Assembly (NCBI GenBank): GCA_902599315.1
Contig: CACKEY010000001.1
Coordinates: forward strand, 423,328 to 487,327
Reading direction: 5' to 3'
Length of the DNA stretch: 64,000 nucleotides
Origin: an uncultured SAR86 cluster bacterium
Lineage (GTDB): Bacteria > Pseudomonadota > Gammaproteobacteria > Magnimaribacterales > D2472
Shown: one piece after another, positions 1 through 64,000 of the stretch
Position numbering within the stretch: the stretch's first letter is position 1
How the letters are laid out: every line of letters starts with the position of its first letter
Translations under genes and position numbers: made by a program
Notes under the pieces: generated by a model
Database searches by the model: none
Seen by the model: only the letters and a program-made list of their open reading frames with translations
Told to the model about the DNA's origin: nothing

Positions 1-637
1 GAGTTTTTAATGAATTTGGATTTTCTGCTGGTCTAGCAGATGCTCTCATTTTTGTCTGAGTGGCTCCTGGATCAAAATTAAATACTCTTATAGAAGTAGT
101 GGTTTCAAATTCATTGGCAAAAATTTCTGCAAGACCTTTTAAACCAAATTTTGAAACTGAGTATGCGCCCCAAAAAGCTCTTCCCATATTAGCAACCCCA
201 GAGGAAGTAAAAATAATTCTTGGCATGGGTGAATTTTCAAGAATTGGTTTCAGCGTTTTCGTCAGAAGAAAAGGAGCTCTTAGATTTATGTTTAACACCT
301 CATCCCATTTTGATAATTCGTAATCTTCCAAAGGAGTCATAGTTCCTAAAATTGCAGCATTGTGGATAATGCCATCTAAGATATTAAATTCATCAGAAAC
401 TGCTCTCAAGATTTCATGAGCCGATTCGTTATTAAGAATAGATAGATCAGCCTCTAAAATTAAGTGTTTCTGAGATTCAAAAGAATGATCCAATTGATCA
501 TAAACCTCATCCAGTTTAGATGAATTCTTTCCCAATAGGATTATGTTTGAACCAAGTTTTGAAAACTCTTCAGCTAGTACCTTACCTATTCCATCAGTTG
601 CGCCAGTAATTAGTATAGTGTTATTAGTTAGGTCCAT
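1..637 (-). CDS. yciK: YciK-like short-chain dehydrogenase (3' end cut by window)
   Basis: This is the N-terminal 212 codons of an SDR oxidoreductase that runs off the left edge. Reverse translation shows the NAD(P)-binding motif TGATDGIG near residue 12, an HNAA motif near residue 90, the catalytic serine in FTSS and the YSVSK active-site motif. The ATG abuts the stop of the upstream phosphatase gene, so the two are co-transcribed. The order ubiG, phosphatase, YciK-type SDR is the one I know from Pseudomonas, which supports the YciK name. The substrate of YciK proteins is unknown. The fold is certain; the subfamily rests partly on context. Confidence 0.85.
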   Translation of the reverse strand, partial: MDLTNNTILITGATDGIGKVLAEEFSKLGSNIILLGKNSSKLDEVYDQLDHSFESQKHLILEADLSILNNESAHEILRAVSDEFNILDGIIHNAAILGTMTPLEDYELSKWDEVLNINLRAPFLLTKTLKPILENSPMPRIIFTSSGVANMGRAFWGAYSVSKFGLKGLAEIFANEFETTTSIRVFNFDPGATQTKMRASARPAENPNSLKT

Positions 638-1288
638 TTATATTTGAGAGATCAAATCATACAATTCACTAGGATGATGCGCTCCAAGAATATTTTTATT
701 TTGATCGCTTGGCTTGAGTGAATACCCAAAGTAACAAGCAATAATATTTGTGCCTGCATTAATTCCCGCTTCAAGATCTTTCTTATGATCACCGATATAA
801 ATGCAATCAGCAGGATGAATGCCTAGTTCTTTACAGCCAAGTAAAATACCTTCTGGATCAGGCTTAATGGCGCTTAAATGATCAGGACATACAAGCGTTT
901 TGCAATTTTTAAATATAGTCTCATTCATTAATATTGGTTTGGCAAAACGCAAAGGTTTATTAGTAACTATTCCATAGGGGATATTATCTTGTTCTAAAGA
1001 TGAGAGCATTTCTTTAATTCCATCAAAAGCTCCTCCATGTTTTAGGAGGTTAGATTCATATTCATGCAGAAGTTCTTCTCTTAAAGCAGCACACTTTTGA
1101 TCAGAAGTATCGATGTTGAAGCCTAAGCTTGTAAGCTTCCAACTTCCGTCAGATACATGGCTTCTAATTATCTCTGGATCAAGTTTTGGTTGATTATATT
1201 TTGTAAGTAAATTATCTAGACTAGCAATAAAGTCAGGGGCAGAATCTAGGAGAGTCCCATCAAGATCAAATAAAACACCTTTAGGCAT
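638..1288 (-). CDS. gph: HAD-family phosphatase, phosphoglycolate phosphatase / MupP-like
   Basis: A 216-residue HAD hydrolase with motif I DLDGTLLDS near the N-terminus, motif II in IVTNKP, a conserved lysine in IKPDPEG and motif IV in IGDHKKDLEAG. These are the phosphate-monoester hydrolase signatures of the Gph/PGP family. I prefer the ATG at 1288 because a GGA sits about 8 nt upstream and the protein then starts MPKGVLFD like its relatives. An ATG at 1300 would add four residues. It overlaps the end of ubiG by 8 nt. In Pseudomonas the gene in this position is mupP, a MurNAc-6-phosphate phosphatase of cell-wall recycling. The sequence alone does not separate MupP from phosphoglycolate phosphatase. 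Confidence 0.85.
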   Translation of the reverse strand: MPKGVLFDLDGTLLDSAPDFIASLDNLLTKYNQPKLDPEIIRSHVSDGSWKLTSLGFNIDTSDQKCAALREELLHEYESNLLKHGGAFDGIKEMLSSLEQDNIPYGIVTNKPLRFAKPILMNETIFKNCKTLVCPDHLSAIKPDPEGILLGCKELGIHPADCIYIGDHKKDLEAGINAGTNIIACYFGYSLKPSDQNKNILGAHHPSELYDLISQI

Positions 1289-1982
1289 TTTTAGATCCAT
1301 GCATCATATAGTTTACTCCGAGATCATTGTTTAGATTAGCCGAATGAAAAATAGGATTGTAAAACATCCCTTTACTTTCAATTAATTTTATACCCGCATC
1401 CCTCATAAACTTTTCTAATTCTGATGGCTTGATAAATTTACTCCATTCATGAGTACCTTTTGGCAAAATATTAAAAATGTACTCCGCGCCAACAATTGCG
1501 GTAACGAAAGATCTTGGATTTCTATTCAAAGTCGACAAAAACATATGGCCTCCTGGTTTTAAAAGATCAGCACATGCCTTAATCAACTGACCTGGATCAG
1601 GGACATGTTCAATAACTTCTAAGCAAGATACCACATCATAAGATTTACTCTCTTTTTTTGCTAAATCTTCAGCTGTTATTAATTTATAGTTAATGTCTAC
1701 TTGCATTTTTTTTGCATGGAGTTTCGCAACTTCTATATTTGCATCAGTTACATCAATTGCGGTTACCTTTGCTCCTTTAGCATCGAGAGCCTCAGCTAAA
1801 AGGCCTCCTCCACAACCTACATCGAGAACTTTCAAGCCGTCAATTGGTGACTTTTTATTAATATAGTTTGCTCTGAGGGGATTAATTACATGAAGAGGTT
1901 TGAAATCACCAGTTGGATCCCACCATTTTTCTGCAATTTCAGCAAATTTATTTACTTCATTTTGATCAATATTTTGAGTCAT
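1281..1982 (-). CDS. ubiG: Ubiquinone biosynthesis O-methyltransferase UbiG
   Basis: A class I SAM-dependent methyltransferase that performs both O-methylation steps of ubiquinone synthesis. The SAM-binding motif LDVGCGGGLLAEAL lies near residue 54, and the UbiG-specific N-terminus has KWWDPTGDFKPLH and NPLRANYI. VIEHVPDP follows the usual motif spacing. I start at the ATG at 1982, giving 233 residues that align with the usual UbiG start; an in-frame ATG at 2036 would add an 18-residue tail that family members lack. It leads the minus-strand run ubiG-phosphatase-yciK and is divergent from the SDR at 2072. Confidence 0.95.
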   Translation of the reverse strand: MTQNIDQNEVNKFAEIAEKWWDPTGDFKPLHVINPLRANYINKKSPIDGLKVLDVGCGGGLLAEALDAKGAKVTAIDVTDANIEVAKLHAKKMQVDINYKLITAEDLAKKESKSYDVVSCLEVIEHVPDPGQLIKACADLLKPGGHMFLSTLNRNPRSFVTAIVGAEYIFNILPKGTHEWSKFIKPSELEKFMRDAGIKLIESKGMFYNPIFHSANLNNDLGVNYMMHGSKNA

Positions 1983-2071
1983 AAAAACTATTTCTTTAAA
2001 GTGGCAGATTAAATCATTGCATGCAAGAATAGACAAGTTTATTATTTTTTATAAAAGGAAGCTAACAAAAC

Positions 2072-2836
2072 ATGTCAGAAAATCCTGTTGCAATTGTTAC
2101 TGGAGGCAGTAGAGGAGTTGGGGCTGCGACCGCAAAGATTCTCTCTGAAAGAGGATGGAACGTAATAATTACTTGCTCCTCTTCAATTGAGGAAGCCAAG
2201 TTAGTAGCAAAAATTTGTTCCAGCGATATAAGCGAAGTTTTTGCTATGCAAGCTGATGTTGCTAAAGAGAAGGATTGCATTGCAACGATCGATAAAGCAA
2301 TTGAAAAATGGAATAGAATAGATGCTCTAATAAATAATGCAGGCACAACCAAGTTTGTTTGGGATCACTCTGATTTGAATGGACTTGACGCTGAGGACTT
2401 TCAAAAAATTTATGCCGTAAATGTTATAGGACCATTTCAAATGGTTCAAGGAGCAAAGCAATATCTTTTAAAAAGTAATAACCCCTGTGTCGTAAATGTA
2501 TCATCGATCGGCGGAATCAAAGGAATAGGAAGCTCTTTAGCATATGCTGCATCAAAGGGAGCTTTAAATACAATGACCATATCCATGGCAAGAAATTTAG
2601 GACCCATACGAGTAAATGCTATATGTCCAGGATTTATTGAGGGAGAGTGGCTTCAAAAGGGGATGGGTACTGAAATGTATGAAGCTGTAAAATCTCGAGT
2701 TCAAAACACAACTCCTCTTAAAAAGACATGCACTCCTGAGTCAATTGCTGAAGTAATATTTAATTTAATTGAAACAAGCGAATTAATGACTGGAGAACTT
2801 GTAACTGTGGATGGTGGAGCAAGTCTTAATTTATAA
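2072..2836 (+). CDS. SDR-family oxidoreductase
   Basis: A 254-residue classical short-chain dehydrogenase. It has the NAD(P) motif TGGSRGVGAA at residues 10-19, NNAG near residue 90, the catalytic serine in NVSSIGG, the active-site motif YAASKGA and a C-terminal VDGGAS typical of FabG-like enzymes. AAGGA lies about 12 nt before the ATG. It stands alone between the divergent ubiG and a terminator-like hairpin at 2851, so it is probably its own transcription unit. The substrate cannot be deduced. It is unlikely to be the fatty-acid-synthesis FabG because no fab genes are nearby. Confidence 0.85.
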   Translation: MSENPVAIVTGGSRGVGAATAKILSERGWNVIITCSSSIEEAKLVAKICSSDISEVFAMQADVAKEKDCIATIDKAIEKWNRIDALINNAGTTKFVWDHSDLNGLDAEDFQKIYAVNVIGPFQMVQGAKQYLLKSNNPCVVNVSSIGGIKGIGSSLAYAASKGALNTMTISMARNLGPIRVNAICPGFIEGEWLQKGMGTEMYEAVKSRVQNTTPLKKTCTPESIAEVIFNLIETSELMTGELVTVDGGASLNL

Positions 2837-2850
2837 AAATTCTTGATTTA

Positions 2851-2880
2851 ATGTAGCCTAGCTACATAATTTTTTATTTT
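2851..2880 (+). terminator. Rho-independent terminator after the SDR gene
   Basis: A perfect 7-bp inverted repeat (ATGTAGC / GCTACAT, loop CTA) is followed by a T-rich tract. It begins 15 nt after the SDR stop codon and lies before the pnt promoter region. Confidence 0.65.
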
Positions 2881-2911
2881 AATACTTATGTTGAAAAGGT
2901 TTTTTAATATG

Positions 2912-2940
2912 TTGACAATAACCTTTAAATAATTTGCAAT
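2912..2940 (+). promoter_or_regulatory. Candidate sigma-70 promoter for pntAA-pntAB-pntB
   Basis: TTGACA at 2912-2917 is a perfect -35 box, followed after 17 nt by TGCAAT (2935-2940), a 4/6 match to -10. This places transcription start about 20 nt before the pntAA ATG. The assignment is by pattern only. Confidence 0.45.
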
Positions 2941-2968
2941 GTACTACAAACATATCTAAATAAAGTTT

Positions 2969-4090
2969 ATGCATATAGTTGCTTTAAAATCTCCAGATTC
3001 AAGAGATCAAAGATCAGTAATTCATCCTGAGACAGTTGCAAAAATAACTGCCTTGAAAGGTGTCAATGTTTCATTTGAATCAGGAATTGGAGTTGGCATC
3101 AACGTTTCAGATCAAGCTTTCATTGATCTTGGTTTAAGAGCAATTTCAAGAGACGAATGCTTATCAAATGGAGACCTAATCATTACCCCAACTTCACTAA
3201 CTTTAGACGAGTCCTCAAAAATACAATCTGGGTCCACTATCTTGGGAATGCTGAATCCCTTTTATGCTGGCGCAGAACTTAAAGCACTTAATCAATCAAA
3301 AATTAATGCGGTTAGCATGGAATTCATCCCAAGGATAACAAGAGCTCAAAAAATGGATGTTTTAAGTTCTCAAGCCAACCTCGCTGGGTATGCCGCTGTT
3401 CTTGAAGCTTCAAAATATTTATCTTCTGCACTTCCAATGATGATGACTGCTGCCGGAACACTTAAACCTGCCAAGGTGTTTGTGATTGGTGTCGGTGTTG
3501 CTGGTTTGCAAGCAATCGCAACTGCTAAAAGATTAGGCGCAAGAGTAGAGGCTTTTGATACTCGTGATGTTGTTGAGGAGCAAGTTAAATCTCTTGGTGC
3601 AAAATTTGTAAAAATTGATTTAGGTGATACTGGTCAAACAGATCAGGGTTATGCCAAGGAACTTACCCCAGAGCAAATTGCTAAACAAAAAGATCTTCAA
3701 AGCCAAGTATGTGAGCGATCAGATATAGTTATTACCACGGCACAAATTTTTGGAAGACCAGCTCCGAAAATAATTGATGAGAGCACAATTAAAAAAATGA
3801 AGCCTGGAAGTGTTATTCTTGATATGGCCGTTGAAACTGGTGGCAACGTTGAAGGGTCAATAGTCGATGAAGTCGTAGATATTAATGGTATAAAAGTTGT
3901 AGGTGTATCTTACTTAGCTTCTAGAGTTTCAAGCCATGCCTCTTTTGCCTTATCGAATAACATTATCAATTGGCTTACTGATTTCTATGACGAGGAATCC
4001 ACTAAAATAAATTTTAATTTTGAAGATGAAGTCATTCAAAGCAGCGTACTTGCATATGATGGAAAAATAATGAATGAGAGGTTCGCATAA
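2969..4090 (+). CDS. pntAA: NAD(P) transhydrogenase subunit alpha, part 1 (PntAA)
   Basis: The NAD(H)-binding domain I of the proton-translocating transhydrogenase, which uses the proton gradient to drive hydride transfer from NADH to NADP+. The 373-residue protein has the alanine-dehydrogenase/PNT fold with the Rossmann motif GVGVAGLQAIATAKRLGA in mid-protein, followed by the FDTR motif that binds the adenosine ribose. It is soluble and lacks the membrane part found in the single E. coli PntA chain. That part is encoded separately by the next gene, whose ATG shares one base with this stop codon. This is the three-subunit type known from Rhodospirillum. Confidence 0.95.
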   Translation: MHIVALKSPDSRDQRSVIHPETVAKITALKGVNVSFESGIGVGINVSDQAFIDLGLRAISRDECLSNGDLIITPTSLTLDESSKIQSGSTILGMLNPFYAGAELKALNQSKINAVSMEFIPRITRAQKMDVLSSQANLAGYAAVLEASKYLSSALPMMMTAAGTLKPAKVFVIGVGVAGLQAIATAKRLGARVEAFDTRDVVEEQVKSLGAKFVKIDLGDTGQTDQGYAKELTPEQIAKQKDLQSQVCERSDIVITTAQIFGRPAPKIIDESTIKKMKPGSVILDMAVETGGNVEGSIVDEVVDINGIKVVGVSYLASRVSSHASFALSNNIINWLTDFYDEESTKINFNFEDEVIQSSVLAYDGKIMNERFA

Positions 4091-4362
4091 TGGAAATGTA
4101 TGTTTTATTAGGTTTTGTTTTACTGCTATCTATTTTTTTAGGTCTTGAGCTAATCTCAAAAGTACCTAGTACACTTCATACACCCTTAATGTCCGGAGCT
4201 AATGCTATATCTGGAATTGCATTAGTGGGCGCCTTGATGCTTTCAAGCGCTGGTCAGATGCAAGATATATTAGCCTTTGGAGCAATTTTGTTTGCATCAA
4301 TCAATGTATTTGGCGGCTATCTAGTTACAAATAGAATGCTGAGTATGTTCAAGAAGAAATAA
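4090..4362 (+). CDS. pntAB: NAD(P) transhydrogenase subunit alpha, part 2 (PntAB)
   Basis: A 90-residue membrane protein with about three hydrophobic helices, equivalent to the C-terminal membrane portion of E. coli PntA. Typical family features are the segment around TPLMSGANAISGI and the final GGYLVTNRML. It contributes to the proton channel with PntB. It overlaps pntAA by one base and is followed after 3 nt by pntB, so the three chains are made together. Confidence 0.93.
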   Translation: MEMYVLLGFVLLLSIFLGLELISKVPSTLHTPLMSGANAISGIALVGALMLSSAGQMQDILAFGAILFASINVFGGYLVTNRMLSMFKKK

Positions 4363-4365
4363 ATT

Positions 4366-5757
4366 ATGGAAAATTTAGCTAATATCCAAGTTATCCAAAA
4401 CATGGTTTACATCATTTCTTCTGTGATGTTTATTCTTGGTATAAAAATGCTTGGAAAAGAAGCTACGGCTGTCAAAGGAAATTATTTGTCAGCACTTGCG
4501 ATGTTTTGTGCTGTTGCAATAACTTGTTTGAGTCTTGAGATAGATGTAAAGATCATACTTGCTGGAGTTCTATTGGGTGGTCTTATAGGCTCTCTTATTG
4601 CTATAAAAGTAAAGATGACAGCTATACCAGAAATGGTGGCGTTATTTAATGGTTTTGGTGGCTTAGCAACATTTTTAATAGCTTGGTCACAATTCAATGA
4701 ACCAGACAACTCTTTATTTCAGCATGCATTGGTAATGCTAACAATATACATCGGAGGAATAACATTCTCTGGTTCTCTAATAGCTTATGGCAAGCTTTCT
4801 GAAAAATTAAAGCTTGGAAAAGGCTCCATGATTACCAATGTTTTTATATCTTTGTTTTATTTAAGTATGCCAGCATTAATATATGTAGTGGTTGAGCCCT
4901 CGTTATCTGGATTTATTCCTCAAGTGCCATCATACTTTTCCATCTTTTTAGTGTTAACTCTGATGGCCGGCATTGGTTTTGTGATGCCTATAGGAGGGGG
5001 AGATATGCCTGTTGTGATCTCTTTACTTAATTCACTTTCAGGAATTGCTGCAGCTTTTGCAGGCTTATTATTGCTCAATAATGTTCTTATCGTTGCTGGA
5101 TCATTGGTTGGAGCAAGTGGACTAATTCTTACAATCATTATGGCTAAAGCTATGAATAGGACAATTACAAATATTTTATTTGTAGGATATGCATCTTCAG
5201 GTCAAGCTGCGTCTTCTGAAGAGCAGGGTGAGGTTAAACCAATTACCTCTGATGATGCATATCTTATCCTTGAAAATGCATCCAGTGTCTTAGTGGTTCC
5301 GGGCTATGGTATGGCAGTTGCTCAAGCTCAACATGTTGTTAGAGAAATGGGAGAGTTGCTTGAAGAAAATGGTACAGAAGTAAAATATGGCATTCATCCT
5401 GTTGCTGGGCGCATGCCTGGCCACATGAATGTCTTGCTCGCAGAAGCAAATGTTTCATATGATTTACTTGCCGAGCCTGATGACGTAAATCCTTCCATGG
5501 ATACTATAGACGTAGCAATAGTTATCGGCGCTAATGATGTTGTGAATCCTTCGGCTACTGAAGAAGAAGGAAGTCCAATATATGGAATGCCAATTATAGA
5601 AGTTCATAACGCTAAGACAGTATTTGTCTTAAAAAGATCAATGTCTTCCGGTTTTGCTGGCGTTCAAAATCCCTTATTTTTTAAAGAAAATACTAGAATG
5701 TTATTTGGTGATGCAAAGGAATCAATCGGCCAAATTGTTGCAGAATTTAAAGACTAA
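4366..5757 (+). CDS. pntB: NAD(P) transhydrogenase subunit beta (PntB)
   Basis: A 463-residue protein. An N-terminal membrane half of about eight or nine helices (domain II) is joined to the soluble NADP(H)-binding domain III. Domain III carries VPGYGMAVAQAQ, the KYGIHPVAGRMPGHMNVLL stretch and IGANDVVNPSA, all characteristic of PntB. It forms the inner-membrane transhydrogenase with the two preceding gene products and supplies NADPH at the expense of the proton gradient. It is the last gene of the pnt operon. Confidence 0.96.
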   Translation: MENLANIQVIQNMVYIISSVMFILGIKMLGKEATAVKGNYLSALAMFCAVAITCLSLEIDVKIILAGVLLGGLIGSLIAIKVKMTAIPEMVALFNGFGGLATFLIAWSQFNEPDNSLFQHALVMLTIYIGGITFSGSLIAYGKLSEKLKLGKGSMITNVFISLFYLSMPALIYVVVEPSLSGFIPQVPSYFSIFLVLTLMAGIGFVMPIGGGDMPVVISLLNSLSGIAAAFAGLLLLNNVLIVAGSLVGASGLILTIIMAKAMNRTITNILFVGYASSGQAASSEEQGEVKPITSDDAYLILENASSVLVVPGYGMAVAQAQHVVREMGELLEENGTEVKYGIHPVAGRMPGHMNVLLAEANVSYDLLAEPDDVNPSMDTIDVAIVIGANDVVNPSATEEEGSPIYGMPIIEVHNAKTVFVLKRSMSSGFAGVQNPLFFKENTRMLFGDAKESIGQIVAEFKD

Positions 5758-5770
5758 ATCCTCCGTGAAG

Positions 5771-5809
5771 TATGGTAAAATTAACCCTTAAATAAGGGAA
5801 TTTTCCATA
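5771..5809 (+). other. Long imperfect hairpin in the gyrA leader
   Basis: The 39-nt stretch can fold into a stem of 16 base pairs: TATGG/CCATA, AAAATT/AATTTT and CCCTT/AAGGG, with loop AAAT and bulges only on the left arm (T and AA). It lies between the pntB stop and the gyrA ATG. No T-run follows immediately, so it is not a classical terminator. It could be an mRNA-stabilising or attenuation structure, or end pnt transcription inefficiently. Confidence 0.5.
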
Positions 5810-5840
5810 AGTAGAAAATACCATTTTTTCGAGCTAAAAA

Positions 5841-8378
5841 ATGTCCGATTTTGCTAAACAAATCTTACCAATTAACATTGAAGATGAGCTAAAAAATTCA
5901 TATCTTAGCTATGCAATGAGCGTCATTCATGGAAGAGCGCTCCCTGATGTGAGAGACGGCTTAAAACCAGTGCATAGAAGAATTTTATTCGCACAACATG
6001 TTTTAAGGAATACATATCGACAACCATATAAAAAATCTGCGCGAGTTGTTGGAGATGTAATAGGTAAATATCATCCTCATGGTGATTCAGCTGTTTATGA
6101 AGCAATGGTGAGGATGGCGCAAGATTTTTCTATGAGATATACCTTGGTAGAAGGTCAAGGTAACTTTGGCTCGATAGATGGAGATTCACCAGCTGCAATG
6201 CGTTATACCGAAGTGAGAATGGCAAAAATCACTGATATGATTCTCAATGACATTGAAAAAGAAACAGTCAGTTATTCTCCTAATTATGATGGAACAGAGC
6301 AAATTCCAGATGTTATGCCTACAAGAATACCAGCCTTGCTTGTCAATGGTTCATCGGGTATTGCAGTTGGGATGGCAACGAATGTGCCACCACATAATTT
6401 AACAGAGGTCTTAAATGGCTGCCTACTTTTATTAGATAAGCCAAAAGCTAGCATTGATGAGATTATTCAAATTATTACCGGCCCAGACTTTCCTACTGGT
6501 GGAACCATTGATGGAAAAATTGGTATCTACGAGGGCTATAAAACTGGCAGAGGCATCATCCATGTTCGTGCTAAAACTTCTGTTGAAGAAGATAAATCTG
6601 GAAAGAGCTCCCTGATAATTAATGAAATACCATACATGGTTAATAAAGCAAAGATGCTTGAGAGAATTGCAGAGTTGGTCAAAGAAAAAAAAATTGATGG
6701 CATTAGCGAGATTAGAGATGAGTCTGATAAAGATGGTCTTAGGGTGGTCATTGAAGTTAAGAGAGGAGAATCAGTTGAAGTTCTAGAAAACAACTTATTT
6801 TCTCAGTCACAACTAGAGCAATCATTTGGCATTAATTTTACTGTTCTTGTAGATGGCCAGCCTCGTGTATTAAATATTAAAGAGATTCTTCAAGAATTTA
6901 TCAAACACCGAAAAGATGTTGTTATCAAAAGAACAAAGTTTGATCTTAGAAAAGCTAAAGAAAGAGGCCATATTGTCGAAGGTTTGATGGTTGCTATTGC
7001 AAACATTGATGAAATTATCAAAATAATTAAGAAATCTAAAGATACTAAGATCGCAGCAATAGATCTATGCAAGAAGTCCTGGAAAGCAGGCCCGATCGAG
7101 GCAATTCTAAAAAAAGCTGGTAAAGATGCCTGTCGCCCAAAAGGGTTATCATCTGAATATGGTTTGAAAGGTAAGAATTATAAATTATCACCAGATCAAG
7201 CTAAGTCTATTCTTGAACTAAGACTTGGAAGATTAACAGGTCTTGAGCAAGACAATCTTTCTAATGAATTCAATGAAATTTTAGAAGTAATTTTAGAGCT
7301 TCAAAAGATCCTTGATGACAAAGAAACACTTCTCCAATTAATTAAAGATGAATTAACAGAGGTCAGAGAAAACTTTGGAGATGGAAGAAAAACAGATATT
7401 AACGATACCCGCCATGACATTTCTAATGAAGACTTAATTCCAGAGGAGACACGAGTATTAACTTTATCAAGAAGTGGTTATGCAAAAACTCAGCCACTTG
7501 ATGAGTATAGAGAGCAACGAAGAGGCGGGGTTGGTAAAGCTGGGGCATCTGTAAAAGAAGAAGACCTTATTCAAAATCTCTATGTATTGAGCTCTCACAG
7601 CCAGCTTCTTTGTTTTACTACTAAAGGAAAAGTTTTTTGGCTAAAAGTATATGAAATACCAGTTGCTAGCAGAACCTCTAAAGGTAGGCCGTTAGTAAAT
7701 ATGCTGAAATTAGATGACGACGAAACAGTTACTCAAATTTTACCAGTAGATGAATTTTCAGAGGATAAATTTATTTTTATGGCAACTCGAAATGGAGTAG
7801 TAAAGAAAACAAATTTAAATTTATTTCATAAAAAATATAAATCTGGAATTAAAGCGATTCGACTCGATGATGATGATAAATTAGTTGGTACAGTAATAAC
7901 AGATGGAGATAGCGATATTTTACTTTCTTCATACTCTGGAAAATTAATAAGGTTTCATGAATCTAAAGTTCGACCTATGGGCAGGACAGCAAGAGGCGTT
8001 AAAGGTATTACATTGAAAGATGACATGAAAGTTATCTCTTTGATGATTGGAGATCCATCTAAAACTATTCTATGTTTATCTGAAAATGGCTTTGGAAAGA
8101 GGACAAAGCTTGAAGACTTTCCCTCATACAATAGAGGTGGTCAAGGCGTAATTGCTTTAAAGACAAGTGATAGAAATGGCAATATGGTTTCTGCCGTAGC
8201 AGTAGATGAAAACGATGGAATAATGCTAATTAGTGATAAAGGCACCTTAATTAGAACGGCTATCAGTCAAATACCTACATTAGGCAGAAATACTCAAGGA
8301 GTAAAAGTGATATCACCAAAAGATGGCGAGAAATTAATCGAAGGCGTTAGAATTCCTCCAGAAGAAGAAGAGGAATAA
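5841..8378 (+). CDS. gyrA: DNA gyrase subunit A
   Basis: The breakage-reunion subunit of gyrase, which introduces negative supercoils with GyrB. The catalytic tyrosine falls at residue 122 in AAMRYTE, numbering exactly like E. coli. The quinolone region reads GDSAVYE, keeping Ser83 but with Glu at position 87 where E. coli has Asp. The C-terminal wrapping domain has a GyrA-box at 559-565 reading QRRGGVG (E. coli QRRGGKG), which supports GyrA over ParC. At 845 residues it is slightly shorter than E. coli (875) and ends in a short acidic tail. The stop overlaps the serC ATG by one base, the gyrA-serC arrangement known from Pseudomonas. Confidence 0.97.
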
Positions 8379-9451
8379 TGAGAAAATGGAATTTTTCTGC
8401 AGGTCCGGCAGCTATTCCTGAGGAGGTTTTACAGGAAGCTCAAGCTGAAATGCTCGAATGGGAAGGCTCAGGTATGTCAGTTATGGAAATGAGCCATAGG
8501 TCTTCTGAATACACAGATATAGCAAATAAAGCCCGGCAAGATTTAATTGATTTATTGAAAGTTCCAAATGATTATCAAGTGCTTTTTCTTCAGGGTGGAG
8601 CAACCTTGCAGTTTTCTATGGTCCCTATGAATTTTGGGTTACGGGGAGTAGCTGACTATGTTCTATCTGGAAGCTGGTCAAAAAAGGCTATTTATGAAGC
8701 TTCTAAACTAGTTGATACTAATGTTGTTTGTACTTCCGAGCCATCTAATTTTAATAATGTGCCAAACGAGACTAGTTGGAATTGCACCGAAAATGCCGCT
8801 TATTTACACTATGTTGCTAATGAGACAATTCAAGGAAATGCATTACATATTCCTCCAATGACAAATGCACCATTGATATCCGATATGTCGTCTGTAATTT
8901 TGAGTGAACCAATTGACATATCAAGATTTTCATTGATTTATGCAGGCGCTCAGAAAAATATCGGTCCTGCTGGGTTAACTATTTGCATCATAAAAAATGA
9001 TTTTTTAAAAACTGCTTCTGCTGAGTTACCAGGTATGCTTCAATATGCTAAGCACGCAGATGCAGATTCTATGTTTAATACACCACCCACCTTTGCTTGG
9101 TATCTTTCTGGCAAAGTTTTTGCTTGGTTAAAAAATAAAGGAGGCTTAGATTCAATTGGAGAAATTAATAAGCTCAAGGCTAAAAAATTATATGATTTTA
9201 TAGACAATTCAGATTTTTATTCAAATCCAGTAAATAAAGAGAATCGATCAATTATGAATGTGCCTTTTTTGTTAAAGAAACCTGATTTAGATACTAAATT
9301 TTTAACTGAAGCAGAAAAGGCAGGTCTGCTTAACTTAAAAGGACATAGATCGGTTGGCGGAATGCGAGCAAGTATTTATAATGCTACTCCAATTGAGGCG
9401 GTTGATGCATTGATAAATTTCATGGGAGATTTTCAATCTAAGCACGGATAA
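8378..9451 (+). CDS. serC: Phosphoserine aminotransferase
   Basis: A class V PLP aminotransferase that makes 3-phosphoserine for serine synthesis and acts on the analogous intermediate of pyridoxal phosphate synthesis. The N-terminus NFSAGPAAIPEEVL and the PLP-lysine region YAGAQKNIGPAG are diagnostic. At 357 residues it has family length. It overlaps gyrA by one base and is followed after 4 nt by pheA, at the head of the aromatic/serine supraoperon. Confidence 0.97.
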   Translation: MRKWNFSAGPAAIPEEVLQEAQAEMLEWEGSGMSVMEMSHRSSEYTDIANKARQDLIDLLKVPNDYQVLFLQGGATLQFSMVPMNFGLRGVADYVLSGSWSKKAIYEASKLVDTNVVCTSEPSNFNNVPNETSWNCTENAAYLHYVANETIQGNALHIPPMTNAPLISDMSSVILSEPIDISRFSLIYAGAQKNIGPAGLTICIIKNDFLKTASAELPGMLQYAKHADADSMFNTPPTFAWYLSGKVFAWLKNKGGLDSIGEINKLKAKKLYDFIDNSDFYSNPVNKENRSIMNVPFLLKKPDLDTKFLTEAEKAGLLNLKGHRSVGGMRASIYNATPIEAVDALINFMGDFQSKHG

Positions 9452-9455
9452 AGTT

Positions 9456-10538
9456 GTGATTAAAAATAAAATTAAACCAATTAGACAAAAAATTGATTCA
9501 ATAGATCATCAAATTCTTAAACTTATTCAAAAAAGAGGTTCGTTAGCTCAAAAGATTGGTAAGTTGAAAAGTTTAATGAACTCAAATGCTTCTTTTTACA
9601 AACCAAACAGAGAGGCAGAGATTATCAGAAATATCTCAAAACTAAATGAGGGACCAATTTCAGAAAAAAAAATAAAATATATTTTTAAAGAAATTATTTC
9701 CTCTTGTCTTTCTTTAGAGGAGGAATTGACTATTGCATATCTTGGTCCTGAGGGAACCCACTCTGAAGGGGCCGTGATCCAACATTTTGGGTCCTCACCA
9801 ACCAGATTACCGAGAGGAACTATTGAGGATGTATTTCACCAAGTAAGAACTGGTTCGGTAAATTTTGGTGTTGTGCCGGTAGAAAATTCCTCCGAAGGTG
9901 TGGTGAACGCAACTTTGAATTCTCTGGCAGATGAAGAAATTAAGATTTGTGGTGAAAGTTATCTTCCGATCCACCATCAACTTGCCTCTGCCAGAAAATT
10001 TAAACTGGCTGATGCTAAAGTTGTCGCATCACATTCTCAAGCTCTTGGCCAATGCAGCAGGTGGCTCGATGCCAACCTGCCTAATGTAAAAAGAGAGATG
10101 ACATCAAGCACTGCAGAAGCAGCTAAGCTTTCAAAAAGTCAGCAAAAAACTTTATGTATAGTAAGTTCAATGGCAATAAATAAATATAAGCTCCATTCTT
10201 ATCAAAAAGATATTGAGGATTTCTCTAGCAATAATACTAGATTCTTGATTATTGGGAATATTGATATCGAGCAAACAAATAAAGATAAAACTTCATTTTT
10301 AATTCAAACAGATAATCAACCTGGGGCACTTTTAAAGATCCTTGAGCCATTTAATAAAAGAAAAATTAATTTAGAGAGAATTGAAACACGACCGTCTAGA
10401 GAATCATTAAATGCTCATAATTTCTTCATAGATAGTAGTGGTCATTATAAAGATGCGAACCTTAAACAAGTTATTAATAGTCTTGAGAGGTTAGGCGCAT
10501 CGGTTCGTATTCTTGGCTCATATCCGTCAAGCTCATGA
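9456..10538 (+). CDS. pheA: Bifunctional chorismate mutase / prephenate dehydratase (P-protein)
   Basis: Converts chorismate to prephenate and then phenylpyruvate for phenylalanine synthesis. Residues 1-90 form an AroQ-type chorismate mutase (RQKIDSIDHQILKLI). Residues about 92-270 form the dehydratase, with AYLGPEGTHSE, the VENSSEG motif and NNTRFLIIG. The last 80 or so residues form an ACT domain (PGALLKIL, ETRPSR), which normally gives phenylalanine feedback inhibition. The start is a GTG, 4 nt after the serC stop. It overlaps hisC by the ATGA motif, implying translational coupling. Confidence 0.95.
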   Translation: MIKNKIKPIRQKIDSIDHQILKLIQKRGSLAQKIGKLKSLMNSNASFYKPNREAEIIRNISKLNEGPISEKKIKYIFKEIISSCLSLEEELTIAYLGPEGTHSEGAVIQHFGSSPTRLPRGTIEDVFHQVRTGSVNFGVVPVENSSEGVVNATLNSLADEEIKICGESYLPIHHQLASARKFKLADAKVVASHSQALGQCSRWLDANLPNVKREMTSSTAEAAKLSKSQQKTLCIVSSMAINKYKLHSYQKDIEDFSSNNTRFLIIGNIDIEQTNKDKTSFLIQTDNQPGALLKILEPFNKRKINLERIETRPSRESLNAHNFFIDSSGHYKDANLKQVINSLERLGASVRILGSYPSSS

Positions 10539-11632
10539 GTTCAGATATTCTCAAAAATCTAAATCCTGGAATTACAGACCTTTTTCCATATGAGCCAGGC
10601 CGCTCTATTGATGAAGTTATTGATGAGTTCGATCTCAATGAAGTAGTTAAACTAGCAAGCAATGAAAATCCTCTCGGAGCTTCTCCCAAGGCTCTTTCAG
10701 TCTTAACAGAGCTAAAGAATGATTTGCATTTATATCCAGATGGAAATGGAACAAAACTTAAAAAGGAGATCGCTAGTCATGAGAATGTTGCCATTGATAA
10801 TATTATTATTGGAAATGGTTCTAATGAGATTTTAGAACTTGCCGCAAGAGCTTTTCTTAATTCCAATACTTCATCCATCGCTTCAAAACATGCTTTTGCA
10901 GTTTACAAAATTGTTACCCAATCTGCTGGCGCATCACTTATTGAAATTCCCACATCTAATTGGAGCCATGATTTAGGTTTATTTATTAATCACATAGAAC
11001 AAACCACCAAAGTAATATTTATTGCTAATCCAAATAATCCAACTGGAACATATAACAGTCACGATGAAGTCCATAACTTACTAAAAAAAGTCCCTTCCTC
11101 TGTTTTAGTTGTTCTAGATTGTGCTTATTTTGAGTATGTAACCAAAGCAGATTATGTAAGACCAATTGATTTATTAAGCGAATTTGACAATTTATTAATT
11201 ACTAAATCTTTCTCAAAAATTCATGGCTTAGCCAGCATTAGAGTTGGATATGGTATTGCTAATCCCTCTCTTATAGAAGTTCTCAATCGAATTAGACAAC
11301 CTTTCAATGTAAATGCTATCGCTCAAGCTATGGCTTCCATAGCGATTAATGATAAAGAGCACATCGAGCAAAGCATCAAACTTAATTCACAACAATATGA
11401 ATTCTTATTTAATAAATTATCTAAACTTGGCCTAGAGTGCATTCCATCAGTTGGAAACTTTATAACCTTTAGAGGAGACTTTATTGGTAAAGAATTATTT
11501 CATGGTTTGATGGAAAAAGGAGTTATTGTAAGGCCTGTAGACTTATATGACATGAAAGATTTCATTAGAGTGACAATTGGAACTAAAGATGAAAATTTAA
11601 AATTTCTTAGTGCAATTGAAGAACTTTTATGA
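10535..11632 (+). CDS. hisC: Histidinol-phosphate aminotransferase family (HisC)
   Basis: A class I/II PLP aminotransferase of 365 residues. It has the N-terminal LASNENPLGASPKA, the NPNNPTG motif and the PLP lysine in TKSFSKIHGLASIRVGYG. HisC acts on imidazole-acetol phosphate, and the Pseudomonas paralogue in this same position (hisC2) is thought to work on aromatic 2-oxo acids. No other his genes are here and it lies between pheA and tyrA, so a role in phenylalanine/tyrosine transamination is plausible. It overlaps both neighbours by 4 nt. Confidence 0.93.
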   Translation: MSSDILKNLNPGITDLFPYEPGRSIDEVIDEFDLNEVVKLASNENPLGASPKALSVLTELKNDLHLYPDGNGTKLKKEIASHENVAIDNIIIGNGSNEILELAARAFLNSNTSSIASKHAFAVYKIVTQSAGASLIEIPTSNWSHDLGLFINHIEQTTKVIFIANPNNPTGTYNSHDEVHNLLKKVPSSVLVVLDCAYFEYVTKADYVRPIDLLSEFDNLLITKSFSKIHGLASIRVGYGIANPSLIEVLNRIRQPFNVNAIAQAMASIAINDKEHIEQSIKLNSQQYEFLFNKLSKLGLECIPSVGNFITFRGDFIGKELFHGLMEKGVIVRPVDLYDMKDFIRVTIGTKDENLKFLSAIEELL

Positions 11633-12471
11633 AAATAATTATTATCGGCTTAGGTTTAATTGGTGGGTCAATAGCTAAAAGTCTATCGAGCTCAAACAAT
11701 CATGAAATTCTTGCATTTGATATTGATAAATCCAGCATAAGAAATGCAATAGACAACAAATCAATTTCGGGAGCATTGAATGCTCTTGATGATTTAGGAA
11801 ATACTGAATTTAAAGATTCGCTAGTAATCATTTCTACTCCCCCAAATGTAAGTATAGAAGTTCTTCAATCCTTGCATTTTTTATTTAATTCCTCGGTCAC
11901 TATTACGGATACAACAAGTGCTAAAAATTCATTGCACAAATCTCTACAAAAATTAAATTTTCCAAAAAATATTATTTTTTCACACCCTGTAGCTGGCTCT
12001 CACCTTTCAGGTGAAATAAATTCAGTTTCTGGTCTCTTCGAGGGAAAATCAACTGTTTTGTCTTATCATGATTCTGCGGCATTAATGCATATAAATCGAG
12101 TAACAAGTTTATGGGAGTTGCTTGGATCTAAAGTAACAGTTTTGGATGCTGAGTTACATGATCAGATATTTGCATACACAAGTCATCTGCCTCATGTTGT
12201 TGCTTATGCATTATTAAATACTCTTAAAGGACTTGATAAAGATGATCTTTCGCTGTTTTCTGGTGGTGGTCTTGGAGAGTTTTTAAGATTAGTATCATCA
12301 TCTCCGGAAATGTGGACAGATATTTTTTCAATGAACGAAAAGAACATATCTATTGCGATAGAAGAATTAATACAAAATCTCAATTTATTAAAGGATCAGA
12401 TTACGAATGAGCCCAAGATTCTTAGGAATCTTTTAATTGAGCTTAAAGATTTTAAGGAATCAAACTATTGA
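11629..12471 (+). CDS. tyrA: Prephenate dehydrogenase
   Basis: Oxidatively decarboxylates prephenate to 4-hydroxyphenylpyruvate for tyrosine synthesis. The N-terminal Rossmann motif GLGLIGGSIAKSL is followed by AFDID. The SHPVAGSH motif lies in mid-protein and THLPH-like SHLPHVVAYAL is the catalytic-histidine region of TyrA. It is 280 residues long with no ACT domain. In Pseudomonas this domain is fused to AroA; here the two are separate genes whose ends overlap by 4 nt. Confidence 0.93.
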   Translation: MKIIIIGLGLIGGSIAKSLSSSNNHEILAFDIDKSSIRNAIDNKSISGALNALDDLGNTEFKDSLVIISTPPNVSIEVLQSLHFLFNSSVTITDTTSAKNSLHKSLQKLNFPKNIIFSHPVAGSHLSGEINSVSGLFEGKSTVLSYHDSAALMHINRVTSLWELLGSKVTVLDAELHDQIFAYTSHLPHVVAYALLNTLKGLDKDDLSLFSGGGLGEFLRLVSSSPEMWTDIFSMNEKNISIAIEELIQNLNLLKDQITNEPKILRNLLIELKDFKESNY

Positions 12472-13787
12472 ATTTAACAACTTCAACTGATGGTAATATT
12501 TCTGGAAAGGTTCAATGTCCAGGCGATAAATCTATCTCTCAAAGAATCTTAATACTCGGTGCTTTTATGAATCAAGATATGGTTATTGATGGTTTTTTAC
12601 ATGGAGAAGACCCTCTTTCAACCATGAATGCACTCAATCAAATTGGTGCAGGTATTCAAATTGATGAAGATGATAGAGTGCTTTTATGCAAAAGAAATCA
12701 AAGTTTTCACGATAGTGATAATGTAATTAATCTTGGCAATTCTGGAACTGGCTTGCGTCTCATGCTTGGCTTAGCTTCAGGCATGGGTTTAAAAGCTTCT
12801 TTTGTTGGTGACGAATCATTGTCTTCTCGACCGATGGAGCGTGTCATTAATCCATTAGCAGAAATGGGTGCCAATATTGTTTCATCGGAGGGTAAGTTGC
12901 CAATTTCAATTTCATCCTCAACAATTAACATGCAATATACATATGAATTACCAATAGCTAGTGCGCAAGTAAAGTCATGCATCTTATTGGCTGGCTTGTC
13001 TGCTGGTATAGGAATTGAAATTATCGAACCCATTCAGACCAGGGACCATACCGAAAGAATGCTAAAAAACTTTGGAGCAAACATAAAAATAACTTCACTG
13101 GATGGTAAAAATATTATTAAACTTGATTCAACTAATAATTTGCATGCCAAAAACTATACCGTTGTGGGCGACATTTCCTCAGCTGCTTTTTTAATAGTCG
13201 CTGCTTTAATTAGTAATTCTCCAGGACTAGAAATTATCAATGTTGGAATGAATCCTTCAAGGATTGGAGTTCTAAAAGCATTACGAAAAATGGGTGCAAA
13301 TATTAAACTTAAAAATCAAAGACTAGTTTCAGGAGAGCCCTGTGCTGATCTTACGGTTAAAAAATCAAAATTGAAGGGAGTTGAGCTTTCAGGAGAAATT
13401 ATCCCAAATATAATCGATGAAATACCCATTATTTCAATCGCTGCTGCATTTGCAGATGGCAACACAGTAATAAAGGATGCAGCAGAACTCAGAGTGAAGG
13501 AATCAGACAGGCTTCAGGCAGTTTCAGAGGGTTTTAGTGTACTTGGCATTAAGCATGAAAATTTTGAGGACGGCATGAGTATTCAAGGATCACCAAATAC
13601 ACTTTTAATAGATCAATCAGTTTCAATTGAGTCCCATGACGATCATAGGATTGCTATGAGCTTCCTTATTGCTGGACTTAAATGTTCACAATCAATAACT
13701 GTGAGGAATTGTGAAAATATTTTCACATCATTCCCTAATTTCATTGAGCTAATTTCTTCCATTGGATATGAGCTTGAAAAACAATAA
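12468..13787 (+). CDS. aroA: 3-phosphoshikimate 1-carboxyvinyltransferase (EPSP synthase)
   Basis: Transfers enolpyruvate from PEP to shikimate-3-phosphate, the penultimate step to chorismate. Signatures include PGDKSISQR, LGNSGTGLRLMLG, SRPMERVINPL, RDHTERML, ELRVKESDRL and DDHRIAMS. The RPM-R-V and RDHTE-ML forms resemble class II enzymes (Bacillus and CP4 type) more than E. coli, judged from memory. The start is a TTG inside a TTGA overlap with tyrA. AAGGA 9 nt upstream supports it and no ATG is in reach. It has 439 residues, the family length. Confidence 0.95.
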   Translation: MNLTTSTDGNISGKVQCPGDKSISQRILILGAFMNQDMVIDGFLHGEDPLSTMNALNQIGAGIQIDEDDRVLLCKRNQSFHDSDNVINLGNSGTGLRLMLGLASGMGLKASFVGDESLSSRPMERVINPLAEMGANIVSSEGKLPISISSSTINMQYTYELPIASAQVKSCILLAGLSAGIGIEIIEPIQTRDHTERMLKNFGANIKITSLDGKNIIKLDSTNNLHAKNYTVVGDISSAAFLIVAALISNSPGLEIINVGMNPSRIGVLKALRKMGANIKLKNQRLVSGEPCADLTVKKSKLKGVELSGEIIPNIIDEIPIISIAAAFADGNTVIKDAAELRVKESDRLQAVSEGFSVLGIKHENFEDGMSIQGSPNTLLIDQSVSIESHDDHRIAMSFLIAGLKCSQSITVRNCENIFTSFPNFIELISSIGYELEKQ

Positions 13788-14436
13788 TATTATTACCATT
13801 GATGGCCCATCTGCTTCCGGCAAAGGTTCGCTGGCAAAAGCATTAGCAAAAGAGCTTAGTTTTATTTTGCTTGATAGTGGTTTGCTATACCGAGCATATT
13901 CATATTGTTTCGATCACAGTCAAAATCATTCTCATGCTGCAGACCTTTTTTCTAATTTAAATATAAAGAGCATTGATCATGAGATGCATGTTTTTGAGAA
14001 TGAAAAAGATATTACTTCGATCCTTAGACATGAAGGTGTTGCTAAGTCTGCATCAGAGCTGAGCAGCCTCAAAGAAACTAGGGAGAATTTAATTAACTTT
14101 CAAAGGGATTTAGCCAGTGACCGAGGATTGGTTGCTGATGGCAGGGATATGGGTACTGTTGTCTTCCCAGATGCAGGGACCAAGATTTTTTTAGTGGCTG
14201 ATGTGGAAGTAAGAGCTGAGAGGAGGTTTTTAGAGTTGCAGAATGCTGGTCAAGAAGTTAATATGCGCGATCTAATTGATGATATTAGATTGCGAGATGA
14301 GGCTGATAAGGTTAGAGAAATATCTCCTTTGATGCCCGCAGATGATTCAATTGAATTGAATTCATCAAATCTAACTCCTCAAGAAGTATTGATAATAGTT
14401 TTAAAAATTTATAAAGAGAAAATCAAGGAAGTATAA
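13768..14436 (+). CDS. cmk: Cytidylate kinase
   Basis: Phosphorylates CMP and dCMP for nucleotide recycling. The P-loop [14 protein letters not shown] is at the N-terminus, and [15 protein letters not shown] and [11 protein letters not shown]-like basic segments are typical of Cmk. I choose the ATG at 13768 (222 residues). TTG codons at 13762 and 13774 are alternatives and no strong ribosome-binding site decides. It overlaps aroA by 20 nt and precedes rpsA by 5 nt, the widespread cmk-rpsA pair. Confidence 0.94.
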
Positions 14437-14441
14437 AAAAT

Positions 14442-15749
14442 ATGTCAGAAAGTTTTGCTGCACTGTTAGATGAAAGTCTAAGCACACTTGAAATGCAACC
14501 CGGCTCGATTGTTACAGGAGTCGTTTTGGATGTTGATAAAGAATGGGTGACAGTCCATGTCGGATTGAAGTCAGAGGGAGTCATTTCCTTGGATGAGTTT
14601 AGGAATAATGATGGTTCTGTAGAAATTGAATCTGGAGATGAAGTCCAAGTTGCTCTTGAGGCAGTTGAAGATGGTTATGGAGAAACGAGAATTTCCCGAG
14701 AAAAGGCAAGAAAAATTGGTACTTGGAAAAAACTTGAAGAGGCCTTAGAGACAGGTGAATTTGTTGAAGGAAAAGTTTTAACAAGAGTTAAGGGTGGTTT
14801 TTCTGTTGAAGTCGATGTTGTTAAAGCATTCTTGCCTGGATCGCTTGTAGATATCAGACCTGTAAAGGAAGCTCCTGAGCTTGAGAATACTGTTCAAGAA
14901 TTTAAAGTTATCAAGCTTGACTATAAACGAAATAATGTTGTTCTTTCAAGAAAAGCTGTTTTAGAGAAAATTAATTCAGCCGAAAAAGTTGAGTTGCTAA
15001 AAAATCTTGATGAAGGTCAAGTTGTTAAAGGTATAGTAAAAAACCTTACTGACTATGGAGCTTTTGTAGATCTAGGTGGCCTAGACGGTCTTTTGCACAT
15101 AACCGATATCTCATGGTCAAGGGTTACAAATCCATCTGAGGTTTTAAGCCTTGGTCAAGAAATTGATGTAAAGATATTAAGCTTTGATAAAGAAAAACTG
15201 CGAGTTTCACTGGGTTTAAAGCAGATCCAAAATGACCCTTGGGAAACAATTGAAGGCAAATATTCTGTTGGCGGAGTTTATGAAGCTAATGTTTCAAATT
15301 TAACAGATTACGGATGTTTTGCTGAGCTTGAACAAGGAGTTGAGGGTTTGATACATTTATCAGAACTAGATTGGACCAATAAAAATATTCACCCATCAAA
15401 GGTTGTAGATTTAGAAGAAAAAATTAAGGTTATGGTTTTAGAAATTGACCATGATAAGAGAAGAATTTCTCTTGGTTTGAAGCAAACAAAGGCTAACCCC
15501 TGGACAGAGTTTGCCAATAAGTATGGATTGGGAGATGCCGTAGAAGGCAATATTAAATCTGTAACTGATTTTGGTATTTTTGTTGGATTAGAGGGCGATA
15601 TAGATGGCCTTATTCATCTTTCTGATATTACTGAAGATGAGAATCCTGCTGAAGCAATGGAAAAATTTAAGAAGGGTGATAAGCTCTCCTGTATTATTTT
15701 TGGGATTGATGCAGAAAGAGAAAGAATATCACTTAAGCTTAGCGCTTAA
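14442..15749 (+). CDS. rpsA: 30S ribosomal protein S1, five S1 domains
   Basis: Binds mRNA on the small ribosomal subunit and helps initiation on structured or weak leaders. I count five S1 repeats, starting near residues 22, 108, 192, 277 and 363. Repeats three to five are the canonical RNA-binding type with TDYGAFV, TDYGCFA and TDFGIFV. The chain ends right after repeat five at residue 435, whereas E. coli S1 has six repeats in 557 residues. No frameshifted sixth domain follows, because a tRNA gene begins 40 nt later. The downstream ihfB that usually follows rpsA is instead at 20977. Confidence 0.95.
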
Positions 15750-15789
15750 TTTCAATACACTGAAATCAAAAATACTGAAAAAACTAATT

Positions 15790-15876
15790 GCCCAGGTGGT
15801 GGAATTGGTAGACACAAGGGACTTAAAATCCCTCGAAGGCAACTTCGTGCCGGTTCAAGTCCGGCTCTGGGCACCA
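15790..15876 (+). tRNA. tRNA-Leu (anticodon TAA)
   Basis: An 87-nt cloverleaf. The acceptor arms GCCCAGG and TCTGGGC pair with one G-T. The anticodon stem AGGGA/TCCCT encloses CTTAAAA, giving anticodon TAA. A long variable arm (GAAGGC..) is typical of class II leucine tRNAs, the T arm is GGTTCAAGTCC, and the CCA end is encoded. It lies 40 nt after rpsA and 16 nt before pdxH and is probably cut from the rpsA transcript. Confidence 0.97.
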
Positions 15877-15892
15877 TCTCATTTAAATACTG

Positions 15893-16492
15893 ATGATTAC
15901 ATTCATTAATCCAAGCACTGAAAAGCCATATATTCGTTTTCAATCTCTTTATCAGGATGCACTTGCAAATGATCAAAGAGGAATAGAAGCAATTTCAGTT
16001 TCATCATATGACCTAAAAACTAATGAAGTTGAAGCAAGGTATGTAAATCTTAAGTATATAACTGATAATGAATGGATATTTTTTTCAAATTATAATTCAC
16101 CCAAAGCGCAACAGTTTAGCGCTCATAAACAAGTTTCTGCTTTAATTTTTTGGCCCAGTATTAATACTCAAATAAGAATCAAAGCTTTAATCTCCAAAAC
16201 ATCTATAGAGTTTTCTGATATGCATTTTAAAAGCAGATCTAAAGAAAAGAATGCATTGGCCATTAGTTCCAATCAGTCCCAGAACATTGATTCTTTTGAT
16301 GAAGTTGAAATGAATTTTCACCAAACTTTAAAGTCCATGACCACAGATACAGTGAGACCTGACTTCTGGGGCGGCTTCTCATTAATTCCTTATTACTTTG
16401 AGTTTTGGCAGGGCCATAAAAATCGTTTAAATAAGAGACATACCTTTGAGCAAAAAGGTGGTGAATGGGAGGAAAGGTTTCTTCAACCATGA
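15893..16492 (+). CDS. pdxH: Pyridoxamine 5'-phosphate oxidase
   Basis: An FMN-dependent oxidase that makes pyridoxal 5'-phosphate. The split-barrel fold is seen in EARYVNLKYI, the phosphate/FMN-binding FFSNYNSPKAQQF, and the C-terminal WGGFSLIPYYFEFWQG and NRLNKRHTFE, which match the PdxH C-terminal signature. At 199 residues it is a little short, and the R-V-LK motif is degenerate (RYVNLK). No clear ribosome-binding site precedes the ATG. It sits between tRNA-Leu and infC. Confidence 0.85.
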   Translation: MITFINPSTEKPYIRFQSLYQDALANDQRGIEAISVSSYDLKTNEVEARYVNLKYITDNEWIFFSNYNSPKAQQFSAHKQVSALIFWPSINTQIRIKALISKTSIEFSDMHFKSRSKEKNALAISSNQSQNIDSFDEVEMNFHQTLKSMTTDTVRPDFWGGFSLIPYYFEFWQGHKNRLNKRHTFEQKGGEWEERFLQP

Positions 16493-16495
16493 GGC

Positions 16496-16526
16496 TGTTT
16501 TCTTTTGACGCATAATGCTATAAAAT
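16496..16526 (+). promoter_or_regulatory. Candidate extended -10 promoter for infC operon
   Basis: TG-C-TATAAA at 16516-16524 is an extended -10 element just after the pdxH stop. A TTGACG at 16505 is too close to act as its -35, so recognition would rely on the extended -10. It would leave an infC leader of roughly 90 nt. Confidence 0.35.
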
Positions 16527-16564
16527 CCATGACAATGTTAAATCAATTAACAAAAAAATTTTCA

Positions 16565-16583
16565 AATCAAATCCACTTTGATT
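16565..16583 (+). other. Hairpin in the infC leader
   Basis: A perfect 7-bp inverted repeat, AATCAAA / TTTGATT with loop TCCAC, lies about 20 nt before the infC ribosome-binding site. No T-run follows, so it is a leader structure and not a terminator. A role in controlling infC is only a guess. Confidence 0.35.
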
Positions 16584-16621
16584 AATATCTCTCCAATAAT
16601 ATAAGGTCTCCAGCTATCGCT

Positions 16622-17143
16622 TTGAAGAAAAAATCTACGACACCCATAAATAACAAAATCTATGCAAAAGAGGTAATGTTAATTGGTGCTGAAGGAGAGA
16701 AAATTGGTTTACTTACAATTAATGATGCTCTAGATGAAGCCCAGAAAAAAAATCTTGATTTAGTTCAGGTTTCATCATCAGATGCTCAGCCAGTAGTTTG
16801 TAAGCTTTTAGATTTTGGAAAATTCCAATTTGAAAAGAAAAAAAGTACTGGCGGAACTAAAAAACCGAAAAAACAGTCTTTAAAAGAGATTAAATTTAGA
16901 CCAAGTACTGATATTGGTGATTACAATATAAAATTAAAAAAGATAAAAAGCTTTATTAATGATGGAGATAAGACTAAAATCAGCGTTCGATTTAGAGGAA
17001 GGGAGATATTAAATAGTAATTTAGGCCTTGATCTCTTAAATCGTTTGAGAGAAGACCTGCAAGATATTGCACAGGTTGATCAAGAGCCATCCCTTGAGGG
17101 TAGGCAATTATTAATGGTTCTCTCGCAAATAAGAAAAAAATAA
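16622..17143 (+). CDS. infC: Translation initiation factor IF-3
   Basis: Proofreads start-codon selection on the 30S subunit. The N-domain ([14 protein letters not shown], then [23 protein letters not shown]) and the C-domain ([22 protein letters not shown]) are complete in about 173 residues. No ATG is available. The listed start is TTG at 16622, but the AAGG at 16603-16606 is 15 nt from it and only 9 nt from an in-frame ATC at 16616. IF-3 genes commonly use AUU-type starts for autoregulation, so the ATC may be the true start. It heads infC-rpmI-rplT-pheST-ihfA without the usual upstream thrS. Confidence 0.93.
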
Positions 17144-17145
17144 TT

Positions 17146-17343
17146 ATGGGTTATAAGTTAAAAACACATTCAAGTGCAAAAAAGCGTTTTAAGGCTACTG
17201 GAAGTGGTCTTAAAAGAAGAAGTGCTTCTCGCGCTCATATCTTGACTAAGCAAACTACAAAAAGAAAACGTCATAATCGTGGAATGATTAAGATGGCTGA
17301 TGAGACAAAGAAAATAGCTCAAAAACTTCTATATAACACCTAA
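17146..17343 (+). CDS. rpmI: 50S ribosomal protein bL35
   Basis: A 65-residue basic protein with the bL35 pattern: [16 protein letters not shown] at the N-terminus and [13 protein letters not shown] in the centre. It lies 2 nt after infC and 5 nt before rplT, the universal infC-rpmI-rplT order, and is normally under rplT-product (L20) feedback in E. coli. Confidence 0.95.
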
Positions 17344-17348
17344 ATATT

Positions 17349-17696
17349 ATGCCAAGAGTAACCAAAGCTTTAGCTGCAAAAGCAAAACATAAGAAAGTTC
17401 TTAAAGCGACTAAGGGACATTATGGTGCAAGAAGTAGATTATTTAGAACAGCCAAACAATCTAATATAAAAGCCCTTCAATACGCTTTTAGGGATAGAAG
17501 AAATAAGAAGCGAACTTTCCGATCATTATGGATTTCAAGAATTTCTGCGGCATTAATTCCTATGGAAATTTCTTACAGTAGATTCATTAATCAACTTTCA
17601 AAAGCAAATATAAAATTAGACAGAAAATCATTGGCTGGGATTGCATTTTCTGATCCTGATACTTTTAAGAAAATCGTAGAAAAAGTCAGGGTATAA
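17349..17696 (+). CDS. rplT: 50S ribosomal protein bL20
   Basis: A 115-residue basic assembly protein of the large subunit. It contains the conserved KAAKGHYGARSRLFR-like stretch (KATKGHYGARSRLFR), YAFRDRRNKKR and LWISRISAA, then the globular C-terminal part. In E. coli it also represses its own operon. It is followed 7 nt later by pheS with no pheM leader peptide visible between them. Confidence 0.96.
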   Translation: MPRVTKALAAKAKHKKVLKATKGHYGARSRLFRTAKQSNIKALQYAFRDRRNKKRTFRSLWISRISAALIPMEISYSRFINQLSKANIKLDRKSLAGIAFSDPDTFKKIVEKVRV

Positions 17697-17703
17697 TGTT
17701 CTC

Positions 17704-18687
17704 ATGCAAATCCCTCAGGATTTAATTGAAACAGCCGCGCTCAAATTAAAATCCGTTCAATCAGAGGCTGAATTTTTCCAACTAAGAGCACAATATCTTG
17801 GTAAGAAGTCTTTTGTTGTTTCTTCATTCTCTATGCTTAGAGATCTCAAGTCAGATGAAAAGGTAATTGCTGCAAAGGAATTAAATATCCTTAAAAATGA
17901 CTTAACTAAATTATTTGAAAATGCCTTAGAGGAAATAGAGGGCAGAAGTGATATTGTGAAATTAGATGTAACTCTTCCAGCTGATCCATTCTTAGTTGGT
18001 TCAGAGCATCCAATAACTAAAATTTCACAAAAAATTATTAACTATTTTACTCCGCTAAACTATCAAATCTTTTCTGGAAATGAGATAGAAACTGACTTTT
18101 ATAATTTTGAAGCATTAAATTTTCCAGAAAATCATCCTGCAAGACAAATGCATGATACTTTCTATCTAAATTCAAATAGCAAATCAGAGTATTTGTTAAG
18201 AACACATACTTCAAATACTCAAATCCATGCAATGTTGTCAGAGGATTTACCTCTGTATATGCTTTCCCCTGGAAGAGTCTTTCGATGCGATTCTGATAAT
18301 ACTCATCTTCCAATGTTTACCCAAATTGAAGGTTTGGTAGTGGATGAAGGCGTTACATTTGGAGACTTAAAAGGGATCCTTATTGACTTCATAGAAGACT
18401 TCTTTAATGAAAAAATGGATGTGAGGTTTAGACCATCCTATTTTCCGTTTACAGAACCTTCAGCTGAAGTAGATATAAAATTTGGAAGTAAGGGGTGGTT
18501 AGAAATTTTGGGCTGTGGAATGGTCCATCCTAATGTTCTAAACGGATGTAATATTGATACTAAAAAATTCCGTGGTTTTGCTTTTGGCATGGGAGTTGAG
18601 CGCTTAGCTATGCTTTATTATGGCGTAACAGACATTAGAGAATTTTATTCTTCAAATTTAGACTTTTTAAACCAATTTCCCTCATGA
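17704..18687 (+). CDS. pheS: Phenylalanyl-tRNA synthetase alpha subunit
   Basis: The catalytic subunit of PheRS. The N-terminal coiled-coil arm (about residues 1-85) leads to the class II aminoacylation core. Motif 2 lies in YMLSPGRVFRCDS, FTQIEGLVVDEG is present, and motif 3 reads FAFGMGVERLAML. At 327 residues it matches E. coli. Its stop overlaps the pheT ATG by 4 nt. No attenuator is visible in the 7-nt gap before it. Confidence 0.96.
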   Translation: MQIPQDLIETAALKLKSVQSEAEFFQLRAQYLGKKSFVVSSFSMLRDLKSDEKVIAAKELNILKNDLTKLFENALEEIEGRSDIVKLDVTLPADPFLVGSEHPITKISQKIINYFTPLNYQIFSGNEIETDFYNFEALNFPENHPARQMHDTFYLNSNSKSEYLLRTHTSNTQIHAMLSEDLPLYMLSPGRVFRCDSDNTHLPMFTQIEGLVVDEGVTFGDLKGILIDFIEDFFNEKMDVRFRPSYFPFTEPSAEVDIKFGSKGWLEILGCGMVHPNVLNGCNIDTKKFRGFAFGMGVERLAMLYYGVTDIREFYSSNLDFLNQFPS

Positions 18688-20699
18688 AAATTCAATATTC
18701 ATTTTTAAAAAATTTTCTTGATACAAAGTTTAGCCAAAATAGACTAGTAGATGTATTCACTCAAGTGGGCTTTGAGTGTGAATCTGATAGAGACTTGATA
18801 GAATTTGATGTAACTCCAAATCGTGGAGATGTCTTATCCCTCAAAGGCTTGGAAAGAGAGTTTCACGCCTATCAAGCAAAAAAAACCAACAGAAAATTAG
18901 AAACTACTAAACTAAGTTTAATTAAAGACCGCAAAATCATTAACCAAATTGATGATTCTGGTTGCGGGAACTATCACTTAATGCTTGTTAAAGGATTGCA
19001 AAAAATAAAAAATCTTGATGCTAAAAAGCGAAACTTTATTGATTCTGCCGGAATACCTTTAATCCACCCCCTAGTAGATTTGGGAAATTATGTGATGTTA
19101 GAGATTGGTGCTCCAATGCATGTATTTGATCTTAATAAGTTAGATTTACCAATTAATGTTCGATTTCCTAAATCAAATAATAATTCACTAGAAGTTATAG
19201 GAGGCGATTTAAAAGATATCCAATCATCTACATTAACTATTCAAGATCAATCTGGCATTCAAGCTATTGCTGGGATTATTGGAAGTGAAAGATCTGCAGT
19301 TTCATCTAATACTGCTAATATCGCTGTAGAAGCAGCTTTCTTTAAACCCGAAACAATTGTTAATCAAGCCAGAAAATACGGTCTTTCAACTGATGCCTCG
19401 CATCGCTTTGAAAGAGGAGTAGATCCAGAAATTCAGCAGCTAGCTTTAGCAAGATATCTATTTTTATTAAATGAAATAGCAGTATACGAATCAGTTAAGC
19501 TTTATTATTCAAAGTCTAAAAAAACAAAAAAGAAAAATGTGCATCTTGATATAAAAAGATTTAATGATTTTTCTGGCCTCAGCATGAAGACAAGCCAAGC
19601 AAGTTCAATATTAAGAAATTTAGGTTTTGATATTGTGACTAAAAATTCAAAAAGTCTTTTATTTAATATTCCTAGTCACAGATTTGATATTGCTCTTGAA
19701 GAAGATTTATACGAGGAATTATTAAGGTGTTATGGATATGACAACATCCCAGTATCAATACCCAAGGCTGGACCAATTATCAAAAATAAAAGAGACGATG
19801 TCTCAGACAAACTCAGGATCGGACTTGTTCATGCTGGTTTCAAAGAGCTTATGCATATGCCGTTTGTATCCAAAGAATCCTTTGAAAAATTAAATTCTCA
19901 GGATTGGGCTGCTGCTGAACTCCAAAACCCCATCAATGAAAATGAGCCATTTCTTAGAGGAAGTCTTTTTCGATCTCTTTTTAATGCAGTAAATAACAAT
20001 GTTAAAAAAGGATATACATCTATTAAAGTTTTTGAAGTAGGAAATGTATTTAAAAAAGAAAATAGAGATTTTGTGCAATCATTACATTTATCTGGAATTA
20101 TTTACTATCATGATATGCTCCAAGGGTGGAGCCAGAAAAAATTTACATATGATTTTTTTTCATTAAAGGCTGAAATTTCTAAATTATTACAAACAATTGG
20201 CATACAAAATGCTGAATTTCACACAGCTAGATCTTTAAGTCCATTTAATGAAAATGCATTGGATATTTTCTTAGGTAAACAAAAAATTGGGATAATTGGT
20301 GAAATTGACCTTTCCATTACAGAAAAGTCAATTAAAAAAACTACTTTTGGGTTTGAAATTTATCCAGAAAAAATATCATTATCTTTTAAGAACCCAAAAA
20401 TTAAAAAAACAAGTAAGTTTCCTCTTTCAACTAGAGACATTAATATTGTTATAGATAAATCTTTTGTTTTTCAAGATGTTGAAAAAGTTATGTCTCAAGA
20501 AGCAATTAAGAACCTCACATCATTTCATCTTGTTAATACTTTTGAAGGAAAAGATATTCCAGAAGGCTTTGTTAGCATGACATTAAGATTTACTTTTCAA
20601 AACAATGCTAAATCTTTATTAGAATCTGAAATCAATAGATCAATGCAAATGGTATTCAAGCTTTTAGAAAAAAGATTGAATGCTAAAATAAGGTCATGA
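18684..20699 (+). CDS. pheT: Phenylalanyl-tRNA synthetase beta subunit lacking the OB-fold domain
   Basis: The structural and editing subunit of PheRS. The N-terminal B1 part (about residues 1-37) runs directly into EFDVTPNRGD near residue 42. The tRNA-binding OB-fold (residues about 39-148 in E. coli) is therefore absent. The editing B3/B4 region is kept (PLVDLGNYVMLEIGAPMHVFD, SHRFERGVDPE), as are B5 (SHRFDIALEEDLYEELLR) and the C-terminal ferredoxin-like anticodon-binding domain (about 580-671). Length is 671 residues against 795 in E. coli, a difference the missing domain nearly explains. There is no frameshift. Confidence 0.95.
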   Translation: MKIQYSFLKNFLDTKFSQNRLVDVFTQVGFECESDRDLIEFDVTPNRGDVLSLKGLEREFHAYQAKKTNRKLETTKLSLIKDRKIINQIDDSGCGNYHLMLVKGLQKIKNLDAKKRNFIDSAGIPLIHPLVDLGNYVMLEIGAPMHVFDLNKLDLPINVRFPKSNNNSLEVIGGDLKDIQSSTLTIQDQSGIQAIAGIIGSERSAVSSNTANIAVEAAFFKPETIVNQARKYGLSTDASHRFERGVDPEIQQLALARYLFLLNEIAVYESVKLYYSKSKKTKKKNVHLDIKRFNDFSGLSMKTSQASSILRNLGFDIVTKNSKSLLFNIPSHRFDIALEEDLYEELLRCYGYDNIPVSIPKAGPIIKNKRDDVSDKLRIGLVHAGFKELMHMPFVSKESFEKLNSQDWAAAELQNPINENEPFLRGSLFRSLFNAVNNNVKKGYTSIKVFEVGNVFKKENRDFVQSLHLSGIIYYHDMLQGWSQKKFTYDFFSLKAEISKLLQTIGIQNAEFHTARSLSPFNENALDIFLGKQKIGIIGEIDLSITEKSIKKTTFGFEIYPEKISLSFKNPKIKKTSKFPLSTRDINIVIDKSFVFQDVEKVMSQEAIKNLTSFHLVNTFEGKDIPEGFVSMTLRFTFQNNAKSLLESEINRSMQMVFKLLEKRLNAKIRS

Positions 20700-20974
20700 A
20701 TTTGACTAAAAAGGATCTAAGCACAATATTAAAAAAAGAATTGGGGCTTTCATTTGATATCTCTGATTCATTAGTCGATGAATTTTTTTTATCTATTAGA
20801 TCAACTCTTAGGTCTCAAAAAAATATTAAGTTGTCTGGATTTGGTACTTTTGAAACATTTAGAACAAAAGAAAGAATGGGTAGAAATCCAAAGAGCATGG
20901 AAAATTTTAAGATTCCATCCCAAAATAAAGTTCGTTTTAGCCCAACCTCAAAAGCCAAGTATTTCTTGAATTAA
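20696..20974 (+). CDS. ihfA: Integration host factor alpha subunit
   Basis: A 92-residue DNA-bending protein of the HU/IHF family. The dimer-forming helices are followed by IKLSGFGTFE and the DNA-intercalating arm motif GRNPKSMENF. The ATGA overlap with pheT and the pheST-ihfA order identify it as the alpha subunit. Its partner subunit follows 2 nt later, which is unusual, because ihfB normally lies after rpsA. Confidence 0.9.
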   Translation: MNLTKKDLSTILKKELGLSFDISDSLVDEFFLSIRSTLRSQKNIKLSGFGTFETFRTKERMGRNPKSMENFKIPSQNKVRFSPTSKAKYFLN

Positions 20975-20976
20975 AA

Positions 20977-21273
20977 ATGAAGAAACAGTTACAAAATTTC
21001 AATAAATCCGATCTTGCGATCCATCTTTCAAGAAAATTCCCATCCTTAAATGATGAAACAATCATTGAGGGAATTGATTTAATGCTTCAGGAAATAATTA
21101 ATACTGTTGCATTAGATAATAGAGTCGAGATAAGAGGCTTCGGCTCTTTTTCAAAAAAAACTATCAGACCAAGAAAATTTATTAACCCTAAGACAAAAGA
21201 AGAATCTTATTTGGGCGAAACTTCAATTATGCATTTTAAAGCATCCAAGAAGCTCCTGCATGCTAATGACTGA
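20977..21273 (+). CDS. ihfB: Integration host factor beta subunit
   Basis: A 98-residue HU/IHF-family protein with the IHF-beta core VEIRGFGSFS, keeping the Glu and Arg that read the TTR part of the IHF site. The arm reads KFINPKTKEES, so the usual GRNP is altered to FINP, while the intercalating proline remains. It follows ihfA by 2 nt and overlaps pyrF. The beta assignment rests on the EIRGFGSFS motif and on the ihfB-pyrF neighbourhood seen in Vibrio-type genomes. Confidence 0.82.
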   Translation: MKKQLQNFNKSDLAIHLSRKFPSLNDETIIEGIDLMLQEIINTVALDNRVEIRGFGSFSKKTIRPRKFINPKTKEESYLGETSIMHFKASKKLLHAND

Positions 21274-21952
21274 TCCAAGAATAATTGTAGCTATTGATAC
21301 ATTTGATCTTAAACAGGCCAATGCAATTTTAGATCAACTGAATCCAAATATTTGTCTGGTTAAAATCGGAAGTGTTATTTTTAATGCTCTTGGAAAAACA
21401 TTTCTTAAGCATGTATCTTCTCGAGGATTTAAAATTTTTTTAGATTTAAAATTGCATGATATTCCAAATACTGTCTACGAAACAATTATAGGTTTTAACG
21501 ACTGCAAAATAGATATGCTAACAGTTCATTTGTCAGGTGGTGAAGAGATGCTTAATAAAGCCATGCTTGCAGCTAAATCTATTAATGCAAAAGTTATAGG
21601 AGTGTCGATACTCACAAGTCTAGATGAGAAGGATTCATTAGCTTTATTTAATAGCAAAATTGAGGATCAAATAAGTTATTTATTTAAAATTGCTCTAAAA
21701 GCAAATATAGATGGAATTGTTTGTTCACCTCATGAGTTAGAAATAGCTAATACAATTTTAGGCACTCATGTAATAAAAATTACACCTGGAATTAGGGATG
21801 TAAAAGTAGAAGATGATCAAGAAAGAACTATGAGCGCAAAAGAGGCGATTAAGAAAGGCTCTACATATTTAGTTATTGGCAGACCAATTACTCAAGCCGA
21901 TGATGTTGCCGATGCACTTCAAAATTTTAACGATACTATTCATGAAAAATAG
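21260..21952 (+). CDS. pyrF: Orotidine 5'-phosphate decarboxylase
   Basis: The last step of UMP synthesis. The catalytic stretch FLDLKLHDIPNTV, with the Asp-Lys-Asp network, is intact. IIVAIDT at the N-terminus and ITPGIRD and VIGRPITQADD at the phosphate-binding end are typical, and it is 230 residues long. ATG codons at 21260 and 21266 are both possible; the gene overlaps the ihfB end either way. The lapA and lapB genes that often precede pyrF are missing here. Confidence 0.95.
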   Translation: MLMTDPRIIVAIDTFDLKQANAILDQLNPNICLVKIGSVIFNALGKTFLKHVSSRGFKIFLDLKLHDIPNTVYETIIGFNDCKIDMLTVHLSGGEEMLNKAMLAAKSINAKVIGVSILTSLDEKDSLALFNSKIEDQISYLFKIALKANIDGIVCSPHELEIANTILGTHVIKITPGIRDVKVEDDQERTMSAKEAIKKGSTYLVIGRPITQADDVADALQNFNDTIHEK

Positions 21953-23309
21953 ATCTATTAAAAATATTTTCTCAGAGCTTAAGAAACTTTCCAAGTCTGA
22001 AGCAACTGAGAGAAAACTTTCATTTAAATTTCAATCACAACTTCTAAATTATCAACCCTATTTAAAGAATTTTTCTGCAAGTCACTATGAATTATTTGAT
22101 GAGCTTGCAAGTCAATTAGATCTTCAAGGCTCCATTAATGATCTCTTTGATGGGAAGATTATTAACAAGACAGAAAATAGTGAAGCTCTACATCATCAAT
22201 ATCGATTTAATCACAAAGCATCAGAGTTTGATTTTAAAAAAATTACAGAGCCTTTTATCAATAGAATTAAAAAAGATGGCTTTAAGAATATTATTACTTT
22301 CGGTATTGGGGGTTCCTATGAGGGGCCAAAATTACTTCAAGAATTTACAAATAAGCAGTTATTAAAATTAAATTACTATTTTATATCTGGGCCTGATAGA
22401 GACGAATTTGATTCAATATTAAAACCACTAAGAGGGGAAAAGAATTTTTATATTTTTTCATCAAAATCTCTATCAACAGATGAAACTCTGCTATGTTTGA
22501 AATGGTTAGGACGAGAGCGAAACTCTAAGAATTCAATAGTTATAACTGCAAATTCAAAAAAAGCTGTTTCAATTGGTTTCTCAGAAAATTGCATTGTCTC
22601 ATTTCCAAAATCTGTGGGAGGAAGGTACTCAATCTGGTCACCAATATCACTAAGCGCAGGAATAGAAAATAATTTTTCAACGTTTCTTAAAGGTGGCTCA
22701 GCTGCAGATAAAATGATCCTAGGCACTTCAAGGGAAGATAAGCAATATCAAAAATTTATTAAAATATTAGCATTTTCAGATTTGTGGTTCAGTAATTTTA
22801 AGAATAAGAAGAACAGAATTATACTTTCTTATAATTGGAAATTACGATCACTGACTAATTATATCCAACAGCTTGAAATGGAATCACTAGGAAAGCAGCC
22901 TAATCCTAAATCTGTGTTTAAAGAGACAGGACAGTCTATATTTGGAGGTTTTGGATCTACTGCCCAACACTCCTATTTTCAATTGTTACATCAAGGTACA
23001 GCAGATTTTTGTACGGATATTATTTATTCAACTTCAAAAATTAGTCCTTTATTATCCGCGCAGGCACGAGGCCAAGCTTCTTTACTTTCTTCTGATTTGT
23101 ATGATTCTAGTAATTTGCTCGAAAAAACTAATAGTAATTCACCGGTGAATATGTTCCATTTAAATAATCTATCTCTTGCTAGTCTTGGCTTTTTGCTTGC
23201 AACCTGGGAGCATCGTGTTTTCACAACAGCTTGTATGCTAGAAATCAATCCATTTGATCAATATGGAGTTTCTGCAGGAAAGGTTGCTGCAAAAAAATTT
23301 CTTAGTTGA
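21942..23309 (+). CDS. pgi: Glucose-6-phosphate isomerase, short form
   Basis: Interconverts glucose-6-phosphate and fructose-6-phosphate, supplying hexose phosphates for the sugar-nucleotide genes downstream. FGIGGSYEGPKLL, SVGGRYSIWSPISL, QLEMESLGKQ, HQGTADFC and PFDQYGVSAGK are the signature segments. I start at the ATG at 21942 (455 residues) rather than an upstream in-frame codon within pyrF. It is clearly shorter than E. coli Pgi (549) but keeps the catalytic regions. It overlaps pyrF by 11 nt. Confidence 0.93.
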   Translation: MKNRSIKNIFSELKKLSKSEATERKLSFKFQSQLLNYQPYLKNFSASHYELFDELASQLDLQGSINDLFDGKIINKTENSEALHHQYRFNHKASEFDFKKITEPFINRIKKDGFKNIITFGIGGSYEGPKLLQEFTNKQLLKLNYYFISGPDRDEFDSILKPLRGEKNFYIFSSKSLSTDETLLCLKWLGRERNSKNSIVITANSKKAVSIGFSENCIVSFPKSVGGRYSIWSPISLSAGIENNFSTFLKGGSAADKMILGTSREDKQYQKFIKILAFSDLWFSNFKNKKNRIILSYNWKLRSLTNYIQQLEMESLGKQPNPKSVFKETGQSIFGGFGSTAQHSYFQLLHQGTADFCTDIIYSTSKISPLLSAQARGQASLLSSDLYDSSNLLEKTNSNSPVNMFHLNNLSLASLGFLLATWEHRVFTTACMLEINPFDQYGVSAGKVAAKKFLS

Positions 23310-25093
23310 TGGCTTTAGATTTAACACAAGTTCCAAATACGCCTGGGATATATAAGTTTCTTTCTAAAAATAAAATTATATATATTGGCAAGGCAAAGAA
23401 TTTAAAAAAAAGGGTATCCTCATATTTTGGCAAGTCTTTTAAGGATAGAAAAACACAACAAATCAAAACCCTTACAGACAAAATTGAAACTTTTTCAACA
23501 ACCACTGAAGCCGAGGCTTTACTCCTAGAACAATCCTTAATTAAAGAAAATTTACCTCGCTTTAATATTCTTTTGAGAGACGATAAAACATATCCATATG
23601 TGCATTTCTCAATGGATCATAAATATCCAAGTATTAGTATGAAAAGATCTAAACATGCTGTTTCAAAAGATTTTTTCGGACCTTTTATAAGTGCTCAAGC
23701 TGTAAAATCAACCATTAAAGATCTGCAGAAGATTTATCAAATTCGAAATTGTAGTGACACGACTTTTAAAAATAGATCTAGACCCTGTATTGAGCATCAA
23801 ATGCAACGATGTTCTGCTCCATGTGTAGACTTAATTTCTGAGTTTAGTTATCAATCAGATATTGTATCCTCCCAACATTACCTCACATCTTCTGGAAAAG
23901 AGACAAAATCGTTAATGACCTCTCAAATGCATAAGCTTGCAAAGATGCAAGAATTTGAAAAAGCTAATGAAATTAAAAAAAGAATTAGAAGCTTAGATCT
24001 CTTGCATCAAGAGCAATCATTTAACAGCTCCTTAATAAGTATTGATTTTTTCATATGCGTTTCTAAGTTAAACAGGACAGGCGTATCCATATTGTCAGTT
24101 AGAGACGGAAAAATCAGGGGCACCAAAACTCACTACATAAAAGGAGATCAATTGCAGGATGTTGATAGTTTATTTCAAAGCTTAATATTTTCCTATTATC
24201 AAAATAGTTTTTCTCTGCCTAAGAAAATTTTTATAAACATTAGGCCTGCTAATCCTTCTCTTATACAGCAAGCAGTTATGCTTAAATTTAGAAAAAAAAT
24301 ATTAATTTCATCAAATATTAATCCCAATATGAGGAAAGTAGCTAAATTAGGAAAATTAAATGCCAATCAGGCAATTGAAAATCGAATTAACCAATCTGAT
24401 AGATATTCATTTGCCTTGAGGGATTTATTTTTAAACCTAGGTTTAAGTAATAAAAATATTACGATAGAAGGTTTTGATGTAAGCCATCACGGTGGCCAGA
24501 ATGCCGTGGCTTCTGCAGTAAGGTTTTCATCTCATGGACCTGAAAAAAATATGTATAGGCTTTTTAACATACCAAAGGAATTATCTGGAAATGACATAGG
24601 CTCAATGAAACATGTTCTTGAAAGAAGAATAAATAAAGCTAGTTTGCACCCATTGCCAGATATTATTCTTATTGATGGAGGAAGACTTCAATTAGAAGCA
24701 GCTTTAAGAACTTTTTCCACATTGGCTAAAAAATCCCCCATTATTCTGAGTATCGTAAAAGGCTCAAAAAGGGTTAGATCTACTGAAACAATTTTGTCTA
24801 AAGATGGAATAATTGAAATGCCTAAAGATAGCCCAGGTTTTATATTGCTTCAGCAAATTCGAGATGAATCTCATAGGTTCGCCATAACTAGTAACAGGAA
24901 GAAGAAAAATCAATCTATTAAGAAATCTTCTCTAGATAAAATTAAAGGTCTTGGACCCAAAAAGAAAAAAAATTTAATGAATCATTTCAAATCTATACAA
25001 TCGATCAAGACTGCCTCAATAGATAATTTATGTAAGGTTCAAGGAATAAGTATTAAACTAGCCAAAGAAATAAATTCTTTTTATAAAATATGA
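23309..25093 (+). CDS. uvrC: Excinuclease ABC subunit C
   Basis: The nuclease of nucleotide excision repair that makes both incisions around a lesion. Residues 1-95 form the GIY-YIG domain (PGIYKF, IIYIGKAKNLKKR). The UVR motif lies near residue 205. The RNase-H-like nuclease carries GFDVSHHGGQNAVAS and LIDGGRLQLEAAL, and helix-hairpin-helix motifs close the protein. At 594 residues it has full length. The ATG overlaps the pgi stop by one base. It overlaps pgsA by 4 nt, the classic gammaproteobacterial uvrC-pgsA pair. Confidence 0.97.
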   Translation: MALDLTQVPNTPGIYKFLSKNKIIYIGKAKNLKKRVSSYFGKSFKDRKTQQIKTLTDKIETFSTTTEAEALLLEQSLIKENLPRFNILLRDDKTYPYVHFSMDHKYPSISMKRSKHAVSKDFFGPFISAQAVKSTIKDLQKIYQIRNCSDTTFKNRSRPCIEHQMQRCSAPCVDLISEFSYQSDIVSSQHYLTSSGKETKSLMTSQMHKLAKMQEFEKANEIKKRIRSLDLLHQEQSFNSSLISIDFFICVSKLNRTGVSILSVRDGKIRGTKTHYIKGDQLQDVDSLFQSLIFSYYQNSFSLPKKIFINIRPANPSLIQQAVMLKFRKKILISSNINPNMRKVAKLGKLNANQAIENRINQSDRYSFALRDLFLNLGLSNKNITIEGFDVSHHGGQNAVASAVRFSSHGPEKNMYRLFNIPKELSGNDIGSMKHVLERRINKASLHPLPDIILIDGGRLQLEAALRTFSTLAKKSPIILSIVKGSKRVRSTETILSKDGIIEMPKDSPGFILLQQIRDESHRFAITSNRKKKNQSIKKSSLDKIKGLGPKKKKNLMNHFKSIQSIKTASIDNLCKVQGISIKLAKEINSFYKI

Positions 25094-25626
25094 ACTACGT
25101 TATTCAGTCACTTACATACTTCAGAATATGTATTGCGCCATTAATATTTATATTGGTTGTTTACTTCGAACAATTTGGATGGTCTTTAATTCTTTTTATG
25201 CTTGCTAGTGCTTCTGATTATTGGGATGGATTCTTAGCAAGAAAATATGAACTTACTTCAGAAATAGGAGAGATCTTGGATCCAATTGCTGACAAAATTT
25301 TACTTGTATTTCTTTTAATTTCTATCTCAATAGTTACTGCCTCGCTTTACGTAACTTTTATAAGCTGTTTATTAATTTGCAGAGAGTTTTGGGTTGCTGC
25401 ATTAAGAGACTTCAATTCTAGAAGGGGAAATGTTACTGCAACAAAGGTAACAATAATTGCTAAATATAAAACAACGACTCAGTTTGTTGCAATATTTATA
25501 TTTTTATATAGTTTTTATAGTCAAAACACATTAGCAGAATTTATAGCCTATTTTATTTTACTTTTAAGTCTAATTTTATCAATTCAGTCAGGACTAATTT
25601 ACTCAGTAAATTCTCTTAAAAAATAA
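25090..25626 (+). CDS. pgsA: CDP-diacylglycerol-glycerol-3-phosphate 3-phosphatidyltransferase
   Basis: An inner-membrane enzyme making phosphatidylglycerophosphate. The CDP-alcohol phosphotransferase motif is seen in DYWDGFLARKYELTSEIGEI followed by LDPIADK, giving all the metal-binding aspartates. About five membrane helices fill the 178 residues. It is the last gene of the housekeeping block before the polysaccharide locus. Confidence 0.94.
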   Translation: MNYVIQSLTYFRICIAPLIFILVVYFEQFGWSLILFMLASASDYWDGFLARKYELTSEIGEILDPIADKILLVFLLISISIVTASLYVTFISCLLICREFWVAALRDFNSRRGNVTATKVTIIAKYKTTTQFVAIFIFLYSFYSQNTLAEFIAYFILLLSLILSIQSGLIYSVNSLKK

Positions 25627-25632
25627 AAAATT

Positions 25633-25648
25633 TTAATTAATTAATTAA
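25633..25648. repeat. Four tandem TTAA copies
   Basis: A 16-bp perfect palindrome made of TTAA repeated four times in the pgsA downstream gap. In AT-rich DNA this may be chance. I see no further structure in the remaining gap to 25695 except a -10-like TATAAT. Confidence 0.4.
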
Positions 25649-25682
25649 TGACATGACTAAATATTTAGGACTCATAATTATA

Positions 25683-25688
25683 TATAAT
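25683..25688 (+). promoter_or_regulatory. Candidate -10 box, possibly leaderless start
   Basis: A consensus TATAAT ends 7 nt before the ATG of the nucleotidyltransferase-cupin gene. Transcription would start at or next to the start codon. No good -35 box is visible at 16-18 nt upstream. Confidence 0.3.
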
Positions 25689-25695
25689 AAATAAT

Positions 25696-26475
25696 ATGAA
25701 AATTGCAGTTGTAAGTGGAGGCTTTGATCCAGTTCATTCTGGTCATATCGCATATTTAAGTTCGGCATCAAAAATTGCTGATATTTTAGTTGTTTGTCTT
25801 AATAGCGATTTATGGTTAGAAAAAAAGAAGGGCCAATATTTTTTGCCTTTTGAAGAAAGAAAAATAATTCTTGAAAACTTGTCTATGGTTTCTCGGGTGA
25901 TTGATTTCGATGACGACGATAAGGGATCGGCAACCAATGGGTTAAAAAAAGTAATTGAGCTGTATCCGGATGACGAAATTATTTTTTGTAATGGGGGCGA
26001 CAGAAATAAATCTAATATCCCAGAAATGGATATTAAAGGGATTAGCTTTTCCTTTAGTGTAGGCGGTGATCATAAAAAAAATTCAAGTAGTTGGATTCTG
26101 AAACAATGGTCTTATCCATTTACTGAGAGGCTATGGGGTGATTTTTATGACTTATTTGAAGATAGTTTTGTAAAAGTAAAAGAACTAATTGTTAACCCTT
26201 ATCAAGGTATGAGCTTTCAGCGCCACTTTAAAAGAAGCGAGTTATGGTTTGTTTCACATGGTAAATGTGAGGTTAACTATAGCAATAAAGATCCAAACAA
26301 AATTAAAAAAATTATTTTACAAAAAGGTGACAGATTTGATGTTCCAGTTACTTCATGGCACCAAATTACGAACCCTTTTGAAGATGAATGTAGAATTATA
26401 GAAATTCAGTACGGTCAAAGTACCAATGAAGATGATATTGAAAGATTGTCATATTATAAAGACGGTAGTAATTAG
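25696..26475 (+). CDS. Cytidylyltransferase-like domain fused to a mannose-6-phosphate-isomerase-like cupin
   Basis: The first 135 or so residues are a nucleotidyltransferase of the glycerol-3-phosphate cytidylyltransferase / RfaE-C family, with GGFDPVHSGHIAYL holding the HxGH motif and a KNSSS end motif. From about residue 145, ERLWGDFYDLFEDS, the FQRHFKRSELW metal-site region and VPVTSWHQITNP match the type II phosphomannose-isomerase cupin found at the C-terminus of ManC/AlgA. The parts lie in one frame with no break. Such a protein could activate a polyol or heptose phosphate, with the cupin isomerising or binding the sugar; the real substrate is unknown. It lies between pgsA and tRNA-Cys. 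Confidence 0.8.
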   Translation: MKIAVVSGGFDPVHSGHIAYLSSASKIADILVVCLNSDLWLEKKKGQYFLPFEERKIILENLSMVSRVIDFDDDDKGSATNGLKKVIELYPDDEIIFCNGGDRNKSNIPEMDIKGISFSFSVGGDHKKNSSSWILKQWSYPFTERLWGDFYDLFEDSFVKVKELIVNPYQGMSFQRHFKRSELWFVSHGKCEVNYSNKDPNKIKKIILQKGDRFDVPVTSWHQITNPFEDECRIIEIQYGQSTNEDDIERLSYYKDGSN

Positions 26476-26477
26476 AA

Positions 26478-26506
26478 TTAGCTTCATTCAGATATTAATA
26501 TACAAT
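26478..26506 (+). promoter_or_regulatory. Candidate promoter for tRNA-Cys
   Basis: TACAAT (26501-26506) is a 5/6 match to -10, placed about 12 nt before the tRNA. The -35 candidate TTAGCT at 26478 with 17-nt spacing is poor. Confidence 0.3.
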
Positions 26507-26518
26507 AACAACGTCTAT

Positions 26519-26592
26519 GGCTGGATGGCAGAGTGGTTATGCAGCGGCCTGCAAAGCCGTTTACGCCGGTTCGATTCCGGCTTCAGCCTCCA
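26519..26592 (+). tRNA. tRNA-Cys (anticodon GCA)
   Basis: A 74-nt cloverleaf. The acceptor arms GGCTGGA and TTCAGCC pair with one G-T. The anticodon loop CTGCAAA gives GCA, the T arm is CCGGTTCGATTCCGG, the discriminator is T as expected for cysteine tRNAs, and CCA is encoded. In E. coli a tRNA cluster including cysT also follows pgsA; here only Cys is present and one gene intervenes. Confidence 0.97.
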
Positions 26593-26613
26593 TAAGGGGA
26601 GAATTCATTTATT

Positions 26614-27933
26614 ATGAATATAACGATTATAGGAACAGGATACGTAGGCTTGGTTACAGGAGCATGTTTTTCAGAAATTGGACATTCCGTTACTTGTTAT
26701 GACATAGATAAATCAAAGATACAAAACTTAAAAAAAGGCAAAGTTCCATTTTTTGAGCCAAATCTTAAAGACTTTGTAAATAAAAATATAATCTCAAAGA
26801 ATTTGTCTTTCTCTTCATCAATAAATACTGCATTAAAAAATAGATTTATCTTCATTTGCGTTGATACTCCTGATGATGGAAAGGGTAAACCTAATTTAAC
26901 CAATTTAAATAATGTTATAGATGCGATTGCATCTAAATTATCTCAAGACTCAATTATCATTTTTAAGTCAACAGTTCCTGTAGGTACAAATAAAATTATG
27001 CAAAATCGGTTAAGAGATAAAGTAAATGGAAAATTTAATATTGATGTTATTTCAAATCCAGAATTTTTAAGAGAGGGAAGTGCAATTAATGATTTCATGC
27101 GTCCAGACAGAATTATTATTGGTGCAGATAATCCTAAATCATCCAGGAAGCTTGCAAACTTGTATAAACCCTTGTCAAGAAAAATGGACAAAATGTTTTT
27201 TACCTCATTGAATTCTGCAGAATTAATTAAATACGCTTCGAATTCGTTCTTAGCTACAAAAATTAGTTTTATAAATGAAATAGCAGAAATTGCAGAGAGT
27301 TTTGACGCAGATATCAATGACATTAGACTTGGCATGGGCTTGGATCAGCGAATTGGAAAAGATTTTTTGTATGCAGGGTTAGGCTATGGGGGTTCCTGTT
27401 TTCCCAAGGATATCAATGCATTAATTAATGCTCAGAAAATTTCAAAATCCACCTCTCTGATAGTTGACGCAACAAAAAAAAGAAACACTCTGGCGCTAGA
27501 AAATTTCGAGAAAAAAATTCTTAAGCACTGCAAAGGAAATAAGAAAAAAAAATCTTTAACAATTTGGGGCTTATCTTTTAAGCCTAACACAGATGATATT
27601 AGAGAATCATTAGCAGTTAAACTAATAACAAAACTTCATAAGAAATTTTGTAATATTTATTGCTATGATCCTGAAGCAGGTAAAAATGTTAAATATTTTT
27701 TTCGAAATTATCAAAATATTAAAATAATATCTAATCCATATCAAAACATATCAAATTCAAATGCTCTTGTTATATGTACAGAGTGGAAAGAGTTTTGGAA
27801 TCCAAACTATGAAAAGCTTTCAATGCTTAAAGACAATTTAATTTTTGATGGTAGAAATATATTAGATAAAGATGATTTGAAAAAGTATAAATTGAATTAC
27901 TATGGAGTCGGAACGAAAAGTGTTGAATCCTGA
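26614..27933 (+). CDS. ugd: UDP-glucose 6-dehydrogenase
   Basis: Oxidises UDP-glucose to UDP-glucuronate in the cytoplasm. The N-terminal Rossmann motif IGTGYVGLVTGACF, the ISNPEFLREGSAI segment and the catalytic cysteine near residue 262 in GYGGSCFPKD identify it. The C-terminal domain has WGLSFKPNTDDIRES. It has 439 residues, close to family length. A GGGGAG about 13 nt before the ATG serves as ribosome-binding site. It is one of three nucleotide-sugar dehydrogenases in this locus. Confidence 0.94.
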   Translation: MNITIIGTGYVGLVTGACFSEIGHSVTCYDIDKSKIQNLKKGKVPFFEPNLKDFVNKNIISKNLSFSSSINTALKNRFIFICVDTPDDGKGKPNLTNLNNVIDAIASKLSQDSIIIFKSTVPVGTNKIMQNRLRDKVNGKFNIDVISNPEFLREGSAINDFMRPDRIIIGADNPKSSRKLANLYKPLSRKMDKMFFTSLNSAELIKYASNSFLATKISFINEIAEIAESFDADINDIRLGMGLDQRIGKDFLYAGLGYGGSCFPKDINALINAQKISKSTSLIVDATKKRNTLALENFEKKILKHCKGNKKKKSLTIWGLSFKPNTDDIRESLAVKLITKLHKKFCNIYCYDPEAGKNVKYFFRNYQNIKIISNPYQNISNSNALVICTEWKEFWNPNYEKLSMLKDNLIFDGRNILDKDDLKKYKLNYYGVGTKSVES

Positions 27934-28858
27934 AACAATTTTTAATTCTAAAATTGAAAGATTTAAAGTTAATCAATTTTTGAATAACGAATATCATGAA
28001 AATTTTGGCATCCAATGGAATCGATTTAATAAGCTCCAATTAGACTCTTATAACGGCTCTAATGAATCATGCGATAGGATTCTTATTCAGTCTGAGCTTG
28101 GTATAAGTTTTTTTAAAAATAAAACTATTTTAGAAATAGGAGCGGGTAATGGAAGATTTACTGAGTTACTTCTTAAGTGGGGAGCAAAAGTGATAGCTGT
28201 GGATTTCTCTTCCGCTATTAATGCAAACTTTCAAAATCATAAAAAGTATGTTCATGATGGCTCATTAATATGTGTAAGAGGCGACATATTTGATCTTCCA
28301 ATTTTAGAAGAAAGCGTTGATATTGTCTTTTGTTACGGCGTTATTCAACACACTGGAAACAATTTAAGGTGCATGAATCAACTAGCAAAATTTGTCAAAC
28401 CAGGTGGAAATTTATTGATAGATATTTACTCTAATAGTTTGAAACATTTTAATCCATGGATTTATTTGATAAGACCATTTTTTGGATATTTAAAAAATGA
28501 AGATAAAAAAATTAAAATCGTAGAAAATTTTGTCAATCTAGTTTTTCCAATTCAATTTAAGTTACTTAAATTTTTACATAAAAAAACGGGCATTTATAAA
28601 CTCTTAAAATTCATTATAAATAGATCTCCAAATTCGGTATATGGGATAAATCTTTACCTAGATTCTAAAATCTCTTTTGAGAATGCAAAAAATTGGTCAA
28701 TTTGTGATACTTATGATGCATGGAGTCCCAAACATGATCATCCTGTTTCATTTAAGAAATGGAATCTTCTTTTGAATAGTCTTGAAGAGTTTAATATCAA
28801 AGTAAGTAAGTCTTGTGGTCAGGGCTGGTGCGCTCATTTAGTTAAAAAACATGATTAA
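27902..28858 (+). CDS. Class I SAM-dependent methyltransferase
   Basis: A 318-residue protein with the SAM-binding motif ILEIGAGNGRFTELL near residue 80 and the post-I acidic residue in VIAVDFS. FCYGVIQHTGN matches motif II of UbiE/Methyltransf_11-type enzymes. It overlaps ugd by 32 nt, so translation is probably coupled. In this context it most likely methylates a sugar or a lipid-linked intermediate, but the acceptor cannot be read from sequence. Confidence 0.8.
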   Translation: MESERKVLNPETIFNSKIERFKVNQFLNNEYHENFGIQWNRFNKLQLDSYNGSNESCDRILIQSELGISFFKNKTILEIGAGNGRFTELLLKWGAKVIAVDFSSAINANFQNHKKYVHDGSLICVRGDIFDLPILEESVDIVFCYGVIQHTGNNLRCMNQLAKFVKPGGNLLIDIYSNSLKHFNPWIYLIRPFFGYLKNEDKKIKIVENFVNLVFPIQFKLLKFLHKKTGIYKLLKFIINRSPNSVYGINLYLDSKISFENAKNWSICDTYDAWSPKHDHPVSFKKWNLLLNSLEEFNIKVSKSCGQGWCAHLVKKHD

Positions 28859-28867
28859 TCGCTCAAG

Positions 28868-29251
28868 ATGTTAAATGATTTTCAAAATAAATTTCCTAAA
28901 TTTATAATTTCTGGATTAATTAATACTACTTTGAATATCTTAAGCATGTCATTACTGATCTATTTTGAAGTTTATTATCTATTCGCTTCAGGAATAGGTT
29001 TTATTGTTGGTGCATTTTCTGGATATGCAATTAATTTTTTTTGGACTTTCAAAGAAAATACCCTATTTATGAAAAAATTTTATAAATACTTCATAATTCA
29101 ACTAATGAACTTAACTTTTACAATAGCGCTGGTATTTTTAATAACAGAGTTTTTAAATTTAATGCCCATACTTGGACAACTAATTGCAATTATATTCACT
29201 ACCTTAATTAATTTTTATCTAAGCTCAAAATTTGTTTTTACAAAATCATGA
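28868..29251 (+). CDS. GtrA-family membrane protein
   Basis: A 127-residue protein with four predicted membrane helices. It has the GtrA-like pattern KFIISGLINTTLN, a GFIVGAFSGYAINFFWTF turn and a final NFYLSSKFVF. GtrA proteins are proposed to flip polyprenyl-phosphate-linked glucose for O-antigen or teichoic acid decoration. A matching GT2 (36813-37511) and large polytopic proteins (30895, 37545) occur nearby. It overlaps the next gene by 4 nt. Confidence 0.8.
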   Translation: MLNDFQNKFPKFIISGLINTTLNILSMSLLIYFEVYYLFASGIGFIVGAFSGYAINFFWTFKENTLFMKKFYKYFIIQLMNLTFTIALVFLITEFLNLMPILGQLIAIIFTTLINFYLSSKFVFTKS

Positions 29252-30291
29252 AAAAATTAAATCTTGTAGAAAACGGTAAGTTTAGGCTAGAGAATGAAAA
29301 GATGCCAAAATTAAAAAAGGATTCATCAATCATAAAGCTAAGTCATGTTGGAGTCTGTTCATCAGATATAAAAAGATCTTTTGGAAATGGAGCATATTTT
29401 TATCCTTTAGTAATGGGTCATGAAGCTATGGGTTTTGTTCATCAATCAAATGGGAATTTTAAACAAGGTGATAAAGTTGTAATTTTTCCTTTAAAACCTT
29501 GTTTTAAATGTGCTAGTTGTAAAGAAAAGAATTTTCAAACTTGCAGCTCCTACAGCTATTACGGATCAAGAGAGGATGGAGCATATCAACAATTTTTAAC
29601 AGTTAATAATTGGAACTTACTTAAATTGCCTAAGTCAGTCTCAAATGCTGATGCTGCTCTCGTTGAGCCCACTGCTGTAATGGTGCATGTAAAAAACATC
29701 TTGGTTGACTTGGCAGGAAGCATAAGATCCTTAAAAAATTTGCATGGCGCTATAATAGGAGGCGGCTTTCTTACAATGATTTTATCAAAAATATTGACAG
29801 AAATTGGAATGCCTCAACCTGACGTTTTTGATAGAAATAAATTCAAAATAAATTTTGCAAAGAGTAAAAATATAAATTCAATGCATAGTAATGAGCTTCT
29901 GAAGGATAAAAAGCTTAACAGCTATGATTGGGTTGTAGAGGCTTCTGGTGATCCAAACGCATTTCAAACTAGTATTGAAATAGTAAAATCGGGAGGAAAA
30001 TTAGTATGGATGAGCAATGTTCAAGGCGATGTAAAAATTTCTGCCTCTGCCATATCTTCAATTTTGAGAAAGGAAATTAGTATATCCGGATCATGGAATT
30101 CTTCATATCAACCATCTGGTTTAAGTGATTGGAAGGAAACCGTTAATTTAATTAAAAAAGGGTTATCTCCTTCCCAATTTGTTACTCACTTTGTTAGTCT
30201 TGAAGAACTTCCTGATATTTTGCAGAAGTTTCAAAATCATAAAAGTCGTAAAGAAAATTTTAAAGCTATAAAAGCAATGCTTGAACATTGA
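29248..30291 (+). CDS. Zinc-dependent medium-chain alcohol dehydrogenase
   Basis: A 347-residue MDR enzyme. The catalytic zinc ligands are in VGVCSSD and MGHEA. The structural zinc site is CFKCASCKEKNFQTC, and a Rossmann-type glycine stretch IIGGGFLTM follows. Sorbitol-, galactitol-1-phosphate- and ribitol-phosphate-type dehydrogenases belong here. With the second MDR (32655) and the epimerase-like genes it suggests interconversion of a polyol phosphate and a keto sugar. The substrate is not determined. Confidence 0.82.
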   Translation: MKKLNLVENGKFRLENEKMPKLKKDSSIIKLSHVGVCSSDIKRSFGNGAYFYPLVMGHEAMGFVHQSNGNFKQGDKVVIFPLKPCFKCASCKEKNFQTCSSYSYYGSREDGAYQQFLTVNNWNLLKLPKSVSNADAALVEPTAVMVHVKNILVDLAGSIRSLKNLHGAIIGGGFLTMILSKILTEIGMPQPDVFDRNKFKINFAKSKNINSMHSNELLKDKKLNSYDWVVEASGDPNAFQTSIEIVKSGGKLVWMSNVQGDVKISASAISSILRKEISISGSWNSSYQPSGLSDWKETVNLIKKGLSPSQFVTHFVSLEELPDILQKFQNHKSRKENFKAIKAMLEH

Positions 30292-30295
30292 TTAG

Positions 30296-30898
30296 ATGGA
30301 TAACATTTTAGTTCAACATAGAGTCAATACTATCAATGATTTGAAAAGTATTCCTTCGCATTTTGGAATTGAAGTTGATATTAGGGAGCAAAATGGAGAT
30401 CTAATTTGTGCTCATGATCCAGTTTCAAAAGGAGAGTTATTTAAAGATTTTTTATTTCAATTTAATCATAAGTTCATCATTGCCAATATTAAAGAAGAAG
30501 GAATAGAGAAGGATGTAATTGCCTGTATTGAAGAAAATAAAATAGAGAATTATTTTTTATTAGATGTAACTTTTCCATATCTTGTCAAACTTTTTAAAGA
30601 GGGAATAAATAAGATTGCATTGAGAGTCTCTGATTTTGAGCAATTCGATGAGGATATCGTAAAGAAATTAAACATTGAATGGATCTGGCTAGACGCATTT
30701 GAACAATTTCCTACTAAGGAGTTAAAAAAGATTAAATTTTGCTCTAAATATTTCAACCTTAAAGTATGTTTAGTCTCTCCTGAACTTCATATGAGCAGGT
30801 CAAAATTGGATTCAACAAGAATACTTGATCAAATCAAGGCTTCAAACTATAGTTTTGACGCAATTTGTACAAAGAACTTAACAGAGTGGCAATTATGA
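30296..30898 (+). CDS. Glycerophosphodiester phosphodiesterase-like protein
   Basis: A 200-residue protein with the GDPD active-site layout: His8-Arg9, Glu26-x-Asp28 in GIEVDIRE, and His40-Asp41 in CAHDP. These correspond to the HR, E-x-D and HD motifs of the family. It is shorter than typical GDPDs (about 250) and has no signal peptide, so it acts in the cytoplasm. It may hydrolyse a phosphodiester or work as a related lyase in polyol-phosphate metabolism. It ends in an ATGA overlap with the following membrane protein. Confidence 0.7.
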   Translation: MDNILVQHRVNTINDLKSIPSHFGIEVDIREQNGDLICAHDPVSKGELFKDFLFQFNHKFIIANIKEEGIEKDVIACIEENKIENYFLLDVTFPYLVKLFKEGINKIALRVSDFEQFDEDIVKKLNIEWIWLDAFEQFPTKELKKIKFCSKYFNLKVCLVSPELHMSRSKLDSTRILDQIKASNYSFDAICTKNLTEWQL

Positions 30899-32658
30899 CA
30901 TTTTTAAAAAATCACTTTAGTTTATTTTCCTCATTAAGCTTTTTAATATATTTAACTTTTTTTCAATACCCTTTTTTAAAATATGAGCTTGGAGTTCTAA
31001 CGTCCTATATAAATAACTTTAATGCATTGAATGAAATAAGCTTTTGGAACGGTTTCTTTGGAGAGTCGTTCTTTACTTCAAGTGATTTTAGTCCGTTAAA
31101 ACTAAATTTAATTGCTTGGTCACTTTTTATTCTTTCAAAAGCATTCTCTCAATCGTTAATTTTTTCATTTGCACCTATAATATTTTCAACTTGCTCATTT
31201 TATTTTGCCTTAAAAATTTTTGAACTATATAAATTACAGAAATCATGGTCTGTCCTATTAGCATTCCTTGGTATGACAAGCATTGCGTCAATGCCGCTTT
31301 TTGAAACTTTAGCAAGCATTATTTCATTTAAATTTTCCTTTCAATCATCTAGCGGAGTTTATTTCGATCTTTTAACCTCGTTTTCGTCATCTATGGTTTT
31401 AGCTGGATTTTTGGGTCTTCTTTACCTAACACTTAAAGCCGAGCTTTTGAAATCAAGCCATAAAAATTTGCTTCCAACTTTATGGGCGTTATCAGTATTT
31501 ATTCATCCCTCACTTTTTATTTTTGGTTTCTCATTTATTTTATTAATTAACTTTATAGATTTAAGAAAAATGATTCTTAATAAGAAGCCAATTCAGATAA
31601 AAAATTTTCTTATAATCAATTTTTTACCATTAGTACTTGTACTTCCTTACATTATTTATAACGTAAGCTTTTTTGGCTCTAATTCAGCACAATTACTAAA
31701 CGCTGAACAAGATGAGATATTATTTTTTATCAAAGGAATCTTGCTTTATTTTATAATACCTTTTGGTTTGATGTTGATTGCAAATCGTCTTTACAGAGTA
31801 GATCCATATGAATCACTAGTTCGTTTTTGGCCAATACTTTTGATAGCTTTAATAGAAGTATTTTTAAGAGTAACTTATTTATTTAATCTTCTTCCAATTA
31901 ACGATGAGGTTTTTTTAAGCAGAGTTGCAGTATATTTTTTACATTTCTTTTACTACGTTCCATTTTTAAGTGTTGTAACAAGAAAGTTTACTTATCTACC
32001 CGACATACATAATGAAGATAATTCTTTAAAAAAGTTGCGAAAGACTTGCAATTATTTTTTTATCAACCTTGGTAATCCAATATCATTTCTAATAATCGTA
32101 ATTATTTCTTTAACAACATATAGCTCAATAAATCACGATGAATACCTATTAGTTGACAATAGAGCAAAAGAGTTAAAAAAAGATGTACAACAAATTCTTC
32201 TTGATGAGGTATTAAAAGGAAAAAAAATTCAATTTCTTTCAATGGATGAAAAAATTATCGCCGGTTACTTATTTCCAAATAACTCTGATTTAAACAACTT
32301 TCTGAAATTTGGCTCATCTTCTCAAAACAGAGAATTTGATTTTTTAATTAATACTTATCAAAGAGAAAGCATTCAGCCAGTTTCTAAATTAAGCCTTAAC
32401 ATTCTCGAGGAAAATTTTGACGAAAACTCCTTTATAGATAATAAAAGAAATTTAGCCCTAGCATTGTGGTTGAAATATAATAATGTTTACTATGATATTA
32501 ATGGTGTTTTTATGAATGATGCAGACTTTTTAAAGGAAGGCGAATTATTTTTTATCAGCAACTATCTTGTTTCTAAAAACTCTCCGAATCTTTTGCAAAG
32601 TTCCGATGACATTAATTCAAAAAAACTCGGTAATTATTTAATTACTTATTCTAAATGA
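30895..32658 (+). CDS. Large polytopic membrane protein of unknown function
   Basis: A 587-residue protein with about ten or more hydrophobic helices over the first 430 residues and a soluble C-terminal part of about 150 residues. I take the ATG at 30895, which overlaps the previous stop as ATGA; an upstream in-frame ATG at 30865 is less likely. The layout resembles GT-C glycosyltransferases or O-antigen-modifying membrane enzymes, but I cannot name a family. It is embedded between the GDPD-like and dehydrogenase genes with 4-nt overlaps on both sides, so it belongs to the same operon. Confidence 0.6.
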   Translation: MTFLKNHFSLFSSLSFLIYLTFFQYPFLKYELGVLTSYINNFNALNEISFWNGFFGESFFTSSDFSPLKLNLIAWSLFILSKAFSQSLIFSFAPIIFSTCSFYFALKIFELYKLQKSWSVLLAFLGMTSIASMPLFETLASIISFKFSFQSSSGVYFDLLTSFSSSMVLAGFLGLLYLTLKAELLKSSHKNLLPTLWALSVFIHPSLFIFGFSFILLINFIDLRKMILNKKPIQIKNFLIINFLPLVLVLPYIIYNVSFFGSNSAQLLNAEQDEILFFIKGILLYFIIPFGLMLIANRLYRVDPYESLVRFWPILLIALIEVFLRVTYLFNLLPINDEVFLSRVAVYFLHFFYYVPFLSVVTRKFTYLPDIHNEDNSLKKLRKTCNYFFINLGNPISFLIIVIISLTTYSSINHDEYLLVDNRAKELKKDVQQILLDEVLKGKKIQFLSMDEKIIAGYLFPNNSDLNNFLKFGSSSQNREFDFLINTYQRESIQPVSKLSLNILEENFDENSFIDNKRNLALALWLKYNNVYYDINGVFMNDADFLKEGELFFISNYLVSKNSPNLLQSSDDINSKKLGNYLITYSK

Positions 32659-33680
32659 TCACATCAAAATTAAGTCTAGATAATCAACTATATATTGAGG
32701 AAGCTGCTAAGCCAGAAATAACTCAAGATCAATTGCTAATCAAGGTTTTAAGTTGCGCAATATGTGGATCAGATCTAAAAATTACTAAGGCTGGCAATCA
32801 AAGAATTAAAGAAGATAGAACCATTGGACATGAGATTTCTGGAGAGGTTGTAGAAGTTGGCAAAAATATACTTAATTTTAAGATTGGAGATACTGTTTCA
32901 ATTGGGGCTGATCTTCCTTGTTTAAATTGTAGTTTTTGTGATGCAGGTCAAGTTAATTTATGTAGTACTAATTTAGCTGTGGGGTATCAATTTGATGGAG
33001 GGCTTTCACAATACATGATCGTAAATGAATATATTTTAAAAGAAGGACCAATAGCTAAGTTTCAAAACATAAGTTCAGATTTGGCATGTCTTGCAGAGCC
33101 ACTTGCGTGTGCAATTAATGGTGTAAGTAAATCAATGGCATGTTTTACAGTTGGTATGCCTAAATCTGCACTGATATTTGGTGGGGGACCAATGGGGATT
33201 TTTCTTTCTGAATATCTTAATTTTAAGGGAGTTAAAGAAATTTCTATCATCGAGCAGAATCAGGAAAGAGTAAATTTTATATCGTCTAATACTAATTTTA
33301 ATGTTCACAAATCTAGTGAAAATCTTAAAAGAAAATTTGACCTAATCTTTACAGCTTGTCCAGCCAGAGAAACTCACTCGCTCTCATTGAAGCTAGTAAA
33401 TACTGCTGGCGTTATTAACTTCTTTGGTGGCTTGCCTGCTGGCTCAAATCCGTTAGAATTAGACTCAAATTCCATTCATTATTCAGAAATTGTTTTAATG
33501 GGAACCCACGGCTCAAATCCATTGCAACACAAGGAAGCTTTAGAGTTAATAGAATCAAATAAATTAGATTTACAATACATGATTACTCATAAATTTAGCT
33601 TAGATAATATCCAAGATGCCTTTGATGTTGCCAGATCTGGAGTTGGGCAAAAAATTATAATTAATCCAAATGAAAAATAA
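32655..33680 (+). CDS. Zinc-dependent medium-chain dehydrogenase, sorbitol-dehydrogenase-like
   Basis: A 341-residue MDR enzyme with the catalytic zinc residues in CAICGSD and IGHEI. The structural zinc cysteines lie in CLNCSFCDAGQVNLC, and ALIFGGGPMGIFLS is the nucleotide-binding loop. It resembles sorbitol/threonine-dehydrogenase-type enzymes acting on polyols. It is the second MDR of the module and only distantly similar to the one at 29248. It overlaps the following epimerase-like gene by 11 nt. Confidence 0.82.
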   Translation: MITSKLSLDNQLYIEEAAKPEITQDQLLIKVLSCAICGSDLKITKAGNQRIKEDRTIGHEISGEVVEVGKNILNFKIGDTVSIGADLPCLNCSFCDAGQVNLCSTNLAVGYQFDGGLSQYMIVNEYILKEGPIAKFQNISSDLACLAEPLACAINGVSKSMACFTVGMPKSALIFGGGPMGIFLSEYLNFKGVKEISIIEQNQERVNFISSNTNFNVHKSSENLKRKFDLIFTACPARETHSLSLKLVNTAGVINFFGGLPAGSNPLELDSNSIHYSEIVLMGTHGSNPLQHKEALELIESNKLDLQYMITHKFSLDNIQDAFDVARSGVGQKIIINPNEK

Positions 33681-34371
33681 GAATTCTGATCACGTAAAAA
33701 TTTCTGCCTCACTCATGTGTGTGAATTGGTTAAAAGCAGAAGAGGAGATTCAAATTCTCAATGAAGAAAATATAGATTTACTTCATATAGATGTAATTGA
33801 CGGCCGATATGCACCAGACTTTACAATGGGTACTAGCATAATAAATTGTTTCAGAGATATTTTTAAACGGCCTTTTGATTATCATCTTATGGTGGAGGAA
33901 CCTAGCAGAATTTTTGAAACATTTGATATACGAGATGGAGATAGTTTTGCAATTCATCAAGAGTGTTGTCGAAATCTGCATAGAGACTTAATTACATTAA
34001 GACAAATGGGAGCTAAAGTTGGAGTAGCCCTTTCACCCGCAACTCCAATATCTACGCTTGACTATATTATTGAAGATTTAGATCATGTTCTATTAATGAC
34101 GGTTAATCCTGGATTCAAGGGCCAGGCCCTTGTGCCACAAGCAGTATCGAAAATTAAAGATCTTAAAGAGTATATTGATAACAGAGGGTTGGATGTAGCA
34201 ATCCATGTTGATGGAAATGTAAGCATTGAAAACATACCCACTATGGTCTCAAATGGTGGAGACACGTTGATTTCAGGATCTTCAGGAATGTTTATGAAAG
34301 AAATGAGGTTAAAGGAATCAATAAAAATTTTTAGAGAGGCTATCTCAAGAGGTATAAATGCAAGATCATAA
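33670..34371 (+). CDS. Ribulose-phosphate 3-epimerase family protein
   Basis: A 233-residue TIM barrel with the Rpe layout: ISASLMCVNW at strand one, HIDVIDGRYAPDFTMG with the metal-binding His and Asp, YHLMVEEPSR, LLMTVNPGFKGQ and the VDGNVSIENIP/ISGSSGMF phosphate-binding end. It is more divergent than a housekeeping Rpe, which usually has MDVMDG.FVPN. A relative of allulose-6-phosphate epimerase acting on a special sugar phosphate is likely. It sits between an MDR dehydrogenase and a TIM-barrel isomerase, with overlaps on both sides. Confidence 0.82.
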   Translation: MKNKNSDHVKISASLMCVNWLKAEEEIQILNEENIDLLHIDVIDGRYAPDFTMGTSIINCFRDIFKRPFDYHLMVEEPSRIFETFDIRDGDSFAIHQECCRNLHRDLITLRQMGAKVGVALSPATPISTLDYIIEDLDHVLLMTVNPGFKGQALVPQAVSKIKDLKEYIDNRGLDVAIHVDGNVSIENIPTMVSNGGDTLISGSSGMFMKEMRLKESIKIFREAISRGINARS

Positions 34372-35269
34372 TTTTGAATTAAGTGTTAACACTGGTTTTT
34401 TAGTTAATAGATATACTGATCCAGATCAGTGGGTAAAATTAGTGGCAAATTTTATTAATATTAACAAAGTCCAATTTACAGCTGATCTTATTAACCCATC
34501 CCTACCAGAAAGCTTGATCAAGAAAAAAGTTCATGAGACAAAGACTTGTTTAGATGATAATGGCGTAGAAGTAACAAGTTCATTTACCGGAGCCTTTACT
34601 AGATTGAATAACTTAACACATCCAGATCAAGACTTTAGAGAATATTATGTTGATTGGTTTAAAAAATTTGCAGATATCACAGCCGATCTTGATAGCAAAT
34701 ATCTTGGTAGTCATTTTGCAATTTTAACCCAGCAAGATTTAGAAGATTCCGATCGTAGAAAATTTTTAAGAAAGCAAGCTATTAAATCTTGGCATGAAAT
34801 TGCCTCTCATGCTAAAAACAGGGGGATTGAAGAGATTTTTTGGGAGCCAATGTCAATTTCAAGGGAGTTTGGTGAAACTATAGATGAAGCTATTGATCTA
34901 AACAATGAATTAAACAAAAATTCTCCATTACCTTTTTCAATGTGTTTAGATGTTGATCATGGAGATTTAGAAAGCCCTAATCCAGAAGATATTGACCCAT
35001 ATGCATGGATTAATCAATGCAAGGATGGGTTTGATATGATTCATCTAAAGCAGAGCTATTCAAATAAGGGTGGTCATTGGCCTTTTATAGCTGAGCATAA
35101 TAAAAAAGGTAATATTGTCCCCAGTAAGATTCTTGATGCTATTAGGAAAACTTCACCACGCAATGTCCAGCTAGTCCTTGAGCTTTCATTTAAAGAGAGG
35201 CAGCCTGCGGATAGATTAGCAGCCGAACATGTCAAAGAGTCAGTAGATTTTTGGCAAAATAGTTTGTAA
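34358..35269 (+). CDS. Xylose-isomerase-like TIM-barrel sugar isomerase/epimerase
   Basis: A 303-residue protein with the AP-endonuclease-2/xylose-isomerase fold pattern. Metal-ligand candidates are Glu in IFWEPMS, Asp and His in CLDVDHGD, His in IHLKQS and Glu in VLELSF. Tetrulose- and keto-sugar-phosphate epimerases such as EryC fall in this superfamily, which suits the neighbouring Rpe-like and MDR genes. The exact substrate is unknown. It overlaps the Rpe-like gene by 14 nt. Confidence 0.72.
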   Translation: MQDHNFELSVNTGFLVNRYTDPDQWVKLVANFININKVQFTADLINPSLPESLIKKKVHETKTCLDDNGVEVTSSFTGAFTRLNNLTHPDQDFREYYVDWFKKFADITADLDSKYLGSHFAILTQQDLEDSDRRKFLRKQAIKSWHEIASHAKNRGIEEIFWEPMSISREFGETIDEAIDLNNELNKNSPLPFSMCLDVDHGDLESPNPEDIDPYAWINQCKDGFDMIHLKQSYSNKGGHWPFIAEHNKKGNIVPSKILDAIRKTSPRNVQLVLELSFKERQPADRLAAEHVKESVDFWQNSL

Positions 35270-35272
35270 TCT

Positions 35273-36820
35273 GTGGATGTAATTGTCCCAATGGCGGGCC
35301 ATTCTCGTCGTTTTAAAGAAGCCGGATATAACTTACCCAAGTTCCTGTTAAATTGCGGTGAAAAGAAGATGATTGAGTATGTCTTAGACATGTTTGCCGA
35401 ATCAGACACTTTTCATTTTATTTTAAATAGTGATTTTCAGAAAGATTTAGATTTGCATAATTTTTTAGAAACATTATCACCAAATACTTTTATTTATTAT
35501 ATTGAGCCACATGAACTAGGCCCTACATTTACAATAATGCAAGCTGATTTAAAGATAAACCAAGACGCAGAAATTATAATTTCATATTGTGATTTTACTG
35601 TTTCTTGGGATTATGAGTTATTTAAACGCCAAATTCTTGGGTTCGATGCTGGAGCTCCATATTTCACTGGCTTCCAGGCTGCTTCTCTAGGGCATACAAA
35701 GTATGCATATATGATGCATGAAGATTTTAATATGGTCGAATTAAGGGAGAAAGAATCTTTTACAGATAACAGATTAAGTGAGCCTGCATCTACAGGCATA
35801 TATTATTTTAAGTCATTGTCTTATTTTCATGTCCTTGCGGACTCCTTATTCTCAGGCAAGAAAGAATTTCCCAATAATGAATCTTACACAAGTCTTTTGC
35901 TAAATGAAGCTGTTAAATTATCTGGAAGGGTACTTCTCTTTAAAGTAGATCAATTTATTTGTTTGGGCACTCCAGAAGACTATGATCAATTTAATTATTG
36001 GCATAGTTATTTTAAAAATAATAAAAAGCAGGAGAAAAATGATAAAGCTTTTTCAGAAATCTCAATGATTCCAATGGCTGGAGAGGGGAATCGTTTTAAA
36101 AATTATGGTTACAGGACCTCAAAACCATCAATTCAGATTGGCGAAGAATCTTTAATAAATAAATGCATCTCTTCATTACCTCCATCAAATAGTAATATAT
36201 ATCTTCTTAAGAAAAATGATTATCTCAATCATTCATTTATTAGGGATTTAAAAGCAATAACGCCATTGAAAAAAAGTGAATTCATCCCTGTAGAAGAAAC
36301 AACTTCTGGTCAAGCGGCAACATGCATGCTAGCAGAACAATTACTAGAAAAAGATAAGTCTTTGATGATTAGTAGCTGTGATTATGAGTTAGTTTACGAT
36401 CTAAAAAAATTAGAGAATTTAAAAAAGGTGCATAACCCAGATGTGATACTTTTTACATTTAAATTAAAATCTTTGCCTGTAGGTTCATATGAAAATTTTG
36501 CATATTGTGAAACTAAGCTTGATAGTGTTTTAGGTATTGTTGAAAAAAAATGTATTTCAGATACTCCTCAGTTAGATTCCATGGTAACGGGGACTTTTTG
36601 GTATAAAGATGCCAAGTTATTCACTGAATCAGCTCAGCAGTTAATAAAAGATGATATTCGGGTCAATAATGAGCATTATGTAGCCACCAGCATAAATTTT
36701 TTGATAGAAAAAGGTTATAAGGTAATGACTTTTGAGGTAGAGCAATGGATTTCATTTGGCGATCCCACAGAATTGAATTTGTATTATTTCTGGGAAGAAT
36801 TCTTTGCTGAATTTATTTAG
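35273..36820 (+). CDS. Tandem sugar-nucleotidyltransferase (two fused NTP-transferase domains)
   Basis: A 515-residue protein made of two similar halves. The first begins VIVPMAGHSRRFKEAGY with PKFLL, and the second, near residue 265, begins SMIPMAGEGNRFKNYGY with SKPSIQI. Each half keeps a catalytic-aspartate motif (SYCDF and SSCDY) and a C-terminal QxxxxGTPEDY or QWISFGDPTEL segment. This is an internal duplication of a nucleotide-sugar pyrophosphorylase. The start is a GTG 3 nt after the upstream stop. It could activate the product of the preceding polyol/pentose genes. Its 3' end overlaps the convergent GT2 by 8 nt. Confidence 0.8.
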   Translation: MDVIVPMAGHSRRFKEAGYNLPKFLLNCGEKKMIEYVLDMFAESDTFHFILNSDFQKDLDLHNFLETLSPNTFIYYIEPHELGPTFTIMQADLKINQDAEIIISYCDFTVSWDYELFKRQILGFDAGAPYFTGFQAASLGHTKYAYMMHEDFNMVELREKESFTDNRLSEPASTGIYYFKSLSYFHVLADSLFSGKKEFPNNESYTSLLLNEAVKLSGRVLLFKVDQFICLGTPEDYDQFNYWHSYFKNNKKQEKNDKAFSEISMIPMAGEGNRFKNYGYRTSKPSIQIGEESLINKCISSLPPSNSNIYLLKKNDYLNHSFIRDLKAITPLKKSEFIPVEETTSGQAATCMLAEQLLEKDKSLMISSCDYELVYDLKKLENLKKVHNPDVILFTFKLKSLPVGSYENFAYCETKLDSVLGIVEKKCISDTPQLDSMVTGTFWYKDAKLFTESAQQLIKDDIRVNNEHYVATSINFLIEKGYKVMTFEVEQWISFGDPTELNLYYFWEEFFAEFI

Positions 36821-37511
36821 AGATTCTTTTTTTTAATTGGAAGGAGAATTTTATAGTTCTTTGAATTAAAGCAAGTTTTGATTTTAAACCCGTGTTCCAC
36901 GATGAATTTCCATAAAATCTTTCAGGAAAAAAGACTGTCAATCTTTTTATGCTTAGATTATTTTTTTTAGCCATTACATAGGAATAAAGGTCTAAAGAAA
37001 AATCTTCAGGCGGATCACTCCAAGAAAGAAAAAATTTCTTTGAAAATATTGTTGGTTGAGCATTTATCTCCCAAAGCTTTGTTCTTAAAATAATACTTTC
37101 AAATATCCCCATTCCGATAGAAAAAATATTATCAGCTATTGGTCTTCCTACCCTAGATCCTTTCACAAAGATTTTGTCCGAGTCCATCAATTTAAAACCA
37201 TTTAGTACATCTGCAGGGTCAGTTTGAAGATCAGCATGCGTCCAACCAATATATTGTCCTTTAGCTTTTGAAAGCCCATATAGAATGCCCCCTCCATAGC
37301 CTTGATTTTTTTCAAGTCGATACGTTTTTAGGAGTTGATCTAAATCTTTTATTGTTTTTAATATTTTATCAGAGCCATCAGTTGAGCCATTATCAATTAA
37401 AATAACTTCAACACCATTGGCGCAAAGCTCTTTTTTGCAGATATCAATTAATTTCAAAAGGTTTCCACTCTCGTTATAACAGGGGATTACAATTGAAAAA
37501 TTATTAGTCAT
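36813..37511 (-). CDS. Glycosyltransferase family 2, polyprenyl-phosphate glycosyltransferase-like
   Basis: A 232-residue GT-A enzyme with IVIPCYNESGNL, LIDNGSTDGS, GYGGGILYGLSKAKG and a WTHADLQTDP catalytic motif. The pattern is that of dolichol/undecaprenyl-phosphate sugar transferases such as GtrB and DPM1. It lacks the C-terminal membrane helices of GtrB and ends in a basic tail. It is a lone minus-strand gene, convergent with the tandem nucleotidyltransferase and divergent from the membrane protein at 37545, and could load a lipid carrier for a GtrA/GT-C pair. Confidence 0.85.
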   Translation of the reverse strand: MTNNFSIVIPCYNESGNLLKLIDICKKELCANGVEVILIDNGSTDGSDKILKTIKDLDQLLKTYRLEKNQGYGGGILYGLSKAKGQYIGWTHADLQTDPADVLNGFKLMDSDKIFVKGSRVGRPIADNIFSIGMGIFESIILRTKLWEINAQPTIFSKKFFLSWSDPPEDFSLDLYSYVMAKKNNLSIKRLTVFFPERFYGNSSWNTGLKSKLALIQRTIKFSFQLKKRISK

Positions 37512-37530
37512 CTGCTTATGTTTGTTAAAC

Positions 37531-37543
37531 TATAATAATTATA
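37531..37543. promoter_or_regulatory. Candidate face-to-face -10 boxes of divergent promoters
   Basis: TATAAT and its inverted copy ATTATA flank a single A in the 33-nt gap between divergent genes. The plus-strand box ends 8 nt before the ATG at 37545, which would give an almost leaderless mRNA. The minus-strand box is 27 nt from the GT2 start. Chance in AT-rich DNA is possible. Confidence 0.35.
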
Positions 37544-37544
37544 A

Positions 37545-39218
37545 ATGCTTATTCTAGAAACTTTTTATTTAATCGCATCATCTCTTTTATTTTATCCTTT
37601 AGGTAAATTATTATTTAGAGATCTTGATTTTATTTTTCAGTTCTTTATTGGTTTATTGATTGCCGGATTGTTAATTTCATTCACCGCAAGGTTTCTTCCG
37701 GGCTACTCAAGAGAGATATTAGTCTTTTTATCATTTTCAAGTTTAATTCTTTTATATGGGATCTATAGACACAATTTTTCTTTTTCATTGCATGAATTAA
37801 AAAGCAATTTTCAGAATAAATTAAAGATTATTTTTATATTTATTTTACTTTTTATATTTTTTTTATTTCTTCTGAGAGATTTTTCTCCATTTTTTTTATT
37901 ATTTGAATCTCATGATGTCCATGTTTTTGGACCGACAATAGAGCTTTTTAATTCAAACTATATAGGGAATCTTAAAAATCCAATAATTTTCCCTTTAGAG
38001 TTATCTTCCTATCACATCTTCCCTGGAACATTTTTGGGCGTTGCTAATTTTTTAAATCCCTCAATAAATCTCGTTACACTTGTTAATGCGAAATATATTT
38101 TAGTTTCTTTCTTTTTTGCTTATGGGTTTTTTAAAGTTCTTAATTATCACCACTTCTCTTTTTTATCTTTTCTTATAGGGATCACACTTCTCTTATTTTT
38201 TAAGGAGACGGTTGGCTATAACCTTTCTATTTCCTCTTATCTTTATCAACTTATCTTAATTTTTATCTCAATCATATTTTTTGAATTTGAATCCAAGCCA
38301 AATACCTTGATGCCTGTAGAGGCTTTTATTGGACTTTTGATGATTATGATATGTGTGAAAATTCCAATTTTTTATGCAATTTTACCCTCTCTATTATATT
38401 TGTTTTATAAGAATCCAATCATTTTTTTCAGACCAAGATTATTATTTATAGGGATTTTATCTTTTTTGAGTCTTGTAGCTATTGTTGCAATACCCCAGTC
38501 TCCTCAGGTTGCAGAAATTACAAGATACTCATTAATGAATATTTTTAATTTTGATAGCGCTCGTTCACTTGCTGGACTTTGGTTTGTAGAAAATAGATTT
38601 TTAGATATGTTTAATTTTTTCAATTTTGAGATACTTAATTCGACTCAAGAAAAGTATTTTATTTTGTCAGTTAAAATGCTTTATATTCTAATTTTTTATT
38701 TTGGTTTAGCCTTTCTTGCATTGAAATCATTTAAGCCATCTATAGCAAAGAATGCTTTAACAATATATATAATTACCGCAATTTTAGGATGGCTTTTTGT
38801 AAGGAATAATGGAAATTTAGATCAGCAAAATCATTTATTTTTTAATATTTCGATACTTAGCCTGATGTTATTTTTTCGAGCAGCTGCCTTTGCAAAACAT
38901 TCCTTTCGTTTTAATGAAAACGGCTTGATATTTTTATTAATTCTTTTATTCGTAACTAGTGATTTTCAAAATTTTACCAATCCTAAGTTATCCGGAGACT
39001 CAATTAGCTATAGGAAAAATAATTCAATTGCTTTAAGTGAGTTTTTAGCTGTAATACCTATAAGTGATCAAGATAGATTAATTCTTGATCCAGAATCACC
39101 ATTCTGGAGACAAGCGCTTATTTCTCAGATGAGTGGAAAAAGAATTTATTATGAAGACTTGGTAAATAGCAATATTGAATTTGATAGCTATCATTTAGCA
39201 CAATATGCAATTAAGTAA
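37545..39218 (+). CDS. Large polytopic membrane protein of unknown function
   Basis: A 557-residue protein with roughly twelve hydrophobic helices up to about residue 490 and a short soluble C-terminal part. An early loop contains HDVHVFGPTIEL and YHIFPGTFLG, polar segments of the kind seen between helices one and three of GT-C glycosyltransferases. I do not recognise the family. It lies next to a lipid-carrier-type GT2 on the opposite strand, so a membrane glycosyltransferase or polymerase role is a reasonable guess. Confidence 0.6.
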   Translation: MLILETFYLIASSLLFYPLGKLLFRDLDFIFQFFIGLLIAGLLISFTARFLPGYSREILVFLSFSSLILLYGIYRHNFSFSLHELKSNFQNKLKIIFIFILLFIFFLFLLRDFSPFFLLFESHDVHVFGPTIELFNSNYIGNLKNPIIFPLELSSYHIFPGTFLGVANFLNPSINLVTLVNAKYILVSFFFAYGFFKVLNYHHFSFLSFLIGITLLLFFKETVGYNLSISSYLYQLILIFISIIFFEFESKPNTLMPVEAFIGLLMIMICVKIPIFYAILPSLLYLFYKNPIIFFRPRLLFIGILSFLSLVAIVAIPQSPQVAEITRYSLMNIFNFDSARSLAGLWFVENRFLDMFNFFNFEILNSTQEKYFILSVKMLYILIFYFGLAFLALKSFKPSIAKNALTIYIITAILGWLFVRNNGNLDQQNHLFFNISILSLMLFFRAAAFAKHSFRFNENGLIFLLILLFVTSDFQNFTNPKLSGDSISYRKNNSIALSEFLAVIPISDQDRLILDPESPFWRQALISQMSGKRIYYEDLVNSNIEFDSYHLAQYAIK

Positions 39219-39321
39219 ACCTTAGGAGTTTCTTTTAAATTATTAATCATTTACATACATGACATTAAATTAATTGCTAAAATACACCAATTTCAAAATT
39301 GCAAAAGAGTAAAATTTTATA

Positions 39322-40665
39322 ATGGCCATTCAAAACAATTCTAGTGAAAAGGGAAAGAATGTTTTGGTTATCGGTCTTGGATATGTAGGCTTAACCTTTG
39401 CTATTCATTGTTGTGACAAGGAATATAATGTCTATGGTATCGAAATTAATGAAACTATTTTAAGCTCTCTAAATACAAATAAGGCCCATTTTCTTGAACC
39501 GGGTATAGACGATCTAATCAGTAAGTATAAAGATAAAAGCTTTTTTTGCTTAAGCTCAGTCCCTGAAAATATTGAATTTGATTACATAATTATTTCAGTC
39601 GGAACACCATATGATAAGAAAAATTCTTATGTTGATTTGAAATCAATGGAAGCTGCTCTTTCATCTACATCAAATGTTATTTCTGATAGAACGTTGGTAG
39701 TTTTAAGATCGACAGTTTCAGTTTCAACCTCACGAAATTTTGTGTATGAAAAGTTAAAAACTTTTGGCGTGACCCAGCCTAAACTTGCTTTCTGTCCTGA
39801 GAGAACAGTTGAGGGTAAAGCGTTAATTGAGTTAAATACACTGCCGCAAATTATTGGTGCATTAGATGATTCTTCGATGGAGATGGCTGAAAAATTTTTC
39901 TTAAACCTCTCTGATTCGATCATTAAAGTGGCTTCACTAGAGGCAGCTGAGCTGGTTAAGCTTCTAAACAATACCTATAGAGATTCGGTTTTTGCAATTG
40001 CAAATAGTTTTAATAATATTGCTCAAGCATTTGGTATTGATGGAAATGAATTGATTCAAAAATCAAATTTGGATTATCCAAGAAGCAGTATTCCATCTCC
40101 AGGTTTTGTTGCAGGGCCATGCTTGGAAAAAGATGCATATATTTTGATTGATAATTTAAAAGATCTTGACTCAAAAAATCTTATCTCTTCAATGAGAAAA
40201 ATGAATGAAAACCTCGAGCTGAGAATTGCTAAGACTATATGCTCTTTATATAAAAAGAGAAATTGCAATAAGCCAATACTTCTATCTGGAATGGCATTTA
40301 AAGGAGTTCCTGCTACAAATGATTTAAGAGGCTCTTCTTCAAATAACATTTTGGAATATTTAATTGCTCAAGGTTTAGAAGGGCACCTACATGATTTTGA
40401 AAATCCAGCAAGTATCCTGAAAGAATTTTATAATACTCACTCAATAGATTCTGATGATTTTCAATCAGACAAGCTCCTTGATTACGAATTTATTTTATTG
40501 CTTAACAATCATCCCAAATACAAAGAGAAAGATTCCTATGAAATTATATTAAATCTCAAGAAATCTAATCCTAACATCTTTATTTTTGATGCTTGGGACA
40601 GCATCGGAGGTATTTCAGCAGAACTCAATGGTAGTTATAAAAATCTAGGAAATATATTCTTATGA
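39322..40665 (+). CDS. UDP-N-acetylmannosamine dehydrogenase-like nucleotide-sugar dehydrogenase
   Basis: A 447-residue UDP-sugar 6-dehydrogenase. It has LVIGLGYVGLTFAIHC, AFCPERTVEGKALIEL with LPQIIGA (the form typical of WecC), the catalytic cysteine near residue 267 in GPCLEKD and a C-terminal LSGMAFKGVPATNDLRGS. It would oxidise a UDP-N-acetylhexosamine to its uronic acid. The 103-nt gap before it holds a TAAAAT 6 nt from the ATG and nothing else I can support. It overlaps the next gene by 4 nt and starts the four-gene unit to 43749. Confidence 0.87.
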   Translation: MAIQNNSSEKGKNVLVIGLGYVGLTFAIHCCDKEYNVYGIEINETILSSLNTNKAHFLEPGIDDLISKYKDKSFFCLSSVPENIEFDYIIISVGTPYDKKNSYVDLKSMEAALSSTSNVISDRTLVVLRSTVSVSTSRNFVYEKLKTFGVTQPKLAFCPERTVEGKALIELNTLPQIIGALDDSSMEMAEKFFLNLSDSIIKVASLEAAELVKLLNNTYRDSVFAIANSFNNIAQAFGIDGNELIQKSNLDYPRSSIPSPGFVAGPCLEKDAYILIDNLKDLDSKNLISSMRKMNENLELRIAKTICSLYKKRNCNKPILLSGMAFKGVPATNDLRGSSSNNILEYLIAQGLEGHLHDFENPASILKEFYNTHSIDSDDFQSDKLLDYEFILLLNNHPKYKEKDSYEIILNLKKSNPNIFIFDAWDSIGGISAELNGSYKNLGNIFL

Positions 40666-41666
40666 CCGGATCAATAAAAAATAAGAAGATCATCCTCTCT
40701 GGAGGCGCTGGCTTTATTGGACATCACTTACTTAACAGATTGGCCACAAATAATACCGTTTTTATGATTGACAATCTTAAACGTGGGTTATTAAGGCGTT
40801 TTAATGAAAATGAAAATATCAATTTCCATCAAATCGATATTACTGATCTAGATCAAATGGTTTCACTTAAACAAGAGGCAGATATCTTTATTCATTTGGC
40901 AGCAATCAATGGAACAGAAAATTTTTATCAAAGACCTATAGAAGTCATGGATGTAGGGGTTCTAGGAGTTATAAATGTTTTTAAATATTGTGCTGAAATG
41001 TCAATCCCTAAGGTTGTAGTTGCTTCATCAGCTGAAGTTTATCAAAAGCCCAAGACCATTCCGACGCCTGAAGACATAGAATTAGTAGTTCCTTCCCATT
41101 TAAATCCTAGATATTCCTATGGACTTAGTAAAATATTTACAGAGTTTTATAGTTTGCATTATGGACTTCAAAAAGACTTATCTGTTTCTATTTTTCGTCC
41201 ACACAATGTATATGGAGAGGATATGGGATATAAGCATGTTATTCCGGAATTTATGCTACCTTTTTTAAAAGCTAAATCAGAAAATAAAAAAACAGTACTA
41301 ATAAAAACAAAAGGACCAATTAACTCATCAAGAGCATTTTGCTACATATCAGACATAGTTGATGGAATAGAGGCAATTTCTGATCAAAGTAGTTCCGGTG
41401 TTTATAATATTGGTAACCCAACCTCAATTAATATAAAAGATATTTTATTAATGCTTTCTGACATATCTGGCTTAGAGTTACAGATTGATGATTCTAAAAA
41501 TGAGCATCTGGGTTCTGTGACTGAGAGAGTGCCTGATATTGCAAAGATAGCGAGCTTAGGGTACTCACCAAAGATTAATTTTTTAGAGGGACTTACTAAA
41601 ACATATAACTGGTATCAAAAAAATTATCATTTATATGAAGAAGAAAAAATAAATACTTACCTTTGA
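40662..41666 (+). CDS. NAD-dependent sugar epimerase/dehydratase (extended SDR)
   Basis: A 334-residue extended SDR with the dinucleotide motif GGAGFIGHHLLNRL, FIHLAAINGT, the active-site serine in VASSAEVY and the YSYGLSK motif. RPHNVYGEDMG and a final ERVPDIAKIASLGY region resemble UDP-sugar epimerases and UDP-glucuronate decarboxylases. The substrate is unclear; its position after a dehydrogenase suggests a UDP-uronic acid or a keto-sugar nucleotide. It is coupled by ATGA to the preceding gene. Confidence 0.82.
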   Translation: MTGSIKNKKIILSGGAGFIGHHLLNRLATNNTVFMIDNLKRGLLRRFNENENINFHQIDITDLDQMVSLKQEADIFIHLAAINGTENFYQRPIEVMDVGVLGVINVFKYCAEMSIPKVVVASSAEVYQKPKTIPTPEDIELVVPSHLNPRYSYGLSKIFTEFYSLHYGLQKDLSVSIFRPHNVYGEDMGYKHVIPEFMLPFLKAKSENKKTVLIKTKGPINSSRAFCYISDIVDGIEAISDQSSSGVYNIGNPTSINIKDILLMLSDISGLELQIDDSKNEHLGSVTERVPDIAKIASLGYSPKINFLEGLTKTYNWYQKNYHLYEEEKINTYL

Positions 41667-42562
41667 AGATTTTAATTACGGGTGGCAGTGGTTTTGTTGG
41701 AAGATACATTGCAAGTGAGCTTGCAAAAAATTCTATGGTCCTTACACCAACACACTCAGAAATGGATTGCTCTAATTCGGCATCAGTGAAAAGTTTTATT
41801 AAAAACACAAGTCCTGATCTTATTATTCATACTGCTGCGTTTATTTTGCCAACTGATGAAATGAAAGGTAATCATGAAAACATTCTTCAGAGGAATCAAG
41901 TAATTAATAAAAATATTTTGCATCAGGCTGCTTTGCATGATGTAAAAAATATATTTTGTTTTGGTTCTCACACTATGTACTCTCCTGGAATTAAAAAAAA
42001 TGAATCGAATCTTTTGATAGCTGAAACACCAAATTTTATAAGGGGATATGCAGACTCAAAAAGGCTTTTGCTTCAAGAATGTAAAGAGCATTCTTTATTA
42101 GGATTTAATTATAAGATGTTAGTTTTGCCTAGCATCTATGGACCATTTAATTTAGATTCATATCCAAAACAAATGTTAAATTCCATTATTCTCAGGGCAA
42201 TAAGATTAAAAAAGGAAAAACAAAATATATTAGATGTCCGGGGTAATTTAACCGCCCAAAGGGAGTATATTTTTTTACCTGATGTATGTGATTGGATTTC
42301 TAAAAAAATAAAATTCATAGATGAACTTCCTACAGTGCTGAATCTTGGAACGAATAGTATTTTGCCAATCTTGGAATATTACAAAATCTGTAGCAAATTA
42401 ACTAATTTAGAGCTAAATGTTGAAAAAGAAATGATGTACAAAAATGATGATAAATCTTCAGAAGATCCATTGAATACAACCCAAGCATTAAATTTTGGAT
42501 GGGGTGTAACTACCCCTATAGAAGAAGGTATAATGCAGACCATAAAGCATATAGAAGGATAA
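41663..42562 (+). CDS. NAD-dependent epimerase/reductase, GDP-fucose-synthase/RmlD-like SDR
   Basis: A 299-residue SDR beginning ILITGGSGFVGRYIASEL, with IHTAAFI, the serine in FGSHTMY, a YADSK motif (Tyr and Lys preserved) and VLPSIYGPFN. The overall plan resembles GDP-L-fucose synthase and colitose synthase (ColC). The start is TTG in a TTGA overlap with the previous stop, with no closer ATG. The next gene is a ColD-like dehydratase, so a reductase or epimerase role in a deoxysugar route fits. Confidence 0.78.
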   Translation: MKILITGGSGFVGRYIASELAKNSMVLTPTHSEMDCSNSASVKSFIKNTSPDLIIHTAAFILPTDEMKGNHENILQRNQVINKNILHQAALHDVKNIFCFGSHTMYSPGIKKNESNLLIAETPNFIRGYADSKRLLLQECKEHSLLGFNYKMLVLPSIYGPFNLDSYPKQMLNSIILRAIRLKKEKQNILDVRGNLTAQREYIFLPDVCDWISKKIKFIDELPTVLNLGTNSILPILEYYKICSKLTNLELNVEKEMMYKNDDKSSEDPLNTTQALNFGWGVTTPIEEGIMQTIKHIEG

Positions 42563-42564
42563 TA

Positions 42565-43749
42565 ATGGAATACAAATTGGCAGCTTCATCATGGGGTAAA
42601 GAAGAGGTGCAGGCCATGCATCGAATAATTGATACTGGAATGCATTCTATGGGTTCCACGGTAAAAGAATTTGAAGAAAAATTTGCTTCCTATGTTGGAA
42701 CAAAACATGCGGTCATGGTAAATTCTGGTTCATCAGCAAATCTCATTGGCTTCCATGCCTTGAGATTACTTAAATTTAAGAATGTTGCCCATAAAATTAA
42801 AGTAGCTGTTCCAGCAGTCAGTTGGAGCACTACGTATTTTCCTCTTCAGCAACTTGGCTTTCAATTAGTTTTTGTAGATGTCGATTTAGAAAATTTCAAT
42901 ATGGATTTAGACATGTTAGACAAAGTTGCTAGGGAAAACGATTTAGATTTTGTTTGTGGAGTTAATTTATTAGGAAATCCAATGGATTTCGATAGACTTA
43001 CATCCATTTGTAATGAGAATAATATAATTTTTGTTGAAGATAATTGTGAATCTCTTGGAGCTGAATATAATGGAAAAAAAACTGGTGGTTTTGGTTTATT
43101 CGGTTCATTTAGTTTTTTCTTTTCTCATCACCTAGTTACTATGGAAGGAGGAATGGTTTGTACTAATGATGCTGACCTTGCAAACTATGCTCGATCTTTA
43201 AGAGCTCATGGGTGGCTACGAGAGGTAGATGAGGACTCTGATTTACATGGTTTACTCGAAGGAGTTTCAGAATTTGAGAAAAAATTTAGATTTGTTGTTC
43301 CAGGCTATAACTTAAGACCAATTGAAATGGAGGCCGCCATTGGTTTAGAGCAATTAAAAAAAGCCAACTCTTTTTTTGAAACCAGAAGGTCTAACTTTAG
43401 TAAAATAAAAAAAATTCTTTCTCAATATAATGACTTTCATATTCAAGAGGCATATGAAATGGCTACATGGTTTGGATTTGGCATTCTTTTAAAAAATAAA
43501 CTTGAGGGAAGGAGAAGCGACTTAGTCAAATGTTTTGAAAAATACAATATCGAAGCTCGGCCATTGCTTGCCGGAAATTTCTTAAAAAATCCAGTTATTG
43601 AACATCTTGATTATATCGTTCCTTATGCATGTAAAAATTCAGATTACATTGACGAAAATGGGATAATGTTAGGAAACTACAATAGAGATATGACCAATGA
43701 ACTCCAGCTTCTCGAAGATTGTTTAAGAGAATTTTTTCAAACTTTATGA
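42565..43749 (+). CDS. DegT/DnrJ/EryC1-family sugar 3-dehydratase, ColD/RfbH-like
   Basis: A 394-residue PLP/PMP-fold protein. It has VNSGSSANLIG and VEDNCESLGAEYNGKKTGG, and the cofactor-lysine position is replaced by histidine in FSHHLVTMEGG. That exchange, with WFGFGILLK and IEARPLLAGNFLKNP at the C-terminus, marks C-3 dehydratases (RfbH and ColD) instead of aminotransferases. The iron-sulfur cysteines of RfbH are absent between residues 215 and 250, which makes it ColD-like. I start at the ATG 2 nt after the upstream stop. A 3-deoxy or 3,6-dideoxy sugar is the likely product. It is convergent with the next gene, overlapping by 13 nt. Confidence 0.82.
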   Translation: MEYKLAASSWGKEEVQAMHRIIDTGMHSMGSTVKEFEEKFASYVGTKHAVMVNSGSSANLIGFHALRLLKFKNVAHKIKVAVPAVSWSTTYFPLQQLGFQLVFVDVDLENFNMDLDMLDKVARENDLDFVCGVNLLGNPMDFDRLTSICNENNIIFVEDNCESLGAEYNGKKTGGFGLFGSFSFFFSHHLVTMEGGMVCTNDADLANYARSLRAHGWLREVDEDSDLHGLLEGVSEFEKKFRFVVPGYNLRPIEMEAAIGLEQLKKANSFFETRRSNFSKIKKILSQYNDFHIQEAYEMATWFGFGILLKNKLEGRRSDLVKCFEKYNIEARPLLAGNFLKNPVIEHLDYIVPYACKNSDYIDENGIMLGNYNRDMTNELQLLEDCLREFFQTL

Positions 43750-44570
43750 CTTTTTAGCCAAAGTTTAATGAATGAATATTGCCTAGTAGTGGCCATTAAT
43801 ATAATTCCTGGTAAATAAAATACTGTCGCTAAAATATTTTTTTCATAAAATATGTATCTAGTCTCAGTTATAAAAGAATGTATAAAGTTCTTAAAACTTC
43901 TTTTTTGTAAAGTTTCAAGAAATTGAAAATCGCTTTTTCCATACCATATCATTCTTTTTAAAATATTTTGTGAAACTTCATCAACATGAATATCAGAGCA
44001 TGCTATTGGACCAATAGTTTCTATAAAGGCATTAAAAAAAATAGTATCGTCACAGCAATCTACTTCTGTATTATAACCAATCTTCCTCGCGTCTTCTGCA
44101 TTAATGATATGAGGAGTTCCAATAACATCACGAGAAATAAAAGTAGGAAATTTATTTTTAAACCTAAAATTTTGGCATTTTTCAAGATATTTTTTGGGAC
44201 ATGGAATTTTTTGAGAAAAGGCAAGTGCTTTAAATTTTGAAGTGACAAGCTGATTTAAAATTTTTGAAATACTATTTGACTCAATTCTATTATCGGGGCC
44301 AAGAAATATTAAATATTCTTTTGAGACTTTTTCTAAGCCTTTAGATCTAGCTTGGCCAATTCCTGTTCCATCATCTTTAATAAGAATTAGTGAGGTATTT
44401 AATTTGTTTTGATAGCTTAAAATTTCTTCAATCTCATTCTCACAACTTGTTACAAAAATTAATTCACCAACACTATATTTATCAGCATTTTTTAGATGAA
44501 AACAAACATCATCAAATGAATCTTTTGAGCAGATTACTAATGAGATATTTCTATTTGAAGGGCGATTCAT
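43737..44570 (-). CDS. Glycosyltransferase family 2
   Basis: A 277-residue GT-A-type protein with ISLVICSKDSFDD at the N-terminus, GIGQARSKGLEKV and a LGPDNRIES motif in place of the usual DDD or DxD, plus VDCCDDTIFF further on. The C-terminal 60 residues hold a hydrophobic segment that may anchor it to the membrane. It is the last gene of a six-gene minus-strand operon (49069 to 43737) and probably transfers one of the sugars made there. Confidence 0.75.
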   Translation of the reverse strand: MNRPSNRNISLVICSKDSFDDVCFHLKNADKYSVGELIFVTSCENEIEEILSYQNKLNTSLILIKDDGTGIGQARSKGLEKVSKEYLIFLGPDNRIESNSISKILNQLVTSKFKALAFSQKIPCPKKYLEKCQNFRFKNKFPTFISRDVIGTPHIINAEDARKIGYNTEVDCCDDTIFFNAFIETIGPIACSDIHVDEVSQNILKRMIWYGKSDFQFLETLQKRSFKNFIHSFITETRYIFYEKNILATVFYLPGIILMATTRQYSFIKLWLKSHKV

Positions 44571-44581
44571 TTAATAAATTT

Positions 44582-45274
44582 CTATGCTAAATTGCCCAAA
44601 AGTGATTTTGAAAGTTTGTAGTTAATTTCTAATTTCTCTATGTCTTCTTTTTCATCTAGATCATTGCTTTGAAAAGTTTTAATGATTATCCAATCCGATA
44701 ATTCATATTCATTTGATTCTTTTTCATCAAACCATGCACTTTTATATATGTAAAATTGACCAGCATCAATATAAGAGAATCCTAAATCTTGCGATCTTAT
44801 ATTTTGTTTATTTGGAAAATTAGCTTTTAAAGCACCATTGTGAATTTTAAATGTCCATTCAACCGGACCATCCAGCTTAGAAATTGACATGAGAAAATTT
44901 TTGGACGACTTGCAAATTTTTGATAATGAATCATCGATAGTCTTTCCATCAATACATATTGAGTGAGAAAAAGTCTGATAGATAAAATCATAATTTTTTA
45001 GGTCCTTTTCATAATGCCATTTCATTAAATCGACAACAGTCGAAAAATCATCACAAAATAAATTACTTCTTTTTAAAATTCTTACTTTTTGATTTTTAAC
45101 TATATCTATTAACTCCTCATCATCGGTAGAAAGAAATATATCTATTTCATGCGAAGCTCTTTGAATATTCCTTATAACCTTATTGATATAGTGATCTCCC
45201 TCTAGATCAAGATGATTCTTATTAACAATTCTTTTACTACCCTTTCTTGCAGGAATAATTGCAGCTATTTTCAT
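44582..45274 (-). CDS. CMP-nonulosonate cytidylyltransferase (PseF/NeuA family)
   Basis: A 230-residue cytidylyltransferase with the CTP-binding IPARKGSKRIVNKN loop. The YIDAGQFYIYKSAWF segment is typical of PseF, the CMP-pseudaminic acid synthetase. It would activate a nine-carbon 2-keto acid made by the NeuB-family enzyme two genes upstream. It overlaps the preceding GT2 by 4 nt. Whether the substrate is pseudaminic, legionaminic or another acid cannot be read. Confidence 0.83.
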   Translation of the reverse strand: MKIAAIIPARKGSKRIVNKNHLDLEGDHYINKVIRNIQRASHEIDIFLSTDDEELIDIVKNQKVRILKRSNLFCDDFSTVVDLMKWHYEKDLKNYDFIYQTFSHSICIDGKTIDDSLSKICKSSKNFLMSISKLDGPVEWTFKIHNGALKANFPNKQNIRSQDLGFSYIDAGQFYIYKSAWFDEKESNEYELSDWIIIKTFQSNDLDEKEDIEKLEINYKLSKSLLGNLA

Positions 45275-45897
45275 TTTCTATGTATCAAAAATTTTATAAG
45301 GTTAATTATTAGACTAAGATTTACAAAAAATGCATTTCCCAGCCTTGTTTCTTTTCTTTGATTTAAATCAATTTGGAAATTACAAACATCATTTTTATGG
45401 ATTTTATCAAATTTAAAGAAATCAATTCCAAATTCAAGAATGTTATTTTCATTATAAAGTTTAATATCCCCACATTTAACTCCACACATTAAATCACGGA
45501 TGCCATACTTGTAATTGAAGTATTTATTAACAATCCTCTCAGATATCCTCTTAATTTTTTCCCTATATCCTATAATTAAATTAAACTTCTCAAACTGAGC
45601 GAGGCAATTTTCAATTGATTTAATACCTATTTCATTATCTCCATCAATGATAAGAAATTTTTGATAATTTTTATTTTTTAATTCGTTAAGGCCTTTTTTA
45701 AGTGTCGCTTGATAACCGATGTCCTTGCAAAAAAGGATATTGACCCCCATCTCTTGTGCAATTTCTGCAGTTCTATCTGATGATTGATTATCTACAACAT
45801 ATATGTTTTCTTTATTTACTTTGCATCCAGTAAGATTATTTATGACATTGGCAATATTTTCTTCTTCATTTCTTGCTGGAACGATAACGCCTAGCAT
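45271..45897 (-). CDS. Glycosyltransferase family 2 (short)
   Basis: A 208-residue GT-A protein with GVIVPARNEEENIANVI, YVVDNQSSDRTAEIA and the IIDGDNEIG catalytic aspartates. RDLMCGVKCG resembles the ...CGFKA... region of polyprenyl-phosphate glycosyltransferases. It overlaps the NeuB-family gene by 7 nt and the cytidylyltransferase by 4 nt, so it belongs to the same operon. It has no membrane anchor beyond a weak hydrophobic C-terminus. Confidence 0.8.
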   Translation of the reverse strand: MLGVIVPARNEEENIANVINNLTGCKVNKENIYVVDNQSSDRTAEIAQEMGVNILFCKDIGYQATLKKGLNELKNKNYQKFLIIDGDNEIGIKSIENCLAQFEKFNLIIGYREKIKRISERIVNKYFNYKYGIRDLMCGVKCGDIKLYNENNILEFGIDFFKFDKIHKNDVCNFQIDLNQRKETRLGNAFFVNLSLIINLIKFLIHRK

Positions 45898-46949
45898 ATA
45901 TCTTCTTTTAAGATACTTTCATTTGCTGATTTATTTTTGGAAAGAGTTTTGCCTATTAATAAATTCTGTTCATATGGATGAAATGAGTTTTCTGGACACG
46001 GTCTAAGAAAATCAAGATCACTCTCTTCTATAACATGCCCTTTTTCTAAGCTTGTTTTACAGACAATTGATCTCCTTTGAACTACGTATGCATTTTGTTC
46101 GTTTTCTTCTACTTTTTTCTTACCATCTCCAAGCGTTTCAAAAACTTCTAAAGAAAGATTCACCATTTCTCTCCATTTTGTTGGATTAAGTGCAAATTTG
46201 TGGTCAGGCCCCTCACGGTCATTATCATCAGTGAAGTGTTTTTCAAAAACTCTCGCTCCTAAAGGTATAGATCCAAGCACTGATCCGTGCCCAAGAGTAT
46301 GATCTGACAAACCTAAAATTACTCCTGGAAATAAATTTGTATACTCTTTTAAAACATTTAAATTTACATATTTATGTTTCTCTGGCTCAATCGTATAGTT
46401 GGTATTACATTGCATGAGAACCACTTGATTTGGATCTAAGCAATTCATTGCTCTTTTAACATCATCAATTGATGATGCGCCTGACGCAATTAGCACTGGC
46501 TTTCCTTTATCAGCAACAAATTTGATGAATTCAGTCCAACTTATATCTCCTGATCCAATTTTATAAAAGCTTAAATATTCATCAACTAGATCGACAGCAT
46601 CATAGTCGTATGGAGATGTTGAAAATTCAATATCTGCTTTTACACACTCTTCTGCTATTTCTTTTGTCCACTCTCTTTTAAAATGATACTGGTCATAAAT
46701 CTCTGAAACAGACTTTTTCCAACTAGATTGATGGGTCTGGAGATTTTCAATTTTTTTAAACTCTACATCATTTACTATTTTATCTGCTAAAAAGTGCTGA
46801 AATTTTGCGCAATCAGCTCCAGCTTCTTTAGCTATCCAAACAAGTTCTTTCGCTCTTGATAGATCTCCATCGTGATTGGCAGCTAAATCAGCAACGAAAT
46901 AGGGCTTTTTGTTTAGGGAAATTTCTCTGTTTCCAAGTTTTAACTTCAT
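45891..46949 (-). CDS. NeuB/PseI-family nonulosonate synthase, divergent subfamily
   Basis: A 352-residue PEP-condensing TIM barrel with a C-terminal SAF (antifreeze-like) domain (about residues 290-352, SLEKGHVIEESDL). Active-site segments are FVADLAANHDGD, AGADCAKFQHF, YKIGSGDIS, LGLSDHT and FEKHFTDD. The usual AEIGxNH is changed to ADLAANH, marking a branch away from standard NeuB and PseI. It would join PEP to a six-carbon amino sugar to give a 2-keto acid. The neighbouring cytidylyltransferase supports this. Confidence 0.85.
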   Translation of the reverse strand: MKLKLGNREISLNKKPYFVADLAANHDGDLSRAKELVWIAKEAGADCAKFQHFLADKIVNDVEFKKIENLQTHQSSWKKSVSEIYDQYHFKREWTKEIAEECVKADIEFSTSPYDYDAVDLVDEYLSFYKIGSGDISWTEFIKFVADKGKPVLIASGASSIDDVKRAMNCLDPNQVVLMQCNTNYTIEPEKHKYVNLNVLKEYTNLFPGVILGLSDHTLGHGSVLGSIPLGARVFEKHFTDDNDREGPDHKFALNPTKWREMVNLSLEVFETLGDGKKKVEENEQNAYVVQRRSIVCKTSLEKGHVIEESDLDFLRPCPENSFHPYEQNLLIGKTLSKNKSANESILKEDIC

Positions 46950-48193
46950 TATTTTTGTTGTCTAAAAACCGGACTTACTAATTGACCCTTGACTTCGTTT
47001 TCTAGATCAAAATATTCCGCATTTAGTTTCAGGACAATATTTTGTATCACATTAAGTGCGAGATCAATGTCTATATCATCATGATCCTCACACATGGCAA
47101 AAAACATGTTGAAAAGCATATTTTCATTTAGAAATTCTTTTTGAATAAAAGTTTTTAATTGAATTGCCATTTTAGCCTCAAATGGACTTAAAACAATTTT
47201 TCCAGGGTACGAAGTTACATTAATTTTATATTTTGGATTTTCAATTTTATTAAGTTCCAGCTTGATTTTATTAAAAAAATTCTTAGTTTTTAAAGTCAAT
47301 GCATCAAAAAAATTATGATCTAAATAGTCAATCATAAAGTCTGCGGCAGCTAACCCGATTGGATCTGAGGCATGAGTAAATGAAAAGAATATTTCTTCAA
47401 AATTATGCATGTAATTCTTCGGGCCAAGAATTGCAGATACCGGAACTCCATTTCCTATTGCTTTTGCATAGCAGACTAAATCAGGGCGAATTCCTGTATA
47501 ACCAATTGCACCCTCCTTATGACAACGAAAGCCTGTCCAACATTCATCAAATATCAACAATGATCCATGTTTGTTACATAAATCTCTTGCAAGTTCAAGG
47601 AACTCCAAGTTAGGCTCATCCCCAATCATTGGCTCAATAATTAAACATGCAACTTTATCTCCACTTGAATGAAACATTTCTTTTAATTTATTGCTGTCGA
47701 AGCCTTCGATTTTTTTGGTTAATGATTTAATAGATTCAGGAACACCGCCAGATCTTGTCGTTGTTCCAATAAACCAATCTTGCCAACCATGATATCCATT
47801 GCATATTACCAGTTCTCTTTTTGTAATGTATCTCGATAACCTTATTGCTGCTGAGGTTACATCTGATCCATTCCTAGCAAATCTTACACTTTCACCAAAA
47901 TTTACAGCTGAGAGCAGTTTTGCAGCAACATCAAATTCAAAATCAGATGGTAAAGAATAAGCTATTCCACTTCTTACCCTCTTAATAATATGATCATTAA
48001 GTGGTTTAAAGTTATATCCTTTTATGACTGGACCTAAGCCCATAGACCAATCAGTATACTCTCCCAAGTTAGTAACAAGTTTTGAGCCATAGGCTTTTTT
48101 TGCAGTAAGAGGTGAAATTCCTTTAGGATACTGATGATGAGCTTTTGAAAAGGTATGACTTTTGTCTGGGATTATATCGCTGTAATGTTTCAT
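46949..48193 (-). CDS. Class III PLP aminotransferase (glutamate-1-semialdehyde-aminomutase-like)
   Basis: A 414-residue fold-type I enzyme with FARNGSDVTSAAIRLSR, NGYHGWQDW, LLIFDECWTGFR and the PLP lysine in CYAKAIGNGVPVSA. These are HemL-family signatures, but it sits in a NeuB/PseF operon. A sugar aminotransferase role replacing PseC or LegC is therefore more likely than haem synthesis. It shares one base with the NeuB-family gene. The true substrate is unknown. Confidence 0.83.
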   Translation of the reverse strand: MKHYSDIIPDKSHTFSKAHHQYPKGISPLTAKKAYGSKLVTNLGEYTDWSMGLGPVIKGYNFKPLNDHIIKRVRSGIAYSLPSDFEFDVAAKLLSAVNFGESVRFARNGSDVTSAAIRLSRYITKRELVICNGYHGWQDWFIGTTTRSGGVPESIKSLTKKIEGFDSNKLKEMFHSSGDKVACLIIEPMIGDEPNLEFLELARDLCNKHGSLLIFDECWTGFRCHKEGAIGYTGIRPDLVCYAKAIGNGVPVSAILGPKNYMHNFEEIFFSFTHASDPIGLAAADFMIDYLDHNFFDALTLKTKNFFNKIKLELNKIENPKYKINVTSYPGKIVLSPFEAKMAIQLKTFIQKEFLNENMLFNMFFAMCEDHDDIDIDLALNVIQNIVLKLNAEYFDLENEVKGQLVSPVFRQQK

Positions 48194-48196
48194 CTT

Positions 48197-49069
48197 TTAT
48201 AAAACTAAATCTTCAATCTTGTTAATAGTTTTGGATTGTTGAATCATATCATCCCATTCAAAATTCACATTAAAATTTTTTTGAGTATTTTTAATGATTG
48301 AATGTATTTCCGCTATAGTATTTACTCCAAACAAGGTTTTAATTTCTTTTTTGTGACAAAACTTAATTAGGCTAAAGGTTAATTCAAATAAAGATTTTTG
48401 ACTGAATGGTTTTTGATAATTTTTTTCAAATAATTCTTTAACTTTCAGATAATTATTTGGAAAACATGAGGGTATTTGTGAGTCATCTAAGAATATCAAA
48501 CCTCTTGAGAAAATGCTCCTTGCAATAATACGATCTAATTCAATGTTATTTTCTTGAATAAACTTTAAGAATTTAAGATCTAATAAATTTATAGGTAATT
48601 GAAAAAGAACATCATAATTATTTGGAAACAATGAGTATGCAGTATTAAGACTCTTTAAGTCATATAAAGAGAATCCCATATTGCAACCAATTTTTTTAAC
48701 CTCTTCATAGTACTTAAATAGTTCGCTAGGCGAATTTTTTTGAATAATCTCTGGATCATGAAAATAAATTGTATGTATTCTATTTAAAGATCGCCCCAAT
48801 TTTTTGAGTTTGTTATAAAAATCTTGAAGATCATCAAATTTATCTAATTTGGTATCAATTCTAATAGATTGATCTGCCCACTTGAGAATAATTTTTTCAG
48901 CATCACCATAAGATGGGGCTGTATCAATATGTCTTATCCCTGATTTGGGAATCTCTAAAAGAAGAGTTCTTATTTCATTCTTAGAAAGAATATTTTCCTT
49001 ACCTGCATATTTATTTCTCCAGCCTGCACTACCTAAGATAATATTCTCCATTCTGATATGATAATTCAT
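48197..49069 (-). CDS. Aldo/keto reductase
   Basis: A 290-residue TIM-barrel oxidoreductase with the AKR catalytic set: Asp in HIDTAPSYG with the tyrosine four residues on, Lys in DTKLDKF and His in YFHDP. ATG codons at 49069 and 49051 are both possible and neither has a clear ribosome-binding site. It is the first gene of the minus-strand operon, 3 nt before the aminotransferase, and only 8 nt from the divergent gene at 49078. It probably reduces a keto or aldehyde intermediate of the acidic-sugar route. Confidence 0.85.
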   Translation of the reverse strand: MNYHIRMENIILGSAGWRNKYAGKENILSKNEIRTLLLEIPKSGIRHIDTAPSYGDAEKIILKWADQSIRIDTKLDKFDDLQDFYNKLKKLGRSLNRIHTIYFHDPEIIQKNSPSELFKYYEEVKKIGCNMGFSLYDLKSLNTAYSLFPNNYDVLFQLPINLLDLKFLKFIQENNIELDRIIARSIFSRGLIFLDDSQIPSCFPNNYLKVKELFEKNYQKPFSQKSLFELTFSLIKFCHKKEIKTLFGVNTIAEIHSIIKNTQKNFNVNFEWDDMIQQSKTINKIEDLVL

Positions 49070-49077
49070 TTGTAAAG

Positions 49078-49932
49078 ATGAAAGTACTTATATTAGGCGC
49101 ATCAGGAATGCTAGGAACATATTTATGTGATCTTTGCGCGAATGAAGATTATATTTTGTGTTTTCCTTATGATAAAAATAAAAGTCGCCTTGATTTCTTA
49201 AAACCACAAGAAGTCATAAATGAAATTAACCGAATTCAACCGGATATTATTATCAATTGTGTAGCAATAACATCTTTTGAGTTTTGCGAAAAGTCTCCGT
49301 CTGAAGCAGAACAAGTAAATGCTATAACGCCTAGTATCATTTCGAATCATTGCAGTGAAAGAGGGATATATTTTATTCATATTTCAACAGATCATTTTTA
49401 TAACAATAAGAATGATTATGCTCATAAAGAAGACGACCCAATTGAAATTTTAAATTGTTATGCAAAAACAAAATTTGATGCAGAAAACTATATCTTAGAT
49501 AATCCCAGTGCACTCATTCTAAGAACATCCATAATTGGCAGAAGCATAAGGGGAACTTCTTTCCTTGATTGGGTTTTAAATTCTATTTTTAACAAGAAAA
49601 AAATTGATTTATTCGATGATGCATATACTTCATTCATTCATTGCAAAGAGCTTTCTATATTAATTCATAAATTAATAAAACATAAACCATATGGCCTATA
49701 TAATTTAGCATCTCAAGAGGTGTTCTCAAAAGCAGATTTTGCAATTGCCTTGGCAAAAGAGTTAAATATTTTTTTAGATTATGAATTAAAAAGCATAGAA
49801 GTTTTAAATGTAAAAAGAGCTAACTCTTGTGGATTAGACTCAGACAAAATTTCAAGTTTACTTAATATACAACTTCCATCAATGAATGATACTGTAAAGG
49901 TAAGTGCTGGTGAATATATGAAAAAAACTTAA
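49078..49932 (+). CDS. RmlD-like NAD(P)-dependent sugar reductase (SDR)
   Basis: A 284-residue extended SDR with LILGASGMLGTYL, NCVAITSFEFCE, the ISTDHFYN active-site serine and NCYAKTKFDAE holding the YxxxK motif. Residues resemble dTDP-4-dehydrorhamnose reductase (RmlD) and its relatives. No rmlABC genes are in view, so the substrate may be another 4-keto sugar. It is divergent from the aldo/keto reductase. Confidence 0.8.
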   Translation: MKVLILGASGMLGTYLCDLCANEDYILCFPYDKNKSRLDFLKPQEVINEINRIQPDIIINCVAITSFEFCEKSPSEAEQVNAITPSIISNHCSERGIYFIHISTDHFYNNKNDYAHKEDDPIEILNCYAKTKFDAENYILDNPSALILRTSIIGRSIRGTSFLDWVLNSIFNKKKIDLFDDAYTSFIHCKELSILIHKLIKHKPYGLYNLASQEVFSKADFAIALAKELNIFLDYELKSIEVLNVKRANSCGLDSDKISSLLNIQLPSMNDTVKVSAGEYMKKT

Positions 49933-49963
49933 AATCAGTGAAAAGCCATTATTAATCAAGTAA

Positions 49964-50974
<1,011 letters not shown>

Positions 50975-50990
50975 TTTTTTTTAAAAATCT

Positions 50991-52274
50991 ATGTCTTCAA
51001 AAATAAATATAGCTGTTTTAGGACTTGGATATGTTGGTCTTCCCTTAATGCTTGCTTTGTCAAAGAAATTCTCCGTTGTTGGATTTGATACCTCTCACAA
51101 AAGGATAAATGAATTAAAAAGAGGGGTAGATAATACCAATGAATCTAAGCAAAGTGATTTAAAAGAAAATCTAAACTCTTTTACAAGCTCTGTTAAAAAA
51201 ATTAAAAACTGTAACGTATTTATTGTTACTGTTCCGACTCCTATAAAGAGAAATAAATCTCCAGACTTAAAATATTTGAATGGTGCATGCTCAATAATTG
51301 GTAAGATTTTGAAAAAAAATGATCTTGTTATTTTTGAATCAACTGTTTATCCAGGCCTTACAGAAGAAGTTTGCGTTCCAATTTTAGAAAAATTCTCCTC
51401 ACTTTCTTATCGTCAAGATTTTTCAGTTGGTTACAGTCCAGAGCGCATCAACCCAGGAGATAAAAATCATAAAATAAAAGATATAGTTAAGGTCGTCAGC
51501 GGTTCTGATCCAATCGCTGCTAAGCGGGTTAATGATATATATACAAAGATTATTTCCGCTGGAACATATATCGCATCTTCTATAAAAGTTGCTGAGGCCG
51601 CAAAAGTCATTGAAAATACCCAAAGAGATATCAATATTGCTCTTATCAACGAACTCTCAAGAATATTTGACTTAATGGAAATTGATACTAATGAGGTATT
51701 AGAGGCTGCTAATACCAAATGGAATTTTATTGATTTTAAACCAGGTCTAGTAGGTGGTCATTGTATAGGAGTTGATCCTTATTACCTGACATATAAGTCT
51801 AAATCGCTAGGGTTTTCACCAGAAATGATTTTAGCTGGAAGAAATACTAATGAAAATGTTCCAAAATTTATTGTTAATAAGTCTCTTAAAGTAATGAAAC
51901 GAAGAGGGTTTGTACCTAAATTATCTAAGGTTTTGATGTTAGGACTGTCATTTAAAGAAAATTGCCCTGATACTAGGAATTCTAAATCTTTTGAAACTTT
52001 ATCATTTTTATTAAGCAAAGTTTCTTATGTTGATGTTTATGATCCTATTGCAATAACTGATAAACATTCTTTTGAAGCATTCAAAAAAAGTAATTTTAAA
52101 ATTTTAAAAAAACTCCCCAAAAAAGCTCAATACAATTTAATAATCATCGCAGTCTCACATTCTATATTTAAAGAAATTGGTGCAAAAGCAATAAAGTTTT
52201 TAGGTTCAAAAAATGCAGTTATTTTTGATGTTAAAGGTTTATATTCTTTAAATAATAAATTTATCAGGTTATGA
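50991..52274 (+). CDS. Nucleotide-sugar 6-dehydrogenase, TviB/WbpO-like
   Basis: A 427-residue UDP-sugar dehydrogenase with VLGLGYVGLPLMLAL, VPTPIKRNKSPDL, VGYSPERINPGDKNH and the catalytic cysteine near residue 258 in GGHCIGVDPYY. Its closest pattern is TviB/WbpO, which make UDP-GalNAcA or UDP-GlcNAcA. It overlaps the epimerase at 52271 by 4 nt, a TviB-TviC-like pairing. An AsnB-like amidotransferase further downstream would fit amidation of the uronic acid made here. Confidence 0.9.
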   Translation: MSSKINIAVLGLGYVGLPLMLALSKKFSVVGFDTSHKRINELKRGVDNTNESKQSDLKENLNSFTSSVKKIKNCNVFIVTVPTPIKRNKSPDLKYLNGACSIIGKILKKNDLVIFESTVYPGLTEEVCVPILEKFSSLSYRQDFSVGYSPERINPGDKNHKIKDIVKVVSGSDPIAAKRVNDIYTKIISAGTYIASSIKVAEAAKVIENTQRDINIALINELSRIFDLMEIDTNEVLEAANTKWNFIDFKPGLVGGHCIGVDPYYLTYKSKSLGFSPEMILAGRNTNENVPKFIVNKSLKVMKRRGFVPKLSKVLMLGLSFKENCPDTRNSKSFETLSFLLSKVSYVDVYDPIAITDKHSFEAFKKSNFKILKKLPKKAQYNLIIIAVSHSIFKEIGAKAIKFLGSKNAVIFDVKGLYSLNNKFIRL

Positions 52275-53278
52275 AGAAAATTCTTGTTACAGGAGCCGCT
52301 GGATTTATTGGATTTCATCTTTCAAAAAAATTAATAGAACAGGGTTATGCAGTTATAGGAATTGATAATGTTAATAACTATTATGATATTAATCTAAAAA
52401 AAGCTCGACTGAAGATTTTGCAAAAATTACAAAATTTTAAATTTTTTGAAATAGATATTTCAGACCAGTCTACTCTAAGAGAACTTGGACAATCTAATAA
52501 TTTTCAAATAATTATTAATCTCGCTGCTCAAGCTGGTGTTCAATACTCTATTGAAAATCCATATGTTTACATTGATTCAAATATTAGCGGGTTTTTAAAT
52601 ATTTTAGAGTTGTCCAAAGATCAGAATGTAGAACATTTAATATATGCATCTTCAAGCTCAGTCTATGGATTAAACTCCTCCCCATTTAGCGAGCTTGATG
52701 CTGTTGATCATCCAATCAGTTTATACGCAGCAACTAAAAAAAGTAATGAATTAATGGCTCATACTTATTCATATTTATATAATATGAATACTACTGGGCT
52801 AAGATTTTTCACAGTTTATGGTCCTTGGGGTAGGCCTGACATGGCACTATTTAAGTTCACTAAAGCACTAATTGAAGGCACACCAGTTAAAATAAATAAT
52901 TACGGCGATCATTCAAGAGATTTTACATATATAGATGATATTGTTGAAGGTATTCTTGCCGTGCTTGATAAAACTCCTCAAAATTTCAACAAAAAAAATG
53001 TACTATCACCATCTGAGAGCTCTGCTCCATGGAGAGTACTTAATATTGGAAGAGGAGAGCCAGTTAATTTAATGGATTTTGTAAAAAATATTGAAGAATA
53101 TTTTGGAAAAGAACTTATTAAAGATTTCCAGCCTTTGCAACCTGGAGATGTACCTAATACTTCTTGTGACACAAGAAGCCTTCAATCTGATTATGGCTAC
53201 AAACCTTCGATTTCTCTTAAGGAAGGTGTAAATCATTTTTTAGATTGGTATGTTGAATTTTATAAGATACAAATTTGA
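52271..53278 (+). CDS. UDP-glucuronate 4-epimerase-like
   Basis: A 335-residue SDR with VTGAAGFIGFHLSKKL, IDNVNNYYDINLKKARL, the segments NLAAQAGVQYSIENPYVY and SSSSVYG, the YAATKKSNELMAH motif and TVYGPWGRPDMALFKFT. This is the signature of UDP-glucuronate 4-epimerase, which makes UDP-galacturonate. With Ugd upstream in the locus this is a reasonable substrate, though a UDP-HexNAcA epimerase role next to the TviB-like enzyme cannot be excluded. Confidence 0.88.
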   Translation: MKKILVTGAAGFIGFHLSKKLIEQGYAVIGIDNVNNYYDINLKKARLKILQKLQNFKFFEIDISDQSTLRELGQSNNFQIIINLAAQAGVQYSIENPYVYIDSNISGFLNILELSKDQNVEHLIYASSSSVYGLNSSPFSELDAVDHPISLYAATKKSNELMAHTYSYLYNMNTTGLRFFTVYGPWGRPDMALFKFTKALIEGTPVKINNYGDHSRDFTYIDDIVEGILAVLDKTPQNFNKKNVLSPSESSAPWRVLNIGRGEPVNLMDFVKNIEEYFGKELIKDFQPLQPGDVPNTSCDTRSLQSDYGYKPSISLKEGVNHFLDWYVEFYKIQI

Positions 53279-53280
53279 CA

Positions 53281-54660
53281 ATGAAAAAAAGAATAATCTT
53301 TATACCAGTCGAGACTATTGCGAGAGAGTTAGATTATAAAATTGTTTTAGCTAGTAACTTACTTTCAAAGGATAATATTATTTTCTTGGGACAGCATGAT
53401 TTTTTAGACTCAATATTAAGAAATTTTAAAGATGGAAGCTACATCGGTAAGCATGTTTTTAAGGAATCCTTTCCTTGCCCTCTTGGCTTATATGCAAAGT
53501 ATAAAAAAAATAGGTTTTCTATTTTCTGGATGCATGAAGAAGGTGGTATCTATGCCGGCGATCAAAAAAATTGGAAAAAGGTACTTGATGAATTGCTTGA
53601 TCCAAAAGTTCTAAAAAAGGATGACGCAATATTTACATGGGGGGAGTTTCAAAAGAGACACTATAGTTCATTATCCTCTATTCAATCTATTAACGTTGGA
53701 GTTCCAAGATTCAACTTATTTGAATCGAGCATATTAAGATCAATCATTTCAAAATTTAATAGAGTTGAAGACAAAAATTACATACTCATAAACACAAATT
53801 TCTCGACAGTTAATTATCATTCTGATCGTGAAGAAATGCTTAAAAATTTGATTAATACTTTTCAAAATGATTCTGCAAATGTTCAATTAGCTATGCATTT
53901 TGCATCTCAAAATAAAATTTTTAGTCACTTTATTGAGCTTGTAACTACATTAGCTAGAAAATATCCTAATCAATTATTTGTATTTAGACCTCATCCAACA
54001 GAATCAACAAAAATATATAAATTATTGTTTTTAAATCTTGAAAACGTAAAAGTTACAAAGAAATTTTCTGCTGTGGAATGGATGGACAAGTGTAACTGCT
54101 TAATTCAGAATGGCTGCACTACATCTCTAGAGGCATTTTTTATGGGTAAAAGGGTTATTAATTTTTTCCCATTTGAAGATAAAGATTCAATTAATATAAC
54201 CAAAGAATTAGGTATATCGTGTTCAACTATAGAGGAGGTAGAGAGCTTTGCACTTAATGGACAATCTCAAACAAAATCGTTAATCAATCTAGAAGAATTA
54301 CCTGAATTAATCAAAAATTTAAGAAAAGAATACTTTGAGAATGAGATAATCAATGAGTTACAAAAGTTAATTGAAAAAAAGGAGCTATTTTCTTTTAATT
54401 ACAATCTCTTGATATGTAAAATTCAAATTGCTTTATTTTTTAAAAATATTTTAAACAATTTTAAATTATTGCCCAGATACTTTCTTTTTAAAAATAAATG
54501 GAAAGATTATAAAATGGCAGTTTCACATTTTCCTGGATTTTCAAAGCAGGAAACAATTGAAAAGTTTAATTATTTGTCCAAGAAGACCCTAAAAGATCAT
54601 AATCTTAAGTTTATTGGAAAAGATCTCATAATCATTTCTCAAAAATTAGATCATGATTAA
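53281..54660 (+). CDS. Surface carbohydrate biosynthesis protein, glycerophosphotransferase-like
   Basis: A 459-residue GT-B-like protein with FIPVETIARELDYKI at the N-terminus, FWMHEEGGIYAG, the VFRPHPTES motif and LIQNGCTTSLEAFFMGK. The R-P-H-P and S/T-S-x-E-A-x-x-x-G-K motifs are shared with CDP-glycerol glycerophosphotransferase-like and related surface-carbohydrate enzymes. I use the ATG at 53281; a TTG at 53275 would overlap the upstream stop as TTGA. The donor is unknown. Confidence 0.72.
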   Translation: MKKRIIFIPVETIARELDYKIVLASNLLSKDNIIFLGQHDFLDSILRNFKDGSYIGKHVFKESFPCPLGLYAKYKKNRFSIFWMHEEGGIYAGDQKNWKKVLDELLDPKVLKKDDAIFTWGEFQKRHYSSLSSIQSINVGVPRFNLFESSILRSIISKFNRVEDKNYILINTNFSTVNYHSDREEMLKNLINTFQNDSANVQLAMHFASQNKIFSHFIELVTTLARKYPNQLFVFRPHPTESTKIYKLLFLNLENVKVTKKFSAVEWMDKCNCLIQNGCTTSLEAFFMGKRVINFFPFEDKDSINITKELGISCSTIEEVESFALNGQSQTKSLINLEELPELIKNLRKEYFENEIINELQKLIEKKELFSFNYNLLICKIQIALFFKNILNNFKLLPRYFLFKNKWKDYKMAVSHFPGFSKQETIEKFNYLSKKTLKDHNLKFIGKDLIIISQKLDHD

Positions 54661-56419
54661 GTATCTTAAAAATTTAGAGATTTTTTTTGATTCCGACGGA
54701 GATAAAAAAAAATATATTTCGATAGTTCAGTTTGCTTTTCTTATATCAGCTATTTTCGAATTAGGGGGAATCTTTCTTTTAGGTCCATTAATATTTATTG
54801 CAACATCAGGTGCTGATTCTTTAAGCAATCAGTATGTATCTTTAGCCTATAATTTAATAGGAAAAGACTTTGCTGATTTTTTCTCGATTGTAGTTCTGGG
54901 GACAGCTGGAATTATTTTATTAGGTGGATTAGTTTCTTCATTTTCAGTAATTTTGCTGTCTAGGATTGCTACACAATCAGGTGTAATTTTAGGAAATAAG
55001 TTGTTCAGGCATTATATTTTTCAACAATGGCCTTTTTATCTAGAAACCTCTAAAAACAAAATGATAAATGAAATTTATCAAGAAACATCAAGAGTTACTC
55101 AGAACTTTCTAGTCCCATTGTTAATGATTAACAAAAGCATAATAACTACTTTTTTTATAATACTTGGTTTGCTCTTTGTGGATATAAAACTCACTGGAGC
55201 TTTTTTTTTATTTCTCTCAATTATATATATATTAATGTATCTTCTTTTCAGGCAAAGGCTTTACAGAAACTCTGAATTATTAACTGTTGCGCACGAAGAA
55301 AGGCTTGATTATTTAAATGATGTTTTTGGCTCTATGAAGCAAATTAAAATATGGAATAATGAAAAATATTTTTTATCGGGTTTTGATGTTGCAAGCCAGA
55401 AATGGGGCAGTATTTATAGACAAAATTTAAATATTGCTCTTTTACCAAGATATCTTGTAGAAACTTGTATTTTGGTAGGCGCTGTTATATTAATCTTTTT
55501 TACTTTCTCATCAGGCATTAATGTTTCTGAAACTATTCCTAAATTTAGTATCTTTTTATTCAGCGCCTTCAAGCTTCTTCCAGCATTACAAGCTTTATAT
55601 TATTCATCTTCACAAATAAGAGGAAACATATATTCACTTGAGAATATCCTTAATATTTTGACATCTAGGTCTGATGCAGTTGAAGCAACTAAAGATATAA
55701 CTATGATAGATAGGCAAATAGATAAAGTTACACTTAAAGACATTTCCTTTTCATATGAAGGGGCAGAAGAATTTGCAATCCAAAATGTGTCTCTATCTCT
55801 TGAAAAAGGTTCTATCGTTGGAGTGACTGGGCATTCAGGTGCAGGTAAATCGACCTTTCTTGATATCCTGATGGGCCTTCAAAAGCATTCATCAGGCTCC
55901 ATTCTTATCAATGAACATAGTGCAAAAATTTTTGATAATTCAGATTGGTTTAAAAAAATATCTTATGCACCACCATCAACCTCATTATTCAAAACTGACT
56001 TAGAAATGAACATATTATTCAATGCTAAAAATTCGTCTATTGAGGAGGCTTTTAAGGTAGTAAATTTAGATTTTCTAAATCTTGATGCTGATTTGTTTAA
56101 GCAATTTTCTCAAGATGATTTTAGTGAGGGACAATTACAGAGAATAGGTTTGGCACGAGCAATAGCAAAATATGATTCTGAACTTATTATTTTAGATGAG
56201 CCAACGAGCGCACTTGATAATGTGAATAAAAGAGTATTTGTCGAAAGTCTTAAAAAATACAAAGATGATAAATGTATTGTTTTAGTTACTCATGATTTAG
56301 AGCTTTTAAAGGATGTTGACAAAATAGTAGTATTTTCAAATGGAAATTTAGAGGAGTATCCCGACTTCGAAACTGCTATTTCTAAATCTGAAGAACTTAC
56401 TCGTTTAAAAGATGGATAA
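54653..56419 (+). CDS. ABC transporter, PglK-like oligosaccharide flippase
   Basis: A 588-residue half-transporter. A six-helix membrane domain (about 1-330) is joined to an ATP-binding domain with Walker A GHSGAGKST near residue 393, signature FSEGQLQRIGLARA and Walker B LIILDEPTSALD. The signature reads FSEGQ where LSGGQ is usual. The context in a lipid-linked oligosaccharide locus and the overall plan match PglK, which flips undecaprenyl-linked glycans. It overlaps both neighbours by 8 nt and is in the same operon. Confidence 0.82.
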   Translation: MIKYLKNLEIFFDSDGDKKKYISIVQFAFLISAIFELGGIFLLGPLIFIATSGADSLSNQYVSLAYNLIGKDFADFFSIVVLGTAGIILLGGLVSSFSVILLSRIATQSGVILGNKLFRHYIFQQWPFYLETSKNKMINEIYQETSRVTQNFLVPLLMINKSIITTFFIILGLLFVDIKLTGAFFLFLSIIYILMYLLFRQRLYRNSELLTVAHEERLDYLNDVFGSMKQIKIWNNEKYFLSGFDVASQKWGSIYRQNLNIALLPRYLVETCILVGAVILIFFTFSSGINVSETIPKFSIFLFSAFKLLPALQALYYSSSQIRGNIYSLENILNILTSRSDAVEATKDITMIDRQIDKVTLKDISFSYEGAEEFAIQNVSLSLEKGSIVGVTGHSGAGKSTFLDILMGLQKHSSGSILINEHSAKIFDNSDWFKKISYAPPSTSLFKTDLEMNILFNAKNSSIEEAFKVVNLDFLNLDADLFKQFSQDDFSEGQLQRIGLARAIAKYDSELIILDEPTSALDNVNKRVFVESLKKYKDDKCIVLVTHDLELLKDVDKIVVFSNGNLEEYPDFETAISKSEELTRLKDG

Positions 56420-57446
56420 AAATTTTTATCTTTTTGTAATTCCAGATTCTAAAAATCATGGAGCTCAGAATTTCTTTAGAAGATTACATCAAAACTTTGA
56501 TTCAAAAAATAAAATGCTTCTTATTGAAGATCAAAGGAGTTTTATAGAAAATTTTTTTTTATTAAATAATTTATCTAAAAATAAAAAATTAAAATTAATT
56601 ACAACTGTAAATTCAAATAAGTTAGGATTGTTATATAAAATCTTCAATCGAAAAATCGATCTAATTGCAAGACTTGGCAATACTGTAAGTCAAGAGATTA
56701 AAAAGAAAACATTGAAGTTTATATTACATAAAATTTTTTATTATTTACTAATATTGTTCTCAAAGAAAATTATTTTCCAATCAAAGTTAATGAAAAATGA
56801 TTTTATTAATTTTTTTAATTTTGAGAATTATCTTGAAAAGTTCACGGTTATAAACAATGGAGTATCAATTCCTGATCAAAATAGTGTTAACTATAAAATA
56901 AATTCAAGATCATTTAAAAGATCAAAACTGAATTTCTTATTAGTTGGATCATTTAAGCATCAGAAAGGCTATGATATTTTTTTTGATTCATTAAATTATC
57001 TAGAAGGTTGTTTGATTGAAAAGATTCATTTTCACATATGCGGTGCTGGAGAAAAATTTAATTACTTTAAGTCAATTTTAATTAATAGTAAGTATGAAAA
57101 AATTGTAACTATGCATGGAGAAGTAAAGCCCGAAAATTTTTATAATGATTCTAATGTTTATTTGCTCCCTTCTAGATTTGAGGGATTTTCAAACTCTCTT
57201 ATTGAGGCACTAAGTTTTGGATTGCCAGCAATAGTTGCAGATTGTCCAAGTGCAAATAGAGAAGTCATATCAGATAATTTTAATGGAGTATTCTTTTCAA
57301 ATGAAAACAGCAAAGATTTGGCTAATAAAATCAAATATATGGTAGAAAATCATGCACAATTCAAAAAAGAATTAATTATAGAAGATGTGATCAGGAGATT
57401 TTCAATTAACGTGATAGCATCTCTTTATAAAAAATTATTTATTTAA
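56412..57446 (+). CDS. Glycosyltransferase family 4
   Basis: A 344-residue GT-B enzyme. The C-terminal donor domain is clear: LLVGSFKHQKGYDI, a FHICGAGEKF segment, VYLLPSRFEGFSNSLIEALSFG with the E-x7-E motif, and ADCPSANREVI. NGVSIP closes the linker. It overlaps the flippase gene by 8 nt. Donor and acceptor are unknown. Confidence 0.85.
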   Translation: MDKNFYLFVIPDSKNHGAQNFFRRLHQNFDSKNKMLLIEDQRSFIENFFLLNNLSKNKKLKLITTVNSNKLGLLYKIFNRKIDLIARLGNTVSQEIKKKTLKFILHKIFYYLLILFSKKIIFQSKLMKNDFINFFNFENYLEKFTVINNGVSIPDQNSVNYKINSRSFKRSKLNFLLVGSFKHQKGYDIFFDSLNYLEGCLIEKIHFHICGAGEKFNYFKSILINSKYEKIVTMHGEVKPENFYNDSNVYLLPSRFEGFSNSLIEALSFGLPAIVADCPSANREVISDNFNGVFFSNENSKDLANKIKYMVENHAQFKKELIIEDVIRRFSINVIASLYKKLFI

Positions 57447-57470
57447 AACACTACTGGAGAATTTTTATTT

Positions 57471-59390
57471 ATGTGCGGTATAAACGGATCATTTGTTCCT
57501 AGATTCGATAAAAATGTATCAATTAATCAGATAAAGCACATGAATAATGATATCAGTCATAGAGGACCTGACTCAGATGGCATTTTTTTTGATGATGGCT
57601 TTTGCTTGGGACATCGAAGATTATCTATATTAGATGTTTCAAACAATGCCTCTCAACCAATGACTTCAGAGAACGGTAGATTTGTAATTGCTTTCAATGG
57701 GGAAATTTATAATTTTCAAGAAATAAGTAAAATTTTATCTCACAAATTTAATATTAAATTTAAAACTTCAAGTGATACCGAAGTATTAGTAAATTTAATC
57801 CAATGTATTGGTATTCAAAAAGCTTTAGAGATGCTCGAGGGAATGTATGCATTTTGTTTATACGATATTAAAGATAAGCAAGTCTATCTTGCTAGAGATA
57901 GGTTTGGTGAAAAGCCTATTTACTTTTTCTGCAAAAATGATTTTTTTTATTTTAGTTCTGAAATGAAGCCATTAATTACGCCTTTGAAAAACCAGTTAAC
58001 CATAAATTTAGATAGCCTAGATCATTTTCTAAAAAAGTCATATATTAATACTGATTCAAGTATTTTTAACGAGATAACGAAAGTAAAGCCCGCAACATTT
58101 ATTCATATTGACCTGAATACAAAACAAAATCTTCAACCAAAAGAAACTGTTTATTGGGACTATGAAGACTTGTGCATTAAAGAGAATAATCAATCTTCTC
58201 ATTTCTCAAAAGCTCAATACAATATTTCTAAAGAGCATTTAGATAATCTACTAAATAAAACAATTCATAAGACTATGATCTCAGATGTACCACTTGGTGC
58301 ATTTTTATCAGGTGGGTATGATTCATCATGTGTTGTAGCATTCATGCAAAAAAATTCTATGAAAAAAATTAAAACATTTTCTATAGGTTTTGATGATGCT
58401 GCTTATAATGAAGCTGAAGACGCAAAAAAAATATCATCCTATCTCGGAACAGATCATCAAGAATTATATTTATCTGAAAAAGATTTACTTGACACAATAA
58501 TGAATCTTCCAAATATTTACTCAGAACCTTTTGCTGATTCATCTCAAATTCCAACCATTCTTCTGTCAAAATTGACAAGATCTAAAGTTACAGTATCTTT
58601 AAGTGGTGATGGTGGGGATGAAATCTTTGGTGGATATGGAAGATATTTTTTGGGTCAAAGAGTAAAATCTTATTTAGGATTTTTGCCTTACAATCTTAGG
58701 AAGGCTATAAAATCATCTAAATTAATAAATCTACAAAAACCATTAGTTAAGGCATTATTTGGAAAATCTGTTACAAATTTTGACCAAAAATTTATTAAAT
58801 TTGAAAAAGTATTTGATTATTTAGATGATAAGAATCTGTTTGATAAGTTAGCTTTATTTGATAACAATTTAGTAAAAGGTCCAGCTGCATCAGTAAAAAC
58901 AAATTTAATTTGGAATACGGATATTAGCTACTATAAAAAGGCTATGATTGATGATGCAATTAATTATCTTCCTGGCGATATACTTACAAAAGTTGATATT
59001 GCAGGTATGTCCGTAAGTCTGGAGACAAGAATTCCACTTTTAAATCATAAAATTGCAGAGTATGTAGCACAATTGCCACTATCATTTTTATATCAAAATG
59101 GAACAGGAAAATATATTCTTAAAGACATAGTTCATTCATATATTCCAAGAGGTTTAATGCATAGACCTAAAAAAGGATTTGATATTCCCCTTGGTTCTTA
59201 CATTAGAAATGAGCTGAATGATTATGTATCAAGCAAAATAGAATATGGCAGACATCACTTTTCAGACGTATTGGATTTCGATGAGATTGAAAAAGTATTG
59301 AATAATCACAATAATTTTAAGATAGAAAATCCTAATTTGATATGGAATATAGCTTCATTTTTTGCATGGCATGAACATTACATCAAATAA
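57471..59390 (+). CDS. Asparagine-synthase-like glutamine amidotransferase
   Basis: A 639-residue AsnB-type protein. The N-terminal Ntn glutaminase domain begins MCGI with the nucleophilic Cys2 and continues with ISHRGPDSDG, LGHRRLSILD and AFNGEIYN. The synthase domain has the PP-loop SGGYDSS and the GDGGDEIFGGY segment. In polysaccharide loci such proteins (WbpS-like) amidate uronic acids, which matches the nucleotide-sugar dehydrogenases here. It is preceded by GGAGA about 11 nt before the ATG. A housekeeping asparagine synthase role cannot be fully excluded. Confidence 0.88.
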   Translation: MCGINGSFVPRFDKNVSINQIKHMNNDISHRGPDSDGIFFDDGFCLGHRRLSILDVSNNASQPMTSENGRFVIAFNGEIYNFQEISKILSHKFNIKFKTSSDTEVLVNLIQCIGIQKALEMLEGMYAFCLYDIKDKQVYLARDRFGEKPIYFFCKNDFFYFSSEMKPLITPLKNQLTINLDSLDHFLKKSYINTDSSIFNEITKVKPATFIHIDLNTKQNLQPKETVYWDYEDLCIKENNQSSHFSKAQYNISKEHLDNLLNKTIHKTMISDVPLGAFLSGGYDSSCVVAFMQKNSMKKIKTFSIGFDDAAYNEAEDAKKISSYLGTDHQELYLSEKDLLDTIMNLPNIYSEPFADSSQIPTILLSKLTRSKVTVSLSGDGGDEIFGGYGRYFLGQRVKSYLGFLPYNLRKAIKSSKLINLQKPLVKALFGKSVTNFDQKFIKFEKVFDYLDDKNLFDKLALFDNNLVKGPAASVKTNLIWNTDISYYKKAMIDDAINYLPGDILTKVDIAGMSVSLETRIPLLNHKIAEYVAQLPLSFLYQNGTGKYILKDIVHSYIPRGLMHRPKKGFDIPLGSYIRNELNDYVSSKIEYGRHHFSDVLDFDEIEKVLNNHNNFKIENPNLIWNIASFFAWHEHYIK

Positions 59391-60519
59391 AAAAATTATT
59401 TTTATTGTCCCAGAATTAAAGTTTTTTTTAAGTCACAGACTTCAACTAGTTAAAGGATTAGTCAATGAGGGCTGGAATTTTATAATTGTTACCGCGAATG
59501 ATTATCAGCCGCCCAATGAACTTGGAATTAGCTATAAGATTTTTGATACTCACAGGAAAAGATTCTCTTTTTATAACTTATTTAAAAATGGATTTAAATT
59601 GATAAGCCTAATTCGTTCCGAAAATCCAAAAATGGTATATGCAGTTTCACATAGGTCGATTTTTTTAGCTAGAATTGCAAATTTTTTTACAAGAAATACT
59701 TCTATTTATGCAATCTCAGGAATGGGATCTATTTTTTCAGCCCGAGTAGGTACTAAGTTTGAAAATAAGAATTCAATTCTTCAGTCTTTAGTCTTGCTTG
59801 TGTATAAATATTTAATTCGCTCAAGGTTTTCTAACTTTTTATTACAAAATAACAATGATCGTAGCTTTCTTATCAAATCTAAGATAGCTAAAAAAAACAA
59901 CACATTTATTATTAAAGGTAATGGATTAGAAAATACTAAATTTAGCAATACTAAGGTCATTAGTACCAAAATTAAATTTGTGATGATTTCAAGACTTTTA
60001 AAAGATAAGGGCATAGTTGAATTTTTAGAGGCTTGTAGGATTCTAAAAAATGAATACAAAGAAAATAATCTCGAATTTAGTATTTATGGAGACATTGATG
60101 AGGCAAATTTTAATTGCTTAACCATGGAGGACATTAAACCTTACCTTTGTGAACAAATACTTTATCGAGGATTTAGTGAAGATGTACAAAAAAGAATTAA
60201 AGAATCGTCAGTTGTTGTTCTGCCATCTTATAGAGAGGGCTTCTCTAAGGTGCTTATGGAGGCTCAGGCTAATTCGAGACCAGTCATAACATCAAGTGTC
60301 ACCGGATGTAAAGATGTAATAGTTGATGGAGAGACTGGCTTTCTTGTTGAACCAGCAAATGTTGAAGAATTAGTTGATAAAATGCAATTGTTTATCTTAA
60401 ATCCTAATCTCATCAATGAGATGGGAGCCTGTGCATATGATCATGCAATCAAACATTTCACACTAAGAAGAGCTATTGATGAACATTTAAAAATGTTTGA
60501 ATCAATTCTAAAGAACTAA
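59362..60519 (+). CDS. Glycosyltransferase family 4, PglA-like
   Basis: A 385-residue GT-B protein with IIFIVPELKFFLSHRL at the N-terminus, ISGMGSIFS, KFVMISRLLKDKGIVEFLEA, VVLPSYREGFSKVLMEAQA (E-x7-E) and VTGCKDVIVDGETGFLV. The pattern resembles PglA-type GalNAc transferases. ATG codons at 59362 and 59371 are both possible. It overlaps the amidotransferase gene by about 20-29 nt. Confidence 0.85.
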   Translation: MHGMNITSNKKIIFIVPELKFFLSHRLQLVKGLVNEGWNFIIVTANDYQPPNELGISYKIFDTHRKRFSFYNLFKNGFKLISLIRSENPKMVYAVSHRSIFLARIANFFTRNTSIYAISGMGSIFSARVGTKFENKNSILQSLVLLVYKYLIRSRFSNFLLQNNNDRSFLIKSKIAKKNNTFIIKGNGLENTKFSNTKVISTKIKFVMISRLLKDKGIVEFLEACRILKNEYKENNLEFSIYGDIDEANFNCLTMEDIKPYLCEQILYRGFSEDVQKRIKESSVVVLPSYREGFSKVLMEAQANSRPVITSSVTGCKDVIVDGETGFLVEPANVEELVDKMQLFILNPNLINEMGACAYDHAIKHFTLRRAIDEHLKMFESILKN

Positions 60520-60525
60520 ATCAGT

Positions 60526-60531
60526 TATAAT
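60526..60531 (+). promoter_or_regulatory. Candidate -10 box before the Wzz-like gene
   Basis: TATAAT lies 27 nt before the ATG at 60559 in the only gap of this part of the locus. No convincing -35 box is seen. It could start the wzz-wzy transcript separately. Confidence 0.35.
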
Positions 60532-60558
60532 ACTAAAAAAATAAGTTCAGGTTACTGT

Positions 60559-61452
60559 ATGAACAAACTTCTAAAATATTATCTTGAAATTAAGAGCAAG
60601 AAAAAATCTATATTTCTCTCAGTCTTATTCTTTTTTGTTGCTGGTTTCTTCTTTGTATTAAATGAGACTCCAAAATACTCAATAAATATTGCGGTAAATC
60701 AAAATAGCGAAGATTCTCAGGGCGTTAATCCTGGGAAAATTGTTTCACTCGCTCTTGGCCAAGGATCAAGTAATGCTTCGAAATTTTATTATGACCTATC
60801 TGAAGCATTTTATTCTCAAGAAGTTACAACCTCGTATGATAAGAAACATCAAGGAGTAAAAAAATTCTTTGGCAGCTTTTATGATGATAATACAAAAGAG
60901 TATTCACAAATCTGGAACATGGCTAATAGAATTCAATATCTTAAGTTTCTTCTTTTGGGGATAGATTACAACCCAATTCCCAATGAATACTTACTCAATA
61001 ATTTTATTAAAGGGAGTGTAAGTATTAACTATGATGAATTTGCCGATTTGATTTATATTACCTCAATGACTGACTCACCAGATCAAATAAAACAACTCAT
61101 TATTGATTTAATTAAAGAAACTGATAACTACTTTAAAACTAAAGAAAAAAATCAAATTGATGAAAGAATAAACTTCCTTACAAGTGAACTTAATTCTATT
61201 TCCTCTATTTCACAGAGAGATGCTATTTCAAGAATTCTTCAAAATCAATTTTTAAAAAAATCCCTAGTGGGTACAAATGATTTATATAAAATTAAAATTG
61301 TAAGAGATATTGAAATATCAGAATACCCAGTTCAGCCCAATGTTTTATTTTTATTAGTTCTCTTTAGTATGTTTGGTTTTTTTGTAATGATTGCTTATCA
61401 CACATTGCTTTTTCTTAAAAATGAGTTTAATTGGATCTCTAGTATTGAATGA
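60559..61452 (+). CDS. Wzz-like polysaccharide chain-length determinant
   Basis: A 297-residue protein with one membrane helix near residues 17-35 and another near 255-280, enclosing a periplasmic domain with a predicted helical stretch around residues 185-225. A proline-rich EYPVQPN precedes the second helix, as in Wzz co-polymerases. It lacks a kinase domain, so it is not a Wzc-type fusion. It would set O-antigen or capsule chain length with the Wzy-like product of the next gene. Confidence 0.75.
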   Translation: MNKLLKYYLEIKSKKKSIFLSVLFFFVAGFFFVLNETPKYSINIAVNQNSEDSQGVNPGKIVSLALGQGSSNASKFYYDLSEAFYSQEVTTSYDKKHQGVKKFFGSFYDDNTKEYSQIWNMANRIQYLKFLLLGIDYNPIPNEYLLNNFIKGSVSINYDEFADLIYITSMTDSPDQIKQLIIDLIKETDNYFKTKEKNQIDERINFLTSELNSISSISQRDAISRILQNQFLKKSLVGTNDLYKIKIVRDIEISEYPVQPNVLFLLVLFSMFGFFVMIAYHTLLFLKNEFNWISSIE

Positions 61453-61478
61453 TCTTGTAAAAGATTTATTAAAAAACA

Positions 61479-62660
61479 ATGCTTTTTGATTCCGGAATTG
61501 ATTACTATAGCCTTAGTAATCCAATAATATATTTATTATCTGAGTCTACGAACTTAATCTTTTGTTTTATATTTGTTCTGATATTTTTTTTCTTAAAAAA
61601 GATCAGCTCTATTGAAGCAATTTTTTGGATTGTTCTGTTTTTATTTGCGTTCGTTATCAATATTGTAATTAATCAAAATCAATTTCCGGACATTGGTGGT
61701 TATTTAAGATGCGTAAGAGATCTGAGAGACAATTTTTATTTTGACGAGCTTGGCTGTCAATTAATTCAAAGCGGTGGAGAGGATAATTTAACACTTTACT
61801 CTTTTAAAAGAGGTCTTCCGGCAATAATTTATTCACTAATTCCAATGCCATCAATTGCGACATTTTCATCAATTGGTTTAATCAATAAGTTATATATTTT
61901 TTTTATATATGTATTTCTCAAACCATACATACCGCTTAAAAGAAATTTAATTGTTTTAGCAATTTTAATGGTCCTTCCTTCCGTTCTTTTGTATTCTTCT
62001 CTTGGCTTGAGAGATAACTTAATTTTTTGCACGCAGGTCATGCTAGTTTTTTCAATTCTTAAAAGATATTTCTTTTTTTCAACATTTTTATTGATTGCTC
62101 TTTCTGCAATTAAAATTCAAAATGGAATAGTATTTTCTTTCCTTTACTTTGGAGTTTTTATCTTTCAAGCAGATAAAACTTTTAAAGCTTTTTATTCATA
62201 TTGCATATTAGTTTTTTTTGCAATGTTAATTATGGGAGATATATTATTGGCAACACTAAACTACTTTAAACTTGCTTTTTTAAATGAAGATAATGCAATT
62301 GCAAATATAAAAAGTTTTGTTCCTTTTAAGTCAGTAATAGAAATAATTTTTATTTCACCATTAAGTTTTCTTGAGGGCTTGATAAGACCACTTCCGCTAA
62401 GTATAAGTTATGGAATATTTTTCATTGAATCAATAATTCATATTTTTTTAATTACCTTTTTGCTTAAAAATGTTGTAAGGAAAGATTTCTACAACCCACA
62501 ATTTCTAATTGTATTCTTAACATTTTTCATAGGCATCGTTTTAAATAGTTTAGTAATTGAAAATGACTTTACTTATGTTAGGTATAAGTATACTTTTGTG
62601 TCCATGTTCATCATCTACCTATTAATATATAAAAATATTTCTAAAAAAACCATTCAGTGA
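61479..62660 (+). CDS. Wzy/EpsG-like polysaccharide polymerase
   Basis: A 393-residue integral membrane protein with ten or more hydrophobic helices. A periplasmic-loop-like segment (about residues 70-115) contains RCVRDLRDNFYFDELG and SFKRGLPA. The layout and position beside a Wzz-like gene point to an O-unit polymerase; sequence conservation in this group is too low for certainty. It is followed by a glycosyltransferase after 4 nt. Confidence 0.65.
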   Translation: MLFDSGIDYYSLSNPIIYLLSESTNLIFCFIFVLIFFFLKKISSIEAIFWIVLFLFAFVINIVINQNQFPDIGGYLRCVRDLRDNFYFDELGCQLIQSGGEDNLTLYSFKRGLPAIIYSLIPMPSIATFSSIGLINKLYIFFIYVFLKPYIPLKRNLIVLAILMVLPSVLLYSSLGLRDNLIFCTQVMLVFSILKRYFFFSTFLLIALSAIKIQNGIVFSFLYFGVFIFQADKTFKAFYSYCILVFFAMLIMGDILLATLNYFKLAFLNEDNAIANIKSFVPFKSVIEIIFISPLSFLEGLIRPLPLSISYGIFFIESIIHIFLITFLLKNVVRKDFYNPQFLIVFLTFFIGIVLNSLVIENDFTYVRYKYTFVSMFIIYLLIYKNISKKTIQ

Positions 62661-62664
62661 ATTT

Positions 62665-63762
62665 ATGGTAAAACCAAAAAAAAGAATTTTAGTAATATGC
62701 CCTTACCCAGAAGGCTATGCTGCTAGTCAGAGATTGAAATATGAACAATACTTTGACCTATGGAAAGAATCAGGTTATGAAATCACCGTTTCTTCTTTTT
62801 TTAATTTTAATACATGGAAAATTTTATATGAGGATGGATTCTTTTTTAGAAAAATTTTAGGAACTTTAAGGGGTTATATTATAAGATTTTTAGACTTGTT
62901 TAGACTATCGCAGTTCGATCATATTTATGTTTGCATGTGGGTGACTCCTCTAATAGATTCAATATTTGAGAGATTATTTTTAAGAATATCAAATCACTTA
63001 ATTTATGATTTTGATGACGCAATTCATACTGAAAAAGATCCAAATAATCAAAGCTTTTTAAAAAAAATTTTTAAAGGTCAAAAAAAAATTAAGCTCCTTA
63101 TAAAAAAATCTGATTCAGTAATAACTAGTTCTCCATTTAATTTACAATATTGTAAAGATAACAATTATTTCGAACGTGCGGCCTATATTCCATGTTCTTT
63201 AAATATTAAAAGGTTTATTCCTGATTATAAAGACTATAATAAAACCAAGCTATCAATTGGGTGGACTGGAACTTATACTTCAGCTGCATATTTAGATTCA
63301 ATTAAGGACATCCTTCATGAAGTATGTATTAACCTTGATTTGAAATTAATTTTAATTACAAATTTTGATTACGACATTCCTGATATTGACATCGAGGTAA
63401 TCCGATGGTCAAAAGAATCTGAGATATCTGATTTGCAAAAAATAGATATCGGTTTATACCCACTAATAGAGAGCCCATGGGCATTAGGAAAGGGTGGACT
63501 AAAGGTTTTGCAATATATGTCATTGGGAATACCTTCAATCTCATCAAATTTTGGTACGGCCCAATATATTGTAAAAGATGGAATTAATGGATTTTTAGTA
63601 GATACTAAAAGTGAATGGATTGATAGAATATCAGCACTTGTTGGAGATAAAGATCTGAGAAAAAAAATGGGTACGGAGGCAAGAAGACATATCGAAAGTA
63701 ATTACTCTACAGAAGTGATTAATGGGCTTTATTTAGCTTCAATCAACGAATCAATCAAATGA
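62665..63762 (+). CDS. Glycosyltransferase, GT4/GT1 type
   Basis: A 365-residue GT-B protein with VICPYPEGYAASQRL at the N-terminus, LIYDFDDAIHTEKDP, LSIGWTGTYTSAAYL, a LYPLIESPWALGKGGLKVLQY segment and GINGFLVDT. The DFDDA motif is seen in several GT4 families of O-antigen loci. It ends in an ATGA overlap with the following methyltransferase. Confidence 0.85.
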   Translation: MVKPKKRILVICPYPEGYAASQRLKYEQYFDLWKESGYEITVSSFFNFNTWKILYEDGFFFRKILGTLRGYIIRFLDLFRLSQFDHIYVCMWVTPLIDSIFERLFLRISNHLIYDFDDAIHTEKDPNNQSFLKKIFKGQKKIKLLIKKSDSVITSSPFNLQYCKDNNYFERAAYIPCSLNIKRFIPDYKDYNKTKLSIGWTGTYTSAAYLDSIKDILHEVCINLDLKLILITNFDYDIPDIDIEVIRWSKESEISDLQKIDIGLYPLIESPWALGKGGLKVLQYMSLGIPSISSNFGTAQYIVKDGINGFLVDTKSEWIDRISALVGDKDLRKKMGTEARRHIESNYSTEVINGLYLASINESIK

Positions 63763-64000
63763 TTACTGAGAGTAAATCTTGTAGATTGTGTGGCGGACTA
63801 ATTAAGGAAATTGCTTATCTGTGTGACTCACCGCCTGCCAACAATTTTGATTCAACTTTTCAGAAAAATAAAACTCTAGCTTTCCCTTTGGCAATAGATT
63901 TTTGTAAAAATTGTTCTAATATTCAGCTACGACACTGCCTTGGAGAAGATCTTTTATATTCAGATTATACTTACATAACACCAAAATCTGAATCACTTCA
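63759..64000 (+). CDS. C-methyltransferase with N-terminal zinc domain (3' end cut by window)
   Basis: The first 80 residues of a gene that continues past the right edge. It shows the cysteine pattern CRLCGG (near residue 8) and CKNCSNIQLRHCL (near residue 50), as in the putative zinc-binding domain in front of sugar C-methyltransferases (TylC3/NovU type). CDSPPANNF and a final YTYITPKSE also fit. The catalytic SAM domain lies outside the window. It overlaps the glycosyltransferase stop by 4 nt. Confidence 0.8.
   Translation, partial: MITESKSCRLCGGLIKEIAYLCDSPPANNFDSTFQKNKTLAFPLAIDFCKNCSNIQLRHCLGEDLLYSDYTYITPKSESL

Follow-up and report, generated by a model that had tools for sequence, protein, structure and literature searches.

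A rare version of a widespread, apparently undescribed cell-surface cassette in a SAR86 cluster genome, possibly for ketose activation

A 64,000-nucleotide stretch of a contig from an uncultured SAR86 cluster bacterium (hereafter the window) carries, in a bacterial cell-surface gene cluster, a module that appears to be a rare version of a widespread cassette, apparently not described before. The core of this cassette, found across many phyla, is a GDPD-fold protein plus two nucleotidyltransferase (NT) domains, usually together with a GT2 glycosyltransferase. In the common form, type A, the core is accompanied by a kinase, a HAD protein and a class II aldolase. In type B, represented by the window and one Zixibacteria contig, these three are replaced by two zinc dehydrogenases, an Rpe-family protein and an EryC homologue. 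We tentatively propose, at somewhat less than even confidence, that type B is a surface-glycan module and that both forms would lead from ribulose-5-phosphate through a pentulose-1-phosphate to a nucleotide-activated ketose, for example xylulofuranose.

The first-pass annotation had listed seven tightly packed reading frames, from ADH1 to the NT. All seven are open at the coordinates of Table 1, and their families were borne out. The gene of the small GtrA-type protein is part of the same run. From it onward to the NT gene, the spacings are -4, +4, -34, -4, -11, -14 and +3 nt. An alternative MEM1 start, ATG at 30895, changes the -34 spacing to -4 and is likelier than the annotated start at 30865.

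Table 1. Genes of the module in the window (positions counted from the first letter of the window)
Feature	Coordinates	Strand	Evidence
GtrA/DPMS-type small membrane protein	28868..29251	+	PF04138 E 1.2e-18; hydrophobic segments; 4-nt overlap with ADH1
ADH1, Zn-dependent medium-chain dehydrogenase (Zn-MDR), polyol-phosphate type	29248..30291	+	PF08240/PF00107
GDPD-fold phosphodiesterase-like protein, module-specific family	30296..30898	+	structure model and fold matches
MEM1, polytopic membrane protein without family assignment	30865..32658	+	hydropathy
ADH2, second Zn-dependent dehydrogenase, Tdh/IolM-like	32655..33680	+	PF08240
Rpe-family pentulose-phosphate 3-epimerase, dedicated paralogue	33670..34371	+	PF00834 E 1.4e-56
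EryC homologue, xylose-isomerase-like TIM barrel	34358..35269	+	PDB 4k3z E 1.9e-84
Tandem nucleotidyltransferase (NT)	35273..36820	+	PF12804 + PF00483
GT2 glycosyltransferase of the module	36813..37511	-	PF00535 E 7.4e-27

The module is real and more than chance, because the series ADH1-GDPD-MEM1-ADH2-Rpe-EryC-NTNT is colinear with the window on a contig of a Zixibacteria metagenome-assembled genome (locus L104). Only GtrA and GT2 are exceptions to the common order. The GT2 gene is inserted after ADH1, inside the run, in L104 and lies on the strand opposite to the module in the window. Identity between the counterparts is 41% for ADH1, 44% for ADH2, 58% for Rpe, 48% for the EryC homologue, 48% for GT2 and 25% for MEM1. 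The recurrence of the whole cassette in another phylum upholds the earlier view of a single module, seemingly built to produce and activate an unusual phosphate of a polyol or keto sugar. We rejected the idea of unrelated catabolic dehydrogenases: independent catabolic enzymes are unlikely because the cassette recurs whole beside the NTs and because the EryC homologue, counted in one of 150 genomes (the window's own), was not found in any other relative searched. With EryC alone as query, a pattern search, which finds close relatives only, gave nothing in genome contigs or viral contigs.

How widely is the cassette distributed, and in which forms? Of the 51 related loci that had 10 kb of sequence on either side, NT was present in 47, GT2 in 46, the kinase domain in 47, HAD in 49 and the aldolase in 43, and type A was complete in 41. 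These locus counts were taken from tblastn, as ORF picking had dropped the GDPD frame in some loci. Homologues of Rpe, EryC and MEM1 were found in only one of 80 related loci (L104). Type B is thus known from two loci, one of them on a metagenome-assembled contig, and by NT similarity no further type B locus was recognised in 369 genomes of the window's class and 132 of the phylum of L104. A genome of the same genus has type A in a similar frame (MT 67%, UGDH 44%), and searches of the window's genome did not turn up the kinase and aldolase of that locus. Type A also occurs on two plasmids from a set of 5426 genomes, and environmental carriers of the GDPD-like gene include Hirschia baltica and Azospirillum brasilense. 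At the DNA level, at which diverged copies would escape, the module had no match on E. coli chromosomes. A Scandinavium stretch gave only four short ABC-transporter matches, and phages gave no match to the GDPD-like protein.

The GDPD-like protein had no Pfam or NCBIfam match, and PF03009 did not match it at E 1e-3. The sole PF03009 match in the genome at E<=1 was a different locus on C3. Since its profile gave only chance-level matches against PDB sequences, a fold search was needed for the GDPD assignment. The structure model (pLDDT 94.1) predicts a GDPD TIM-barrel fold: GDPDs head the lists of both Foldseek and VIA (Z 17.1, rmsd 2.5, 180 aligned residues to 1o1z). Residues H8, R9, N11, E26, D28, H40 and D41 are identical in all 34 aligned sequences (33 of 70 listed plus that of the window). 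The H, R, E-x-D, H site, which we take to be catalytic in GDPDs, is kept in the same 34 and aligned with canonical GDPDs by hhalign over the N-terminal 40 columns (E 0.003). Fold and site are thus shared with glycerophosphodiester phosphodiesterases, but the window protein has only about 200 aa and escapes PF03009. Moreover, by motif reading Asn64 is invariant in its family, and the three canonical GDPDs used for comparison show Glu or Asp there, ahead of Lys. More distant relatives are about 28-33% identical to the GDPD-like protein of Y. proxima, and one (L029) is 29% identical to that of the window; NT domains adjoin them as well, at least two in six of seven loci and one in the remaining locus (L122).

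The NT consists of an N half (about residues 1-257) and a C half (about 258-515), and the site residues G..R, K and D of both halves are invariant in all 24 rows of an alignment (22 of 55 listed, the window and L119). The phylogeny proposed earlier for the NT halves was run with 53 of 127 halves, picked by locus, and gave two deep separate clades (support 100/100), each holding both type A and type B sequences.

The precursor genes of type B are more difficult to interpret, as the curated family cut-offs were not reached by ADH1, ADH2 and Rpe, nor by the kinase and HAD of type A. ADH1, with its Zn-ligand pattern present, is nearest to galactitol-1-phosphate 5-dehydrogenase (NF007642, E 8.5e-50; PDB 4a2c, E 1.4e-39), and ADH2 to Tdh (E 8.7e-48). 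They are only 28% identical to each other, in agreement with their first description as two different enzymes. The nearest characterised family of the Rpe homologue is TIGR01163 (191 bits, cut-off 212.6), and the genome has another Rpe-like gene outside the module, 31% identical to it. The EryC homologue is related in sequence to EryC, and shares 47% identity with its relative in the ery-type locus (L032) of S. meliloti. EryC is described as a tetrulose-4-phosphate racemase (PMC11508834), and by family this activity is putative for the window protein. In contrast to the erythritol catabolism operons EryABCHI, eryA, eryB, eryH and eryI are absent beside it; its neighbours are Rpe, ADH2 and NT, and the module includes a GT2. 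In type A of Y. proxima, the kinase is nearest to phosphoribulokinase (NF005655, E 1.2e-62, 212 bits, cut-off 236) and the HAD to ribulose-1,5-bisphosphate 5-phosphatase (NF053830, E 2.2e-49, 168 bits, cut-off 330). HAD and aldolase of the same kind serve the non-carboxylating pentose bisphosphate pathway of haloarchaea, where ribulose bisphosphate phosphatase gives ribulose-1-phosphate for a FucA-type aldolase. However, that pathway, as far as the accessible text of PMC9700705 goes, is catabolic and has no NT, GDPD or glycosyltransferase.

GtrA has homologues in 48 of the 80 related loci, and GT2 in 72. The window shares a GtrA-type flippase (PF04138) with GtrABC-type side-chain modules, but their GtrB-type GT2 has C-terminal membrane segments and the window GT2 has no predicted hydrophobic segment. 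As a possible GT-C membrane transferase, MEM1 had no Pfam match and its structure model (pLDDT 37) was too poor to use; it has no established fold, and hhalign found no relation to the type A kinase, which is part of a membrane-kinase fusion.

In the proposed pathway, Rpe would convert ribulose-5-phosphate to xylulose-5-phosphate, ADH1 would reduce this to pentitol-5-phosphate, and ADH2 would oxidise the carbon adjacent to the phosphate to yield pentulose-1-phosphate. The EryC homologue may set C3, a kind of reaction that EryC is known to carry out on tetrulose phosphate. In type A, the kinase, the HAD phosphatase and the aldolase would give the same compound class. One NT may then charge the 1-phosphate; on the GDPD-like protein the vicinal anomeric hydroxyl would attack, releasing NMP and shifting the phosphate to C2, and the second NT would charge this 2-phosphate. 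GT2, perhaps with GtrA and MEM1, would move the ketofuranose (e.g. xylulose) to a cell-surface glycan. Such a phosphate-relocating donor synthase (NDP-1-ketose, 1,2-cyclic phosphate, anomeric 2-phosphate, NDP-2-ketose) could be a general ketofuranose activation fed by interchangeable precursor modules: kinase-phosphatase-aldolase in type A, two dehydrogenases and two epimerases in type B, and a HAD phosphatase in type C. This part we consider possible and rather doubtful, and we know of no precedent for a cyclic phosphate opening towards C2.

For the whole model we counted the gene set and order of L104, the type A locus counts and the same-genus type A in a similar frame, the nearest families of kinase and HAD, the EryC family and the NTs beside distant GDPDs. 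Xylulose is present in bacterial polysaccharides, O-antigens and capsules included (PMC8707391), and the O:10 cluster, as described in PMC11380512, has no named xylulose-making gene. Strains whose glycans are proven to contain xylulose are Devosia submarina KMM 9415, E. coli O95 and Y. enterocolitica O:10. Against it we counted that this same description does not list the module, the lack of an E. coli chromosome match, the family matches below cut-offs, the four-carbon substrate known for EryC, the hydrolysis usual for GDPDs, the GT2 without membrane segments, the unestablished MEM1 fold and the restriction of type B to two loci.

GDPDs normally hydrolyse. The two NTs might accordingly make two different nucleotide sugars, with the GDPD-like protein as a hydrolase editing or recycling a phosphodiester by-product; the deep split of the NT halves as paralogues and the commonness of NT genes in glycan loci fit this as well. 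Since GDPD was found with at least one NT in all three types, the small C modules included, their link looks mechanistic, and we regard this reading as unlikely. An activated alditol, for which ADH1 and ADH2 would supply a pentitol phosphate and the NTs would turn it into an NDP-pentitol transferred as polyol phosphate, recalls TarI/TarJ and Bcs1-type CDP-ribitol synthesis, in which a Zn-MDR-type reductase acting on pentulose phosphate adjoins a nucleotidyltransferase, and would suit the nearest family of ADH1. The TarJ/TarI analogy of the first-pass annotation did not hold at family level: the window NT (PF00483/PF12804) gave no PF01128 match at E 1e-3 and appears, from its domains, to lie outside the TarI/IspD family. 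The module also differs in having two NT domains, extra epimerases and the GDPD-like protein; for an alditol product, the epimerases would stand idle beyond the reductase. Cassettes for CDP-glucitol and CDP-ribitol do exist, and C. jejuni HS:5 (CDP-6-D-glucitol) and S. pneumoniae Mnp1/Mnp2 likewise activate a sugar alcohol from a ketose phosphate, but with a PF01128 cytidylyltransferase and a PF01370 oxidoreductase, a pair other than that of the window (PMC10918830, in the part available). Because type A loci, with homologous GDPD, NT and GT2 proteins, have no conserved reductase, an alditol end product is quite unlikely, and we demoted the TarIJ-like cassette to a rival.

A four-carbon unit, for which the EryC homologue would make a tetrulose phosphate and the core would activate erythrulose or erythritol/threitol, draws on the EryC homology (E 1.9e-84) and on the Rhizobium tumorigenes group, where a GDPD-HAD-NT module lies directly behind an ery-type operon. 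An Rpe homologue adjoining the EryC homologue and the five-carbon families nearest to the type A enzymes argue against it, and we consider it improbable.

In the open-access literature searched, with most subscription journals outside this scope, no account of ketose activation (e.g. of xylulose) was found, and the core, with its single phosphodiesterase and its two nucleotidyltransferases, is a concrete candidate for this step in glycans. If so, it would explain several genes labelled merely "uridine kinase", "HAD hydrolase" or "PI-PLC/GDPD family", as well as NT proteins annotated as "glycosyltransferase family 2". If the phosphate-relocating core is true, it would be a general bacterial route to activated ketofuranoses.

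The seven genes proposed in the first-pass annotation are all present as stated there and lie tightly packed, and the gtrA gene overlaps the first of them by 4 nt. As had been stated, the two zinc dehydrogenases (ADH1 and ADH2) are different, with 28% mutual identity. The Rpe-like gene is a paralogue, and a second Rpe-like gene elsewhere in the genome has 31% identity to it. The protein called xylose-isomerase-like is more exactly an EryC homologue (PDB 4k3z, E 1.9e-84). The depositors of this entry named it D-erythrulose 4-phosphate dehydrogenase, and EryC is a tetrulose-4-phosphate racemase according to passages of PMC11508834. The GDPD-like protein had no match in Pfam and NCBIfam searches. 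Solved GDPDs were the best structural matches of its model (pLDDT 94.1; against 1o1z, VIA Z 17.1, rmsd 2.5, 180 residues), and H8, R9, N11, E26, D28, H40 and D41 were identical in 34 of 34 aligned family members.

In the tandem nucleotidyltransferase (NT), Pfam placed the first half in PF12804 and the second in PF00483, with no match to PF01128. The phylogeny of the halves, recommended in the same annotation, separated 53 N- and C-terminal halves into two clades (support 100/100). In 24/24 proteins each half retains the site residues G, R, K and D; 22 have Gly and 2 have Ser at position 11. Given the separate clades and kept site residues, two different NTs, apparently both active, have been retained side by side.

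Searching named genomes with the GDPD-like alignment gave 268 relatives; the best 80 were kept as loci, from Yersinia, Erwinia, Pseudomonas, Prochlorococcus, Paenibacillus, Flavobacteriaceae, Omnitrophota and others. Among these 80 of 268, tblastn detected NT in 71, GT2 in 72, GtrA in 48, the membrane half of a kinase in 72, its kinase domain in 71, HAD in 70 and aldolase in 62; NT was not detected in L035, L074, L088 and L114. Where both 10-kb flanks were present, 41 of 51 loci had NT, GT2, GDPD, kinase, HAD and aldolase together (tblastn). The typical order of this type A is NTNT-GtrA-GT2-GDPD-kinase-HAD-aldolase. Its kinase joins a PRK domain to a polytopic membrane part, which has a weak ALG3 match (E 0.001). 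Type A also occurs in relatives of the window and on Hirschia and Azospirillum plasmids, the Hirschia stretch having no annotated NT.

Type B, in which ADH1, ADH2, Rpe and EryC accompany the GDPD-NT core, was found in one of the 80 loci kept from the 268 relatives, L104 (MAG contig MEWP01000136, Zixibacteria RBG_16_53_22). Its order is ADH1-GT2-GDPD-MEM1-ADH2-Rpe-EryC-NTNT, where MEM1 is a membrane protein, and the respective identities to the window are 41, 48, 36, 25, 44, 58, 48 and 46%. L104 and the window are sisters in both NT clades (100/99), and each clade contains type A and type B. In the examined stretch of either locus tblastn detected no type A kinase, HAD or aldolase, and kinase and aldolase queries from a same-genus genome (L023) gave nothing in the window's own genome at E 1e-3. 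L023 carries type A in a similar frame, with a flanking methyltransferase and UDP-sugar dehydrogenase 67% and 44% identical to those of the window; it looks as though precursor genes had been swapped at one locus. Among 150 relatives, the EryC query matched no genome except the window's own. ADH-like tblastn matches of 25-29% in two loci with type A genes (L097, L099) were weaker and were taken as unrelated.

Type C comprises plasmid GDPD relatives at ~30% with an HAD phosphatase alongside. Proteins labelled "glycosyltransferase family 2" in these loci proved by profile search to be NTs. The search found NT in L120, L121, L123 (a stretch without annotation) and L167 (a tandem with one weaker extra copy), two each in L168 and in L029, which is not plasmid-derived, and a single one in L122. 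The viral contigs L117 and L118 gave a weak GDPD match, and profile search found no NT in them. The family is present in 2 of 25 Yersinia genomes. One of these, G661, has the order NT-GDPD-HAD-NT in an O-antigen-type cluster, between manC/manB/wzm/wzt and gmd/rmd-like genes, names read from the start of each flanking protein and not from a family search. This frame resembles that of Y. enterocolitica O:10, whose antigen is a D-rhamnan with L-xylulose side chains; in contrast to G661, the O:10 gene list has no such NT or GDPD gene (passages of PMC11380512).

Coordinates of the module and of further features
Sequence	Position	Strand	Feature
Window	29248-36820		module
Window	25696-26475		single ORF: N-terminal cytidylyltransferase-like part, C-terminal mannose-6-phosphate isomerase/cupin part
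Window	43737-48193	minus	gene group with NeuB and class III aminotransferase; perhaps a nonulosonic-acid set
L119, small E. coli plasmid p5-S1-CAM-01-A	6022-14984		type A between IS26 copies, one a pseudogene; same DNA on a second E. coli plasmid across 3750 bases searched
L050	10564-12639		membrane protein-phosphoribulokinase-type kinase fusion; homologues widespread in type A loci
L057, Candidatus Magnetocorallium	1-20573		GDPD locus with NT and GT2, adjoined by radical-SAM genes (perhaps a further precursor type); kinase, HAD, aldolase not found by tblastn
L120	13299-14825		labelled "glycosyltransferase family 2"; matches NT profiles, label likely a misannotation
L167	9396-10880		same
L168	7238-7999, 9343-10077		same
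L120	5550-15550		GDPD-HAD-tandem NT directly behind erythritol-type operon (kinase, G3P-dehydrogenase-like, EryC, triose-phosphate isomerase, RpiB); Rhizobium tumorigenes-group plasmid
L121	3549-13538		same
L171, Yersinia G661	7777-10499	minus	NT-GDPD-HAD-NT

What could these different gene sets supply? In Y. proxima type A, phosphoribulokinase is the nearest family of the kinase domain (212 bits, cut-off 236) and RuBP 5-phosphatase that of the HAD (168 bits, cut-off 330). The haloarchaeal RuBP 5-phosphatase yields ribulose-1-P, which is then cleaved by a FucA-type aldolase (passages of PMC9700705). These nearest families and the haloarchaeal ribulose-1-P point to a ketose-1-phosphate as the type A product class. 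Type B may reach the same class without ATP via Rpe, C2 reduction and C4 oxidation, with the EryC homologue epimerising C3. Since 3-tetrulose-4-phosphate is a ketose-1-phosphate, this epimerisation would chemically be the known reaction of EryC. In a ketose donor the anomeric carbon is C2, and activation must take place there. In our boldest step, the GDPD-like enzyme, working between the two NTs, would act on an NDP-1-ketose via the vicinal 2-OH and so bring about C2 activation. Because GT2 of the module has no membrane segments by hydropathy and MEM1 has no established fold, we infer rather than assign the transfer step, which GT2 may carry out, perhaps with GtrA and MEM1.

Open-access full texts, a scope outside which most subscription papers fall, gave no description of the core or of ketose activation. 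For this reason the module is taken as a new version of the nucleotide-sugar cassettes, with possibly new activation chemistry.
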